Origin: Hyphomonadaceae bacterium | GTDB lineage: Bacteria; Pseudomonadota; Alphaproteobacteria; Caulobacterales; Aquidulcibacteraceae | DNA: 52,096 bases | NCBI GenBank assembly: GCA_019753175.1 | Contig: JAIELK010000025.1 | Coordinates: 1-52,096, forward strand | Direction of reading: 5' to 3' | Shown here: positions 1 to 52,096 of the stretch, piece by piece | How the letters are laid out: each line of letters starts with the position of its first letter | Numbering within the stretch: position 1 is the stretch's first letter | Notes under the pieces: model-generated | What the model was told of the DNA's origin: nothing | Databases searched by the model: none | The model's input: only the letters and a program-made list of their open reading frames with translations | Translations under genes and position numbers: made by a program

Positions 1-42
1 GCCTTGCAACCGCCGCGGCGGGGCGCTATTCACCCGCCCTTC

Positions 43-119
43 GCGCCCGTAGCTCAGCTGGATAGAGCACCAGACTACGAATCTGGGGGTCAGGAGTTCG
101 AATCTCTTCGGGCGCGCCA
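43..119 (+). tRNA. tRNA-Arg (anticodon ACG)
   Basis: The 77-nt sequence folds as a tRNA. The acceptor strand GCGCCCG (43-49) pairs with CGGGCGC (109-115), followed by the discriminator G116 and an encoded CCA at 117-119. The anticodon stem CCAGA/TCTGG encloses the loop CTACGAA, which gives anticodon ACG (read as ICG after deamination), decoding arginine CGN codons. The T arm contains the usual GTTCGAATC. tRNA 3' ends are frequent integration sites, and the genes that follow are mobile-element genes, so this tRNA is a likely attachment site. I see no integrase next to it. Confidence 0.97.
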
Positions 120-548
120 TGTTTTCAAGCACTTAGAGAAATGTCACCGGTTGGCTTTCTTGGGAAATGGGCGAATTTCCCAAGAATCGAACCCTTCCCA
201 TTCTCGCGCAATCCTGACCATCCAAAATCACACCACAGTGCAGTGGCGTCCTCTGTCGATGTTGCGACCTCGATCTTTCACTTAGCGTGCTGACCAAGCT
301 GAAGCGCTCGCCACCCCACGCGCCGTACAAATCCCAGCAACGTGGCAGCTGCATCAGCAACACCGCACAAGACTGCAAAATGTCCCTTGCACGACGCGCC
401 GCAGGCCGTCGTGCTTTCCGTGAGAGTCCCTCGCCTCGACCCCCACTGAACGACAGTGCGCGCAAGCCGCCGTCAAGGAGCGCGCGTTAGCGCGACATCG
501 CTTGTCCTTGACGGCGGCGAGCACACTGTCTTGCTTTTGGGTTAGGCG
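120..548. other. gene-poor interval after the tRNA
   Basis: I find no convincing coding sequence in these 429 bases. Short open frames exist on both strands, but none has a recognisable protein or a good ribosome binding site. The only structure I can see is the long imperfect palindrome at 452-530. The stretch lies between the presumed integration target and the first gene of the decayed element, where an integrase would normally be expected. Confidence 0.6.
452..530. repeat. long imperfect palindrome
   Basis: A perfect 14-bp inverted repeat is formed by positions 466-479 and 505-518 (GCCGCCGTCAAGGA and its complement). Outside it, GACAGTG (452-458) pairs with CACTGTC (524-530) across a small asymmetric internal loop. 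The inner loop contains a further small hairpin, CGCGC-GTTA-GCGCG. A T-rich stretch follows at about 531-538. It could be a terminator, a site used by the mobile element or a dispersed palindromic repeat. The sequence alone does not decide. Confidence 0.6.
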
Positions 549-1094
549 TTAGAGCGCCTTCGGGCGCGCCGTGGCGTCTTCCGGGGTTGGCGCCTCTCCG
601 GCCTTACGCGCCATGAAGCGGTCAAACCATTCGAGGTCCACACGCACAGCGCGCTCGGCAATGTAGTCCTTCTCGTTGGTCAGCACGCCAACCTTCTCCG
701 CCGCGGCCGCTGCCAGAAACTGCTCAGGCGTCACGCCGGATTCGCGCGCTAAACGCTCGACAGCGCTTCTAGCGCCCGGGGGAAGATTGATCGCTGCTTC
801 CAGGACCATTTCGTCCTCTGGGTCCGACAATTGCGGCCGCCATAGAAAATGGACGTTCACCTTGGTGAGCAAGCGCGCCAGAACGTCCAAGAACATGCTT
901 GCCTCAGCAGCCGACGCGCCTGCCCCCGCGATGTGCTCTGGGCGCATGACGACCTGCTCCTACTCAAGAAAGAGCGGCGGCGTGACCAGCATCGCGACGC
1001 TGCCCGCGCGCACCGCCCGCACGAGGGCGGCGGAATCGCCGTCCGGCGCACGAAACGCCTTCACGATGATGTTCGTATCCAGCACCAGTCTCAC
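549..1094 (-). pseudogene. PIN-domain toxin, nonsense-mutated and apparently fused to antitoxin-like sequence
   Basis: Reading from GTG at 1094 gives the start of a PIN-domain ribonuclease toxin (LVLDTNIIVKAF, with the first catalytic Asp), then CTG-rich PIN sequence up to LFLE. A TAG stop at 962-960 follows where this family normally has Tyr. The frame continues after the stop with EQVVMRPEHI and later SDPEDEMVLEAAIN, both typical of the PIN family. The expected PIN C-terminus is missing. The frame passes straight into LPPGARSAVERLARESG...EQFLAAAAAEKVG, which resembles a HicB/CopG-type ribbon-helix-helix antitoxin. Such an antitoxin is usually a separate neighbouring gene. I infer an internal deletion joining toxin to antitoxin, plus a nonsense mutation. 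An expressed C-terminal fragment starting at ATG 947 cannot be excluded. The gene begins 9 bases after the small HTH gene, so the two were probably one operon. Confidence 0.7.
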
Positions 1095-1103
1095 AGGGAG
1101 AGC

Positions 1104-1316
1104 TTACCGCGATTCCCGGCCATATTCGCTTGTGGAACCGTGGGTGCGCTTGCCCGCCCATTCGTCGAGAACGCGATCATTGTAGCGCACCAAACGCGGG
1201 CCATACTTCACGAAGGGCGGGCCTTCGCCGGTGACGCGCCAGCGGTTCAAAGTGTGCTTCGATATCTTCAAGCGCGATGCGGCTTCTTCTACGGTGAGCA
1301 AAATCTCGGCGGACAT
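1104..1316 (-). CDS. small excisionase/MerR-like helix-turn-helix protein
   Basis: A 70-residue protein. The segment LLTVEEAASRLKISKHTLNRWRVTG is a typical winged helix-turn-helix of the excisionase/AlpA type, followed by PPFVKYGPRLVRYNDRVLDEW, the usual wing. I chose ATG at 1316 because AAGGAGAA lies 5 bases upstream; a longer frame reaches 1361 but lacks such a site. It lies immediately upstream of the broken PIN toxin gene and may have been its co-transcribed regulator. It could instead be an excision/control factor of the mobile element. An inverted repeat just upstream (1331-1362) is a possible operator. The DNA-binding fold is clear; the exact role is inferred. Confidence 0.8.
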   Translation of the reverse strand: MSAEILLTVEEAASRLKISKHTLNRWRVTGEGPPFVKYGPRLVRYNDRVLDEWAGKRTHGSTSEYGRESR

Positions 1317-1330
1317 TGGCTTCTCCTTGT

Positions 1331-1362
1331 CATGCGCGGCGCCGATTTCGACGCCGCGCATG
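1331..1362. promoter_or_regulatory. perfect 11-bp inverted repeat upstream of the small HTH gene
   Basis: CATGCGCGGCG (1331-1341) and its exact complement CGCCGCGCATG (1352-1362) are separated by 10 bases. The repeat ends a few bases before the ribosome binding site of the HTH gene that starts at 1316 on the minus strand. The position suits an autoregulatory operator or a 5' leader hairpin. No T-tract follows on either side, so a simple intrinsic terminator is less likely. Confidence 0.55.
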
Positions 1363-1589
1363 CGTCAAGGAAAACGCCGCCAAGCCTTGCTGACCAATGG
1401 TTTCAGCCTCTGCTTGAAAATCAGAATCGGCGGCAAAGCCCGAGTCCGTTTCCGCTCGTTTCCCAACCTTGACCAAGCTGTCTCACGAAACCCCGCGTTC
1501 GCCGCTCTTGGCCCCTATTGTCCCACATTGGCCCATCGCCACAATTCGCGTGTGCGATGAAATCTGGAATCGGCGGGGATTGCTGAATG

Positions 1590-1943
1590 TCAGCGCTTGG
1601 CGCTGCTCTCATCGAGAAAGCGATCGAGATCGGCGGGCTTGTAGGCAACAAGGCGCGCCCCGCGCATCACCCAGTGCGGGCCAACTTTCTTGGCGCGCCA
1701 ATTCTTCAAAGTGCTGACCGACACGCCCAGATATTGGGCCGCCTCACGCGCGCTCAACACCACGGGTCGCTGTCGCTCCGCGCTCGCCGGTTTCTGCTTG
1801 ATCGCCTTGGCACCGCTTTTTCGCTCTGACTCAACCGGCGCTGTTTCCAGCACATCGAACAACCTCATCTGGCGCGGATCGATCTTTGTCGCGCGCCTTG
1901 TTGCTCGCTTGCGAGGCGATTTCGGTTCTGTTCGCTTGGACAT
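1590..1943 (-). CDS. excisionase-family DNA-binding protein
   Basis: A 117-residue protein with a basic, low-complexity N-terminus (KRTEPKSPRKRATRRATK, about residues 3-20) and a C-terminal helix-turn-helix (VVLSAREAAQYLGVSVSTLKNWRAKKVG, followed by LVAYKPADLDRFLDE), matching the AlpA/excisionase type. I prefer ATG at 1943, preceded by GAAAGG at 7 bases. A TTG at 2003 overlapping the relaxase stop would add 20 residues. It follows the relaxase gene on the same strand and probably belongs to the same operon. Its likely job is regulation of transfer or excision genes, inferred from fold and location. Confidence 0.75.
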   Translation of the reverse strand: MSKRTEPKSPRKRATRRATKIDPRQMRLFDVLETAPVESERKSGAKAIKQKPASAERQRPVVLSAREAAQYLGVSVSTLKNWRAKKVGPHWVMRGARLVAYKPADLDRFLDESSAKR

Positions 1944-1999
1944 GGCGCTGCCTTTCACAATACCCTTGAGCGGCGACGCAGCAAGCTCAGCGCCAGAGC

Positions 2000-3793
2000 T
2001 CAACGGCCGAGGCCGAGGCTACGAGGGCGGTCGAGCTCTTTGCTCACAATCAGATCGAGCGGGCGTGACGTGCCGCGCTCCAGCGTCCTGACGCCAACCT
2101 CCTCGCCGATGCTAAGTTCCAGCTTGGGCTTCACCATCACGGCGGCGACCTCTTGGCCGCGCCCGAGCAGCGCCGTGCGCCCTGCGAACAATTCCTTGAC
2201 CTCGCGTACACGCCAGATTTGCTCGCCTTGGCCTGGGGGATCGATGCTGAGATCGCGATACTCAAGCCCATGGCGCTTGGCGTGATCGAGCGCGGCGCGG
2301 TCAAGCTCGCCAGCCCGCAGAGCGTCGCGCGCGCCGTCACGGAAATAGAACTTGCCGCTCTCGCTCATGAGCCCCAGGCCTTCGCGTTCCAGAAGCTGCG
2401 CGCGCCGCGCCAACGCCCGCTCCACACCTTCCAGCCTCGGCAGTTCGCGCGCCTCACCGCGTGCAAGGCGATCCAATTCGCGATCAAGCAAAGTTTCGGC
2501 GCGAGCCTGGATCTGACTCTCCAGCGAACGCGCCGAAATGATCTCGATCTCGGCGCCGCGTCCTTGGGGCTTAAGCGCCACGAGCGAGCCCTGCTCCAGC
2601 CCCTCGATCTCGCGCATGCCGGTGTTCAGGAGCACACGGCCGGAATCGGGCGTCTCCACAAGCAAGAGCGCGCGGTCATTGTTGTCGCCGCGCGGCCCCA
2701 ATTCCTTGACCTCGCCAACGACCCGCCCAAGCCTTGGCTCATACAAGCGTCCCCGCGCCAACTCGCGGCGGATGTCGAGCGGCCGAGCCGCCTCCAAACG
2801 CTCTAACCAATCCTGATCCAGCTTCAACACATTGCGGCGCACCTCTTGGGCCAAACCCATGCGCTGCAATTCCCGCGCACGGGCGCGCAAAGCATTGGCG
2901 AATTCCGGCGTGTGGTCCCGACCCATCTCCTGCATACGCACTTCCCGGGCGGCGTTGACTTCCCTTTCGAGCGCCCGGTCCAGCCGATTGAGGCTGCGGG
3001 CCTGGGCTTCGCGCTCCAACTTCAGCCGCTCGTCGGCGACGGAGCGCTGGCCCAGGATGCCCGTGGCCACATCGCGCGCCGCTTCGCGTAGTCCATGCGA
3101 AACATAATCGCGCGGCAAGAGCAGCTCGACGCCATCGCGGCGAACCCCTCGCACAATCACGTGCACATGCGGGTTGTCGGTGTTGTGGTGGTCAACGGCG
3201 AGCCAATCGAGCTCAACGCCTAAATCGCGCTCCACCCGCGCCATGGTCTCGCGCGTGAAATCTTTCAGGTCGCCGTCCTCGCCAACCATGCGCGCGCCAC
3301 TCTCCGGCGCCAGCATCAGCCGGAAATGGCGCTTGTCCTCGCTTGCCCAGTTCTGGACCCGCTCGCGCGCATCCTCGGCCAGGTCCTGCTCTCGGTCATA
3401 GAATTGACCGCGCTCGCCTTCCCGCGCTGCGCCGTCGCGCTCCAAATACTGGGCATGCGCTGCCAGCTTGCCTCCGCCGCCGCCACCGCCACCGCCGCCA
3501 ATGGCGCCGCCAAGCCCGTGCTTGTGGAAGCTCACCTTCGCCACCACGCGCTGACGCTGATCGCCGGCCAAGCTGCGTGATCGCCCCGATCGTTCCATCA
3601 GCGATCCGCGCACGCGCGCGCCCTTCATCGCTTTGGTCAAACGCGCGCCAATCGTCCCGCTTGAACCACTGCCTGCCTTCGCGCCACCGACACGGCCGCG
3701 AAATTCGTCCTCGCGCAGTGGCGTTTCAGTCATGCTTTCGAGCGTGTCCGTCATCGCAAGCGGCTTCTCCGCCAAGTTGGACGCTGCGCACAT
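2000..3793 (-). CDS. relaxase (MobP/VirD2-like, DUF3363 type)
   Basis: A 597-residue DNA relaxase that would nick oriT and lead the transferred strand. The segment HAQYLERDG (about residues 112-120) carries the probable nicking tyrosine. DHHNTDNPHVHV (about 200-211) is the three-histidine metal motif of the VirD2/RP4 TraI class. A run of ten glycines lies near residues 99-108, in front of the tyrosine motif. The C-terminal half is charged and helical, as in DUF3363-type relaxases. The start at ATG 3793 gives the longest frame; ATG 3754 is also possible. It is divergent from the coupling-protein-like gene, with the probable oriT region between them. The frame is intact, so this is the best preserved part of the element. 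Confidence 0.9.
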   Translation of the reverse strand: MCAASNLAEKPLAMTDTLESMTETPLREDEFRGRVGGAKAGSGSSGTIGARLTKAMKGARVRGSLMERSGRSRSLAGDQRQRVVAKVSFHKHGLGGAIGGGGGGGGGGKLAAHAQYLERDGAAREGERGQFYDREQDLAEDARERVQNWASEDKRHFRLMLAPESGARMVGEDGDLKDFTRETMARVERDLGVELDWLAVDHHNTDNPHVHVIVRGVRRDGVELLLPRDYVSHGLREAARDVATGILGQRSVADERLKLEREAQARSLNRLDRALEREVNAAREVRMQEMGRDHTPEFANALRARARELQRMGLAQEVRRNVLKLDQDWLERLEAARPLDIRRELARGRLYEPRLGRVVGEVKELGPRGDNNDRALLLVETPDSGRVLLNTGMREIEGLEQGSLVALKPQGRGAEIEIISARSLESQIQARAETLLDRELDRLARGEARELPRLEGVERALARRAQLLEREGLGLMSESGKFYFRDGARDALRAGELDRAALDHAKRHGLEYRDLSIDPPGQGEQIWRVREVKELFAGRTALLGRGQEVAAVMVKPKLELSIGEEVGVRTLERGTSRPLDLIVSKELDRPRSLGLGR

Positions 3794-3898
3794 TCAAGTT
3801 TCTCGTCGCATCGCCAACTTGTCGAAACTCTAGCAAAACCCAGCACTTGCGACAACACCAACTTGGCCTTTATCTTGCTGTACAAGTCGTTTTCTGCG

Positions 3899-3946
3899 AT
3901 CATCTCAGTATTGAACACTTCAGTACAACACGCGGCAAGAGATGAT
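3899..3946. other. nested inverted repeats, candidate oriT or operator
   Basis: The gap between the divergent relaxase and coupling-protein-like genes is AT-richer than its flanks. ATCATCTC (3899-3906) pairs with GAGATGAT (3939-3946). Inside it, GTATTGAA (3908-3915) pairs with TTCAGTAC (3919-3926) with one G-T pair around a 3-base loop. Half sites of the form CCAAGTT/AACTTGG recur near 3774, 3820, 3863 and 4016. oriT sequences commonly sit beside the relaxase gene, so this is the first place to look for a nick site. No nic consensus was identified. Confidence 0.4.
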
Positions 3947-4051
3947 TAGCTCGAACAACACAAGCCAAGAGCGCTGCGCGTTTGAAAGCGATGAGAAACT
4001 TGTTCGCGAGCTTCGGCCAAGTTTGATTTTCGGCTTTGCAGAACCGCTGTC

Positions 4052-5842
4052 GTGAGCCAAATCGTCACTCAGGCGCGCAACGCGGCGATCGCTTGGGGCG
4101 CGCTGACGCTGTTCGCCGGCGTGGTCACGCAATTGCTCGCCGCGATCGTCGGGCGCGACGCGCGCTTCGGCGAGCCGGTCGCTCTTTGGTACGGCCATCC
4201 GCTCTACGATCCTTGGCAGTTCCTGCACTGGGCCCTTGAGCTTGCTCCGCGGCATCCTGGGATCGCAATCCTGTGCCTGCTGCTCGCTCTCATCTGTGTG
4301 CTGGCGGCGTTTGCGGTGCTGGCCCTGGGCGGACTCATGGCGCCGGGCGACATGCCACAATTCAAATCCCGGCGCGGCTTCTGTTCTTGGGACAAATTGG
4401 GCCAACAGGGGCTATTGACGGCCAATGGCTTGGCTCTGGGCGCCGTAAAGCGCTTTGCGTTGTCGAAACCCGTCACCCTCTATGCGCTAACGGGAAGCTC
4501 AGCGGGAAAAATCGCCCTTGTCGGCGACCCGCGCTTCACCGATGCCACGCTGATCGCCGCGGCCTCTGCCTGGCCGGGCGCTCTCGTGTTCTTTGATGCG
4601 CGCGGCGTCGCACCCGAGCTGAGGCGTCAGAGTATTGTTCGTTTCGCACCCGGGCCCGCAGACAGCGCGAGCCTTAATCCCCTGCTCGCAATCCGCGGCG
4701 GTGCTCATGCCTGGGCCGATGCGCGTCTTTTGGCGCGCGCGATGCTCGGCGTTTCCGATGACGCAGCCATCGACGACTTCGCGGTCCTGATCTTGGATCA
4801 GCTCATCAACGCGCCTCTCGATCAGCGCAATCTGTCTTCGCTCCGCGCGCGCTTGAGCCTGCCACACGCGGTTCTGACAGAAATAAGCGCCGCCTGGCCG
4901 GAAGCGCTCTGCCGAGCGCAAGCGCCCCAATGTGAGATTGCTCGCGCGGTGCGCTTATGGCGCACCCAACCCAATGCCGCGCTCGCGCACCTCGCCGAGA
5001 TCGATGCTGCGCTCGCTTTCCTGAGCGATGGCGCATTTGCCCGCGTAACAGGCGTCCACCAAGTGCGCTTTGCCGATCTTGTTTCGGCGGAGGGCCCACG
5101 CACGCTCACTTTGGAGTTTCCACGCATCAATGCCGAGAGCGCGGCGCCCCTCATGGCGGCTTTGCTGGCGCAGCTTGTCGCGGCATGCGCCATGAACGCC
5201 AACACCGATCATCTCGGGCGGCCCAGGAAACGCGACTTGTTAATCGTGTTGGAAGCCCAAGCGCTGAAGCTGCTCGCTAACCAAAGCGCTTTGCCTGTTT
5301 TCTTCGCTCACGCTGGCGGCAACGCGTGTCGTCTCTTGGTGCAAGGAGAGACACTCAAAGAGGTTCCGCTAGAGGCGTATGACACGATCGTGGCTATCGG
5401 CCCACAGACGGAGCCAAGCGCTGAGACCCTTTCCAAGCGCGGGGGCGAGATCAGCGCGTGGCGTCTCATGAGCCGCGCGGAGCACAGCATTCGCGCTTGG
5501 ACGCGGCCGACTTGGGCGCGGGTGAAGCGTCCCATCGTGGCGGCCGACGATCTGATTGCAGCCGACGCAGCTCAGGCCATGGTGTTTGTGCAAGACCTGC
5601 CGCCCTTTCGCGCGCGCTCGATCTCCATCCACGGACCGCCAGCGACGTTTCTGAGCGGCGCAGACCTTACACCTGTCGCACATGACTGGGACGCGCCGCC
5701 TGCGTGCCCGGACGTCTCAGCAGCAAGTTCCCCCTTCCCCACCTCACCACTCAAAGAACGAGCGCCCATCGGCGCCAACATCCGCGCCGCGCTCAGCCGG
5801 CGCGCCCCGCCGCGCACTAAGCCGAAAGCAACCGCGCCATGA
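4052..5842 (+). CDS. TraG/VirD4-like coupling protein homologue lacking Walker motifs
   Basis: A 596-residue protein with two N-terminal membrane segments (about residues 10-35 and 68-95), then a cytoplasmic part aligned by eye with TraG/VirD4 coupling proteins: SWPGALVFFDARG-type and NPLLAIR-type segments occur in the right order. Coupling proteins are hexameric ATPases that bring the relaxosome to the type IV channel. Here the P-loop region reads LTGSSAGKIALVGDPRF instead of a GxxGxGK(S/T) loop. The Walker B region reads LLIVLEAQALKLL, where the family has a hydrophobic run ending in DE. The frame is open throughout, starting at GTG 4052. The C-terminus is Pro/Ala/Ser-rich. It overlaps the next gene by ATGA. 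Either it is a decaying paralogue or a non-ATPase adaptor; the first seems more likely. Confidence 0.7.
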   Translation: MSQIVTQARNAAIAWGALTLFAGVVTQLLAAIVGRDARFGEPVALWYGHPLYDPWQFLHWALELAPRHPGIAILCLLLALICVLAAFAVLALGGLMAPGDMPQFKSRRGFCSWDKLGQQGLLTANGLALGAVKRFALSKPVTLYALTGSSAGKIALVGDPRFTDATLIAAASAWPGALVFFDARGVAPELRRQSIVRFAPGPADSASLNPLLAIRGGAHAWADARLLARAMLGVSDDAAIDDFAVLILDQLINAPLDQRNLSSLRARLSLPHAVLTEISAAWPEALCRAQAPQCEIARAVRLWRTQPNAALAHLAEIDAALAFLSDGAFARVTGVHQVRFADLVSAEGPRTLTLEFPRINAESAAPLMAALLAQLVAACAMNANTDHLGRPRKRDLLIVLEAQALKLLANQSALPVFFAHAGGNACRLLVQGETLKEVPLEAYDTIVAIGPQTEPSAETLSKRGGEISAWRLMSRAEHSIRAWTRPTWARVKRPIVAADDLIAADAAQAMVFVQDLPPFRARSISIHGPPATFLSGADLTPVAHDWDAPPACPDVSAASSPFPTSPLKERAPIGANIRAALSRRAPPRTKPKATAP

Positions 5843-6201
5843 CCACAAAGCGCCAACTCACTTTGCATTTTGACGTGGAAGTTGCGGCCGCGATCGAGGT
5901 TGAGGCTACGACGCGCGGGCTCAATCTGTCGCGTGCCGCCAACGATGCCTTGCGGCGCGCGCTCATCGATGAAGCTGGCGAGGCCTTGGCCGACACCGTG
6001 AGGGCGCGACTCGACCGCCTCGACAAACGCGACGCCGCCCGCGCTCGCGAACTCGCAATGATCAAGGAAATCGTGCTCCTCTACGTGCGGGTCTGGTTTG
6101 AATATTCAGGCTCATTGCCCGATGACGATCCCGACGCCAGCACAAATGCAGATTTGCGGTTTCAGGGCTTTCTGGAGATGCTGGCGGAACAGACAGGATG
6201 A
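5839..6201 (+). CDS. ribbon-helix-helix (CopG/MobC-like) protein of the transfer module
   Basis: A 120-residue protein that begins with the beta strand RQLTLHFDVEVAAAIEVEA and the helices RGLNLSRAANDALRRAL, typical of ribbon-helix-helix DNA-binding proteins. A charged helix rich in Arg and Asp follows (about residues 45-80), and the tail is acidic. ATG overlaps the stop of the coupling-protein-like gene (ATGA), so translation is probably coupled. In related integrative elements a CopG-type gene sits at this place, between traG and trbB, and serves as a relaxosome accessory or regulator. No trbB-like sequence follows here; the transfer module ends with this gene. Confidence 0.75.
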   Translation: MTTKRQLTLHFDVEVAAAIEVEATTRGLNLSRAANDALRRALIDEAGEALADTVRARLDRLDKRDAARARELAMIKEIVLLYVRVWFEYSGSLPDDDPDASTNADLRFQGFLEMLAEQTG

Positions 6202-6509
6202 TGGAGATTGCGTTCGGACGAACGGCACATTTCGAAACTCGCCCAACCAGCGGTCATCATCTGGCCATGGGTCAGGAGCGCCACGGCGGTCACTCAGGGT
6301 GATGGCCCGCAGCAGCCATAAGCTGGAGCATTGGATAGGCTTTGCATCCAGGTCACCCAAATGGCGCGCCAAAGCCTATGACGCTCGAAATGTGGCTTCC
6401 GTTGGCGCCTCAGCTAGGGCTCACTCGGCGATTCTTGACACCCAGCAAAGCGCAGCGTTGACCTACGTCTCAGCAGCGGCGATGAGGTTCTCTTATCGGG
6501 GGCGTTGCA
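6202..6509. other. interval without a gene
   Basis: I see no convincing gene, RNA or clear hairpin in these 308 bases. They separate the last mobile-element gene from the mannose-1-phosphate guanylyltransferase gene. I looked for a copy of the tRNA-Arg 3' end that could mark the far attachment site and found none. The promoter of the following gene should lie near the right end. Confidence 0.5.
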
Positions 6510-7577
6510 TTGGTCTACACAATTCTGCCAGCCATCATGTCGGGGGGGGCGGGCACTCGCTTGTGGCCGGCGTCAACGGAAACCAGGCCAAAACAATTCC
6601 TGGCTCTGTGCGGCCCCAACACCTTGTTTGAAAACACTCTTGCGCGTGTTCGCGGTCACGTCGGCGCCTGTGTTTTTGCAGCGCCTCTCATTCTGGGCGC
6701 CGCCAAGGATGTTGAACTGATTGAGGCGTCGCTAGCGGCTTCTGGCGTGAACCCTGGCGCGATCGTCTTGGAGCCCATGCCGCGGAACACGGCCGCTGCA
6801 GCCGCCGTTGCCGCAGCGCTCGCTGAAGAGCTTGAGCCGGACGCATTGGTGCTGCTGCTGCCGGCTGACCACCTCATATCTGACGTCCCAGCCTTTCACC
6901 GAGCGATAGAAACAGCGGCGCCGTTCGCGCGTCATCGCATCGTAACCTTCGGCGTCGCGCCGCACCGCCCCGCGGTCGAGTATGGGTATATTCGCGCTGG
7001 AGATGCGTTGGGCGCCGGGGTTCATGCGATTGCGTCATTTCACGAAAAGCCTTCGGCCGAGAAGGCGGCGGAATACCTGGAAGGAGGCGAGTATTCTTGG
7101 AACGCAGGCATATTCTTGTTTTCGCCCCAAGTGATGCTGGATGAGTTTCGCAACAGCCGCGACATCGGCGATGGGGCGCTCGCGGCGCTCCGGCACGCCA
7201 AACGGGACAACGCACGCTTTGAATTGAGTGCATTGCACTTTGCGCCACTCCCCTCGAAGCCACTCGACACCGCCGTGATGGAAAGCACGGCCCGCGGGGC
7301 CGTTCTGCGGTGCGATATGGGCTGGGCTGACGTGGGCTCGCTGGATGAAGTGTGGCGATTGTCACCCCAAGACGACCTTGGCAATGTGTGCACTGGTTCG
7401 GTGGTCCTCAACGAGACAAGACGAACGCTTGTCCTCGCAGACGGCGTGACGGCATGTGTTTCTGGGGTTGAGGACCTTATTGTTATTGCAACGCGGGACG
7501 CGGTTTTGGTGCTGCCGCGGGAGCGCGCGCAAGATGTGAAGGCGCTCCGGGAGCGCGCGCTCAAAGCCAAAGCCTAG
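6510..7577 (+). CDS. manC: mannose-1-phosphate guanylyltransferase
   Basis: The enzyme makes GDP-mannose from mannose 1-phosphate and GTP in the cytoplasm. The N-terminal signature SGGAGTRLWPASTETRPKQF (about residues 11-30) is the nucleotide-binding loop of this family, and later motifs such as EYGYI, SFHEKP and WNAGIF are also typical. At 355 residues it has only the transferase part and lacks the fused C-terminal cupin phosphomannose isomerase domain found in longer ManC/AlgA proteins, so isomerase activity must come from another protein. TTG at 6510 is chosen because the first beta strand (VYTILPAIM) would be lost from ATG 6537. GDP-mannose made here would feed the dehydratase at 14613 and the mannosyltransferases. 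Confidence 0.93.
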   Translation: MVYTILPAIMSGGAGTRLWPASTETRPKQFLALCGPNTLFENTLARVRGHVGACVFAAPLILGAAKDVELIEASLAASGVNPGAIVLEPMPRNTAAAAAVAAALAEELEPDALVLLLPADHLISDVPAFHRAIETAAPFARHRIVTFGVAPHRPAVEYGYIRAGDALGAGVHAIASFHEKPSAEKAAEYLEGGEYSWNAGIFLFSPQVMLDEFRNSRDIGDGALAALRHAKRDNARFELSALHFAPLPSKPLDTAVMESTARGAVLRCDMGWADVGSLDEVWRLSPQDDLGNVCTGSVVLNETRRTLVLADGVTACVSGVEDLIVIATRDAVLVLPRERAQDVKALRERALKAKA

Positions 7578-7792
7578 AAGGCCTAGGCCCAGCGCCAACG
7601 CCGGGGCGGCCTCTACGCTGTCGCCAAAATTTGCCTTGCTTGGCCGGCATGGCTTGTTCCACACGAAGTCGTTTGAGGGCTCTCCCCGCGCAAGTCGCGC
7701 CCGGCAATGACCTTTTGGTCGCCTCAGCAGGATGCGTTTGAGGCTTGGCGCCCCTGACGCGCGCATTCAGTGCTCTAATCGCCAAGATACAC

Positions 7793-7801
7793 TGCTATAA
7801 T
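7793..7801 (+). promoter_or_regulatory. extended -10 promoter for the TIR-like gene
   Basis: The string TGCTATAAT is a perfect -10 hexamer with the extended TGn element. It lies 37 bases before the ATG at 7839, which suits a short leader. No good -35 box is visible at the expected distance, as is usual for extended -10 promoters. Confidence 0.55.
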
Positions 7802-7838
7802 CTTGGCTAACCGACTGGGCGATTGGAGGCTTTGAGGC

Positions 7839-9965
7839 ATGAGCATCGCGGCGTTTCTCACTTACGCCGAGGCCGACGAGCGGACCGTCCAGAAGTTGCG
7901 CCAGCGCCTTGCCAGTTACCGGGTCCCCGCCATCACGCGTCGGGAGGCTAAACTTGGTCGCTTCTTTGGCCACGAGGTTGCGCCAGAGAGCGCCCTCTCC
8001 AGTGCAAATTTTCTGGTGGTGTGCGCCACCCCATCGACGCCGACCTCAGCGCGCGTCGATGCGGCTATCGAGAGCTTCATCATTGGCAACCGTGGGGCGC
8101 GCTTGCTGTTGGTGTTGCTGGATGGAGCCCCAAACACTGCCTTGCCACTGCGCGTGCGTGGTCGCGATCCTCTGGTGGCTGACTTTACAGCCAAAGGCGA
8201 TGGGGAAGAACTCGGTTTCCTCAAACTCGTAGCAGAACTTGTGGAGGTCAATGTCGGCCTGCTTTGTGATGCGCAGGCGCGGAAACAAAAGTCTAGAGGC
8301 GCATGGTTGGGCGCGAGTGTCGCCATTTTGGCGACGGCGTTGGGGGCAAGCACCGTCGCGGGGGGCGCATTTTTTCGCGCCCGCGTTGATGCGCTTGCGC
8401 TGACCCAAAATGCCTTGGACCTCGGCGTGGACCTTGCCAATCAAACTAATGACGACGACGTCAAGGCTCAAGCCGAGGAGCGTTTGACGCGCCTTGTCAC
8501 GGACACACACCCCAGTCACACGCGCACACGCCAACATGCGCGCATTTTGACGCGCTTTGCCGCAGCACATGCCCAGGCTGGAGACGCCGAGGGCGCCCGG
8601 GGGCGGGCTTTGGCGGCCGTCCAACTCTATGCCAGCCTGCCTGCGCGCACCCAAGCCACAAGCGACCATGTTCAAGCGCTCATGCTGTTGAGCGAGGCGG
8701 CGTCGGAGGCTGATGCAGCTTTGGCGTACGCTCGGCAAGCGGCCGCGGTCGCGCGTCTAACCTCGTCAGCGGGCGCGCGCGCGCATTTGGCGCAGGCGCT
8801 CGCCCGCGAGGGAGCGCTGTTGTTGGAGGCCCAAAACCCGGGCGCATCACGCATGCCCTTGACCGAAGCCGTGTCACTTTATGAGGCGATTTATGCGGAA
8901 ACGCCTGATGACGAGCAGGTCGCCGTCGCCCTCTCCCAGGCGCTTCAGCATTTGGGGCGCGCGCATGCGGCACTGGGCGATCAAACCCAGGCCCAAGGCG
9001 CTCTCGAGCGCTGGGTCGCGTTCGCGCGCGCGCGCAACGCCGCTGCCAAACCTGGTGCGCGGCTGATGCTTGCAGAGGCGCTAAATCGCTTGGGGCAAAC
9101 CTTGTTGCAGGCCAATGACCCGGCGGCGGCGGGGCGAGCTTTGAATGAGAGCCTCTCGCTCTATCGCGCCGAGCGCGCGTCGTCCCCGGGCACGCCAGCG
9201 CTGAACTCAGCCCTGGCGCAAACCCTTATCCTCAGCGCCCAAGTCGAAAGCGGTCTGGGCCGCGCCTCGCCGCGTTTGTTGGATGAGGCGATCGCTGTGG
9301 GTCGCACCCGCGTCAGCACTGATCCAGTCACCCCACCTATTCTCGGCGATCTCTTGAGCGCACGCGCCGCTCAGTTGCAGGCCGAGAGCGATTGGCGCGC
9401 CGCAGAGGCGCACTGGCGCGAGGCGGTCCAGGTGCGGCGGCGCATTCGAGCACGCTCAGGACAAGTGCGAGAGCCGCTCGAGGACCTGAGCCGCGCGCTC
9501 GCAGGATGGGCCGCCGCTGCGCGCCAGCTCGGCGACCGTGACGCTTTGCTTGGAGTCCTTTCGGAGGCTGCGAGCGTCCAGCGCGCGCTCGTACGCATCG
9601 CTCCCGATGACCGCGGCGCGCGAGCGGGGCTGGGCGAGGCGCTGCAGAAACTTGGCGCGGCGCAACTTCAGGGCGGCGACACGGACCCCGCGCGCGCGTC
9701 CTTCGCCGAAGCTGCGCGGGTGCGCGTCGCGCTCGCTGAAGTTGACTTGAGTGATCGGACAGCCGCCCGTCATGCGCTCGAAAGTCTTGAGGCATTGCTG
9801 CAAATCCAGGGCGAAACGGAGGATGCAGCCGGCGTTCAGCGCACATTGATGATGACGCAAACCTTGTTGTCTCGTCTTGTTGAAGCCGACCCTGGTCAGA
9901 CCAGATACCAGGCGGCGCTCAGTGGCGTGCAAGGCCGCTTGGGCGCGCTCGAGGACACGCGCTAG
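7839..9965 (+). CDS. TIR-like membrane protein with TPR-like helical repeats
   Basis: A 708-residue protein. The N-terminal part (about residues 1-150) resembles bacterial TIR_2 domains: AFLTYAEADERTVQKLRQRL, then FFGHEVAPES with a Glu near the place of the catalytic glutamate, and ANFLVVCATP. A basic stretch and one hydrophobic segment follow (WLGASVAILATALGAS, about 156-180), which should anchor it in the inner membrane. The remaining 520 residues are Ala/Leu-rich helical hairpins of the TPR kind (for example ALQHLGRAHAALGDQTQAQGAL), on the far side of the membrane if there is only one span. GGAGGC precedes ATG at a good distance. It stands alone between two mannose-metabolism genes. A role in signalling or phage defence is possible, but NADase activity cannot be judged from the motifs seen. 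Confidence 0.75.
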   Translation: MSIAAFLTYAEADERTVQKLRQRLASYRVPAITRREAKLGRFFGHEVAPESALSSANFLVVCATPSTPTSARVDAAIESFIIGNRGARLLLVLLDGAPNTALPLRVRGRDPLVADFTAKGDGEELGFLKLVAELVEVNVGLLCDAQARKQKSRGAWLGASVAILATALGASTVAGGAFFRARVDALALTQNALDLGVDLANQTNDDDVKAQAEERLTRLVTDTHPSHTRTRQHARILTRFAAAHAQAGDAEGARGRALAAVQLYASLPARTQATSDHVQALMLLSEAASEADAALAYARQAAAVARLTSSAGARAHLAQALAREGALLLEAQNPGASRMPLTEAVSLYEAIYAETPDDEQVAVALSQALQHLGRAHAALGDQTQAQGALERWVAFARARNAAAKPGARLMLAEALNRLGQTLLQANDPAAAGRALNESLSLYRAERASSPGTPALNSALAQTLILSAQVESGLGRASPRLLDEAIAVGRTRVSTDPVTPPILGDLLSARAAQLQAESDWRAAEAHWREAVQVRRRIRARSGQVREPLEDLSRALAGWAAAARQLGDRDALLGVLSEAASVQRALVRIAPDDRGARAGLGEALQKLGAAQLQGGDTDPARASFAEAARVRVALAEVDLSDRTAARHALESLEALLQIQGETEDAAGVQRTLMMTQTLLSRLVEADPGQTRYQAALSGVQGRLGALEDTR

Positions 9966-9981
9966 AGAAACCCGCTCTCAT

Positions 9982-11163
9982 TCAAGGCGTTACAAATCTA
10001 TTAGCCTGATGCGCGCCGTCCAGGGCTTTTAGCTTTGTTTCCAGCCGCAGCAATTCGGAAAACGCCAAATAGAAGTGGTAAGGTATGGAGGCTGGCACAG
10101 CGGTCGACAGGGGCGCCCCTGCCGCGCTGAGATGGTCAACCCAGAGGCCGGGCTTCATGCCGGCGATGTAGCGCGAAAACAGAAGATCAAGCGCGCTCTT
10201 GATCGGCGCGCGCGGGTCAGCGCCTGTTTCCTCGAACACCGCGAGCCAACCCTTGATGCGCTCGGTGTTTGGCCAAACCCTTGAACTCAAGCGTAGCGGG
10301 GCGCCGGCTTCGTCGACGGCGTCGAACACGCATTTGACCTTGGGCGAGACGCCATGGGTCTCAGCGAACTCGACTAACGCTGTCATAGCCTTCTTGACTG
10401 AAGTCTCCGGCGCCAAGCGCTTGTAGGCTCCCAATATCCACGCCCATTCAAAATGGTGGCCAGGTTCGAGCGCTTGATCGGGCTCTCTCGACCAATCTTC
10501 AAAAAAGCGCTCGCCCAAGGTTTGCCCATTAAAGAGCCGCCGCTCAAACAAGGCGTACACCCCCAGCGTCAAGTCTAGGAACTCTTCCTCGTCTGTGGCC
10601 TCGTAGGCGGCGATCGAGGCTTCCATCAGATGCATGATCGGATTCTGCAATCTCCGGCCCGTGTCAGGCAGTTCCGGCGCAAAGCCCTCCCGCACGGACA
10701 TGTGGAGCCTCAAAAAGCGCACCGTCTCGCGCATGCGCTTCAATAGGCGGCTGTCTTTTGAGCATTTGTAGCGCCAGGCGAGCGCAAACAGGACGAAGGC
10801 GTTATCGTAGAGGTCGGCGTTGGGATCCAGAACGTCGCCATTACGCTTGATGCGCCGCACCCAGCCGCCGTCGCTGCGCAGGGCCTTGGCCTCCAAATAC
10901 TCCAACCCCATTGCCGCCAGATCTTCTCCCGGCCCGAAGCCTTCAAGGCCGGCGTGCGAGAACACGTAGATCTGCCTGCAAAGCGTGCGCACGCGCTTGA
11001 AGGAGCAAGCGGTGCCTTCGCCATTGAATGAAACCTCTTCTAAAAACCCTCCGTAGACCCTGTCGACGCCGGCCTCAGCCCAAAATGGCAACAGCGCGCC
11101 ATACGTCCAGGACCGCACGGCATTGAAGTCGATTGTCTGCCCCGACGCGTCTACCCCAAGCAC
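9982..11163 (-). CDS. AGE-family sugar epimerase/isomerase
   Basis: A 393-residue protein of the N-acylglucosamine 2-epimerase / mannose isomerase family, an (alpha/alpha)6 barrel. Typical pieces are RVRTLCRQIYVFSHA, PNADLYDNAFVLFALAW, QNPIMHLMEA and EPGHHFEWAWIL, which carry the active-site Arg, Glu and His residues. GTG at 11163 is preceded by GGAGG at 6 bases, so I prefer it to TTG 11187. The family includes mannose-6-phosphate isomerases and aldose-ketose isomerases. Because the nearby ManC lacks its own isomerase domain, this protein is a plausible source of mannose 6-phosphate from fructose 6-phosphate. Substrate specificity cannot be read from the sequence. Confidence 0.85.
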   Translation of the reverse strand: MLGVDASGQTIDFNAVRSWTYGALLPFWAEAGVDRVYGGFLEEVSFNGEGTACSFKRVRTLCRQIYVFSHAGLEGFGPGEDLAAMGLEYLEAKALRSDGGWVRRIKRNGDVLDPNADLYDNAFVLFALAWRYKCSKDSRLLKRMRETVRFLRLHMSVREGFAPELPDTGRRLQNPIMHLMEASIAAYEATDEEEFLDLTLGVYALFERRLFNGQTLGERFFEDWSREPDQALEPGHHFEWAWILGAYKRLAPETSVKKAMTALVEFAETHGVSPKVKCVFDAVDEAGAPLRLSSRVWPNTERIKGWLAVFEETGADPRAPIKSALDLLFSRYIAGMKPGLWVDHLSAAGAPLSTAVPASIPYHFYLAFSELLRLETKLKALDGAHQANRFVTP

Positions 11164-11506
11164 ATTCGACCTCCGCCAAGGTCGCAATGTTTACATCGTT
11201 TTTCCCAACATTGTCTCTTATTAGAGGCACGATAACCATTGCAGGGTTCGGTGTTCCTGTTTTTACCCCCGCCCGTTCCAATAGCTCCTTACAATTGGCC
11301 TTCCAGCCCCGCCAAGTGCACTTGACCGCCTCAGCGATACCGCAGGATCTCGATGAGCGAGTTTGGGTCTTGTGACGGCAAACAAGCTGTCCTGATGCGC
11401 TCGTTCACGCCTATCCCCGCACATTCTTCATCCGGACGTCGCGTTACACTGGCTGCACGGCGCAAAGCGGACGCCGGACGCCAAGGCGCCCATGCGGCCC
11501 AAAGCC
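11164..11506. other. interval without a gene
   Basis: These 343 bases separate the UDP-glucose dehydrogenase gene from the AGE-family gene, both on the minus strand. I see no supported gene or strong hairpin. The part next to 11164 is AT-richer and probably holds the promoter of the AGE-family gene, but I cannot point to convincing boxes. Confidence 0.5.
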
Positions 11507-12811
11507 TCAGGGCCTGCCGACACTGAAATACTTGAAGCCCTTGGCTTCCATTTCCTGCGGGCGATAGATGTTGCGCAGGTCGATCATGATCGGCGACTTC
11601 AGCGCATCCTTCACGCGGTCGAGATCGAGGGCGCGGAATTGATCCCATTCGGTGATGATCACCACCGCGTCCGCCCCTTGGACGCAATCGTAAGGGCCAG
11701 ACGCGAACGTCACGTCCTTCAGCATATGCTTGGCTTCCTTCATGCCTTCTGGATCGAAGGCGCGCACCTTGGCGCCTTCGTCCTGCAGCGTCGGCACGAT
11801 ATCGAGGGCGGGCGCATCGCGCATGTCGTCGGTGTTGGGCTTAAAGGTGAGGCCCAGGATGGCGATGGTCTTGCCTGTGACATTGCCGTCGAGCGCTTCG
11901 ACAATTTTTTGCGCCATCTTCTGTTTGCGCGCGGAATTGACGCGCACCGTGGTTTCAATGAGTTCGATCGGCGCGCCCGCGTCGCGCGCAGTTTTCATCA
12001 GCGCCAACGTGTCCTTGGGAAAACAAGAACCGCCATAGCCGGGGCCGGCGTTCAAGAATTTGCGGCCGATGCGATTGTCGAGGCCGATGCCCTTGGCGAC
12101 TTCCTGGACATTGGCGCCCACCGCCTCGCAGAGATCGGCGATTTCGTTGATGAACGTGATCTTCATCGCCAGGAACGCGTTGGCCGCGTATTTGGTGAGT
12201 TCCGACGTCCGCCGCGAGGTAAACACGATCGGCGTTTCATTGAGAAACAACGGCCGATAGAGATCGGTCATGCGCGCCTTGGCGCGCTCGTCGTCGGTGC
12301 CGACGACGACGCGATCCGGGCGCTTGAAATCGTTGATCGCCGCGCCTTCGCGTAGAAATTCAGGGTTCGACACGACTGAGAAATCAGCATCCGGTCGCGT
12401 GCGCTTAATGATCGCCTCCACTTCATCGCCGGTGCCGACCGGCACCGTCGATTTGGTGACCACCACCGTGTAGCCCTGCATGAGGCCGGCGATTTCCTCA
12501 GCGGCGGCGTAGACGTAGGTGAGATCGGCGTGACCGTCGCCGCGGCGCGAGGGCGTGCCCACGGCGATGAACACGGCGTCGGCGTCGCGGATGGCTTGGT
12601 TGGGATCGGTGGTGAAAAACAGCCGCCCCTGGTCGACATTGTCCTTCACGAGGTCGTCGAGGCCGGGCTCGAAGATCGGGATTTCGCCATTCTGCAAGCG
12701 CGCGATCTTGCCTTCGTCCTTATCGACGCAGGTGACGGTGTGGCCGAAATCAGCGAAGCACGCGCCGGAGACAAGCCCCACATAGCCGGCGCCAATGATC
12801 GTTACGCGCAT
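11507..12811 (-). CDS. ugd: UDP-glucose 6-dehydrogenase
   Basis: The enzyme oxidises UDP-glucose twice with NAD+ to UDP-glucuronate. The 434-residue protein has the N-terminal Rossmann motif IIGAGYVGLVSGACFADFGH, the family segment TKSTVPVGTGDEVE, and the catalytic cysteine in GPGYGGSCFPKDTLAL (about residue 260). The C-terminal UDP-binding domain contains GLTFKPNTDDMRDAPAL. Length and order are normal for the family. ATG at 12811 has GAGGGGG just upstream. It is the third gene of the minus-strand operon after the NusG-like and decarboxylase genes, and its product is the substrate of the decarboxylase encoded directly upstream. Confidence 0.97.
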   Translation of the reverse strand: MRVTIIGAGYVGLVSGACFADFGHTVTCVDKDEGKIARLQNGEIPIFEPGLDDLVKDNVDQGRLFFTTDPNQAIRDADAVFIAVGTPSRRGDGHADLTYVYAAAEEIAGLMQGYTVVVTKSTVPVGTGDEVEAIIKRTRPDADFSVVSNPEFLREGAAINDFKRPDRVVVGTDDERAKARMTDLYRPLFLNETPIVFTSRRTSELTKYAANAFLAMKITFINEIADLCEAVGANVQEVAKGIGLDNRIGRKFLNAGPGYGGSCFPKDTLALMKTARDAGAPIELIETTVRVNSARKQKMAQKIVEALDGNVTGKTIAILGLTFKPNTDDMRDAPALDIVPTLQDEGAKVRAFDPEGMKEAKHMLKDVTFASGPYDCVQGADAVVIITEWDQFRALDLDRVKDALKSPIMIDLRNIYRPQEMEAKGFKYFSVGRP

Positions 12812-12841
12812 AGCCCCCTCGCTGGCAACTTTAGCGTCCTG

Positions 12842-13804
12842 CTAGCGGGCACGGGCCAATTCGCCTTCTTTCAGAAGACTGTCGAAGTAGGCGATGGTCT
12901 TTTTAAGCCCCTGTTGGAGTTGCACTTTGGGGACCCAACCCAAAGCCTCGCGCGCTTTATCTATGTTGGGCTGACGTTGCTTGGGGTCGTCACTTGGCAG
13001 AGGTCTGAATACGAGCTGCGCTTTTGATCCGGTAAGGTCGATCACAGTCTCAGCCAATTGCCGGATTGTGAACTCTTTAGGGTTTCCGAGATTGATCGGC
13101 CCTGTGAGATCCTTGGGCGCGTCCATGAACAAGAGGAAAGCGTCGATCAGGTCATCGACATAACAAAAAGATCTTGTCTGCAATCCGTCGCCGTACAGCG
13201 TGATGTCTTCGCCCTTGAGGGCTTGCACAATGAAGTTCGACACAACGCGTCCATCGTTGGGATGCATGCGCGGTCCATAAGTGTTGAAAATCCGTCCGAC
13301 TTTGATGTCGAGCCCGTGTTGACGGTGATAATCGAAAAACAGGGTTTCGGCGCAACGTTTGCCTTCGTCATAGCAGGAGCGGACGCCTACGGGGTTCACC
13401 CTGCCCCAATAATCCTCGGGCTGGGGGTGGATCTCTGGATCGCCGTACACCTCCGAGGTCGAGGCCTGAAAGATGCGCGCCTTGAGGCGCTTGGCGAGCC
13501 CCAGCATATTGATAGCGCCATGGACGCTCGTTTTCGTCGTCTGCACAGGGTCATGCTGGTAGTGGATCGGCGACGCCGGGCAAGCGAGGTTATAGATTTG
13601 ATCGACCTCGACATAGAGCGGAAACGTCACGTCATGACGTTGGAACTCGAAATTCGGCTTTTCCAGCAAATGAGCAATGTTGCGTTTGCGACCGGTAAAA
13701 AGGTTGTCGACGCAAACCACGTCGTCCCCGCGCGCCACCAAACGATCACAGAGGTGGGAGCCTAAGAACCCGGCACCGCCGGTGACGAGAATGCGCTTTT
13801 CCAT
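12842..13804 (-). CDS. uxs: UDP-glucuronate decarboxylase (UDP-xylose synthase)
   Basis: A 320-residue extended short-chain dehydrogenase/reductase. It has the NAD-binding motif [13 protein letters not shown], the catalytic tyrosine-lysine pair in SCYDEGKR, and the segments [14 protein letters not shown] and [21 protein letters not shown] that are diagnostic of UDP-glucuronate decarboxylases. It converts UDP-glucuronate to UDP-xylose with bound NAD+. ATG 13804 gives the usual short N-terminus. ATG 13813, overlapping the stop of the NusG-like gene as ATGA, is an alternative. It lies between the antiterminator and UDP-glucose dehydrogenase genes, so the operon encodes a two-step route from UDP-glucose to UDP-xylose. 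Confidence 0.95.
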
Positions 13805-13809
13805 CGGCC

Positions 13810-14430
13810 TCATCTCTCGCAAGCCATCATCGAACGGCGCGGCACTTTGACAGACACCTCGCGCCCCATCATGTGCAGGAGGACGATGACGCGTTCTGAC
13901 GGCTCGACGGCGCACAACACGCCATAAACTTGATCAAACGCGCCGCCCACCATCCGCACCCGGTCGCCAGGCTTCAGATCGTCTTCAAAGCCGAGCAGGC
14001 CATCGGGGCCTGTTCGGGATTTGAAGTGCTCAATCAAGCCTTCGGGCAAGGCGGTCGGCGACTCCCCAAAGCGTACAATGCGAGAGACCCCGTATGTGCC
14101 TCCCACTGACCGCCAAAGCGGCGACGAACAGGGCAAACTGACAAAAAGATAGCCTGGAAAAAACGCCGCAATTGCGTCCTTGACGGCGTTGCGCCGCAGC
14201 ACCGGCTTGGCGAAAAGCGGCAAATAGGTTGGCACTTTTTGCCGCTCGAGATTCTCCCTGGCGAATTGCTCACGGCCGCGGATAGTTTGAACGGCATACC
14301 AGCGCGTAGCTTCCGTATCCGCTGGCTTTGCACCCCGCGACGCCACCCCGCTCATGGACTGAGCGCCCAGCGACACCGTCATTGGCGCAGTCAAGGTGAT
14401 CGGCCCTGTTAACGCACGCCGCGCATCCAT
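13810..14430 (-). CDS. NusG/RfaH-like specialised transcription antiterminator
   Basis: A 206-residue NusG paralogue. After a poorly conserved N-terminus of about 40 residues comes the NGN domain: [21 protein letters not shown], then PTYLPLF and [11 protein letters not shown]. The C-terminal KOW domain is [21 protein letters not shown]. Housekeeping NusG has a different, shorter N-terminus; RfaH/UpxY-type paralogues at the front of polysaccharide operons read like this one. These proteins bind paused RNA polymerase and let it pass through long surface-polysaccharide operons. It is the first gene of its operon and faces away from the gmd-fcl pair. ATG 14430 has GGGGGA upstream. I infer that it helps expression of the 18-43 kb cluster; no ops-like element was identified. 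Confidence 0.88.
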
Positions 14431-14612
14431 GCAGTCCCCCGTCGGTCCCAGCCGCCCGAAGGATACTTACTCACAATTGTTCAACTCGCCAAGTTATTTA
14501 CAAATTTTGGCCAATTCCCTTGACGCTCCCGCGCGACCCTTGCGGCATTTTACAATCTTTGCCAATTAATCCGAGGGGGGCTCCACGCGAAGACGGCCTC
14601 CGGGGACGGCTG
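14431..14612. promoter_or_regulatory. divergent promoter region of the sugar-nucleotide operons
   Basis: This 182-base gap separates the NusG-like gene (minus) from gmd (plus). Its middle is strongly AT-rich compared with both flanks (runs such as AAGTTATTTACAAATTTT near 14490-14507). A TTGACG at 14519-14524 could be a -35 box for the plus strand, but no matching -10 at 16-18 bases is clear. Promoters for both operons must lie here or very near. Confidence 0.5.
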
Positions 14613-15677
14613 ATGAGTGTTGCGTTGATCACGGGCGCCACGGGACAAGACGGCGCTTTTCTCGCGCAGCTCTTGCTCAGCAAAGGCTATGAGGTGCATG
14701 GGGTCAAACGCCGCTCTTCGTCTTTCAATACTGAGCGTGTCGACCACCTCTATGTGGATCCTCACGAAACCAATGTCCGGTTCTTCCTGCATTATGGCGA
14801 CATGACCGACGCCACCAACTTGGTACGGATCGTTCAGGAAACCCAGCCCGATGAAATCTATAATCTGGCGGCGCAATCCCATGTTCAGGTGTCGTTTGAA
14901 ACGCCTGAGTATACGGCCAATGCCGACGCTGTGGGGACGCTTCGGCTATTGGAGGCGATCCGCATCCTAAAAATGGCGGATAGGGTGCGCTTTTATCAGG
15001 CGTCGACGTCGGAACTTTACGGCAAGGTTCAGGCCGTGCCGCAAAACGAGGCCACGCCCTTCTATCCCCGGTCCCCCTATGCGGCGGCCAAGCTCTACGC
15101 CTATTGGATCACGGTCAATTATCGCGAGGCTTATGGGTTCCATGCCTCAAACGGCATCCTCTTCAATCATGAAGGGCCCACGCGCGGCGAGACCTTTGTC
15201 ACCCGCAAGATCACGCGGGCCGCGGCGGCGATCAAATTGGGCCTGCAGAAGCGACTTTATGTCGGCAATCTTGACGCCAAGCGCGATTGGGGTCACGCGC
15301 GCGACTATGTCGAGGGCATGTGGCGCATCGTCCAGCATGACACGCCCGGCGATTATGTGCTGGCAACAGGGGAGGCCCACTCCGTGCGCGAGTTCATTGA
15401 ACTTGCCTTCCGCCATGTCGGCATCGAGATCGTCTGGGACGGCGAAGGCGTCAAGGAAGTGGGCCTCGAGAAGAACACGGGCAACATTCTGGTCAGCGTC
15501 GATCCACGCTACTTTCGGCCCACTGAGGTTGACCTTTTGCTGGGGGATCCGTCCAAAGCACGCCAAGTGCTCGGCTGGCGCCACAAGATTGCGTTTCAGG
15601 ATCTCGTCTCGGAAATGGTTGCATCTGATTTGGAGGTCATGAAAGCCGAGAGCGGACGTCGCAACCTGCATGATTGA
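14613..15677 (+). CDS. gmd: GDP-mannose 4,6-dehydratase
   Basis: The enzyme converts GDP-mannose to GDP-4-keto-6-deoxymannose, the first step to GDP-fucose. The 354-residue protein has the NADP-binding motif [17 protein letters not shown], the family-specific [17 protein letters not shown], the Tyr-Lys pair in [12 protein letters not shown] and the GDP-binding [18 protein letters not shown] 14613 gives the standard N-terminus, with GGGGA 7 bases upstream. The gene overlaps the GDP-fucose synthase gene by 8 bases. All key residues are present and the length is normal. Confidence 0.97.
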
Positions 15678-16650
15678 GAATGGGTCATTTTCATTGGCAG
15701 GCCGCCGCGTTTTTGTAGCGGGCGCCCAGGGGATGGTTGGATCGGCCGTCGTGCGCAGGCTGCAAAGAGAGGGCTGCGCTTCGATCCTTGCCCCGCAACG
15801 CCGCGAGCTTGATCTTGTCTCACAAAAAGCAGTCGACGATTGGATGAGCGACCACACCCCCGAGGTGGTTATTGTTGCGGCGGCAAAGGTCGGCGGCATC
15901 CTTGCCAACAGCACTAAGCCCGCTGATTTTCTCTATGACAATTTGATGATTGCCGCGAACGTCATCCACGCGTCGGCCAGGGCGCGCACGCCGAAACTGC
16001 TATACTTGGGGTCCTCTTGCATTTATCCGCGGCTTGCGCCGCAACCCATTCCGGAAGGCGCGTTGTTGAGCGGCCCGCTCGAGCCCACCAATGAATGGTA
16101 TGCGATCGCCAAGATCGCCGGCATCAAGCTCTGCCAAGCTTACCGACGCCAACACGGGCTTGATTTCATCAGCGCGATGCCCACCAATTTGTACGGTCCG
16201 GGCGATAATTACGATCCCGACGGCGGTCATGTGATTCCAGCACTCATCCGCCGCGCGCACGAAGCGAAAGAAACCCACAGCCCCACGCTCACGATATGGG
16301 GCACCGGCGCGCCCCGGCGCGAGTTCCTGCATGCCGATGATTGCGCCGACGCCCTGATTTGGATCCTCAAACACTATTCTGAAGACGAGCACATCAATGT
16401 GGGCTCGGGCGGCGACATGACCATCGCTGACCTCGCGCATCTTGTTTGTGAGGTCGTGGGCTTCTCTGGTCAGCTTTTTTTTGACGCTTCCAAGCCGGAC
16501 GGCGCGCCAAGAAAACTAATGGCGGCGGACCGTCTGAGAGGGCTTGGCTGGTCACCCAGCATTCCAATCGAGCGCGGCCTCAATGACGCCTACCAGCATT
16601 GGCTGAGCCACGGCGGCTCGGATGACCGGCGAGGGACCACGCATGATTGA
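15670..16650 (+). CDS. fcl: GDP-L-fucose synthase
   Basis: A 326-residue epimerase/reductase that turns GDP-4-keto-6-deoxymannose into GDP-L-fucose with NADPH. Motifs are [18 protein letters not shown] at the N-terminus, [19 protein letters not shown], and the catalytic [18 protein letters not shown] and [14 protein letters not shown] are family signatures. Coupled translation with gmd is likely because the genes overlap. The product is a donor for fucosyltransferases, which may be among the unassigned glycosyltransferases of the cluster. Confidence 0.97.
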
Positions 16651-16655
16651 TCCCC

Positions 16656-17975
16656 TTAGCGCTCGGAGTTGAAGGCGGCGTTGTCGTCACTGAAACTAGG
16701 CCCAACGCGCAGCACTTCACCGACCGCAGCAGGCAACCGCGCGCTATCCATGCCGCTTTCAACCTCCGCGCCGAGCCCAAAATACCAGGCCCCCTCAAAA
16801 TACGCGAACGAGCGGGCAAATGTCGGCGCTGGAAAGCGAAACAGCGGCGAAAACGCCGTTCGTTCCGTGTTCAGGCGTAGGACCGAGACCTCGAATGTAC
16901 CGTCTGTCAGGGCTTTATTGCCCAGCGCAAAAAGTTCGCCGTCGCGGGCGACGAGATCATAGATGCTTGCCCCGGAAGACACCAACACCTGTCGAATATC
17001 CCAAACAGTTTCAGCCGCGAAAACGCCAAACGGAATCCATTGATGGTCGTTGTTGGGGAATACGCCGAGGTAAAACGTCGTGGCGTCGAGGCGCACGGCG
17101 CGTCGCGCATGCGGGGGTGAGACCGGCGGAACAAGCGGCTGCGAAGGGAACAGGTCGACCCCGATGCGCCGGATTTCTCCAGCACCACCCCAGATCAATG
17201 CGCCTTCCGGTTTGAGGTCGCCATCGGGCTCAAATGAAAACACCGTCCCAATCATTGGGGTTCGCTCAGCGTCGCCATCAAAGCGCAGAATGGCGTAACC
17301 CGTAGCGTACAACACGTCGCCAATCCAGAGCGTCGAGTACAGACGCCCATTGTGGGCCTGTCTGAAGTCGCCCCTTGGGTTTTCGATCGGCATCAAGCGG
17401 GGATTACGCACCAGTCTCGCTGCGCGCCAATCATATCCATCACGCGAGACCCAAGCATCGGTGCTCTGTCGCTGAGCGCCGCCCACAGCGACAAGGCGCT
17501 CACCGAGATCAGCGATGTCATAGACATGGATGCCATTCGGGATTGTCCGGATTTTGCGCCAGTCCCCAGCGCTGAATTCGTATAAATTTCCGTTGTCCCA
17601 GCTCTCACGCGCATCATGACCCGGCACGACGAGATGTCCGCCAATGATGCGAAAGACGTCCACCTGTTCGTCGTCTGTTACGAACACCTGTTCAAAACGG
17701 CCATTCGAATATCGGACAATCGGTGCGGGTCCCGCATTCGACGATGGCCCCCCATTCGCGCTGTTGCCGGCGCCGAGGTAAAGCGCTCCTTCGAACACAA
17801 TCATGTCCCAAATGTTGCGCGCATAAGGATCGTTCGGCCAACGCTCGAGAAAAGGTGCGTCGACCCTCTCGGCTTCGATCCATGTCAAGGCGTCGACCGT
17901 TTGGGCGCCGCACGGCGCGCAGAGGAGCGCAAGCCACGCGAAGGCGCTAAGGCCCCCGCGCCACAACTTTGTCAT
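16656..17975 (-). CDS. exported protein of unknown function, beta-propeller-like
   Basis: A 439-residue protein whose first 24 residues (MTKLWRGGLSAFAWLALLCA, then PCGA) form a clear signal peptide. The mature protein has repeated short strands rich in Gly, Tyr and Trp, such as LYLGAGNSANGG, LYEFSAGDWRKI, LVAVGGAQRQS and LYSTLWIGDVLYATG, which suggest a beta-propeller. I recognise no enzyme motif. ATG 17975 is chosen because the signal peptide starts there; a longer frame to 18095 is not needed. It is convergent with the fucose synthase gene (5 bases apart) and divergent from the glycosyltransferase at 18166. A periplasmic or surface role linked to the polysaccharide is a guess from context. 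Confidence 0.65.
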   Translation of the reverse strand: MTKLWRGGLSAFAWLALLCAPCGAQTVDALTWIEAERVDAPFLERWPNDPYARNIWDMIVFEGALYLGAGNSANGGPSSNAGPAPIVRYSNGRFEQVFVTDDEQVDVFRIIGGHLVVPGHDARESWDNGNLYEFSAGDWRKIRTIPNGIHVYDIADLGERLVAVGGAQRQSTDAWVSRDGYDWRAARLVRNPRLMPIENPRGDFRQAHNGRLYSTLWIGDVLYATGYAILRFDGDAERTPMIGTVFSFEPDGDLKPEGALIWGGAGEIRRIGVDLFPSQPLVPPVSPPHARRAVRLDATTFYLGVFPNNDHQWIPFGVFAAETVWDIRQVLVSSGASIYDLVARDGELFALGNKALTDGTFEVSVLRLNTERTAFSPLFRFPAPTFARSFAYFEGAWYFGLGAEVESGMDSARLPAAVGEVLRVGPSFSDDNAAFNSER

Positions 17976-18165
17976 GGCGCAAACTCGCCCCACCGATGAG
18001 GAAATGCAACCCTCATGAGAGAGCGCCTTGACCATGAACAGACGCTCGGCCACAACTCGCGCCGCGCTGAGGAGAGCCGGATGGGGTAGATTCACCTCCG
18101 GTGCGGTAGCTATGGTCTCGACACTCGCGAGACGCGCGCCGCATCTTCGTCAGCGCTCATCGACC

Positions 18166-19446
18166 ATGAGATTGATTGCGCTCAACCGGTTCTATTGGCC
18201 TGATCACAGCGCCTCGGCGCAGATGTTGACCGATCTCGCGCAGCATATGGCCAGACACGGACACGAGGTGACAATCATTACCAGCCGCTTGTGCTATGAG
18301 GGCGGCGCGCGCCTGCCTGCGCGCGAAACCAACGAGGGCGTGGCCATCCGAAGGGTGGCGACAACGGCTTTCGGCCGGGCCGGCCTCGTCGGTCGGATTA
18401 TCGACTATCTCAGTTTCTACCTTGCCGCGAGCTGGGAACTCGTCTTCACGGCGCGGCGCGGCGACGTTGTTCTGGTGAAGACCGACCCTCCCCTCTTGTC
18501 CGTTCCGATTGCTATTCTCGGCCTCTTCAAGCCCATAAAACTCGTAAACTGGTGCCAGGATCTCTTTCCTGAAACTGCGGTGGCGCTTGGGATAAAATGG
18601 GCGGGAGGGGGCTCAGGCAATGTCCTACGCAAGATCCGAAACTGGTCCTTGAACCGAGCGATCTTGAACGCCGCCCTCAACACGCGCATGGCCGGCGTGC
18701 TGCGACGACAGAATGTGGCCGCGCGGCGGATCCAAGTGCTCGAAAACTGGGCCGACGCCGACATCAGGCCGGTTCCTCATCACCGAAATCCGCTTCGGCA
18801 CGACTGGGAATTGGGCGCGCGATTTGTCATCGCCTATTCGGGAAATCTCGGGCGCGCCCATATCCCCGATGCGGTGGTTGACCTCGTAGAGCGAACCAAG
18901 GCGATCGAAGGGCTCGCCTGGCTTTTCATTGGCGGCGGCGCTGGCCTCGATGCTGTTCGCGACGCCGCCAACGGCGCCCCCAACGTCTATTTCAGGCCCT
19001 ATCAGCCGCGCGATCGTTTGAGCTATTCGCTATCCGCCGCCGACGCCCATCTCATATCTCTGGCGCCTTCCTGCGAAGGTTATATCGCGCCCTCCAAACT
19101 ATACGGCGCGCTCGCGGCCGGACGCCCAATTCTGTTCCTAGGTCATCGCGAGGGCGCCATTGCGCGCCGTATCGCTGCGGAAGGGTTTGGCGCACTGCTC
19201 GATGTCGAAGCGCCTGAGACATGGGTGCAAACGATCACGACTTTTCGTTCCCGCTATTCACTGCTCTCTTCGGACACGGCTGCTGGCTTCACCGCAAACG
19301 CCCTCGAGAGCTGGCGTTCGGCCCTGGAGGCGGCGGCGGACGGAGGATCACGCTCGCGCGACATGCACAACGCTCGGGCCCAGGGGCAGAAGCAGGATGC
19401 GAAGTGCGACCTTCAACGCCGCGCCGGAGCGAAGGCAGCACAATGA
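18166..19446 (+). CDS. glycosyltransferase, GT4-like (WcaI type)
   Basis: A 426-residue GT-B fold transferase. The N-terminal domain starts MRLIALNRFYWPDHSASAQMLTDLAQHM, as in WcaI-like enzymes, and continues with VNWCQDLFPETA. The C-terminal domain has FVIAYSGNLGRAHIP and the donor-site region CEGYIAPSKLYGALAAGRPILFLG, where many GT4 enzymes have an E-x7-E motif. The last 40 residues are charged and low in complexity. ATG 18166 fits the family N-terminus although no strong ribosome binding site precedes it. It is the first gene of the plus-strand assembly cluster. Donor and acceptor are unknown. Confidence 0.88.
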   Translation: MRLIALNRFYWPDHSASAQMLTDLAQHMARHGHEVTIITSRLCYEGGARLPARETNEGVAIRRVATTAFGRAGLVGRIIDYLSFYLAASWELVFTARRGDVVLVKTDPPLLSVPIAILGLFKPIKLVNWCQDLFPETAVALGIKWAGGGSGNVLRKIRNWSLNRAILNAALNTRMAGVLRRQNVAARRIQVLENWADADIRPVPHHRNPLRHDWELGARFVIAYSGNLGRAHIPDAVVDLVERTKAIEGLAWLFIGGGAGLDAVRDAANGAPNVYFRPYQPRDRLSYSLSAADAHLISLAPSCEGYIAPSKLYGALAAGRPILFLGHREGAIARRIAAEGFGALLDVEAPETWVQTITTFRSRYSLLSSDTAAGFTANALESWRSALEAAADGGSRSRDMHNARAQGQKQDAKCDLQRRAGAKAAQ

Positions 19447-19527
19447 GCCAGTCCTCGCTTGCCTGCGCCACCACCATCCGGCCCAGCCCTCGCGCCAACG
19501 CGCTCTCCTTCTCCTCGCACGTCTATA

Positions 19528-21396
19528 ATGTGCGGGATTAACGGCATCTTCTCCTACCACGTCGCCGCAAGCGCCCCGTCTTCGCGCGAGCTTCTTGCAA
19601 CACGTGATCACATGGCCGCACGCGGCCCTGACGGCGCCGGGGAGTGGTGGAGTGCGGATCGACGAACCGGGCTGGGCCACCGTCGCTTAGCAATTGTCGA
19701 TCTCACGGCCGCAGGCGCCCAGCCCATGACCAGCGCGTGCGAACGATACGTGGTCATCTTCAACGGCGAAATCTACAATTATCCCGAACTGAGGCGCGAG
19801 CTCGAAGCGCGCGGGACACATTTTACAAGCGCTTCCGATACCGAAGTCCTGCTTCACCTCTATGCCGAATGCGGCGCAGACATGCCTGCCAAGCTGCGCG
19901 GCATGTTTGCGCTCGCCATATGGGACAATCACGCGCGCAGCTTGTTTCTGGCCCGCGACCCCTATGGAATCAAACCGCTCTACACGGCGAATGATGGCTG
20001 GACCTTCCGGTTCGCGAGCCAAGTCAAGGCGCTTATCGCCGGCCGTGCGATCTCGCGCGACCCTGAACCCGCCGGTGCGACCGGTTTTCTGCTCTGGGGC
20101 AGCGTGCCTGAGCCCTTCACGCTTTACCGCGACATCCGGGCGCTCCCCGCAGGACATAGTCAGATCATCGACGAAGCGGGGCCGCGGCCCCCACGCGCCT
20201 ATGCGTCCATTGCTGAGGTCTTCGCCGATGGCGCTGCTCGGCCTGCGCCGCGCGATGATGTTTTCAGCAGGGTTCGCGGCGCGGTGTCGGAAAGCGTCAA
20301 GGCCCACCTGGTGGCCGATGTTGAGGTGGGCGTCTTCCTGTCCGCTGGCGTCGATAGCGGCGCCCTGTTGGGGCTGATGCGAGACGCCGGCCAGCGACAC
20401 GTCAAAGCGATCACGCTCGCCTTTGGCGAGTTCGAGAACACCGTAGAAGACGAGGCGCCGCTGGCGCGGTTGACGGCCCGGCACTACGGCGCCGAGCACG
20501 TCGTTCGCACCGTCGGCCGCGCTGAGTTCGAGGCCGAGCTGCCGGCGATCCTTCAGGCCATGGACCAGCCCTCGATCGACGGGGTCAACACCTGGTTCGT
20601 GGCGAAGGCGGCGCACGAGGCGGGGCTCAAAGTCGCGCTATCGGGCCTCGGCGGCGATGAGCTCTTGGCCGGGTATCCCAGCTTTCGCGATGTCCCGCGA
20701 TGGGTGTCGCTGCTTGCTGCCCCCTCGCGTGTGCCCGGCCTTGGCCGGGCCGCACGCATGATGCTGACCGCGCTGGGCGTGGGCCGACAAAATCCCAAGG
20801 CCGTATCGCTGCTCGAGTATGGCGGCGCCTATCCTGGCGCCTATCTGCTGCGGCGCGCGCTCTATCTGCCGCATGAACTAGACGCCCTGCTGGATGCGCA
20901 GACGGTGCGCGACGGCTTACGCCGGTTGAAGTCGCTGGCTGCGTTGCGCGCTTCGATGACGCCCGCGCCGGCGCGCGCACAATCGCGGGTGGCGCTGCTT
21001 GAAAGCGCCAATTATATGCGCAACCAGCTTCTGCGCGACGCCGACTGGGCCGGCATGGCGCACAGCCTCGAAATTCGCACGCCGCTTGTTGATTTCGATC
21101 TTCTCAAAGCCTTGAGTCCGGTTACGCCGCGCCTCTCGCCAGGGACGGGAAAGCAGGCGCTCGCCGCCGCGCCGAACCTGCAATTGCCGCGCGCGATTGT
21201 CGATCGGCGCAGGACCGGATTTTGCGTTCCCACCGGGCATTGGGCCGCCGCAGCCAACGCCACGACAGCCGCCAGCAAGGGGGCCGGATCGCGCGCCTGG
21301 GCGCGCGAGGTGCTGAAACACTTTGGCGTCGCTAACGCCTCTGTCGCCGGCCTTCAAAAGGCCTGCACGGGCGTCGCCGCCGAGTTGGCGAGGTAA
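19528..21396 (+). CDS. glutamine-dependent asparagine-synthase-like amidotransferase
   Basis: A 622-residue protein with an N-terminal glutaminase domain starting at the catalytic Cys2 (MCGINGIFSY) and containing RGPDGAGEW, GHRRLAIVDL and FNGEIYNYPELR. The C-terminal synthetase domain has the PP-loop FLSAGVDSGAL and LSGLGGDELLAGYP. Housekeeping AsnB enzymes amidate aspartate. Homologues inside polysaccharide loci (WbpS type) are thought to amidate uronic acids. With UDP-glucuronate made by the nearby dehydrogenase, amidation of a uronic acid in the polymer or its precursor is a reasonable inference. Compare the second asparagine-synthase-like protein at 48596, which lacks Cys2 and serves the lasso pathway. 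Confidence 0.9.
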   Translation: MCGINGIFSYHVAASAPSSRELLATRDHMAARGPDGAGEWWSADRRTGLGHRRLAIVDLTAAGAQPMTSACERYVVIFNGEIYNYPELRRELEARGTHFTSASDTEVLLHLYAECGADMPAKLRGMFALAIWDNHARSLFLARDPYGIKPLYTANDGWTFRFASQVKALIAGRAISRDPEPAGATGFLLWGSVPEPFTLYRDIRALPAGHSQIIDEAGPRPPRAYASIAEVFADGAARPAPRDDVFSRVRGAVSESVKAHLVADVEVGVFLSAGVDSGALLGLMRDAGQRHVKAITLAFGEFENTVEDEAPLARLTARHYGAEHVVRTVGRAEFEAELPAILQAMDQPSIDGVNTWFVAKAAHEAGLKVALSGLGGDELLAGYPSFRDVPRWVSLLAAPSRVPGLGRAARMMLTALGVGRQNPKAVSLLEYGGAYPGAYLLRRALYLPHELDALLDAQTVRDGLRRLKSLAALRASMTPAPARAQSRVALLESANYMRNQLLRDADWAGMAHSLEIRTPLVDFDLLKALSPVTPRLSPGTGKQALAAAPNLQLPRAIVDRRRTGFCVPTGHWAAAANATTAASKGAGSRAWAREVLKHFGVANASVAGLQKACTGVAAELAR

Positions 21397-21402
21397 CGCA
21401 GA

Positions 21403-22524
21403 ATGCGCGTGCTCGTATTGGCGACGGATGCTTTTGGCGGCTATGGCGGCATCGCCCAATACAATCGCGATCTCATTCAAGCCATGGCGTCGCAAGCGGC
21501 TGTCGACTTTGTCGACGTTGCGGTGCGCGTAGCCCCGCTGTCGCTCGATGACATTCCAAAGAAGGTGCAGCAGGCGCAGGCCACGCGCGGCAGACTACAC
21601 TACTGCTTTCGCGCCGCAGCCATGGCGGTGCGCGCCCGACCCGACCTGATCGTCAACGCGCACCTCTATCACGGACCTTTGGCCTTGGCTCTCGCCAAAG
21701 CAACGGGCGCGCGACTGATCAGTCAGTTGCACGGCACCGAAATCTGGCGCGACGTGTCAGCGAGCCGTCTGGGGCCGCTGCGGAGCTCAGACGCTGTCCT
21801 TTGCGTTAGCCGCGACACAAGGCAACGCGTTGTTGAAGCAGCGCCGCAACTCGCCGCTCGCACGCATGTCCTTCCGAACATGGTGCGCCGCCGCTTCCAT
21901 CCTGGTGATCGCGCTGAGGCGCGCCGCCGCTTCGGGTTCGGCGACGAGAAAATCATTCTCACCGTTGCCCGTCTCGATGGCCGCAAAGGCTATAAGGGTC
22001 ACGATCGCGTGCTCCACACGATGCCGGACCTGCTGAGGCAGTACGATGGCAAAGTGCGTTATGTCATTGCGGGCGAGGGAGATGATCGCGCCCGGCTTGA
22101 GGGACTTGCGCTATCGCTCGGCGTCGCGCACGCCGTGCGCTTCACGGGCCGCGTCTCCGACGAGGCTCTGCCTGATCTTTATCGCGCCAGCGATGTGTTT
22201 GCGATGCCCTCAACCGGCGAAGGGTTCGGCATCGTCTATCTTGAGGCTATGGCGTGCGGGACGCCTGCAATCGGGCTAGACGTCGGCGGCGTTCGAGACG
22301 CCATGCTTGACGGCCAGCTCGGCGCCTGCGTTCCGGTTGAGCAGTTTCCAGAAGCGCTCAGAGCGGCCCTCGAAACTTCACCCGACGCCGATGACCTATC
22401 CCGTCGCGTGCACGCTCATTTCGGGGAGAACGCCTTTCAGGTCCGCGTAAGTGATATGCTGCACAGCTTCCTCAAAGCTGAGGGAGCGCTGCGCAGCGAA
22501 CCCCTTTTGAAAGGCAGCGCGTGA
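21403..22524 (+). CDS. glycosyltransferase, GT4
   Basis: A 373-residue GT-B transferase. The N-terminus MRVLVLATDAFGGYGGIAQYNRDL carries the glycine loop, ISQLHGTEIWR lies at the domain junction, and the C-terminal domain has VARLDGRKGYKGHDRVL, VIAGEGDDRARLE and the donor-binding EGFGIVYLEAMACGTPAIG (E-x7-E). It starts 6 bases after the amidotransferase gene and overlaps the ABC permease gene by 4 bases. The retaining mechanism is known for the family; the sugar transferred is unknown. Confidence 0.93.
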   Translation: MRVLVLATDAFGGYGGIAQYNRDLIQAMASQAAVDFVDVAVRVAPLSLDDIPKKVQQAQATRGRLHYCFRAAAMAVRARPDLIVNAHLYHGPLALALAKATGARLISQLHGTEIWRDVSASRLGPLRSSDAVLCVSRDTRQRVVEAAPQLAARTHVLPNMVRRRFHPGDRAEARRRFGFGDEKIILTVARLDGRKGYKGHDRVLHTMPDLLRQYDGKVRYVIAGEGDDRARLEGLALSLGVAHAVRFTGRVSDEALPDLYRASDVFAMPSTGEGFGIVYLEAMACGTPAIGLDVGGVRDAMLDGQLGACVPVEQFPEALRAALETSPDADDLSRRVHAHFGENAFQVRVSDMLHSFLKAEGALRSEPLLKGSA

Positions 22525-23357
22525 GCGCGGAAGCCGACCGCCTGCTCATTCTCGAACCAGGCCGCGCCGAGCGCCATTATTGGCGCGATCTGTGGTCTTA
22601 TCGGGAACTCTTCGCGATCCTGGCTTGGCGCGACCTCGCGGTGCGCTACAAGCAGACGGTCATTGGCGTCGTCTGGGCGGTGCTGCGGCCGCTGCTCACA
22701 ATGATGATTTTCACCGTGATCTTTAGCGTCGTCGCGCGCCTGCCGAGCGAGGGCGCCGCGCCCTACCCAATCCTTGTCTATGCTGCGATGCTTCCCTGGT
22801 TCTTGTTCTCGACCATCCTGAGCGAAGCCTCGAACAGCCTCGTCTCCAACGCTAATCTCATCAGCAAGGTCTATTTTCCCCGTCTCATCGTGCCGTGCGC
22901 GACACTGCTTGTATCGTTGGTCGACTTCCTGGTGAGCTTCGTGCTTCTGCTCGGCCTGATGGCGGTGTTTTCGTTCTGGCCCGATTGGCGCATCCTGCTG
23001 CTTCCGCTCTTCATCCTGCTTGCCATCCTCGCCGCTCTTGGCCCTGCCCTGCTGATGACGGCGATGAACGTGAAGTACCGCGATTTCCGCTTCCTGATCC
23101 CCTTCGTGGTTCAGTTTGGGCTCTATGTTTCCCCGGTTGGGTTCTCGAGTTCGGTCGTACCGGAGCAATGGCGCCTCCTCTACAGTCTCAACCCGATGGT
23201 CGGCGTCATTGACGGCTTCCGCTGGTGTCTGCTGGGCGGCGAAGCGCAGATCTACTGGCCCGGTTTCTGTCTCAGCCTCGCCGTGGTGGCGATCCTGCTC
23301 GTGATCGGCGTTCGTTATTTTCGCCACACCGAGCGTACCTTCGCGGACATCGTTTGA
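22521..23357 (+). CDS. wzm: polysaccharide ABC exporter, permease subunit
   Basis: A 278-residue ABC-2 type membrane protein with six hydrophobic segments. The N-terminal amphipathic part has the family signature AWRDLAVRYKQTVIGVVWAVLRPLL; later YPILVYAAMLPWFLFSTIL and ALLMTAMNVKYRDFRFLIPF are also typical of Wzm/KpsM-like permeases. GTG 22521 overlaps the stop of the preceding gene. With the ATPase at 24053 it should export a lipid-linked polysaccharide across the inner membrane. A small methyltransferase-like gene separates the two subunits. Confidence 0.93.
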   Translation: MSAEADRLLILEPGRAERHYWRDLWSYRELFAILAWRDLAVRYKQTVIGVVWAVLRPLLTMMIFTVIFSVVARLPSEGAAPYPILVYAAMLPWFLFSTILSEASNSLVSNANLISKVYFPRLIVPCATLLVSLVDFLVSFVLLLGLMAVFSFWPDWRILLLPLFILLAILAALGPALLMTAMNVKYRDFRFLIPFVVQFGLYVSPVGFSSSVVPEQWRLLYSLNPMVGVIDGFRWCLLGGEAQIYWPGFCLSLAVVAILLVIGVRYFRHTERTFADIV

Positions 23358-23373
23358 TTCGAAGTGCGCGGTA

Positions 23374-24039
23374 ATGGACTTTTCGCGCTCGCACATTTCA
23401 ATGCGCCGGCCGCTCAGCTCTTACTCGAAAGTCCGGGCCGTCTTTTCGCTGTTCCTGCGCCGTTGGCCGTTTCGCAAGCCGTATCCCGGCGGGCCGTTCT
23501 ATCTCGATATCGGCCCGGGTTCACGCATCGACCCATCGTTCTTCAACGTTGACTACAGTTGGAGCCCTGGCATCGACCATTGCTGCGATATCACAAGGAA
23601 CTTCGATCCGCCGCAGGACCTAGCCCTCGGGATCTATTCGGAACACTGTTTTGAGCATCTGCCCTTCGAGGCCGCGATCGGCATTTTGACCAAATGCCAT
23701 CGTGCATTGGTCAAGGGTGGCGTGCTGCGCGTGATAATGCCAGACCTCGGACTCTACTGCCGGCAAGTCGCCGCGACGGACACTGGCGCTGTTGTGGCGC
23801 CCATGCCGCACCGGAGCACGAAAGCAGGCATATCTACGCCGGCCGTTGCGCTCAATGATGTGATGCGGTTGCACGGACACCTGTTCCTCTGGGACTACGA
23901 CACGCTAGCCGCCGCGCTAAAAACAGCGGGGTTCCAAACGGTGTTGCGCCAAGCTTTCCGACAGGGACTCGATCCTCGCCTACTGCGCGACACTCAAGAG
24001 CGTGCCTACGAGTCGTTGTATGTCGAGGCCGTTAAGTGA
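23374..24039 (+). CDS. SAM-dependent methyltransferase-like protein
   Basis: A 221-residue protein with FYLDIGPGSRIDPSFFNVDY, a class I S-adenosylmethionine-binding loop, and YSEHCFEHLPFEAAIGILTKCHRALVKGGVLRVIMPD, the typical post-motif of Methyltransf_11 proteins. It lies between the permease and ATPase genes of the ABC exporter. In ABC-exported O-antigens, chain-terminating methyltransferases are recognised by the ATPase's C-terminal domain, so such a role is possible here. It could instead methylate a sugar during assembly. Confidence 0.78.
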   Translation: MDFSRSHISMRRPLSSYSKVRAVFSLFLRRWPFRKPYPGGPFYLDIGPGSRIDPSFFNVDYSWSPGIDHCCDITRNFDPPQDLALGIYSEHCFEHLPFEAAIGILTKCHRALVKGGVLRVIMPDLGLYCRQVAATDTGAVVAPMPHRSTKAGISTPAVALNDVMRLHGHLFLWDYDTLAAALKTAGFQTVLRQAFRQGLDPRLLRDTQERAYESLYVEAVK

Positions 24040-24052
24040 CACTAAGCTACTG

Positions 24053-25366
24053 ATGTCAGACGTCGTCATCCGTGCCGAAAACCTCGGTAAGAAGTACATC
24101 ATCGGACATCAGGCCGAACGCGAGCGCTATGTGGCGCTGCGCGACGTCATTGCACGCAACGTGGGCAATTTCGGCCGCTCACTGCGCGACATTGTGCGCG
24201 GCGCCGCCAATGTCGCCGGCGACGAGCTCGAGGAATTCTGGGCGCTCAAGAACGTCAATTTCGAGATCAGTCGCGGCGACGTCGTCGGCATCATCGGCCG
24301 CAATGGCGCCGGCAAGTCGACGCTGCTCAAAGTGCTCTCCCGCATCACCGAGCCTAGCGAAGGCCGTGTCGAGATCAAGGGGCGCGTCGCCAGCCTGCTC
24401 GAAGTCGGCACTGGCTTTCACCCCGAACTCACAGGGCGGGAGAACATCTATCTCAACGGCGCCATTCTTGGCATGCGGCGAGACGAGATCAAACGGAAGT
24501 TCGACGAGATCGTCGCGTTCAGCGAGATTGAGAAATTCCTGGATACCCCGGTCAAAAGGTATTCGAGCGGCATGTATGTGCGCCTTGCCTTTGCGGTTGC
24601 GGCGCACCTGGAGCCGGAGATTCTAGTCGTCGACGAGGTCCTCGCCGTCGGCGACGCTGAGTTTCAGAAGAAGTGCCTCGGCAAAATGCAGGACGTCGCC
24701 GGACATGGGCGCACCGTGCTATTTGTGAGCCATAATATGGGGGCTGTTCGCGCCTTGTGTAAAACAGCGTTCCTTCTGCGAAACGGCCGGCTTGTCAGCA
24801 TAGGCGACACAATGGCGATTTCCGCTGAGTACGCCGCGGGCAGCGCGGGCTCCAGTTGGCAAGAAGTCGGCCCCAGCGAAAAGCCGTACGCAATTCGATC
24901 CGCTTTTCTTGAACTCCTTCCTCATGATCTTCTCCGCGTCACTTTGGACGTGGCTTCCGCCGCACCCAAGCGGCTCATCGTCAACGCCTTACTGCAAGAC
25001 GCTGTAGGCGCCCCAGTGGGTATGGCGTCTTTGGGCGGCTATGATCCCGACCAGTTGGTGGACTTGAGCGAAGGCGAGTCCGTCATAGCTTTTGACGTAC
25101 GCCTGCCAGCATTGGCTAATGGTCGGTATCGCGTGGACGTAAACCTGGAAGAACCATACGGACATTTCTTGGATCACGTTACAGGCGAACTTGAGTTTGC
25201 AGTTGATCGAACGCCGCGGAACAACCACGGACGGGTACTTGATGTTCGCTGGGGCGCTGGCTGCATAGAACTTGCCTCAGCGACCCAAATCGCAACGCCT
25301 CGCGGCTCTGACAATTCGGCCCTTTCCCAGGCGACGTCGAGTGCTCCTGAAACATGCATCTCGTAG
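24053..25366 (+). CDS. wzt: polysaccharide ABC exporter, ATPase with C-terminal extension
   Basis: A 437-residue ATPase. The nucleotide-binding domain has Walker A GRNGAGKSTLLK, signature YSSGMYVRLAFAVAAHL, Walker B ILVVDEVLAVGD and the switch His in LFVSHNMG. The segment LEVGTGFHPELTGRENIYLNG is characteristic of Wzt/KpsT/RfbE-type exporters. About 180 residues follow the ATPase part (from about 255), predicted to be beta-rich and similar in place to the Wzt carbohydrate-binding domain. ATG 24053 is the family start, 13 bases after the methyltransferase gene. This domain layout implies that the exporter recognises a specific chain end. Confidence 0.93.
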   Translation: MSDVVIRAENLGKKYIIGHQAERERYVALRDVIARNVGNFGRSLRDIVRGAANVAGDELEEFWALKNVNFEISRGDVVGIIGRNGAGKSTLLKVLSRITEPSEGRVEIKGRVASLLEVGTGFHPELTGRENIYLNGAILGMRRDEIKRKFDEIVAFSEIEKFLDTPVKRYSSGMYVRLAFAVAAHLEPEILVVDEVLAVGDAEFQKKCLGKMQDVAGHGRTVLFVSHNMGAVRALCKTAFLLRNGRLVSIGDTMAISAEYAAGSAGSSWQEVGPSEKPYAIRSAFLELLPHDLLRVTLDVASAAPKRLIVNALLQDAVGAPVGMASLGGYDPDQLVDLSEGESVIAFDVRLPALANGRYRVDVNLEEPYGHFLDHVTGELEFAVDRTPRNNHGRVLDVRWGAGCIELASATQIATPRGSDNSALSQATSSAPETCIS

Positions 25367-25568
25367 TGAATACGCCAGAGTTCAGCATCACTGACGGGGG
25401 TACCGCCGCCTTCTGCTGAACCTGCAACCTACAAAATGAGTTCGGTAGAAGCACGCGCATCGCTGATGCGGCGACGACGACCACGACAGACTGACCGAAT
25501 GTAATGACTGCGACTGCACGTCATGCCGACATGTCTCCGCTGTGGCTGGACAAGGTAAAATCTTTGAC

Positions 25569-26894
25569 ATGAACGTACTGATCCTTACTCCAGAGTACCG
25601 CGGCTTCGGCGGTGGCATCATGACTTACTATCGCCACCTAGCGCCGGCCCTCGCTCGGGCGGGATGCTCCGTTCGAGTGATCGAAGGATCGGGCTTCGGG
25701 GCGTTCGATAGCGCGCGCCCAGAAGTAATCGAAGACGTCCAAGTCCAGGGTCTTGAAGCATCCCTTGTGCGTCGATGGATTGAACGCTTCCGACACCTTG
25801 GGGCAACGCCCATCCTTCGGCGCATGGTGGCCGCAGCGTGGGCAGCATGGGAACAAGCCACCGAAAACTTTACCCCTAATGTCGTTGAAACAACGGACTT
25901 TGGGTTGCTATCATTTCCGGCCTTGTTGACCCCCCAGATACCGACGATCCTGCAACATCATGGTAGCTATGGGCAGATACAGTTACATGATCCAGACGTC
26001 GGTCTCACAGTCGACGCAGCGCTTGCCCTGGCACTCGAGGGTGCGGCTCTGACCGTTGCCGCAGCGCCTCAAACATGTGCTGACGCCAATGCCGCCTTCT
26101 GGATGCGACAGGCTGGCCGAGCCCCGTCTACACTCCTTCCCGCTTGGCAAGGCGAGCCAGAATTGCAGGCGAGCGTCAAAGTTGAGAACCGTATTGCAGT
26201 TTTTGGGCGCATTCAAAATTGGAAGGGCCCGCGTGTTCTCTGTGAAGCCCTGAGCATACTGGCAGGCACACCGCCAGTGATTTGGCATGGACGCGACGTT
26301 GCTGTGAGTGGCGTCTCCACGAACGAAACGCTTCGAAACGAATACCCGCACGTATGGGGCGAAAGGGTGCAGGCAAATGCATCTGTGTCGCCGACAACCG
26401 TCGCAAACCTACAAGCATCAGCCAAACTAAACCTCGTTCCATCGACGTGGGATGTGTTCAACTTCACTGTGATCGAGGCAATGCACTCGGGCCGTCCCGT
26501 CGTCTGCTCCAACGGCGCAGGCGCTTCAGAGTTGATAGAGGACGGCACTACCGGATTCGTATATGAAGGAACGTCTTCGTCCGCGCTTGCCAGCACACTT
26601 GATCGCGCTCTTAGATGTCCGGAGCCGGCGCTCACTCAAATGGGTCAACGCGCAAGAGAGAGAATTCGCGAGTTACTCAACCCGGATAAGATCGCCCGTC
26701 AGCGAATCCTTGAGTACCGCGAAGCCATTGATGCGGCTCTAGGTCGTCCGATTTTTCCGGAATGGATACAGAAAATTGCAAAGCCTTGTGGCTCGTCAAT
26801 TCCAGACCTCGCGTTTCTAGACCACCAGCCGGCTTCAGCCCTCGCATCGAGTTTATCTAGACGCATAATGAACAAAGGGCGTTTTCGTCTATGA
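25569..26894 (+). CDS. glycosyltransferase, GT4
   Basis: A 441-residue GT-B protein. The N-terminus MNVLILTPEYRGFGGGIMTYYRHLAPALARAG is typical. The C-terminal domain has IAVFGRIQNWKGPRVLCEAL and the donor region STWDVFNFTVIEAMHSGRPVV, followed by SNGAGASELIEDGTTGFVY. It follows a 200-base gap after the ABC ATPase gene and starts a segment of visibly lower GC that runs to about 29.1 kb. The stop overlaps the next gene by ATGA. The specificity is unknown. Confidence 0.9.
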   Translation: MNVLILTPEYRGFGGGIMTYYRHLAPALARAGCSVRVIEGSGFGAFDSARPEVIEDVQVQGLEASLVRRWIERFRHLGATPILRRMVAAAWAAWEQATENFTPNVVETTDFGLLSFPALLTPQIPTILQHHGSYGQIQLHDPDVGLTVDAALALALEGAALTVAAAPQTCADANAAFWMRQAGRAPSTLLPAWQGEPELQASVKVENRIAVFGRIQNWKGPRVLCEALSILAGTPPVIWHGRDVAVSGVSTNETLRNEYPHVWGERVQANASVSPTTVANLQASAKLNLVPSTWDVFNFTVIEAMHSGRPVVCSNGAGASELIEDGTTGFVYEGTSSSALASTLDRALRCPEPALTQMGQRARERIRELLNPDKIARQRILEYREAIDAALGRPIFPEWIQKIAKPCGSSIPDLAFLDHQPASALASSLSRRIMNKGRFRL

Positions 26895-27847
26895 CTGCCC
26901 CCACCATCGCGCTGCTCGTTCCGGCTTACAACGCTAGCAGATTTCTCCCACGCCTGATTGACTCTGCTCGTAGACAATCCCCCGCGTTCAGCGAAATCTG
27001 GATCCACGACGACTGCTCTACAGACAACACAGCGGAAGTGGCCCGAGCGCTTGGCGCGAACGTCGTGACTAGTACGATCAACATAGGCTGCACCGCTGGT
27101 AAAGTGCGTCTTCTTGAGAAAACCAGTTGCGACTGGGTGCACTTTCATGATGCTGATGACGAGATCCTAGAAGGATTCACATCCGCAGCCCAGAACACGA
27201 TACGCGCCAACCCTTTTGTAGACGCTATCATTGTCGGCACCGAAGAACGATCCGACATCGATCAAGCACACCATGCCGTTAACATCCCAAACGCCGCCGA
27301 GTTGGCACAATCCCCGTTTCTCTTCTCGATAAAGTACCAAGTGAATGCTATTTGTGGGATTTATCGCAGACCAGCACTCCTTGAGACCAGGGCGCTTAGT
27401 GTCTCAGACGAAGAGCGTTACAATGAAGATCAAGCGATCCAACTGAATTTGGTCACCGCCGGCGCCCGGTTCGCCTGCATAGAAAGAGTTCTCGTACGTA
27501 GCTATTTGCAGCCGGCATCGATGCACAGAAGCAACAAGCTCAAATGCCTTCAGTCTCAATTCCACGTCATGATGAGAGCGCTGGGCCACGACCCAAGCCA
27601 ATTTCACCGAACCGAAATCGGCGAAGCTTTTTCCGTGCAGCTTTGGCGCATTGCGGCGGGTGCCGCCAGTTGTGGGGATTTTTTTTTGGCGGATCGCGCC
27701 ATCGAACTTTCTCGGCGGCTAAGCTTCGTGCCGAGGGAAGCGGGAGGATCACTTTTTCGTGTACTTGCTAGTCTCGCCCCCAAGTTCGCCGTTCGTTGGC
27801 GCGAGTGCATGATCCGTACATACAAACCTCACTTACGGGCGACCTAG
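26891..27847 (+). CDS. glycosyltransferase, GT2
   Basis: A 318-residue GT-A transferase. It has IALLVPAYNASRFLPRLIDSARRQ, WIHDDCSTDNTAE and the metal-binding HFHDADDEI, which corresponds to the DxD site. The C-terminal 110 residues are helical and end in IRTYKPHLRAT. The same C-terminal pattern recurs in the remnant at 28866-29093. It is translationally coupled to the gene before and abuts the epimerase gene after it. The acceptor is unknown. Confidence 0.88.
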   Translation: MTAPTIALLVPAYNASRFLPRLIDSARRQSPAFSEIWIHDDCSTDNTAEVARALGANVVTSTINIGCTAGKVRLLEKTSCDWVHFHDADDEILEGFTSAAQNTIRANPFVDAIIVGTEERSDIDQAHHAVNIPNAAELAQSPFLFSIKYQVNAICGIYRRPALLETRALSVSDEERYNEDQAIQLNLVTAGARFACIERVLVRSYLQPASMHRSNKLKCLQSQFHVMMRALGHDPSQFHRTEIGEAFSVQLWRIAAGAASCGDFFLADRAIELSRRLSFVPREAGGSLFRVLASLAPKFAVRWRECMIRTYKPHLRAT

Positions 27848-28849
27848 ATGAGAGTTCTCGTAACAGGCGGAGCTGGTTACGTCGGATCCCATGTTGCTCT
27901 CGCGTTTTCTGATGCTGGCTATGAGGTCACAATTGTTGACCGAAGCCCTCGTCCCTTAAAACCCACGCTCGGGGAATATCACCAAATAGACCTCTTAGAT
28001 TATCCCGCGCTGTTTGCAGCACTCAAGGACAGAGAATTCGAGTGCGTGGTGCACTGCGCGGCTCTTACAAGTTTACCCCTATCGTATATGGATCCTGTTG
28101 GCTTTTTCACAAACAACATTAGCGGAACGCTGTCGCTGCTGAAGGCCCTCGCAGCTGCAAGTACAAGGCATTTCATTTTCTCGTCGACTGCAGCCGTTTA
28201 TGCTCCCTCACCCTCCAGAGCGGTAGACGAACAAGGCGAAGTCGGCCCAATGACGCCCTACGGAGAATCCAAGCTTCAGTGCGAGCGAATACTGAGGTTT
28301 TGTTCCCAAAATACCGGCCTCAACGTGACCATCCTGCGCTACTTCAATGTGGCTGGCGCCGATAAACAACTGCGTGCGGGGCCGAACACCTCCCAACTGG
28401 GGGCGCTCGTCCCGACGATCACACGAGCCATGATCGCTGGCGGACCGTTTACCATCAATGGCGACTGTTACGAAACCGGAGATGGGACCACGGTAAGGGA
28501 CTATATCCATGTGGCGGATTTGGCCAAAGTTCATCTGCTTTTGAACAAGCACAGACTTTCCGACGCCTCAGGTTTTGAGGTTTTCAACGTCGGCTATGGA
28601 CTGGGATACTCTGTGGCAGAAGTTGCTAACGCAGCGCAATCGGCGCTGAATGGGGAGTTGACCGTTGTCAAAGGTCCGGCGCGACCGGGTGACCTACCGC
28701 ACGTCGTCGCTTCGCCAGCAAAGCTGTTTTCGACGATTGGGCCCCTTTGCAGCCAATCTCGGCTCGAAGATATGCTTGTTAGCACGCACCGGTGGATCTT
28801 GGGCCACGGGGGCTTGCTTCCTGACACCAGCCTCGGCGTTGCCAGTTAG
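27848..28849 (+). CDS. galE: UDP-glucose 4-epimerase-like enzyme
   Basis: A 333-residue extended SDR enzyme with RVLVTGGAGYVGSHVAL, HCAALTSLPLSYMDP, FSSTAAVYA and the catalytic tyrosine-lysine in TPYGESKLQCER. YFNVAGAD and GTTVRDYIHVADLAKVH are typical of GalE. It would interconvert UDP-glucose and UDP-galactose, or the N-acetyl forms. It directly abuts the stop of the GT2 gene. The local GC drop and its place between two transferases suggest that it came in with them as one module. Confidence 0.88.
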   Translation: MRVLVTGGAGYVGSHVALAFSDAGYEVTIVDRSPRPLKPTLGEYHQIDLLDYPALFAALKDREFECVVHCAALTSLPLSYMDPVGFFTNNISGTLSLLKALAAASTRHFIFSSTAAVYAPSPSRAVDEQGEVGPMTPYGESKLQCERILRFCSQNTGLNVTILRYFNVAGADKQLRAGPNTSQLGALVPTITRAMIAGGPFTINGDCYETGDGTTVRDYIHVADLAKVHLLLNKHRLSDASGFEVFNVGYGLGYSVAEVANAAQSALNGELTVVKGPARPGDLPHVVASPAKLFSTIGPLCSQSRLEDMLVSTHRWILGHGGLLPDTSLGVAS

Positions 28850-28865
28850 TTTGTTGGTGAACGTC

Positions 28866-29093
28866 ATGCACATTGACAATACTTGGAAGACGAGCGGTGT
28901 TGTCGTCTTCGCAGATGCCTCGAAGGAAGCGACCGATGCTGCCGAGCTAGCCGCTTCCTTGAGTTTGCCTTCAAAGAGCGCCGGTCAACCGTGGTTCCGC
29001 ATCAGCGCTGCTTTGCACCCCAGTGGTGCTGCGAAACTGCGGGAACATGCGATCCGCATGTTCAAACCGCATCTGCGCCGATCGACTTCTTGA
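28866..29093 (+). pseudogene. C-terminal remnant of a GT2 glycosyltransferase
   Basis: The 75-codon frame has no transferase core, but its sequence lines up without gaps with the last part of the GT2 protein at 26891. Shared residues include the tryptophan near the start, then A-E-L/I-E-L, L-S, A-G, F-R, R-E and the ending KPHLR (IRMFKPHLRRST here, IRTYKPHLRAT there). I conclude that a second copy of that transferase gene lost its N-terminal 240 or so codons. Its TGA overlaps the TTG start of the next transferase, so the remnant may still be translated as a coupling leader. Confidence 0.65.
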
Positions 29094-30076
29094 GCACGCT
29101 CGTTTCAATCCTCATTCCTTGCTTCAACGCGGCGCCCTGGGTGCGCGCGGCGGTCGAAAGCGCACTGAACCAAACTTACGAAAACCTGGAAGTCGTGGTG
29201 GTCGATGACGGCTCTACCGATGATTCTGCAGCAGTCCTGGCGTCTATCAGGGACAGACGGCTTAAGATCATCCGTCAATCCAATCGCGGGCAATGCGCCG
29301 CAGCCAACAGGGCATACGCCGAAAGTATCGGAGAACTCATCAAGTTCTTCGATGCCGATGACCTTTTGTCACCAGACCATATCGAACGCCAGATAAACTG
29401 CCTGGGAGAGCGGCGTGACGCTGTAGCTTTGGCTGAGTGGGCTCGCTTCTACGGCGACGATCCCACAACAGCAGAATTCGCTCCGTCGGGCATGTACCGC
29501 GACGCTCTTCCTGCCGACTGGCTGGCCACAGAGTGGATGAACGCCCGGCCGATGATGCAAAGTGCGCTTTGGTTGATCCCACGGCCTATTCTGGAGCGCA
29601 GCGGCCTATGGGACGAACGCCTCTCTTTGATCAACGATTTTGAGTTCTTTGCGCGTGTCCTGCTCTACGCGTCGCAGATACTCTATTGCCCCGGCGCACG
29701 TCTCTATTACCGCTCCGGCCTTAGCAGCAGCCTCTCGGGGCGAAAGACGCGAAAAGCTGCCGAGTCCGCGCTCTTGTCCCTCATGCTCGGCACGCAGCAT
29801 CTGCTCGATGCTGACGCAAGCCCGCGCGCAAAGCGCGCTTGCGCCAATGTTCTTCAAGACTTCGTCTACAGCTTCTATCCCGAGCATGGCGATTTGCGCG
29901 CAAAAGCGATAACGCGCGTGAAAGAGCTTGGCGGCGCAGATCTGCAACCAGACGGTCCGCCAGGCTTTCATCGACTCCGAAACGTGCTGGGCTGGAAGGT
30001 CGCGCGTCGCGCGCAACGCGCTGCAGAAAGATTGGGCGTCAACGCTGCAAGCCTAAGAGCAAGGCTTAGAGCGTAG
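29090..30076 (+). CDS. glycosyltransferase, GT2
   Basis: A 328-residue GT-A transferase: VSILIPCFNAAPWVRAAVESALNQTYENLEVVVVDDGS is the classic N-terminus and IKFFDADDLLS contains the metal-binding DxD. A later NDFEFFARVL segment suits the catalytic base region. I choose TTG 29090, which overlaps the stop of the remnant before it (TTGA), because the conserved domain starts five residues later. The helical C-terminus (about 230-328) is basic. It ends 3 bases before the next transferase gene. Confidence 0.88.
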   Translation: MSTLVSILIPCFNAAPWVRAAVESALNQTYENLEVVVVDDGSTDDSAAVLASIRDRRLKIIRQSNRGQCAAANRAYAESIGELIKFFDADDLLSPDHIERQINCLGERRDAVALAEWARFYGDDPTTAEFAPSGMYRDALPADWLATEWMNARPMMQSALWLIPRPILERSGLWDERLSLINDFEFFARVLLYASQILYCPGARLYYRSGLSSSLSGRKTRKAAESALLSLMLGTQHLLDADASPRAKRACANVLQDFVYSFYPEHGDLRAKAITRVKELGGADLQPDGPPGFHRLRNVLGWKVARRAQRAAERLGVNAASLRARLRA

Positions 30077-30079
30077 AAC

Positions 30080-31120
30080 ATGAGGATCGCCCTCACCGCC
30101 GACCCCGAATTGCCGGTGCCGCCCAGGCTTTACGGCGGCATCGAGCGGATCGTGGACATGCTGGCCCGCGGCCTGACGGCGCGTGGGCATGACGTCACTC
30201 TGTTCGCGCATCCCGATAGCGCCACCGCGGGACGCCTCGTCGCTTGGCCTGGCGGGGAGAGCCGGTCTCTCATTGACACGCTGCGCAACGCCGCGATGCT
30301 CGCAACCCGTGTTGCCGCGGAGCGGTTCGATGTGCTGCACAGCTTCTCACGCCTCGCCTATCTGATGCCGACCTTGCCGAGCCGTCTGCCCAAGATCATG
30401 AGCTATCAGCGCGAGATCAGCCCGCGCACGACCCGGCTCGCGCACGCCTTGTCACGCGGAACGCTCGAGTTCACCGCCATTAGCCGCTGGATGATGGCAG
30501 GCGTATCCGACATCGGCCGCTGGCATCTGGTGCCAAATGGAGTCGAGCTTTCGACCTATACCTTCGCGCCGACGGTCGCGCCCGACGCGCCTCTCGTGTT
30601 CCTCGGCCGGATTGAGGAGATCAAAGGCCCGCACCTTGCGATCGAAATCGCACGCCGCGTCGGCCGTCGCCTTGTCATCGCCGGAAATATCCCAACCGAT
30701 AAGCGCGCATGGGTCGAGGCGAACGTCCTGGCGCATGTGGACGGCACGAATGTGACCTATGCTGGCCCCGTTGATGACACGGCGAAAAACGCATTGCTGG
30801 GTTCGGCCTTCGCCTTTTTGATGCCGATTCTCTGGGAAGAGCCGTTCGGCATCGTCATGGCCGAAGCACTGGCCTGCGGCACTCCGGTGATCGGCCTGAG
30901 GCGTGGCGCTGTGCCAGAGGTAGTCGTTGACGGTGTGACAGGCTTCGTGCGAGACGACATAGCCGGGCTGGTCGCGGCGCTTTCCAAGGTCCGCAGTCTT
31001 TCACGCGCGGCATGCCGCGCCGACGCCGAAGCGCGCTTTTCAGCCGATCCCATCGTCGATGCTTACGAAACGATCTATCACGCCACGACCGCACGTGTTG
31101 CGACGCGGAAAGCTTCGTGA
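30080..31120 (+). CDS. glycosyltransferase, GT4
   Basis: A 346-residue GT-B protein starting MRIALTADPELPVPPRLYGGIERIVDMLARGL. The nucleotide-sugar domain has LVFLGRIEEIKGPHLAIEIARR and the donor motif EEPFGIVMAEALACGTPVIGL, then GAVPEVVVDGVTGFV. It is a compact GT4 of the kind often annotated as a mannosyl- or glucosyltransferase. It returns to the high GC of the flanking cluster. Its stop overlaps the start of the following transferase as GTGA. Confidence 0.92.
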   Translation: MRIALTADPELPVPPRLYGGIERIVDMLARGLTARGHDVTLFAHPDSATAGRLVAWPGGESRSLIDTLRNAAMLATRVAAERFDVLHSFSRLAYLMPTLPSRLPKIMSYQREISPRTTRLAHALSRGTLEFTAISRWMMAGVSDIGRWHLVPNGVELSTYTFAPTVAPDAPLVFLGRIEEIKGPHLAIEIARRVGRRLVIAGNIPTDKRAWVEANVLAHVDGTNVTYAGPVDDTAKNALLGSAFAFLMPILWEEPFGIVMAEALACGTPVIGLRRGAVPEVVVDGVTGFVRDDIAGLVAALSKVRSLSRAACRADAEARFSADPIVDAYETIYHATTARVATRKAS

Positions 31121-32430
31121 CCGAGCGGAAACGCATCTGCATTGTTACGACCGGTCATCTCTCAACCAATCCACGCGTCGTGAAGGAAGCCTGTGCACTA
31201 CAGGAAGCAGGCTGCCGCATCACTATTGTCTGCGGTGACTACATTCCAGGCGCGTCCGCGCTTGATCGAAAAATTGCGCGAGCGGACTGGACTCTGCGGC
31301 AGGTTCCGTTTGGCGGCCGTGTCGCGGCTCGTCCCGTTCACATGCGGCAACGCGCGGGCCAGGCTGTCGCCCGGGCGATCGTCAAGGCCGGCCTAACGAA
31401 TACGAACATCGTTGCCGCCGCGAACCACCCAGCGCTCGCTGACATCAGCGCTGCGACTTGCGAAGCGCCCGCTGACCTCTACATCGCCCACTACGTAGCA
31501 GCCCTGCCCGCTGCTGTGAAAGCAGCGCAACTCCACGGCGCTCGCTACGCTTTCGATGCTGAGGACTTCCACCTGGGCGATCTGCCCGATCGTCGAGAAC
31601 ATTCCTTCGACAAGGCGCTCATACGGTCGATTGAAGGACGATGGTTGACAGGGGCAGCCTATGTAACGGCCGCATCCCCGCTTATCGCACGTGCCTACGT
31701 CGAGACGTACGGCATATCAGAGCCGACAATTGTCCTGAATGTCTTCCCCCGCACTTACGCTCCGCCCGCACCGACGCCGCGCGGGACCGCGGTCCCTGGA
31801 CCAAGCCTTTATTGGTTCTCCCAGACGATCGGTCCAGGCCGCGGGCTCGAGACGGCGGTCGAGGCGGTGGGATTGGCTCAAGCGAAGCCGCATCTGCATT
31901 TGCGCGGCACGCCGGCCGCGGGTTATCGTGATTGCCTGAGAAAGTTCGCGGCCAGTCAGGGTGTCACCGATCGCCTACACTTCCACGAGCCTCTGCCACC
32001 GGCAGAGCTGGAGCGGGCGGGCGCCATGTTCGACGTAGCTTATGTCGGCGAGACTTGCGAAACCACAAACCGCGCAATCTGCCTCACCAACAAGTTGTTC
32101 AGCGCGCTGACCAGCGGCCTGCCGATTGTTGCCTCCGCGGTCCCCGCACACAACGAAATCGCGCCGCGTCTTGAGGGCGCCATGTCACTTTTCCAAGTCG
32201 GCGATGCACACGGGCTTGCGGCGCAACTCGACGGACTGCTGTGCAATCCAGGTAGGCTTGCTACGGCGCGCGCGCGCGCGTGGTCGCTTGGACAGTCGAC
32301 CTTTTCATGGGAAACTGAAGCGCCACGCTTTGTCGAACGTGTCCGCGGCGCTCTATTGGCCACACATCGAGAACCCGTCCCTTCAAGATGCACGATATCG
32401 CGGCTCGACGAGCCGGCGTCAACCGCGTGA
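31117..32430 (+). CDS. glycosyltransferase, GT4-like
   Basis: A 437-residue protein with a GT-B layout: ICIVTTGHLSTNPRVVKEACALQEAG at the N-terminus, FDAEDFHLGDLPD in the middle, and LYWFSQTIGPGRGLETAVEA, LHLRGTPAAGY and the donor region CETTNRAICLTNKLFSALTSGLPIVASAVPAH in the C-terminal domain. The start GTG 31117 overlaps the previous stop by 4 bases. The E-x7-E motif is not canonical. The sugar is unknown. Confidence 0.85.
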   Translation: MTERKRICIVTTGHLSTNPRVVKEACALQEAGCRITIVCGDYIPGASALDRKIARADWTLRQVPFGGRVAARPVHMRQRAGQAVARAIVKAGLTNTNIVAAANHPALADISAATCEAPADLYIAHYVAALPAAVKAAQLHGARYAFDAEDFHLGDLPDRREHSFDKALIRSIEGRWLTGAAYVTAASPLIARAYVETYGISEPTIVLNVFPRTYAPPAPTPRGTAVPGPSLYWFSQTIGPGRGLETAVEAVGLAQAKPHLHLRGTPAAGYRDCLRKFAASQGVTDRLHFHEPLPPAELERAGAMFDVAYVGETCETTNRAICLTNKLFSALTSGLPIVASAVPAHNEIAPRLEGAMSLFQVGDAHGLAAQLDGLLCNPGRLATARARAWSLGQSTFSWETEAPRFVERVRGALLATHREPVPSRCTISRLDEPASTA

Positions 32431-32475
32431 AGATCCTGTCGTTAAGTGCTGTGCTTTGTGGGGCGTGATCGGGTC

Positions 32476-34032
32476 ATGATCACCCACTTCTCTGAACTGC
32501 CCGCAGACTTTGACTGCAGCCAGCATCCCATAGTCGTGGGGTCAGGCCCCGTAGGTCTTGTGATTGCCCGTCGCTTCTCTGAGCTCGGCCGAAGAGTAGT
32601 TGTCTTCGAAGCGGGCGAAGCCCAACCAACGCCAACCGGTCGCGACTGTCTCAACGTGATCTTTTCCGAACGAAGGCTGCCGGGTACCTCCATCGGCCGT
32701 GCACGCCAACTTGGTGGAGGTCTGAACTTGTGGGGTGGTCAGCTTGCGCGTCCGCACCGAACTGAGTTCGCTGACATCTTGCCATTTGCGAACGGAGACT
32801 GGCTTGAACGGTATTTCTTAACAGCCGAGAGACTGCTTGGGCAGGAAAAGAGCGTTAGCAGCTCTCCGCGTGAAATCGACCGGCTGGCGACTACACTCAC
32901 CCACCACGAACTCGATCTTGTACCGACGTCGTGGATACGGACTCCAAAGTGGCCGCATCGGATCTGGGATGCGCTGCAGCGTGATCAAAATGTGATTATC
33001 GTTCTGGGCGCGACAATCTCTGGCCTGGCGCTCGACGCAGCACGCCGCCGAGTCACCGCTGTGAACATATCGTCCACAGATGGGCGAAGACGGAGGTTTG
33101 CCGCTTCTTCTGTGATTATCGCCGCCGGCACCATTGAGTCTGTCCGCATCCTGCTTCAGCCTGGCGACGAGGGCCTGACCCAGCCATGGCAGGATCTGCC
33201 GTGGCTGGGGAGAGGCTTCTGCGAACACCTCGACAGCGCCGTTGCTACTGTCGGGGTAAAGCGACAGCCTTTGATCAATGACCTCTTCGACCCAGTCTAC
33301 GACCATGGAGTGAAGCGCACATACAAATTGTTCGGCTCGACCACCCTGCAAGACGGCCAAAAGCTTTCCGGGGTATTGATGCTTAGCTTGCCTGGCAACA
33401 TTCGCAACGCACTTGCTGAAACCCGAATGCTAATCCGCAGTCTCACCCCATCGGCCGCCCTCGCAAAATCCCCAGCAGTTGTAAGAGCCCTGACCAATTC
33501 CGCCATCCAGATAGGTCCATTGGCGTGGCGCTATTTGAGGCATAAGCGGCTCGGTACAATTCTGAACGGCTCAGCGACGATCAGAGCTTCGATCGAACAG
33601 CCCGTGCGCTGGCCCAACCGAATTCGTCTGGTCGATGATTTCGATCCCTCAGGCCTGCGGCGGGTACAATTGGACTGGCGCACAGGAGAAGAAGAGGGGC
33701 ACGTTTTCTTGTCGCTGGCCAAGAGAATCTGCGGATGGCTGAATGAACGCGGCTCGGGAGAAGCGCACTTAGAGACAGCTCTCGTCAGTGACGCTACCGC
33801 CTTTGCCGCACAAGCAGACGACGGCCTTCACCATTCCGGCGGCGCTAAGATGGGCGCGCACGCCAGCAACAGCGTGGTTTCCCATGAGCTAGAAGTCCAT
33901 ACTACGCGCGGGCTGTATGTCTGCGGCGCAGCCGTCTTTCCGAGACCCGGCTACGCCAATCCGACGTTGACCGCGGCGGCTCTGGGTGTGCGATTGGCTG
34001 AGCATCTTGCGACTACGAGGAGTACTTCCTGA
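32476..34032 (+). CDS. GMC-family FAD-dependent oxidoreductase
   Basis: A 518-residue flavoprotein. The N-terminal FAD motif is PIVVGSGPVGLVIARRFSEL, followed by VFEAG. The segment ARQLGGGLNLWGGQL matches the second GMC signature region, and the active-site part HHSGGAKMG contains the usual catalytic histidine. FPRPGYANPTLTAAALG forms the C-terminal FAD contact. GMC enzymes oxidise alcohol groups, often of sugars. The gene is adjacent to an aldo/keto reductase gene with no space between them, so the pair may oxidise and re-reduce a sugar hydroxyl or act on one linked intermediate. ATG 32476 fits the fold; GTG 32446 is an alternative. Confidence 0.87.
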   Translation: MITHFSELPADFDCSQHPIVVGSGPVGLVIARRFSELGRRVVVFEAGEAQPTPTGRDCLNVIFSERRLPGTSIGRARQLGGGLNLWGGQLARPHRTEFADILPFANGDWLERYFLTAERLLGQEKSVSSSPREIDRLATTLTHHELDLVPTSWIRTPKWPHRIWDALQRDQNVIIVLGATISGLALDAARRRVTAVNISSTDGRRRRFAASSVIIAAGTIESVRILLQPGDEGLTQPWQDLPWLGRGFCEHLDSAVATVGVKRQPLINDLFDPVYDHGVKRTYKLFGSTTLQDGQKLSGVLMLSLPGNIRNALAETRMLIRSLTPSAALAKSPAVVRALTNSAIQIGPLAWRYLRHKRLGTILNGSATIRASIEQPVRWPNRIRLVDDFDPSGLRRVQLDWRTGEEEGHVFLSLAKRICGWLNERGSGEAHLETALVSDATAFAAQADDGLHHSGGAKMGAHASNSVVSHELEVHTTRGLYVCGAAVFPRPGYANPTLTAAALGVRLAEHLATTRSTS

Positions 34033-34851
34033 GTGATCGACCGATTAATCTTCGGTTGTCACAATCTCACAGGCGGCAGTTCGTTTCTCCGTTCTCGGGC
34101 TCTTATACATACAGCCCTCGATCTCGGTATTCGGCGTTTTGACGTAGCGCCATCTTATGGACTTGGCACAGCCGAGAACACATTAGGCCGTCTGCTCGAC
34201 AAATACTCGGAAAAGGCGAAGATCGAGCTAACTACAAAATTCGGCGTCACTCCACCGCGCCACGGTGCGCTTCTAGCTTGGACACGGGAGCCTTATCGCC
34301 TCCTGAGAAACATTATTCCCACTCAAACTCTTCCAAGTCCTCGCGTCTTGACACCCCCCGCTGCTGCGTCAACCGATGCGACGGAGGTGCGCTCATCCGT
34401 CTATTTAAGCTGCCAACGGCTGGGCGTAGATTGTGTAGATGCGGTGTTGCTGCATGAACGCGTTTACAACCCCCACGAAGCCGGCGTCCAATTAGCCGCG
34501 CTTAAGCGAGAAGGCGTTGTCCGGCGCATCGGCTTGTCGGGCCATCTCGCAAATGTGGCAGAGATGGTCAGCGCGATCCCGACACCTGAAATCCTACAGA
34601 TTTCCATTTTGCAGCAGCCACCGCCAGCTCTGGGTCAAAGCGAGCTTAGAGTTTTCAATGTGTTTTCGATGCTCGCAGCCCAGTGCGAACCGGCAACCAA
34701 AGGAAAACAGGAAACATCGGTAGCGGAAGCGTTGGCGCTCATCAGCGCAGAATTCCTGAGAAATACGCCCAACGCGTCATTGATCTTCAATACATCTTCT
34801 GCTCGTCGGCTTATGCTCTTTGTACGCACGCTAAGCACGTTGCCTTCTTGA
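34033..34851 (+). CDS. aldo/keto reductase-like protein
   Basis: A 272-residue (beta/alpha)8 barrel protein. The catalytic tetrad can be placed as Asp in FDVAPSYG, Tyr in the same motif, Lys in LTTKFGV and His in VLLHERVY. RIGLSGHLANVAEM resembles the later conserved GLSN-type strand. The C-terminus is shorter than in typical 320-residue family members. GTG 34033 directly follows the stop of the GMC gene. NADPH-dependent carbonyl reduction is the family activity; the substrate is unknown. Confidence 0.85.
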   Translation: MIDRLIFGCHNLTGGSSFLRSRALIHTALDLGIRRFDVAPSYGLGTAENTLGRLLDKYSEKAKIELTTKFGVTPPRHGALLAWTREPYRLLRNIIPTQTLPSPRVLTPPAAASTDATEVRSSVYLSCQRLGVDCVDAVLLHERVYNPHEAGVQLAALKREGVVRRIGLSGHLANVAEMVSAIPTPEILQISILQQPPPALGQSELRVFNVFSMLAAQCEPATKGKQETSVAEALALISAEFLRNTPNASLIFNTSSARRLMLFVRTLSTLPS

Positions 34852-34855
34852 TTGC

Positions 34856-36139
34856 ATGAAACGCGCACTAATTCTGTCGCAGAATTTCCCACCAAGCAGC
34901 ATTGCAAGCGTCCATCGTTGCCGGCACCTCGCAAAACATCTGCCTCACTTTGGTTGGGAGACCTCCGTCTTAACGATCGACGAGGCGTATCATAAGGAGC
35001 CGCCCGATCCCCACTTGCTGACACTGGTGCCCCCAAATGTTCCCATCACAAGGGCGCGCGCCATTCCCGCAGATGCAGGCCGTTTCTTGGGCGTTGGGGA
35101 CTTGTCTCTTCGCTCATACCCGTTCGTCACAAATGCAATATCGAGTATGTTTGCCCGATCGCATTTCGACGCGGTCTTCATCACTGGGTGGCCATTTTAT
35201 CATATGCTCATGTCGAGTTGGATACGAAACAAGCTTAATACTCCCGTCATCCTTGATTTCCAGGATCCGTGGCTGTCCGCGGAGGGAAAGCTACGCCCCA
35301 GATGGTCGAAAGGCGGGCTTGCGCACCAACTCGCCGTTTGGCTCGAACCCAAGGCGGTTCGACATGCCAACTGGATTACCTCAGTCTCGGAGACGCAGAA
35401 CGCAGAAATGGCCGCGCGCTATCCGTGGCTCGACCCATCGCGGATGTCGGCGATTCCCATTGGCGGCGATCCTGATGACTTCACGGCGATGCGTGCTTCA
35501 CCGCCGCCGTGCACTGTGCAACTCGAACAAGGCGCATTCAACATCTGCTATGTCGGCACCTTCCTTCCCCGAGCCGGTTCCGTCGTCTCGGCCGTGTTCA
35601 AGGGGGCTGCCCAGTTGCGCAAAACGCATCCAGACCTTGTCAAACGACTCCGCTTCGTCTTCGTCGGCACGAGCAATCAGCCGGACGCGACAGCGCGTTC
35701 TAATCACCGCGTCTGGACTTTGGCCGACGCAGCCGGCGTCGGCGATATCACCACCGAACACCCCGGTCGCGTGGGATATTTGCAAGCACTCTCTCTTCTG
35801 GCAAACGCGAATGCGTTGCTGCTGCTCGGCTCGGACGAACCGCACTACACCGCATCCAAGATTTATCCCGCGCTGATGGCCCAACGACCTTATCTATCGA
35901 TCTTTCACCGCTCATCGAGTTCGCACGCGATCTTATCCGACGCCGCCGGCGGCGCCGTATTCGGATTTTCCAATGCAGCGGAACTCGAAGCCCTCGCCCC
36001 GAAGGTCGCTGACGCATTAGAGCGACTCATCACAGCACCGACCACATTCGGCACGCCCAATCCCTCCTCTTTCGCGCCCTATACCGCGAACTCAGTGGCC
36101 GGACAATTCGCGCGCGTGTTCGACATGTGTTTGTCGTGA
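34856..36139 (+). CDS. glycosyltransferase, GT4-like
   Basis: A 427-residue GT-B type protein: ALILSQNFPPSSIASVHRCRHLAKHLPHFGW at the N-terminus, VILDFQDPWLS in the linker region, and NICYVGTFLPRAGSVV, LRFVFVGTSNQPD and PHYTASKIYPALMAQRPYLSIF in the C-terminal domain. It lacks the usual E-x7-E but has the fold's other landmarks. It begins 4 bases after the reductase gene and its end overlaps the next gene. Confidence 0.85.
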   Translation: MKRALILSQNFPPSSIASVHRCRHLAKHLPHFGWETSVLTIDEAYHKEPPDPHLLTLVPPNVPITRARAIPADAGRFLGVGDLSLRSYPFVTNAISSMFARSHFDAVFITGWPFYHMLMSSWIRNKLNTPVILDFQDPWLSAEGKLRPRWSKGGLAHQLAVWLEPKAVRHANWITSVSETQNAEMAARYPWLDPSRMSAIPIGGDPDDFTAMRASPPPCTVQLEQGAFNICYVGTFLPRAGSVVSAVFKGAAQLRKTHPDLVKRLRFVFVGTSNQPDATARSNHRVWTLADAAGVGDITTEHPGRVGYLQALSLLANANALLLLGSDEPHYTASKIYPALMAQRPYLSIFHRSSSSHAILSDAAGGAVFGFSNAAELEALAPKVADALERLITAPTTFGTPNPSSFAPYTANSVAGQFARVFDMCLS

Positions 36140-36774
36140 CGCACGGCGGCGCCCTCCAGGAGACGAGCACATCACCCGTCAACGACGAACAGAACGCTAC
36201 GGTGATCGCTGTCTCGACATCTCGTGTGGTGTTCGGAAACGAGCGCGCCCTTCGCGACGCCCTTCTCTCGTTGGCGAGAGCCGGGGCTGAGATTGACCTC
36301 ATCTGTCGGAAGGAACCATGGAATGAACGGGCGAAAGACTATCTTCGACCGGCGGTCAAGCGGATTTACGAGCTGCCATTATGCGAGTTCCCGTTGCGGG
36401 GCTGGTACCTAAAAGCCGCCATTGATTTTTTGCCGCGCTACCTAGCTTCAAACATAGCGTTGTGGCGCATCGTGCAGGCGCATCGACGCGCCGGGAGCGC
36501 AATAACGCTCTTGTTCGGTGACGCAGACGCCGCCATTACCTTCAACGTCACCCTGAGACTCTTGCGCGTACCCGTCATCTTTCGCTGTGGCGTTTTGCCC
36601 GCCACTCACAACGTGCTGCGGCGCTCCCTCTTTTTTGCACTACGGACCGTCGTGCAACACTATGTTGTTGATAGCTCATTCATGGCGCAGCGTCTGACTG
36701 CAATCGGAGTAAAACTTGATCGCATAGTGATGATCCGGCCAATGCCCCCGTCCAGAACGCTTTCCTCTGCATGA
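36136..36774 (+). CDS. N-terminal half of a split GT-B glycosyltransferase
   Basis: A 212-residue protein corresponding to the acceptor domain of a GT-B transferase: VIAVSTSRVVFGNERALRDALLSLARAGAEIDLIC, then LLFGDADAAITFNVTLRLLRVPVIFRCG and a closing linker VMIRPMPPSRT. It stops before any nucleotide-sugar-binding domain. That domain is encoded by the next frame, whose ATG overlaps this stop as ATGA. GTG 36136 overlaps the previous stop (GTGA); GTG 36127 is an alternative. Either a frameshift split a single gene or the two halves form a two-subunit enzyme. See the next entry. Confidence 0.75.
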   Translation: MTHGGALQETSTSPVNDEQNATVIAVSTSRVVFGNERALRDALLSLARAGAEIDLICRKEPWNERAKDYLRPAVKRIYELPLCEFPLRGWYLKAAIDFLPRYLASNIALWRIVQAHRRAGSAITLLFGDADAAITFNVTLRLLRVPVIFRCGVLPATHNVLRRSLFFALRTVVQHYVVDSSFMAQRLTAIGVKLDRIVMIRPMPPSRTLSSA

Positions 36775-37334
36775 TCCGTTTCCTCTATCTTGGACAAATT
36801 CGGCAAAGCAAAGGCGTAGATCATCTGGTCCTTGCCGCAGAGCAATTGATCAAAGAAGGGCATGATCTCGCCGTGAGCCTAGCCGGCCCTGTGTCGGGAT
36901 GGGGCAGCGATACCTTCGCCCCCGACATACTCGCAAAGGTACAATCAAACACTGTGTTGACATCACACATCGCGTTTCTGGGTCACGTTGAAGACGTCGA
37001 TACGGTGTTCAGATCACATGATGTTCACATCGCTCCCTCCATTGGAGACGAATCATATGGTCTTGTCGTTGTGGAAGCCAAGAAGAACTCTCGCCCGTCA
37101 ATCATCTATCCCAGCGGCGGGATGCTTGAACTCGTAGATCACCTCTCCGACGGATGGGTTTGCAAAACAAGAACGGCAGCATCGCTCGTCGAAGGCATGC
37201 GCTTTTTCCTGGAGAACCCTAGCCTCGTGAAAGGCATGGGCGTGCAAGCTCTCGATTCGCTCAGCAGGCTTGCAATCACCCCTGAACACTTCGACATGCG
37301 TTGGGCCAGCATTCTCAAAACTGCGCTTCATTGA
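36771..37334 (+). CDS. C-terminal half of a split GT-B glycosyltransferase
   Basis: A 187-residue protein consisting only of the nucleotide-sugar-binding domain of a GT4-like enzyme: IRFLYLGQIRQSKGVDHLVLAAEQLI, VSLAGPVSGWGS, IAFLGHVEDVDTVFRSHDVHIAPS and the donor motif DESYGLVVVEAKKNSRPSII. It has no acceptor domain. Its ATG overlaps the stop of the preceding half by 4 bases, in the -1 frame relative to it. Two-subunit transferases of this kind exist (Alg13/Alg14, PssD/PssE), and the exact start/stop overlap supports working subunits. A one-base frameshift is the alternative. Confidence 0.78.
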   Translation: MIRFLYLGQIRQSKGVDHLVLAAEQLIKEGHDLAVSLAGPVSGWGSDTFAPDILAKVQSNTVLTSHIAFLGHVEDVDTVFRSHDVHIAPSIGDESYGLVVVEAKKNSRPSIIYPSGGMLELVDHLSDGWVCKTRTAASLVEGMRFFLENPSLVKGMGVQALDSLSRLAITPEHFDMRWASILKTALH

Positions 37335-37387
37335 ATGGCCTACATCTCCATACCAAGTGTCGGCCGCAAATTTCACCACGGTAAGCA

Positions 37388-38239
37388 ATGCTCCGAACAG
37401 CCTTTCGAGCGCTGAACACTGTACTCAAGACCGCCGGCTTGAAGCTTGAACGGGCATCCGCCGACTTCGATGCGCGCCCGGAAGATCGCTTCTCTCGCGG
37501 GCTTATGGTCGAAGAGCTGGCGGCTGGCTTTGAGCGATGGATTCGTGCGCAAACCCTTTTCACGCCAGCTCCGATGAGTGCACTGACGGAGCTCGTGGAT
37601 CGGTTCTACCATGATTGGTTGCAATCACCGTTTCGGAGTCCCACCGGCGGCAGCCGACTCAATAACCTGCTCTGGTTATGCCTGTTGGCGCGCGCATACG
37701 AACCCAAAGTCATCATCGATAGCGGCGCCTTCCAAGGCGCAAGCGCATGGGCGCTTGCTCTCGGCGCCCCAGCTGCTCGTGTTTACAGCTTTGACATAGA
37801 CTTGAGCCAGTTGAAGCGACGAACGAGCGGAGTGCGCTATATTGAAGAGGATTGGATCCGGTTCGACCCGGATTGGCAACCCGGAGATAGGGTGCTCGCC
37901 TACTTCGACGACCACGTCGATCAAGCGCGGCGCCTAATTGAGGCAGCGGACCGCGGTGTTGGGCTGCTCATCTTCGACGACGACTATCCGCTGACGTCCT
38001 TTCATCAGATGGCGCCTTCGCCAAACGTTCTGCCCAAGATCGAGTTTCTTCTGTCCCCGCATCTCAAAGACCTGCAAACGCTGCAATGGCGCTATGGGGG
38101 GAAACTCCACACCTGGACCGCTGAAGGCGCTTTGCTTGAAAACGCTCGCCGCAGAATCAAGGCGACCGAGCGGCTGCCGTTCACCGGCCTAACCACGAAT
38201 ATCATGCAGACGCCGTACCGTTTGGTTGTCCCACAATGA
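37388..38239 (+). CDS. methyltransferase-like protein of unknown substrate
   Basis: A 283-residue protein. The centre reads VIIDSGAFQGASAWALALG and VYSFDID, which resembles the first two motifs of class I methyltransferases such as the TylF/CmcI type. Acidic motifs follow (YFDDHVDQARRLIEAA, LLIFDDDYPLTSFHQM), which could bind a metal as in that family. I am not certain that it is a methyltransferase. It overlaps the next gene by ATGA and marks the return to higher GC. A role in decorating the polysaccharide is inferred from location. Confidence 0.65.
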   Translation: MLRTAFRALNTVLKTAGLKLERASADFDARPEDRFSRGLMVEELAAGFERWIRAQTLFTPAPMSALTELVDRFYHDWLQSPFRSPTGGSRLNNLLWLCLLARAYEPKVIIDSGAFQGASAWALALGAPAARVYSFDIDLSQLKRRTSGVRYIEEDWIRFDPDWQPGDRVLAYFDDHVDQARRLIEAADRGVGLLIFDDDYPLTSFHQMAPSPNVLPKIEFLLSPHLKDLQTLQWRYGGKLHTWTAEGALLENARRRIKATERLPFTGLTTNIMQTPYRLVVPQ

Positions 38240-39402
38240 CATCGAAGCGCATCGCCGCGGTCATTTCCCACCCGATTCAGTACTATGCTCCAATCTTTCG
38301 AGCCCTGGCGAACGCTGGCGACCTACATGTTTTTTACGGGAGACCTTTCGAGCCTCAACATGCTCAAAGCGGCTTCGGTGTCCGGTTCGAATGGGACAGC
38401 GACCTGTTTTCGGGGTACGAGCATTCCTATCTGACCGATGGGGATTTTACGTCATTCGAGCGCCAACTGCGTCAGAACGCCTTCGGCGCAGTCTTGATCA
38501 TGGGCTGGTACCAGCCGGTGCTGCGTCGCGCCATCATGGCGGCGAAGCTTGCAAAGACGCCCGTGATCGTCCGCGGCGACAGCCATCTCGGGATGCCGCG
38601 CGGCGCACTGAAGAAGACGCTGCAGGCGGTTGCATATCCCGCACTGATGCGCGTTTTCGACGCCGTGGCTTTCGTTGGCCAACGCTCGAAAGAGTATTTT
38701 CTCCATTTCGGCTACCCCGCCGAGCGGCTTTTTTATTCTCCCCATTGCGTAGACACTCAGTGGTTCGCGAGCAAGGCGACCAGCAAGGCTCGTTTTGAAC
38801 TGAGAGGTAAGCTCGATATTTCCCAGGAGGCGCTGGTCGTTTTGTTCGCTGGCAAACTCGTCCCGTTCAAACGTCCGCTTGATGTCGTCGATGCAGCCGC
38901 TGCACTGCGCCAACAAGGCATCGCCGTCGAATTGATAATCGCCGGCGCCGGCGCGCTCGAAGGCCGGATAAGAGAAGAAGCCGCCAGGCATCACCTGCCG
39001 ATCCACATGCTGGGATTTCAGAACCAATCTCAGATGCCAGCCGCTTATGCAGCCGCCGACGCTCTGGTGTTGCCATCGGATGGACGGGAGACTTGGGGGC
39101 TCGTCTGTAATGAAGCCCTTGCGTCAGGCACGCCTATCGTCGTTTCAGACGCCATCGGCTGCGCTCCCGATCTCGCTGCGGACGGGCTTGTGGGCAGGCG
39201 TTTCGCCTATGGCAGCAGCGACGCCTGCGCTTCGGCGCTTTCCGCGCTCTTGCGCTCGCCACCCTCGCATCATGCCATCGCTCAGGTGTCCCAGCGCTTC
39301 TCGCTGGATGCAGCTGTCAATGGCATCAGCGCAGCTCTGGACTCAGTGACGACCGGATCACCTCGACCAACGCAAGAGACAGCCCATGCGCACAGCACTT
39401 AG
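38236..39402 (+). CDS. glycosyltransferase, GT4
   Basis: A 388-residue GT-B protein: IAAVISHPIQYYAPIFRAL at the N-terminus, VLFAGKLVPFKRPLDVVDAAAAL, LIIAGAGALEGRI and the donor motif RETWGLVCNEALASGTPIVVSDAIG in the C-terminal domain. Coupled by ATGA to the gene before and overlapping the polymerase gene by 17 bases. The sugar transferred is unknown. Confidence 0.92.
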   Translation: MTSKRIAAVISHPIQYYAPIFRALANAGDLHVFYGRPFEPQHAQSGFGVRFEWDSDLFSGYEHSYLTDGDFTSFERQLRQNAFGAVLIMGWYQPVLRRAIMAAKLAKTPVIVRGDSHLGMPRGALKKTLQAVAYPALMRVFDAVAFVGQRSKEYFLHFGYPAERLFYSPHCVDTQWFASKATSKARFELRGKLDISQEALVVLFAGKLVPFKRPLDVVDAAAALRQQGIAVELIIAGAGALEGRIREEAARHHLPIHMLGFQNQSQMPAAYAAADALVLPSDGRETWGLVCNEALASGTPIVVSDAIGCAPDLAADGLVGRRFAYGSSDACASALSALLRSPPSHHAIAQVSQRFSLDAAVNGISAALDSVTTGSPRPTQETAHAHST

Positions 39403-40810
39403 CATCGCAGTCTCTATTGCCGCCATAACTGCGCTACTCATGGTGAACGCCATTGACCCGCTCCTGATTGCGGCATCCGGCGGCGTTCTCATTCTCGCTA
39501 TTGTCGTGTTGTGGCGGAGCGATGAAGTTCCGATCCTGCTCTTGCCGTTCGGGCTCCAATGGGTCGCCGTGGTGACAAAGCCCATCCAGGCTACGCTCAC
39601 GGCGACGCCGCTGGACAGCCTCTCCGAACGCGGCGCGGCTCTGACGCCCGTCGCTTGGTTTGCTCTCGCCGCGCTCGCGCTCCTCGCGCTCGGCATGCGC
39701 GCCGGCATCGGTCCCGTCGGGCCTCGCCACGGCGTCCGTCTCACGCGCGAGGTGGTTGTGTTGCCTCAGTCCCTCGTGGTCACCGCCTCTCTCGCGGCCA
39801 TCGCCGGCGGTCACGCCATTGATCTCGTGGCCTATAGTTTTGGTCCGGCCGTCCAAGCTGCATTAGCGCTGGCGAACATCCGCTTAGCCGGCATCTTCGC
39901 TCTCACGCTCTGGTGTGTGCTTACTGGGCGACAGGCAGGACTGCTTGCTGCGGTTATCGGGTTCGAAATCATCTTTGGCATGACTGGCTTCTTTGGGGGA
40001 TTCAAGAGCGCGCTCCTCGTTTTCTTGATCGCCGTTGTCGCTTCATTCCCGCGCCTCCGGCCCATCAACATGATTTTAGGTGTCGTGGCCTTCTTGCTGC
40101 TAATCTTCACCGCTGTGTTCTGGTCGGCGATCAAGCCTGACTATCGGGCATTCCTGAACGATGGCACGGGCGAGCAGATCGCGGTTCAACCAATGTCTGA
40201 TCGCATTGCCTATCTCAACGGCGCCGCTCAGAACTTTGAGCAGCCCGATTTCGAACGCGGCGTCGAAGCGCTTTTGTCACGGCAAAGCTACATCGATTTC
40301 CTTGCACAGACAGTCGCTTATGTGCCAGCCAATCGCGCCCATGAAAACGGGGCTCGCACGATTGAAGCGGTGCGGCACGTTCTCACGCCGCGTGTCCTGT
40401 TTCCGGACAAACCCTCCATAGCACATGACACGGATGTGACGTCTCGTTACACTGGCCTCTCGTTCAATTTGGCACAAACCACATCTATTAGCATCGGCTG
40501 GCTCGGCGAGCTCTACATCGACTTCTCTTGGGCTGGTGCGCTTCTTGGGGCTTTCATTCTCGGGTGCATTATCGGTTGGATCGCACGCCTCTTCATCAGC
40601 TATGAGGGCGCTCCCTTGATAGCCAATTTCGCCATCGCCGTGACTGCGATGCTGCCTTTTGCTATTTTTGAGATCCCGCTCATCAAACTGTTCGGCGCCG
40701 CGCTGACCACACTGGGCGTCCTTCTTGTTGTACAGCGATTGATCGTTCCCTGGGTGCTGTCGGTTCTCGGGGTTCGACCCTCAAGCCGAGCCCGTGCTCG
40801 CACAACATGA
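39386..40810 (+). CDS. polysaccharide polymerase-like membrane protein (Wzy type)
   Basis: A 474-residue integral membrane protein with about ten to twelve hydrophobic segments. A large non-membrane loop lies at about residues 250-355 (starting IKPDYRAFLNDGTGEQ), as in O-antigen ligase/polymerase proteins. Late motifs TTSISIGWLGELYIDFSWAGALLGAF resemble the conserved C-terminal part of Wzy-like EpsG/oligosaccharide polymerases. Sequence conservation in this family is low, so the call rests mainly on topology and context. A Wzy polymerase normally works with a Wzx flippase, which is absent here, while an ABC exporter is present. Confidence 0.75.
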   Translation: MRTALSIAVSIAAITALLMVNAIDPLLIAASGGVLILAIVVLWRSDEVPILLLPFGLQWVAVVTKPIQATLTATPLDSLSERGAALTPVAWFALAALALLALGMRAGIGPVGPRHGVRLTREVVVLPQSLVVTASLAAIAGGHAIDLVAYSFGPAVQAALALANIRLAGIFALTLWCVLTGRQAGLLAAVIGFEIIFGMTGFFGGFKSALLVFLIAVVASFPRLRPINMILGVVAFLLLIFTAVFWSAIKPDYRAFLNDGTGEQIAVQPMSDRIAYLNGAAQNFEQPDFERGVEALLSRQSYIDFLAQTVAYVPANRAHENGARTIEAVRHVLTPRVLFPDKPSIAHDTDVTSRYTGLSFNLAQTTSISIGWLGELYIDFSWAGALLGAFILGCIIGWIARLFISYEGAPLIANFAIAVTAMLPFAIFEIPLIKLFGAALTTLGVLLVVQRLIVPWVLSVLGVRPSSRARARTT

Positions 40811-42003
40811 TAGGAAACAACAAGCAACCGCCAGCACCGCTCAAGATTGTCCATGCACTTGCATCGATCGACGACCCCGCCGCGGGCCCCTCACAGAGCG
40901 TGCCCGCGTTGGCGTCGTCCCTCGCCCTTACTGGCGCCGAGGTGACGGTTCACGCGCTTCAGGGTTGGCGGACGACCGGAAGTGATTCAACGAGTGTCCC
41001 AGGCGTGCATGTCGAACGTCATGCGTTGGATCTGGGTCCGTTTGGTCGCTTGTTCGCAGCGTCCGCATCGATGCGCGCGGCGATCCTGCGCGCGGCAGCC
41101 TGCTCCGACATTGTCCACACGCACGGTCTTTGGCTTGCGCCTAATTTCTATCCGGCCGCGGCCATCAAACATCAGGCGGCGCGGGCGAAGATGGTTCTGT
41201 CTCCACGGGGAATGCTGGGCGTCGAAGCGCTCGCTATATCGAATCGGCGCAAACGGCTCGTCTGGATGCTTGCGCAGAGAGACGCAGCCGTGCGCGCGCA
41301 TTGTCTCCACGCGACAGCGGAAAGTGAGCTTGCTGAGATCCGAGCTCTTGGGTTGCGCAACCCCGTGGCGGTGATTCCCAACGGCATAGAGCTTCCGCCC
41401 CTACGCCCCCAAACAATGCGAGCGGAGCGGGAGCGTGTCGTCCTCTCGCTCGGTCGCCTGCACGCAAAAAAGGGCCTTGATCGATTGATCACGGGATGGG
41501 CTCGCATCGAGCGGGACTTTCCTGAGTGGCGACTCAGGATCGTCGGCCGCTCCGAACAAAGCCACGCAGACCAACTAAAGACGCAAGTTAGAAAGCTTAA
41601 ACTGCAGCGCGTGTCGGTTGAAGGTCCGCTTTACGGCCGCGACAAAGCCAAGGCCTATTGGAGCAGCGACGTGTTTGTGCTGCCGTCGCTCAATGAAAAC
41701 TTCGCTATGACAGTCGCTGAAGCGCTGGCCCACGGCGTTCCGGTTATCTCCAGCCAAGGCGCGCCTTGGTCTGGACTCGTCCGAGAAGGATGCGGCTGGT
41801 GGGTGCACGCCTCACCCGACAGCCTAGCTGAAGCGCTTGCAGGTGCGATGCGCCTCGATGACTCACAACGCCTTATGATGGGTGAACTCGGCCGCGCATG
41901 GATGGCGCGCGACTTTTCCTGGGACAGCGTCGCGAAGCGCATGACTGACGTGTATTGCTGGCTCGCACGCGGCGGCGCATGTCCTTCAACAGTCTTCCCA
42001 TGA
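40807..42003 (+). CDS. glycosyltransferase, GT4
   Basis: A 398-residue GT-B protein. LKIVHALASIDDPAAGPSQSVPALASSLAL at the N-terminus, DIVHTHGLWLAPNFYPAA and KMVLSPRGMLGVEALAIS belong to a GT4 subfamily frequent in polysaccharide loci. The donor domain has VLSLGRLHAKKGLDRLI and NENFAMTVAEALAHGVPVI. ATG overlaps the polymerase stop by 4 bases and the gene is coupled to the acyltransferase gene in the same way. Confidence 0.92.
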   Translation: MIGNNKQPPAPLKIVHALASIDDPAAGPSQSVPALASSLALTGAEVTVHALQGWRTTGSDSTSVPGVHVERHALDLGPFGRLFAASASMRAAILRAAACSDIVHTHGLWLAPNFYPAAAIKHQAARAKMVLSPRGMLGVEALAISNRRKRLVWMLAQRDAAVRAHCLHATAESELAEIRALGLRNPVAVIPNGIELPPLRPQTMRAERERVVLSLGRLHAKKGLDRLITGWARIERDFPEWRLRIVGRSEQSHADQLKTQVRKLKLQRVSVEGPLYGRDKAKAYWSSDVFVLPSLNENFAMTVAEALAHGVPVISSQGAPWSGLVREGCGWWVHASPDSLAEALAGAMRLDDSQRLMMGELGRAWMARDFSWDSVAKRMTDVYCWLARGGACPSTVFP

Positions 42004-42575
42004 ACGAACCAGTCTCCCGCGCGAACACCGGCGCCCCGTCGGTCGATGTTCGGGCGAACCGGACCGCACGCAAATGGACACGCGGAGAGAACGTCCGCCG
42101 CGCCGTCTGGGAAACTCTGCGGGGACCGCTCTTCGCTTGGACGCCCCGACCGCTTTGGGGTTGGCGTCGCGCAGTGTTGCGTGCGTTTGGGGCGCGTGTC
42201 GGTGCTGATGCGCACATCCACCCGACTGCGTGTATCCAGATTCCTTGGAACTTGACGATTGGCGATTTCGCCGCCATCGGCGACGGCGCCATCATCTACA
42301 ACCTGGGGCGCATCGAAATCGGCGCTGGCGCAACCATCTCGCAATACGCCCATTTGTGCGCCGGCTCTCACGATTTCCGCGATCCGGCTATGCCGCTGTT
42401 GAAGCTGCCGATCAGGATTGGCGCAGGCGCATGGATCTGCGCCGACGCCTTCGTGGGGCCCGGCGTCACCATAGGCCCAGGCGCTGTCATTGGCGCACGC
42501 GCCGTCGCTGTTCGTGATGTGGACGCCGACGTCGTCGTTGCCGGCAATCCTGCGCGCGATATCGGCAAGCGATGA
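42000..42575 (+). CDS. left-handed beta-helix acyltransferase (WcaF-like)
   Basis: A 191-residue protein. After a basic N-terminus containing WETLRGPLFAWTPRPLWGWRR (about residues 36-56), as in WcaF-type acetyltransferases, come hexapeptide repeats: GARVGADAHIHPTACIQIPW, LTIGDFAAIGDGAIIYNLG, IEIGAGATISQYAHLCAG, then IGAGAWICADAFVGPGVTIG. SHDFRDPAMPLL carries the usual catalytic histidine. It should O-acetylate a sugar of the repeat unit. Translation is coupled to both neighbours by ATGA overlaps. Confidence 0.9.
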   Translation: MNEPVSRANTGAPSVDVRANRTARKWTRGENVRRAVWETLRGPLFAWTPRPLWGWRRAVLRAFGARVGADAHIHPTACIQIPWNLTIGDFAAIGDGAIIYNLGRIEIGAGATISQYAHLCAGSHDFRDPAMPLLKLPIRIGAGAWICADAFVGPGVTIGPGAVIGARAVAVRDVDADVVVAGNPARDIGKR

Positions 42576-43423
42576 CAGGGCTTCTTCCCGTATCCGTCAT
42601 CATTCCAGTCAGAAACGAAGAGCGTATGCTGCCGGAATGCCTGGCCCGTCTTCGGCGCTTCCCAGAGGTCATCGTCGTCGATTCTGGAAGTACCGATCGA
42701 ACTGCCGAGATTGCACGTGGCGCAGGAACGACCGTCCTCGACTTCAAATGGAATGGACTTTTCCCCAAGAAGCGCAATTGGGTTCTGATGAACCACGCCA
42801 TCTCCAATCCATGGGTTCTGTTTCTCGATGCCGACGAATTGTTGACCGATGAGTTTTGCGACGCGCTTGACGGGGCGATCCGAAGCCAACGTTGCGTCGG
42901 ATACTGGCTCAATTACACCAACTACTTTCTGGGCCGGCCGCTCCGTCATGGCGTCGCTCAAAGGAAGCTTGCCGTGTTCAAGGTCGGCGCGGGTCTCTAC
43001 GAGCGCATCGATGAAGACCGTTGGAGCAATCTCGATATGGAGGTGCATGAGCATCCCATAATCGATGGACCTGTCGGCGAGATTAAGGCGCGCATAGATC
43101 ATCGCGACGACCGCGGCGTTTTGCGTTTCATTGATCGCCATCGCGACTATGCACAATGGGAAGCAAAACGCGTCTTGGCGCTGGAATCGGCACAACCAGG
43201 ATCGCCGGTGAAATTGACCCCGCGACAGCGCCTAAAATACCGATCTCTCCGACGCTGGTGGTTTCCATGGTTCTACTTTCTTGTTCAGTACATTTTTAAG
43301 TTCGGCGTGTTTGACGGTCACGCGGGCCTGCAATACGCCCTCTACAAGTTCTGGTACTTTGCGACGGTTCGTTTACTCCTGCTCGAGAACGACGTACCGG
43401 CACGTCGCGCCGGTCGCAGCTGA
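42572..43423 (+). CDS. glycosyltransferase, GT2 (KdtX/WaaE-like)
   Basis: A 283-residue GT-A enzyme: VSVIIPVRNEERMLPECLARLRRFPEVIVVDSGSTDRT at the N-terminus and FLDADELLTDEF with the metal-binding aspartates. The layout, with KKRNWVL and the aromatic C-terminus WWFPWFYFLVQYIFKFGVFDGHAGLQYALYKF split by two short membrane-associated helices, resembles the WaaE/KdtX-like family that glycosylates lipid-linked or core sugars. Its TGA shares one base with the ATG of the nucleotidyltransferase gene (TGATG), which links the polysaccharide operon to the lasso cluster. Confidence 0.9.
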   Translation: MTGLLPVSVIIPVRNEERMLPECLARLRRFPEVIVVDSGSTDRTAEIARGAGTTVLDFKWNGLFPKKRNWVLMNHAISNPWVLFLDADELLTDEFCDALDGAIRSQRCVGYWLNYTNYFLGRPLRHGVAQRKLAVFKVGAGLYERIDEDRWSNLDMEVHEHPIIDGPVGEIKARIDHRDDRGVLRFIDRHRDYAQWEAKRVLALESAQPGSPVKLTPRQRLKYRSLRRWWFPWFYFLVQYIFKFGVFDGHAGLQYALYKFWYFATVRLLLLENDVPARRAGRS

Positions 43424-44706
43424 TGGGCAAAAGAGCGACACACTTTGAATCATCCCCTCTGAAGCTCATGCGCGCGCGCGACGACGCCTGCGCGCGGCTT
43501 TTGCTGCTGATCGCCAAGGTCTCGATAACGCCCGCGCAGCTCGAGGATGTGCGTCAGCTTGCGGGTCAGATCGCGAATTGGAGCGAGTTCGCCCTGATTG
43601 CGGCGGATAAGTTCATCGCCCCTCTGGCGCATCGGCATTTACAAGAGGCTGCATCGGATATCATGCCGCCAAGCGCATTGCAGGCGCTTGCAACGCGCGC
43701 CCGACGTTCAGTGTTTGAGACGCTGCGCGTCGTTGCGGCGCACATCGATTTTCATAAGACCTGCATTGCGTCTACCGGCGCGCGCCATGCCTATTTGAAA
43801 GGCGTCGCTCTGGCCCAGGTCTATTACCGCGATGTCGGTGAACGGTTCTGCCGCGACATCGACGTTCTCGTCGCGGCGAGCGACATTCCGCGCGTCATTT
43901 CGATCGCTCGCGCGGCAGGCTATCGCGTCCTGGTTACCGAACTCGCATCCCCAATCTACGCCGATGAGCTGAAGGACATTGAGTTCCTATGCCGCCACTC
44001 GGATGTGATAACTCTTATCAGCAAAGATGGCGTCGCCATTGAAATCCATCGAAAACTGGACAAACTGAGCGTCGGTTTCGATCTGGAGCAGGCGCTGAGG
44101 AGCGCCGTCAGCGTCACTATCGCCGACATCACGGTCCGCGTCCTCGCTCCCAGCTATCACTTCGCTTACATTTGCTATCATCATTCGCGCCACTTCTGGT
44201 CGCGCCTGCATTGGCTGGCCGATCTCGACGCGATGGTGCGTGCGCCTTCGTTCGATCGGGTCGAAATCCTTGCCTTGGCCGATACGATCGGCATTCGACC
44301 TACGCTCGAGGCGGCCCTCGAATTCAATCGCCTCACTGCTCGGCCAGGCCTTTGGGGCGGGGTCGTCCCCGAAGATGCTGCGGGCGGCCAATTTCTGAAG
44401 GCCTGCCTCCTCAATCTCGAGGGCGGTTTGGATTTCGAAGAGTCGCTGCGCGGAAGCATGATGTACCAGGATTTCATCTCGCCTTGGCAGGTCGAGAGCG
44501 AAAAACGCCTTCACTTTTGGGCCCGTTCATGGGCGCGCCGTTTAAGACCCAGCGTTACGCAGCATTTCGCAAGACGCTACCCGCAGCCACTGCACTGGCT
44601 CTACACGCTTGAGAATGCGATGCAACTCGCCAAGAATGGCATCGCCCTCGCTTGGTCGCCATCGGCGAGGCCGGGTTCGCCGCAGCCACCGCACACGACG
44701 TCCTAA
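43423..44706 (+). CDS. lasso-cluster nucleotidyltransferase-family protein
   Basis: A 427-residue protein of the NTP_transf_5 family. The core is RHAYLKGVALAQVYYRDVGERFCRDIDVLV (about residues 120-150, split by a variable Gly region), where the DID pair should bind metal, followed by VAIEIHRKLDKLS. Members of this family occur in lasso-peptide clusters that also carry an HPr-type kinase. One, PsmN of the pseudomycoidin cluster, was reported to add hexose to the phosphorylated C-terminal serine (recalled, not looked up). The next genes encode exporter, leader-binding protein and precursor, so this gene is best placed in the lasso pathway. It also overlaps the last polysaccharide gene by one base. 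Confidence 0.8.
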   Translation: MGKRATHFESSPLKLMRARDDACARLLLLIAKVSITPAQLEDVRQLAGQIANWSEFALIAADKFIAPLAHRHLQEAASDIMPPSALQALATRARRSVFETLRVVAAHIDFHKTCIASTGARHAYLKGVALAQVYYRDVGERFCRDIDVLVAASDIPRVISIARAAGYRVLVTELASPIYADELKDIEFLCRHSDVITLISKDGVAIEIHRKLDKLSVGFDLEQALRSAVSVTIADITVRVLAPSYHFAYICYHHSRHFWSRLHWLADLDAMVRAPSFDRVEILALADTIGIRPTLEAALEFNRLTARPGLWGGVVPEDAAGGQFLKACLLNLEGGLDFEESLRGSMMYQDFISPWQVESEKRLHFWARSWARRLRPSVTQHFARRYPQPLHWLYTLENAMQLAKNGIALAWSPSARPGSPQPPHTTS

Positions 44707-44714
44707 GAGGACCC

Positions 44715-46505
44715 ATGGCAAGGCCCCATGAAATCCTCTCCGTCTGGCGACGGGTTCTTGCGCTCCTAAGCGCTTCGTGTCCGCGCCTCAGCGCAGCCGT
44801 AGCGCTTCTGACCCTGCTCGAAGCAGGAGCAAGCGTCGGCGTGCTCTACCTGATCAAGTTGCTTGTCGATGCAATATCGCTCCAACTCAGCGCGCCGGGC
44901 GCCACCGGCGACATCATCACGCCCTTGCTGGTCACCGGCGCTGGCCTCATCGGCGCCGTGCTGCTTCAGAACATCACCAGCTTCCTGCGCATGCGCCAAG
45001 GCCTAGCTGTCAGCGATTATGTCGACCAGCAAATCCATGACCGCTCGATCGCGGTCGATCTCGAATTCTACGAGAGCCCACGCTATTTCGATGCGCTTGA
45101 GCGCGCGCGCCAGGGCGGCGCGCAACGCCCCGCCCAGATCGTGTCGAGCGCCATCCTCGCCTTCAAGGCGATGATCATTCTGGGCGCCATCGTGGTTCTG
45201 ATCGCCGGGATAGACCCCTGGCTCTTTCCGATCCTGTTGCTTCCCGTCGCCCTGGCGCTCGCCATCCGGCTCTTTTTCACCCGCAAACTGTTCGACTGGC
45301 GCATGGCGCGCGCACAGCTAGAGCGGCGAACGGGCTATCTCGATTGGCTGCTCACCTCCGCCCATCACGCCAAGGAATTACGCCTGAACCAATTGGGCGG
45401 ACACTTCCGCGATCAGTATCGCGCTTTGAGAGCCGATCTACGCCAAGGTCAAATCGCCATCGAACAGTCGCGTCTGCTCGCCGAGTTCGTCGTCTCTGTC
45501 CTGGGCACGATCGTCTTCATCCTCGCCAGCGCCTGGCTGTTGCACGGCGCCCTGAACGAAGGTCGCGCGATCGGCGACGTCGTGCTCTTCGTCCTGTTGC
45601 TGCGCCGTGCGGAAGCCGGCGGCACCGAACTTGTCGGCAACGTCTCCAAATTGGTTGACGATCACCTCTATCTGCAACGCTTGTTCGAGTTCCTCTCGAT
45701 CAAGCCGATCATCACCAGACCCTGTTCGCCATTGGCCATCCCTACCGAGGTGCGCGAGGGCGTACGGCTTGAGAACGTGTCGTTCCGTTATACGCAGGAC
45801 CAGCCCGAGGTCTTGAACAACGTCTCCCTCCAGATAAAGCCCGGCCAGGTCGTGGCGCTTGTGGGCGAAAACGGATCGGGTAAGACCACGCTGATCAAGA
45901 TCCTGACCCGCCTCTACGATCCATCGAACGGCGCGGTAACGCTGGACGGCCAGGATATCCGAGCCTTCGACCCCGAAGCATACCGGCGCTTGTTCAGCGT
46001 GATCCTCCAAGACTATGCAACCTATGCCGCAACAGTGGCCGATAACATCCGCTTCGCTGACATCCGCCTGAACAGCGCCGGCGCCATCGAAGCGGCGGCG
46101 AAGCGCGCTGGGGCTGCCGATTTCATAGAACGCTTGCCAAAGTCGTACCAAACGTCGCTGACGCGGCTCTTCGACGACGGTCACGACCTCAGCATCGGCC
46201 AATATCAGCGCCTTGCGCTCGCCCGCGCGTTTTATCCGCAATCAAAATTCATCGTTCTCGATGAACCCACCAGCGCAGTGGATCCCAAGGCGGAGTTCGA
46301 ATTGTTCGAGAACTTCCGCGAGCGCCTTGCAGGACGGGGCGCATTGATCATCAGCCACAGATTGTCCACTGTGCGCCAAGCGGATTACACTTATGTTCTG
46401 GGGGGAGGGCGGATCGTCGAACACGGCTCGCACGCCTCTTTGATCGAGGCTCAGGGCGCTTATGCTGAGTTATTCGAGAAACAGGGACGCCTTTACCGGA
46501 AATGA
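44715..46505 (+). CDS. lasso-peptide ABC exporter, fused permease-ATPase (D protein)
   Basis: A 596-residue half-transporter. About 320 residues of membrane domain with six spans come first. The ATPase part has Walker A ENGSGKTTLIK, the Q loop in SVILQDYATYAATVADNI, signature LSIGQYQRLALARAF, Walker B FIVLDEPTSAVDP and the switch His in IISHRLST. There is no N-terminal peptidase C39 domain, as expected for McjD-like lasso exporters, where leader removal is done by B2. ATG 44715 has AGAGGA 5 bases upstream. It would export the mature lasso peptide and may give self-immunity. Its stop overlaps the B1 start by ATGA. Confidence 0.9.
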   Translation: MARPHEILSVWRRVLALLSASCPRLSAAVALLTLLEAGASVGVLYLIKLLVDAISLQLSAPGATGDIITPLLVTGAGLIGAVLLQNITSFLRMRQGLAVSDYVDQQIHDRSIAVDLEFYESPRYFDALERARQGGAQRPAQIVSSAILAFKAMIILGAIVVLIAGIDPWLFPILLLPVALALAIRLFFTRKLFDWRMARAQLERRTGYLDWLLTSAHHAKELRLNQLGGHFRDQYRALRADLRQGQIAIEQSRLLAEFVVSVLGTIVFILASAWLLHGALNEGRAIGDVVLFVLLLRRAEAGGTELVGNVSKLVDDHLYLQRLFEFLSIKPIITRPCSPLAIPTEVREGVRLENVSFRYTQDQPEVLNNVSLQIKPGQVVALVGENGSGKTTLIKILTRLYDPSNGAVTLDGQDIRAFDPEAYRRLFSVILQDYATYAATVADNIRFADIRLNSAGAIEAAAKRAGAADFIERLPKSYQTSLTRLFDDGHDLSIGQYQRLALARAFYPQSKFIVLDEPTSAVDPKAEFELFENFRERLAGRGALIISHRLSTVRQADYTYVLGGGRIVEHGSHASLIEAQGAYAELFEKQGRLYRK

Positions 46506-46795
46506 TGGGGGTTAAGTTGGACGAGGTCAAACCAGGAACATTCTTTCAGCGCGTGGAACTCCCGTGTAGCCGCATCGACGACGAGATCGTGTTTTTTGAC
46601 CACAATACCGGAAAATATTACGCCACAGGGCCGGTTGGCGCCGACATCTGGGAGTTTCTTGCTGATCGCCAAACTCTTTCGGCGATATGTGACCATCTAA
46701 TGATGAATTACGACATCAATCGCTCCACCTGTGAGGCAGAAGTCTATGAATTTCTAAGGGAAATGGTCGATGCAGGCGTTGTTCGCATCATTTGA
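46502..46795 (+). CDS. lasso-peptide leader-binding protein (B1, PqqD-like)
   Basis: A 97-residue protein of the PqqD type, the RiPP recognition element: IDDEIVFFDHNTGKYYATGPVGADIWEFLADRQTL is the diagnostic strand-helix part, followed by helices in AEVYEFLREMVDAGVVRI. B1 binds the precursor leader and delivers it to the B2 protease. It overlaps the exporter gene by ATGA and lies 123 bases before the precursor gene. Two ATGs in a row occur at 46502 and 46505. Confidence 0.92.
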   Translation: MMGVKLDEVKPGTFFQRVELPCSRIDDEIVFFDHNTGKYYATGPVGADIWEFLADRQTLSAICDHLMMNYDINRSTCEAEVYEFLREMVDAGVVRII

Positions 46796-46918
46796 GAGTG
46801 CGCAGGAAAACAACTTTTTAAAAGACTCGCTTGCGATCGACAATATTTCACAATTTTTCCCTTGCCTTCCCGTCGGCTGAGAGATTAACCTCGATGCACT
46901 CCAGAGTAAGGGGCAGTC
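46796..46918. promoter_or_regulatory. AT-rich leader region before the lasso precursor gene
   Basis: This 123-base gap is the AT-richest stretch of the cluster (AACTTTTTAAAAGAC, then CAATATTTCACAATTTTT). Such gaps before precursor genes often hold a separate strong promoter. TTGCGA at about 46831 or TTGCCT at about 46862 could be a -35 box, but no partner -10 is convincing. AAGGGG precedes the precursor ATG by 6 bases and should be a strong ribosome binding site. Confidence 0.4.
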
Positions 46919-47059
46919 ATGGACAGTCAGAAAAAATCTTGGGTGACGCCTAAGTTGGAAATGCTACCGGTTGAAGAGACCATGTCCGGGGCGCTTCCAT
47001 TCTCAATTGAGACCGTTGCGAAGCAAACTGGCGAACCGGTGCATTACTATCGGTCGTAG
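46919..47059 (+). CDS. lasso-peptide precursor
   Basis: A 46-residue precursor. The leader (residues 1-22) contains W8-V-T-P11-K-L13, the WxxPxL/YxxPxL motif bound by B1, and ends with T21-M22, which puts the conserved threonine at position -2. The predicted core (residues 23-46) begins SGALPFSIE, so a macrolactam between Ser1 and Glu9 gives a nine-residue ring. Core residues 10-24 form the loop and tail and end in VHYYRS. The last residue, Ser24, is the expected target of the adjacent HPr-like kinase, as in paeninodin, which also ends in VHY-x-S (from memory). By hand the neutral monoisotopic mass is about 2618.3 Da for the lasso form and 2698.3 Da with one phosphate. Gene-finders often miss such short genes. 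Confidence 0.9.
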   Translation: MDSQKKSWVTPKLEMLPVEETMSGALPFSIETVAKQTGEPVHYYRS

Positions 47060-47082
47060 ACCTATTACTATCGGTCGTAGAC
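47043..47082 (+). repeat. 21-bp-period tandem duplication over the precursor stop codon
   Basis: The 19-base string ATTACTATCGGTCGTAGAC occurs at 47043-47061 and again, without mismatch, at 47064-47082. The period of 21 bases keeps the reading frame, so the codons Tyr-Tyr-Arg-Ser and TAG appear twice. The first copy ends the precursor. The second copy is untranslated unless the first stop is read through. Confidence 0.9.
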
Positions 47083-47090
47083 TCTAAGGT

Positions 47091-47126
47091 AAAAAGCGAT
47101 CGCCGAGTAAATGGCGGTCGCTTTTT
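47091..47126. terminator. bidirectional intrinsic terminator
   Basis: AAAAAGCGATCGCC (47091-47104) pairs with GGCGGTCGCTTTTT (47113-47126) around an 8-base loop, with one G-T pair. The A and T tracts on the two sides let the hairpin work on both strands. It lies between the precursor gene and the convergent kinase gene, whose stop codon lies in the T tract at 47125-47127. Confidence 0.9.
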
Positions 47127-48042
47127 ATTTCTGTCCAAATCTTGCTGCGATAAGATTCCCGACGTTATCGATTGAGCCAATGTCAGCCTTGCGGGACAGG
47201 GTCCAAACCTGAATCGATGTTGCTAAGTTTAACGCGACTTTAGCAATCGACTTCTGATTATCAAAAATCGCCGCGTATTCCGGTCTGTATAAAGCTCCTA
47301 GAATAGTGGTATAGGCGACACGGCCTCGAACCGGTTCTAAACTTAACGTATTGCCCCAGTCTAGGCGAACTAGGTGGCGCAATATGGGACTTGCTGGACA
47401 AAATCGCTCCGCAGAAATTGCATGAAATTTGTTCGAACGCGTCAGGTCCCGTGTGAGATTTTCACTGCTCCGATTTAGCTTTGTCAGAGCGCTCTGCCAA
47501 AGTTTGACGGTGTTCAGGCCAGATGCGAGTGTAAAGGCGTCCCCACCTTCCTGAACGACAGCAACATCATCGCAGATTAGCGGCCAACCGAATTTCTGGT
47601 TCATGAACGCTGCAGTCGTGGATTTGCCAGCCTCCGACTCTCCCGTGAAGGCAACACCACCACAAGGTGCGGCGATAGCACTCACATGCAGAGGAACCAT
47701 GCCACGCTGATGTACAATAGCGCCGAGTGAGGCTCCGTACAAAAAAGTACGAACATCCTCATCGGAGGCGAGAGGATCTTGGTCGAAAACGATCTCAGAG
47801 CCATCTCTAACGAGAAAGCGTCCGATTCCCTCGAAGCGCAGCACGCACGTCTTCTCCCTCGCTTCGATCCACCGGGCCCTCGTGACGCTGCCTGCAAGAC
47901 CAACATCCACATGCCCCCGCGAGATTGTGACTTCGTCGGGCGCTCGTGTGTCTGACGACGGGGTCGCCGCCGGCAATTCAATGTCGGACGCTACATTCAG
48001 CCCGTAAATCCGGTATCGATGCAACTCTTTTGCTATCGCCAA
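47125..48042 (-). CDS. HPr-kinase-like lasso-peptide kinase
   Basis: A 305-residue protein related to HPr serine kinases. The P-loop is AFTGESEAGKSTTAAFMN (about residues 130-147) and the metal-binding aspartates follow in PLICDDVAVVQEG. GLNTVKLW resembles the next family motif. Similar kinases in lasso clusters (PadeK, ThcK) phosphorylate the C-terminal serine of the precursor. The precursor here ends in Ser, which supports the same function. TTG 48042 is preceded by GAGGGGAC at a good distance. It is encoded on the minus strand with B2 and converges on the precursor gene. Confidence 0.87.
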   Translation of the reverse strand: MAIAKELHRYRIYGLNVASDIELPAATPSSDTRAPDEVTISRGHVDVGLAGSVTRARWIEAREKTCVLRFEGIGRFLVRDGSEIVFDQDPLASDEDVRTFLYGASLGAIVHQRGMVPLHVSAIAAPCGGVAFTGESEAGKSTTAAFMNQKFGWPLICDDVAVVQEGGDAFTLASGLNTVKLWQSALTKLNRSSENLTRDLTRSNKFHAISAERFCPASPILRHLVRLDWGNTLSLEPVRGRVAYTTILGALYRPEYAAIFDNQKSIAKVALNLATSIQVWTLSRKADIGSIDNVGNLIAARFGQK

Positions 48043-48051
48043 GCTGTCCCC

Positions 48052-48501
48052 TCATTGGTTATCATTAGAACCATAAACTGCGACAGGGATATGATCGGCT
48101 CGCCCCTCTCTGCCCACAATTTCGATACCGCTGCTCAGCACCCAGGCGTGAGCATCAAGCGATAACTTTTCTCTTCCTCGACGCACCCCCAAGACTAAGA
48201 CGTGAGGCAATCGGCGTCGCTCCAACATCGCACGCGCCGATAGGGCCAACATGAGGCACGTAAACATACCTTTGAACCGACGACTCAATATCTGATGCGC
48301 CCACACGACATCAGCGACCGGAGCTGCGCTCTGCTCGTCCATAACCATGGCATGCTGTGCAGCGTCCAGAGGCAAAACCTCGCCCATCTGGTAACGCCAG
48401 CGACGATAAGGCGTCAGCCGAACGCGCATGAAAGCAATCAATGCAAAAATGAGCGCTTCGCCGACCAACAACAAACGCTTCGCAGTCTTCTTCACCTCCA
48501 C
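48052..48501 (-). CDS. lasso-peptide leader protease (B2, transglutaminase-like)
   Basis: A cysteine protease that removes the leader after the Thr-containing site. MFTCLMLALSARAMLERRRLPHVLVLGVRRG contains the catalytic Cys, and LDAHAWVLSSGIEIVG the catalytic His and nearby Asp; the quoted pieces are the hallmarks of lasso B2 proteins. An N-terminal hydrophobic stretch LLLVGEALIFALIAFM is typical. The start is uncertain: TTG 48519, GTG 48501 and GTG 48495 share the frame, and I give GTG 48501, with GGAGG 11 bases upstream. It lies 9 bases before the kinase gene and is divergent from the cyclase gene. Confidence 0.9.
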   Translation of the reverse strand: MEVKKTAKRLLLVGEALIFALIAFMRVRLTPYRRWRYQMGEVLPLDAAQHAMVMDEQSAAPVADVVWAHQILSRRFKGMFTCLMLALSARAMLERRRLPHVLVLGVRRGREKLSLDAHAWVLSSGIEIVGREGRADHIPVAVYGSNDNQ

Positions 48502-48595
48502 TACTCCCCAAACCTCCAACGCGACCTCAAACGTTTGTGGATATTAGTTGGCCGATATCTTACCTTCAAGCCTGTACACAAGAGGTTATGACATC

Positions 48596-50473
48596 GTGAG
48601 CGGCATCTTCGGTCGCGTAGAGCTGGATGGTCGCCCAATCGATCCCACCCGCTTTCTCTCAGCCGCCGATTGTGTTCGTCCGTTCGGAGGCGACAATACG
48701 AGTACATGGATAGACGGCCCAACCGCTGCGGCTCGCCATTTGCTGGAGATTGGCGCCCAGTCACGTTTCGAGTCGGCGCTCGAAGTCAAAAACGAACTCT
48801 TGGTCGTGGCCGACGCGATACTCGACAACCGCGGCGAACTCGCCCGGAGTCTCTGCATCAGCGAAACTGATCTAAAATCCCTGGCCGACACCGAGCTCAT
48901 TCGCTTGAGCTATGAGCGCTGGGGAGAACGATGCGCTCAACGCCTCGTGGGCGACTTTGCCTTTGCGGTCGTGTCTCCCAGAACTGGTCATATCCGTTTA
49001 TTTAGGGATCATATTGGGTCTCGCCCGCTTTTTTGGGCGCAAAGGCAACAGACTTTTCTTTTCAGCTCCAGCATAGGCGCGTTGGTCTCAAACAGCGAGT
49101 GGCGCTGGCGGATCTCTTCAAGCGTTATTGCTGAGTACCTGCTTTGTCCGTTTGTGCCCGTCTCTCGCCCCTTCTTCGAGGACGTCCATGCGGTGCCGCC
49201 GGGCGGCATGGTCGCCATGACGGCAGGTCAGGTGACGAGCGAACTTTGGTGGCGTCCGCATGACATCGCGAGAGCGCCCCCTGTACGAGCGCAACACGTC
49301 GTTGAGGCAAGCCGTTGTGCACTCGACCAAGCTGTGGCGGCTCGATGCGACACGCCTTACCCGGTCGCCGCACATTGCAGTGGCGGGCTTGACTCAACCG
49401 GCGTAACGGCTGTGGCAGCGAAGCTGCTGCGCGCCGAAGGAAGATCGCTGCAAAAAGCCTACGCTTGGTCACCGCCAATTTCGGATGCGTATCCGACGCG
49501 AGGCAACGACGAGCGGGTCCGGCTCGAAACTTTTTCGACGCAGCAGCAAGTAGTAGTGGAGTTTGGGCTTGCCGACGCTCAGCACAACATCGCACTGCTA
49601 CACCGCCCGATGGAATTTGAGGGAGAGGCTGACCTCAGCGATGAGATTCCAACTCTCGAAGCTGCAGGGAGAGATCGCGTGCGCGTTCTGCTCTCAGGCT
49701 GGGGTGGGGATGAGGCATTTTCAGCGCACGGCTTCGGTTACTTGGGTTATACCTTGTTGCGCGGTCGCCTACGAAGCGCTCGCGACTTCGGCCATTCATT
49801 CACGCGCTCACTTAAGAACCCAAGGACGCTTATGCGCCTTTTCTGGCATCAAATTCTGCACCCGATGCTTCCAGACCCACTCTATTCGCTACTGAGCCCG
49901 CACCGAAACGGCGGCGTTCAAAGCTATATTTCCCCATATTTGTCAGCGTATCCGCTCAACCGCTGGAGCCCCGTCGCCAAATTCGGACTTGACCCGCGCC
50001 AAAACGTTGCGACCCACTTGAGCGTCGGTCACCTTGCCATGCGAATGTGTTCGTGGGCGGCCTGGGCCGCACCACACCGATTCCAGTACAGATATCCCCT
50101 CACTGACAAGCGATTGCTCGAGTTTCTCTTGTCCTTGCCTGCTGACCAATTACTTCTAGATAATCGCCCGCGGGGGTTAGCGCGGGCAACGCTCGCCGAT
50201 TGCTTGCCTACTGATGCGTCGAAAAATGACGTGGCCAATGAAGCCTTGCGCATGGCGGTCAGAGACGCTTCGTGGCGCATCCTCGCAGAGCGGGTTCGAC
50301 AAGGACACTACAGCAAAGAGTGCCCCTGGGTCGACATGAGGGCGTTTCGATCTGCAGCTGCGCACCCTTTGCAGAGCGCGACGCCGTCGTACGTTTCCAC
50401 CTTTTCTAGCGTATTCGCCGCAGCCAGGGTCTTTCACTTATTCGAGCGCGCCGATCAACATGGCTGGCTCTAG
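48596..50473 (+). CDS. lasso-peptide cyclase (C protein, asparagine-synthase-like)
   Basis: A 625-residue protein that would adenylate the side chain of core Glu9 and join it to the Ser1 amine. The start GTG 48596 gives SGIFGRVELDGRP, the asparagine-synthase N-terminus without the glutaminase Cys2, as expected for a cyclase that does not use glutamine. AHCSGGLDSTGVTAVA is the PP-loop and LLSGWGGDEAFSAHGFGYL the second ATP motif. It is divergent from B2 and on the plus strand like the precursor, so it probably has its own promoter in the gap at 48502-48595. A TTG at 48548 would add 16 residues. Confidence 0.9.
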   Translation: MSGIFGRVELDGRPIDPTRFLSAADCVRPFGGDNTSTWIDGPTAAARHLLEIGAQSRFESALEVKNELLVVADAILDNRGELARSLCISETDLKSLADTELIRLSYERWGERCAQRLVGDFAFAVVSPRTGHIRLFRDHIGSRPLFWAQRQQTFLFSSSIGALVSNSEWRWRISSSVIAEYLLCPFVPVSRPFFEDVHAVPPGGMVAMTAGQVTSELWWRPHDIARAPPVRAQHVVEASRCALDQAVAARCDTPYPVAAHCSGGLDSTGVTAVAAKLLRAEGRSLQKAYAWSPPISDAYPTRGNDERVRLETFSTQQQVVVEFGLADAQHNIALLHRPMEFEGEADLSDEIPTLEAAGRDRVRVLLSGWGGDEAFSAHGFGYLGYTLLRGRLRSARDFGHSFTRSLKNPRTLMRLFWHQILHPMLPDPLYSLLSPHRNGGVQSYISPYLSAYPLNRWSPVAKFGLDPRQNVATHLSVGHLAMRMCSWAAWAAPHRFQYRYPLTDKRLLEFLLSLPADQLLLDNRPRGLARATLADCLPTDASKNDVANEALRMAVRDASWRILAERVRQGHYSKECPWVDMRAFRSAAAHPLQSATPSYVSTFSSVFAAARVFHLFERADQHGWL

Positions 50474-50511
50474 TTCGAAGTTCGACGGGCGTTAGCTTAG
50501 GAAGGCGTCCA

Positions 50512-50577
50512 CGAGACCGGCAGCAGCCCATCATACCGAACTCTGCGCTCAGGCCAGATGAGCTGCTGCCGGTCTCG
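50512..50577. repeat. perfect 16-bp inverted repeat between convergent genes
   Basis: CGAGACCGGCAGCAGC (50512-50527) is repeated as its exact complement at 50562-50577, with a 34-base spacer. It lies between the cyclase gene and the convergent cysteine-cluster gene, whose stop codon is the next three bases. There is no T tract, so a classical intrinsic terminator is doubtful. It may still be a bidirectional RNA hairpin or a remnant of an inserted element. Confidence 0.8.
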
Positions 50578-51138
50578 CTAGTACGTCGCCAGCGCGTCGC
50601 GCCAAGCGATGACCTGTGACCGCAAGGGCTCATCATCGGGCGTATCACCAGCCAAAAGAAACTCCTGTATGGGCTTCGCTGGATGCACACACCTATAAAT
50701 TTCCCCGAACTTAAGCCACACCGGAACCCGACGCGAGCGTAGCACGCTAAGGGCTGAAACCGCTTCGGCGCTGCGATAATCGAAAAACGGTCGAACCGGA
50801 ATGCCGACGACATAAAGCCGCCTCAGGACATTAGTCCTATCAGCTCCCTCTTTAAGCTGAAACAAGATGCCGAGCCGATTGGGGCGATGAATATCTGCAA
50901 GTGTGCTAAGTTTCCGCCACAAACAATGGTAGTCACGACAAATATCAAAACGCGACGCGTAGATGCTGCATCCGCTTGTCGAGCAATGCTGGCAAATGAC
51001 TCCGGCCGGTTTTTTGAATTGCTCGGTGTCGATGGCTAGCAATTCACAGCACGCGGTGCAGTCCCCACATTCCCGATCGGGCACTAACCGCAAGACCTCG
51101 GGGTCTGACGCTGGCTGTCGCAATCTAATCCTCGCCAC
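50578..51138 (-). CDS. cysteine-cluster protein (YkgJ-like)
   Basis: A 186-residue protein with CGDCTACCELL near residue 24 (CxxCxxCC) and further cysteines in ICQHCSTSGCSIY and DICRDYHCLW. This spacing matches the YkgJ/UPF0153 family of putative zinc- or iron-binding proteins with eight cysteines. The C-terminal half has no recognised motif. Its function is unknown. The start GTG 51138 is the longest reasonable one. It is divergent from the oxygenase gene with 131 bases between them, and a link with the oxygenase, for example in metal supply, is only a guess. Confidence 0.82.
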   Translation of the reverse strand: MARIRLRQPASDPEVLRLVPDRECGDCTACCELLAIDTEQFKKPAGVICQHCSTSGCSIYASRFDICRDYHCLWRKLSTLADIHRPNRLGILFQLKEGADRTNVLRRLYVVGIPVRPFFDYRSAEAVSALSVLRSRRVPVWLKFGEIYRCVHPAKPIQEFLLAGDTPDDEPLRSQVIAWRDALATY

Positions 51139-51269
51139 CCACGACCACCAAAGCCTATAAGCAACACTGGTTCCCCGCCCCAGTCAACTCAGTGAGGTCG
51201 CTAGGTGCTTTACAAGAAGATATCTAGTCAGAACTACAAGAGACTGGGCGCTCATTGGGAGCATCGCAT

Positions 51270-51869
51270 ATGATACGCCATTTGCCTTACATGGTGATCA
51301 ACGACTTCCTGCCTTTGGATCTGCGCGACCGGCTCTGGCTGCACACGCTCGCCCACGAAGGCGCGTTCGTTGACACAGAGGTCTATGCAGAAGCTGAGGC
51401 CAGATCGGCCACGGACATTCGTCGGTCACTTCATTGCCCGGACGGTTTGGGAGCTCTCAAAAAATTGTTCAAATGCTCGATTGAGGCGCGAACCGATGAC
51501 ATACTTTCAGCCTTGGGGATCATGACGTTCTCGCCTAGCAAAATGGAACTACAGTTGTCCGCCCATGGGCACCTCGGGTTCTACCGCCCACATGTCGACA
51601 CCATCAGGGCGAGCATCCGACAACCAAGCGATCGTATTGTCACAATCGTCTATTATCTGCACAGCCGCCCCAAGCGGTTTACAGGCGGCGAGCTTGCGAT
51701 CTTTCCTTTAGGGGGTGGTGCGCCCGTAGTGGTCGAGCCAATTGACAACCGGCTTATCGCATTCCCGTCTTTTGCACGCCATGAAGTCAGGACCGTGCAA
51801 TGCGAAGATCCTTCAGACTTCTCACAGTTTCGGTTCTCCGTGAATTGTTGGATTCACCGCACCCGTTGA
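51270..51869 (+). CDS. 2-oxoglutarate/Fe(II)-dependent oxygenase
   Basis: A 199-residue prolyl-4-hydroxylase-like oxygenase. The iron ligands are seen as HxD in FYRPHVDT and the distal His in SFARHEVRTV. The 2-oxoglutarate-binding basic residue is probably in FRFSVN, about ten residues after that His. TGGELAIFPLGGGAP is the usual strand between them. ATG 51270 has GGGAG 8 bases upstream. Such enzymes hydroxylate amino-acid side chains or small molecules. Near a lasso cluster it could hydroxylate the peptide, but a separate gene and an unrelated substrate are equally possible. Confidence 0.85.
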   Translation: MIRHLPYMVINDFLPLDLRDRLWLHTLAHEGAFVDTEVYAEAEARSATDIRRSLHCPDGLGALKKLFKCSIEARTDDILSALGIMTFSPSKMELQLSAHGHLGFYRPHVDTIRASIRQPSDRIVTIVYYLHSRPKRFTGGELAIFPLGGGAPVVVEPIDNRLIAFPSFARHEVRTVQCEDPSDFSQFRFSVNCWIHRTR

Positions 51870-52019
51870 CCTCTTTCCGGTGATCCGCGGGCCATGCACC
51901 CAACGCGGCTTTAAATGGGCATGGAGACATCTCGGAAATCAAGCGGGCTTTCTATCTTGGATAGCCTTTGATGTGCCCCCCGCAATTTAGTCCATTTGGA
52001 GCTAGGATCCGGTCCTATT

Positions 52020-52096
52020 GTGAGCATGACCCCGTTTCTGGACCGCGCTGCGGCGGAAATTTCACAGTCTTTTGGATCAGCGCGGGCCTATCTCCG
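52020..52096 (+). CDS. possible start of a gene cut by the window edge
   Basis: An open frame begins at GTG 52020 or ATG 52026 and runs off the end (SMTPFLDRAAAEISQSFGSA). No strong ribosome binding site precedes it, and 23-25 codons are too few to identify a family. The 150 bases before it hold nothing that I recognise. Confidence 0.3.
   Translation, partial: MSMTPFLDRAAAEISQSFGSARAYL

Follow-up and report, generated by a model that had tools for sequence, protein, structure and literature searches.

A probable phosphorylated lasso peptide gene cluster beside a polysaccharide locus in a Hyphomonadaceae bacterium

Gene content of the locus

The window, i.e. the whole stretch of 52,096 nucleotides analysed here, belongs to a Hyphomonadaceae bacterium of the order Caulobacterales, in agreement with the alphaproteobacterial host deduced earlier from the letters alone. 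The following genes and features could be identified in it:

40807..43423, plus strand: glycosyltransferase, hexapeptide acyltransferase and GT2 genes (Pfam), directly upstream of N
43423..44706, plus strand: N, nucleotidyltransferase (NTP_transf_5; PF14907, 133.7 bits, cut-off 31.2)
44715..46505, plus strand: D, MsbA-like ABC exporter (PF00005 ABC_tran, 108.8 bits, cut-off 25)
46502..46795, plus strand: B1, PqqD-type leader-binding protein (RRE; PF05402 PqqD, 57.9 bits, cut-off 23.4)
46919..46984, plus strand: leader of precursor A, MDSQKKSWVTPKLEMLPVEETM, with WxxP motif and T at -2
46985..47059, plus strand: core of precursor A, SGALPFSIETVAKQTGEPVHYYRS, 24 residues and stop; predicted ring S1-E9 and C-terminal Ser tail
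47043..47082, plus strand: 21-bp tandem duplication (Tandem Repeats Finder, 1.9 copies, 100% match)
47087..47130, plus strand: 18-bp hairpin with T run, terminator-like (-25.9 kcal/mol, z -6.6)
47125..48042, minus strand: K, HPr-kinase-like precursor kinase (motifs, relatives, kinase tree)
48052..48519, minus strand: B2, leader peptidase (lasso B2 model NF033537, 52.5 bits, cut-off 33)
48548..50473, plus strand: C, predicted lasso cyclase, Asn-synthetase-like (Pfam above cut-offs; SGGLDST, SGWGGDE)
50578..51138, minus strand: CxxCxxCC protein without a Pfam match, between C and OGO
51255..51869, plus strand: OGO, prolyl-hydroxylase-fold Fe(II)/2-oxoglutarate oxygenase, possible accessory gene (PF13640, 64.8 bits)

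The seven cluster genes lie at or very near 43423-50473, in the order and on the strands originally predicted (N, D, B1 and A on the plus strand, K and B2 on the minus strand, C on the plus strand), and comprise every member of the phospho-lasso gene set with both K and N (bsf and psm type). Pfam families, motifs and the precursor alignment agree with the earlier claim that all core functions and a short precursor are present with intact key motifs. On this sequence evidence the seven-gene lasso cluster is confirmed as real and complete, and it is more than a chance arrangement, since three further Caulobacterales genomes contain the complete set. The GC content is 0.51-0.54 over A-K-B2, 0.57-0.62 on the N-D side and 0.56-0.58 on the C side.

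Family searches, proposed earlier as a check, placed B2 above the cut-off of the lasso-specific model and also of PF13471 Transglut_core3 (53.5 bits, cut-off 26); its Cys and AHAW motif are present, with the Cys and His aligned with those of homologues. The cyclase scores 79.3 bits with PF00733 (cut-off 21) and 73.3 bits with PF13537 (cut-off 25), and its best NCBIfam model is that of lasso cyclases (NF033535, lasso_lactam_cya), at 230.8 bits against a cut-off of 525. B1 reaches 66.1 bits with the lasso-specific NCBIfam model NF033536, below its cut-off of 80. The reading frame of D extends back to TTG 44652, yet homology starts only at about residue 30 (62% identity to the exporter of sister cluster L072 from residue 31), so that ATG 44715 is the likelier start.

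Precursor peptide and predicted pathway

Precursor A has 46 residues, of which K5, W8, P11, E14, L16 and T21 are invariant in an alignment with four precursors from three related clusters and two from named Bacillota clusters. It has the features of lasso precursors, namely a [YW]xxP leader motif (WVTP), Thr at position -2 (T21) and an Asp or Glu at core position 7-9 (E9). As both T(-2) and an acidic core residue 9 are kept in all seven precursors, the alignment fixes the core as SGALPFSIETVAKQTGEPVHYYRS with a ring S1-E9. The masses calculated earlier for this 24-residue core are correct, recomputation giving 2618.313 Da for the lasso form and 2698.279 Da with one HPO3 added.

Two paeninodin features, a WxxP leader and a C-terminal Ser, are present in A, which scores 24.1 bits (E 2e-5) with the paeninodin family model NF033524, under the cut-off of 27. 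The same model gives 23.1 bits for the precursor of sister cluster L073, 24.9 bits for one of the two from L074, and no match for L072. The tandem duplication spans the final codons and stop of A. The hairpin, which is absent from the output of a simple scan, sits between the convergent genes A and K.

We infer the following chemistry, in keeping with the biochemistry described for PadeK, ThcoK, SyanK, BsfK and PsmN in parts of PMC8498205, PMC9266682 and PMC10368454. B1 would bind the WxxP leader of A, and K would move one or more phosphates from ATP or GTP onto a serine in the linear precursor, with C-terminal Ser24 as the likeliest site; in the parts of the bsf study describing it, B1 speeds up the kinase (PMC10368454). 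B2 would cut after residue 22, and C would adenylate Glu9 and join it to the Ser1 amine around the tail, forming a 9-residue ring. N would modify the phospho-Ser by nucleotidyl or hexosyl transfer, and D would export the finished product.

Genes downstream of the cluster

The oxygenase gene OGO, which the original prediction did not include, lies 0.8 kb downstream of the cluster. Its HxD...H and R residues are invariant in six aligned sequences, and it matches prolyl hydroxylases in PDB and fold searches; we take these residues to have the roles of their prolyl hydroxylase counterparts. It shares fold and HxD...H / R with Pseudomonas putida prolyl 4-hydroxylase (PDB 4iw3/4j25) and human PHD2, at about 20-24% identity. 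Members of the family recur beside lasso clusters of the kinase type in Alpha-, Beta- and Gammaproteobacteria, and none was found in the three closest sister genomes (those of L072, L073 and L074). The oxygenase count of nine leaves aside weaker matches (E 7.5e-5 to 5e-4), two in the class sample and six in the order sample; genome G183 belongs to both sets, and none of the genomes concerned has a match to K. It is possible, although less sure, that OGO hydroxylates a core proline of A (P5 or P18). A core proline was ruled out as a marker of OGO clusters, as precursors from clusters lacking OGO also have prolines. A lasso-cluster Fe/2-oxoglutarate oxygenase is already known in CanE of Streptomyces canus, which acts on the linear precursor; by its description in part of PMC9266682, CanE hydroxylates Asp, whereas OGO has a prolyl hydroxylase fold. 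A literature search of limited scope, covering result listings and parts of PMC8498205, PMC9266682 and PMC13352647, found no mention of an oxygenase gene of this sort in the company of kinase-type lasso clusters.

Between C and OGO lies the CxxCxxCC protein. It has one match (E 0.0044, in L146) in 101 other sources, and relatives in 6 of 29 other genomes of the genus. This protein, presumably YkgJ-like, was rejected as a cluster member, as the 31 compared loci hold no relative.

Distribution and relation to known systems

The cluster type is rare: four of the 150 Caulobacterales genomes compared have it, and one of 30 from the genus. These four clusters form one clade in both the cyclase tree (100/100) and the kinase tree (100/99), separate in each from the Bacillota clusters L185 (paeninodin) and L186 (pseudomycoidin). 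The trees cover matches of at least 340 bits for C and 200 bits for K, with a length of 500-800 residues for C proteins and below 450 for K proteins, the latter cut to their last 330 residues; eight repeat loci (L127-L130, L147, L164, L173, L180) were left out, and the cyclase tree included no plain asparagine synthetases. That the cluster belongs to a rare, separate clade of phospho-lasso peptides is thus well supported by sequence comparison.

The original prediction set a kinase-containing lasso cluster in an apparent alphaproteobacterium against the best-known ones of Firmicutes; as a novelty this does not hold, as SyanK and the Bradymonas bsf cluster had been published. For the same reason, the idea of a gene set without precedent in Gram-negatives was rejected (PMC10368454 for bsf; PMC8498205 and PMC9266682 for SyanK, each as far as described there). 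A cluster of the Gram-negative Bradymonas sediminis FA350 is described as having the full set A, B1, B2, C, D, K and N (bsf, 2023; PMC10368454); going by that partial description, BsfA ends in Asp, is phosphorylated on Ser3 and has Ile at -2, where A has a C-terminal Ser and Thr(-2). SyanK/SyanA of Sphingobium yanoikuyae is likewise an alphaproteobacterial kinase lasso system with a C-terminal Ser target, but the passages describing it (PMC8498205, PMC9266682) make no mention of N. Paeninodin and pseudomycoidin share the leader pattern KKxWxxPxxExL....T..G, the C-terminal Ser and K, as far as described in the same two papers. In addition, pseudomycoidin shares N, and the Bacillota clusters share a polysaccharide neighbourhood. 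They differ in gene order, in their C and K clades and in the family model, whose cut-off A does not reach; membership of the paeninodin family, suggested by the leader, was therefore rejected.

The nucleotidyltransferase-family protein N

The KG...DID motif of N is intact, and its K126, G127, D145 and D147 do not vary across an alignment of 12 N proteins. A structure model of N (pLDDT 82.9) gave weak Foldseek matches, the best at E 2.5e-3; the top eight, at E 2.5e-3 to 0.3, are nucleotidyltransferases or nucleotidyltransferase-like proteins. A PDB sequence search returned matches at E > 0.03 only. The fold was dropped as an arbiter between nucleotidyl and glycosyl transfer, as the matches are too weak.

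The earlier suggestion of a possibly sugar-bearing product is weakened by these matches and by a review which, in the part concerned, allows that pseudomycoidin might acquire its hexose indirectly and that PsmN may transfer a nucleotide. N might be a true nucleotidyltransferase that attaches a nucleotide to the phospho-Ser and yields an activated, NDP-like peptide, any sugar being added later by glycosyltransferases such as those of the adjacent locus. The NTP_transf_5 family with its KG...DxD motif, the model matches with no glycosyltransferase among the 50 listed, the latitude given to PsmN in that review and the glycosyltransferase gene overlapping N all fit this. Pseudomycoidin, as partly described, is reported in hexosylated forms only, and no fold match of N reaches E 0.001. 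We hold the idea as a tentative alternative.

Association with polysaccharide genes

The adjacent polysaccharide locus claimed earlier is evident from the upstream Pfam families, and the GT2 stop and N start share one base. Its recurrence in relatives was not part of the original prediction. Relatives of the upstream genes adjoin the sister clusters, and each of the four clade members, which represent two families, has the same acyltransferase gene at a distance of no more than about 7 kb. Among the 150 Caulobacterales genomes, 13 carry this gene, namely all four with the cluster type and nine without the cluster (chance co-occurrence 4e-4, computed without the window); the GT2 gene occurs also in two genomes without the cluster. 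Of the 11 other Caulobacterales sites with a kinase, 6 have a Wzc-like gene within 12 kb, with up to three candidates per genome scored in the class sample and seven in the order sample; the window does not share this proximity, its Wzc-like genes being on other contigs.

Both the cluster and the polysaccharide genes could instead be variable island cargo that collects at the same sites, their company having no functional meaning. Within the genus, one genome out of 30 has the cluster and GT2, and OGO is missing from the 11 other members examined, a pattern that islands would be expected to show; GC, moreover, drops over A-K-B2. This explanation, a credible one though not our preferred view, accounts less well for an acyltransferase gene beside all four clade clusters in two families, for the links with polysaccharide loci published for Bacilli (PMC13381572), for the GT2/EpsH genes reported with Butyrivibrio clusters, and for the flippase or wbaP found with the Halopiger and Azospirillum clusters. 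We consider the cluster to be coupled to the polysaccharide locus, so that the peptide would probably act at, or together with, a cell-surface polymer.

Kinase K and the phosphorylation site

K scores only 13.1 bits with PF07475 Hpr_kinase_C (cut-off 33.3) and stays under the NCBIfam HprK cut-offs; a PDB sequence search with K, and a scan of genome contigs with K alone, found no match. Despite these scores its identity is clear from its relatives (46-47% identity to L072) and its motifs. LHVSA, GESEAGKST and CDD supply the catalytic His-Lys-Asp-Asp set, aligned with 17 homologues of which L120 alone has Gln for His; the set is described for the lasso precursor kinases PadeK, ThcoK, SyanK and BsfK in parts of PMC9266682 and PMC10368454.

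A phosphorylated product remains the best prediction, but the C-terminal Ser is not a universal target. The final residue is Ser in A, in L072 and in both aligned Bacillota precursors, while the three precursors of L073 and L074 finish in R, K and K though their kinases fall in the same clade, so that the kinases of the clade may target a different residue. K might phosphorylate a ring or loop residue (S1, S7 or a Thr) with the pathway otherwise unchanged, as BsfK, in the account consulted, targets core Ser3 (PMC10368454) and LppK likewise S3 (PMC13381572). We regard this as rather unlikely for A, whose core residue 3 is Ala and which shares its final Ser with L072; a terminal Ser is also present in 18 of 28 pattern matches of oxygenase-linked loci, some of the other ten being plainly chance ORFs.

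The remotest rival, a linear phosphopeptide (LPP-like) pathway or an exosortase/asparagine-synthetase locus merely resembling lasso synthesis, is very improbable. Linear LPPs, too, are marked by genes of the K, N, PqqD-like and MsbA-like kinds (PMC13381572), C stays under the NCBIfam lasso cut-off, and its tree, which lacks plain asparagine synthetases, does not decide the matter. On the other side, LPP clusters have no C and use a signal peptidase (PMC13381572), B2 passes a lasso cut-off, the best NCBIfam model for C is lasso_lactam_cya, and A combines T(-2) with an acidic residue at core position 9.

Biological significance

Taken as a whole, we estimate at roughly three in four the probability that this is a phosphorylated lasso peptide cluster coupled to a polysaccharide locus. 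Cluster, core, masses, host and polysaccharide setting stand as originally proposed, with phosphorylation as the best prediction; the cluster is of a known kind, and the C-terminal Ser target and the sugar are weakened.

A highly speculative extension is that the lasso peptide is itself a building block of a surface polymer: K would form the phospho-Ser, N would convert it into an activated NDP-peptide, and glycosyl- or phosphotransferases of the polysaccharide locus would attach this to a glycan, proline hydroxylation being a further mark. The proposed NDP-peptide follows the same logic as NDP-sugar synthesis. If true, this would explain the company of K, N and polysaccharide genes in Caulobacterales and, as published, in Bacilli.

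The cluster adds a rare clade to the phospho-lasso peptides and offers a well-defined product mass that can be tested. Of wider value is also the repeated occurrence of a prolyl-hydroxylase-fold gene next to lasso clusters of the kinase type. Finally, the repeated company of kinase-type lasso clusters and polysaccharide genes in a second phylum makes the purpose of these peptides directly testable.

Gene content of the cluster

The lasso peptide gene cluster of this contig is real, complete and rare, and is of a known kind; its chemistry is a prediction, albeit a sound one. All seven lasso genes were found at the places given in the original prediction, and each could be assigned to the expected family, though some scores fall below a family cut-off.

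43423-50473: N (nucleotidyltransferase), D (ABC exporter), B1 (leader-binding protein) and A (precursor) on the plus strand, K (HPr-kinase-like) and B2 (leader peptidase) on the minus strand, C (lasso cyclase) on the plus strand
47043-47082: perfect 21-bp tandem duplication at the end of A
51255-51869, plus strand: oxygenase gene, 0.8 kb downstream of C

The His, P-loop Lys and Asp-Asp residues of K are all in place, as are KG...DxD in N, the Cys and AHAW in B2, and SGGLDST and SGWGGDE in C. GT2, the glycosyltransferase gene just upstream of N, ends in a stop codon that overlaps the N start codon by one base. The D stop is overlapped by the B1 start codon, and the convergent genes A and K are set apart by a hairpin of 18 bp that carries a T run. 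The structural model of N (pLDDT 82.9) gave only weak matches, of which the top eight (E 2.5e-3 to 0.3) are nucleotidyltransferases or resemble them, and no match in the structure search reached E 0.001. This is a lean towards nucleotidyl transfer, not a decisive one.

Precursor and predicted product

Seven precursors were aligned: A, four identified by a pattern search in three sister loci of the same order (L072, L073 and L074), and two supplied by two named Bacillota clusters of the paeninodin/pseudomycoidin type (L185, L186). All seven share K5, W8, P11, E14, L16, T21 and G24 (numbering of A), and each has an acidic residue, Glu or Asp, at position 9 past the cut. This fixes the predicted cleavage behind residue 22 and the predicted ring as S1-E9, nine residues in size. 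Recomputation reproduced the masses originally predicted, 2618.313 Da for the product with the S1-E9 ring and 2698.279 Da with one phosphate. Further calculated masses are 2860.33 Da for phosphate plus hexose, and 2634.31 and 2714.27 Da for forms with an added oxygen, without and with phosphate. The C-terminal residue is Ser in A and in the L072 precursor, Arg in L073 and Lys in both L074 precursors. The 21-bp duplication copies the final codons of A (YYRS), together with its stop, in frame past the original stop codon, possibly a trace of a recent tail change in A.

Distribution and relation to known clusters

Cyclase homologues at E <1e-140 are present in four of 150 order genomes, including that of the window (next best match 6.5e-34), in 3 of 60 genomes of the family and in 1 of 30 of the genus. 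Each sister locus has N, D, B1, K, B2 and C as well as a precursor. Trees of the cyclase (46 sequences) and the kinase (52 sequences), both built without plain asparagine synthetases or HPr kinases, group the window with its three sisters (support 100/100 and 100/99, respectively), apart from L185 and L186.

K homologues occur widely across the class, at E 0.001 in 23 of 289 genomes. At 21 of the 31 fetched loci with a K homologue, termed kinase places (11 from the order, 20 from the class), tblastn detected B1 and C nearby, and eight of these 21 also have N. Fetched kinase places L086, L087, L091, L101 and L102 gave no B1 or C match nearby. Four genomes (G033, G095, G162, G260) encode six to eight lasso-kinase homologues each. 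In three proteobacterial kinase-type lasso loci (L089, L097, L085) a sulfotransferase gene adjoins K on the B1 side. Outside the bacteria, plasmid pHALXA01 of Halopiger xanaduensis (19161-33703; L187) encodes an exporter and proteins resembling K, N, C, B2 and B1, and has a flippase gene and a candidate precursor close by; the gene content suggests that this haloarchaeon has a cluster of the phospho-lasso type.

The main novelty originally claimed, a kinase-containing lasso cluster in an alphaproteobacterium, does not stand, since passages of two papers already describe proteobacterial lasso kinases (PMC8498205, PMC9266682) and a passage of a third reports all seven gene types of the window in the bsf cluster of Bradymonas (PMC10368454). 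The former passages also report (poly)phosphorylation of a C-terminal Ser, and hexosylation of pseudomycoidin. According to the latter passage the bsf peptide is phosphorylated at Ser3. A of the window ends in Ser, and its phosphate may sit there or on another residue.

A prolyl hydroxylase-like neighbour

The oxygenase downstream of C belongs to Pfam family PF13640. A profile of six relatives matched prolyl hydroxylases in the PDB (4iw3 at E 3e-13). For the structural model (pLDDT 84.3), the 50 matches listed are without exception prolyl hydroxylases, PHD2 and Pseudomonas P4H among them. With the window protein as query, relatives at E <1e-17 were found in eight other class-sample genomes and one order-sample genome. 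For five of these nine, a kinase place is no more than 6 kb away, in each case with further lasso genes; the other four are longer, have extra N-terminal sequence, and do not have B2 and C alongside. One of these four, at L122 (G016), has distantly related K-like and N-like genes as neighbours but neither lasso B2 nor C, and may mark a related phosphopeptide system of a non-lasso type.

Searching GTDB genomes with the oxygenase profile yielded 54 loci, and in 24 of them three or more of B1, B2, C and K are present in a flank of up to 8 kb. Strong C and K scores were obtained at 19 of these 24; four of the 19 had been used to build the profile, so that 15 of 50 remain once the seeds are set aside, and the 19 are loci rather than genomes (Niveispirillum SYP-B3756 and Methylomonas fluvii contribute two each). 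Going by organism names, the 19 loci span Alpha-, Beta- and Gammaproteobacteria. We list the oxygenase only as a possible cluster member, because the three sister genomes have no relative at E 0.001, an opposite-strand gene stands between C and the oxygenase, and the contig ends behind it.

Association with polysaccharide genes

From their translations, with family searches for a few, the genes on the start side of the window are read as sugar-nucleotide enzymes. These are followed by glycosyltransferases and an ABC-2 type exporter, then GT2 and N. At the contig start (2000-5842), a DUF3363 gene comes close to the MobA/VirD2 relaxase cut-off (23.8 bits vs 24.6); together with the large ORF adjoining it, it suggests a mobile element beside the polysaccharide locus. 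Directly behind a gene whose translation reads as mannose-1-phosphate guanylyltransferase, positions 7839-9965 encode a 708-residue protein whose N-terminal part gives a weak TIR-like match (26.5 bits vs a cut-off of 28).

A glycosyltransferase-acyltransferase-GT2 trio lies directly upstream of N. Relatives of the trio adjoin L073 (54-58% identity) and L074 (27-60%); at L072 the edge of the locus carries a gene related to its first glycosyltransferase (39%). The acyltransferase gene occurs in 13 of 150 order genomes, including all four with this cluster, and is about 7 kb or less from the cluster in all three other cluster genomes (chance 4e-4). GT2 at E 1e-30 is found in four of 150 order genomes, with the cluster present in two (window, G352) and absent in G310 and G367.

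As an independent observation covering kinase-type places, a Wzc-like gene lies within 12 kb of six of the 11 other order kinase places (G311, G352, G293, G403, G308, G412); by our estimate, even with four such genes per 3.5-Mb genome chance would give about 3% per place. One further place (G362) is 26 kb from such a gene, another (G328) is on an 8.7-kb contig, and the G317 and both G337 places have no Wzc-like gene near. Anywhere in the genome, Wzc-like genes at E 1e-15 occur in 105 of 150 order genomes; those of the window genome are on other contigs than the cluster. In the class sample, at least five of 22 other kinase-bearing genomes have a Wzc-like gene no more than 30 kb from a kinase place; two of the five (G145 and G244) have weak kinase matches.

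Among the named clusters, polysaccharide neighbours are galU at L185, the flippase at L187 and wbaP at L190 (Azospirillum). Passages of earlier papers likewise note polysaccharide company for paeninodins and linear phosphopeptides of Bacilli, with the role of these peptides called unknown there (PMC13381572), and GT2 and EpsH genes in Butyrivibrio lasso clusters (PMC7533575). For a specialist, the features worth pursuing are the repeated link to polysaccharide genes and the neighbouring hydroxylase-like gene.
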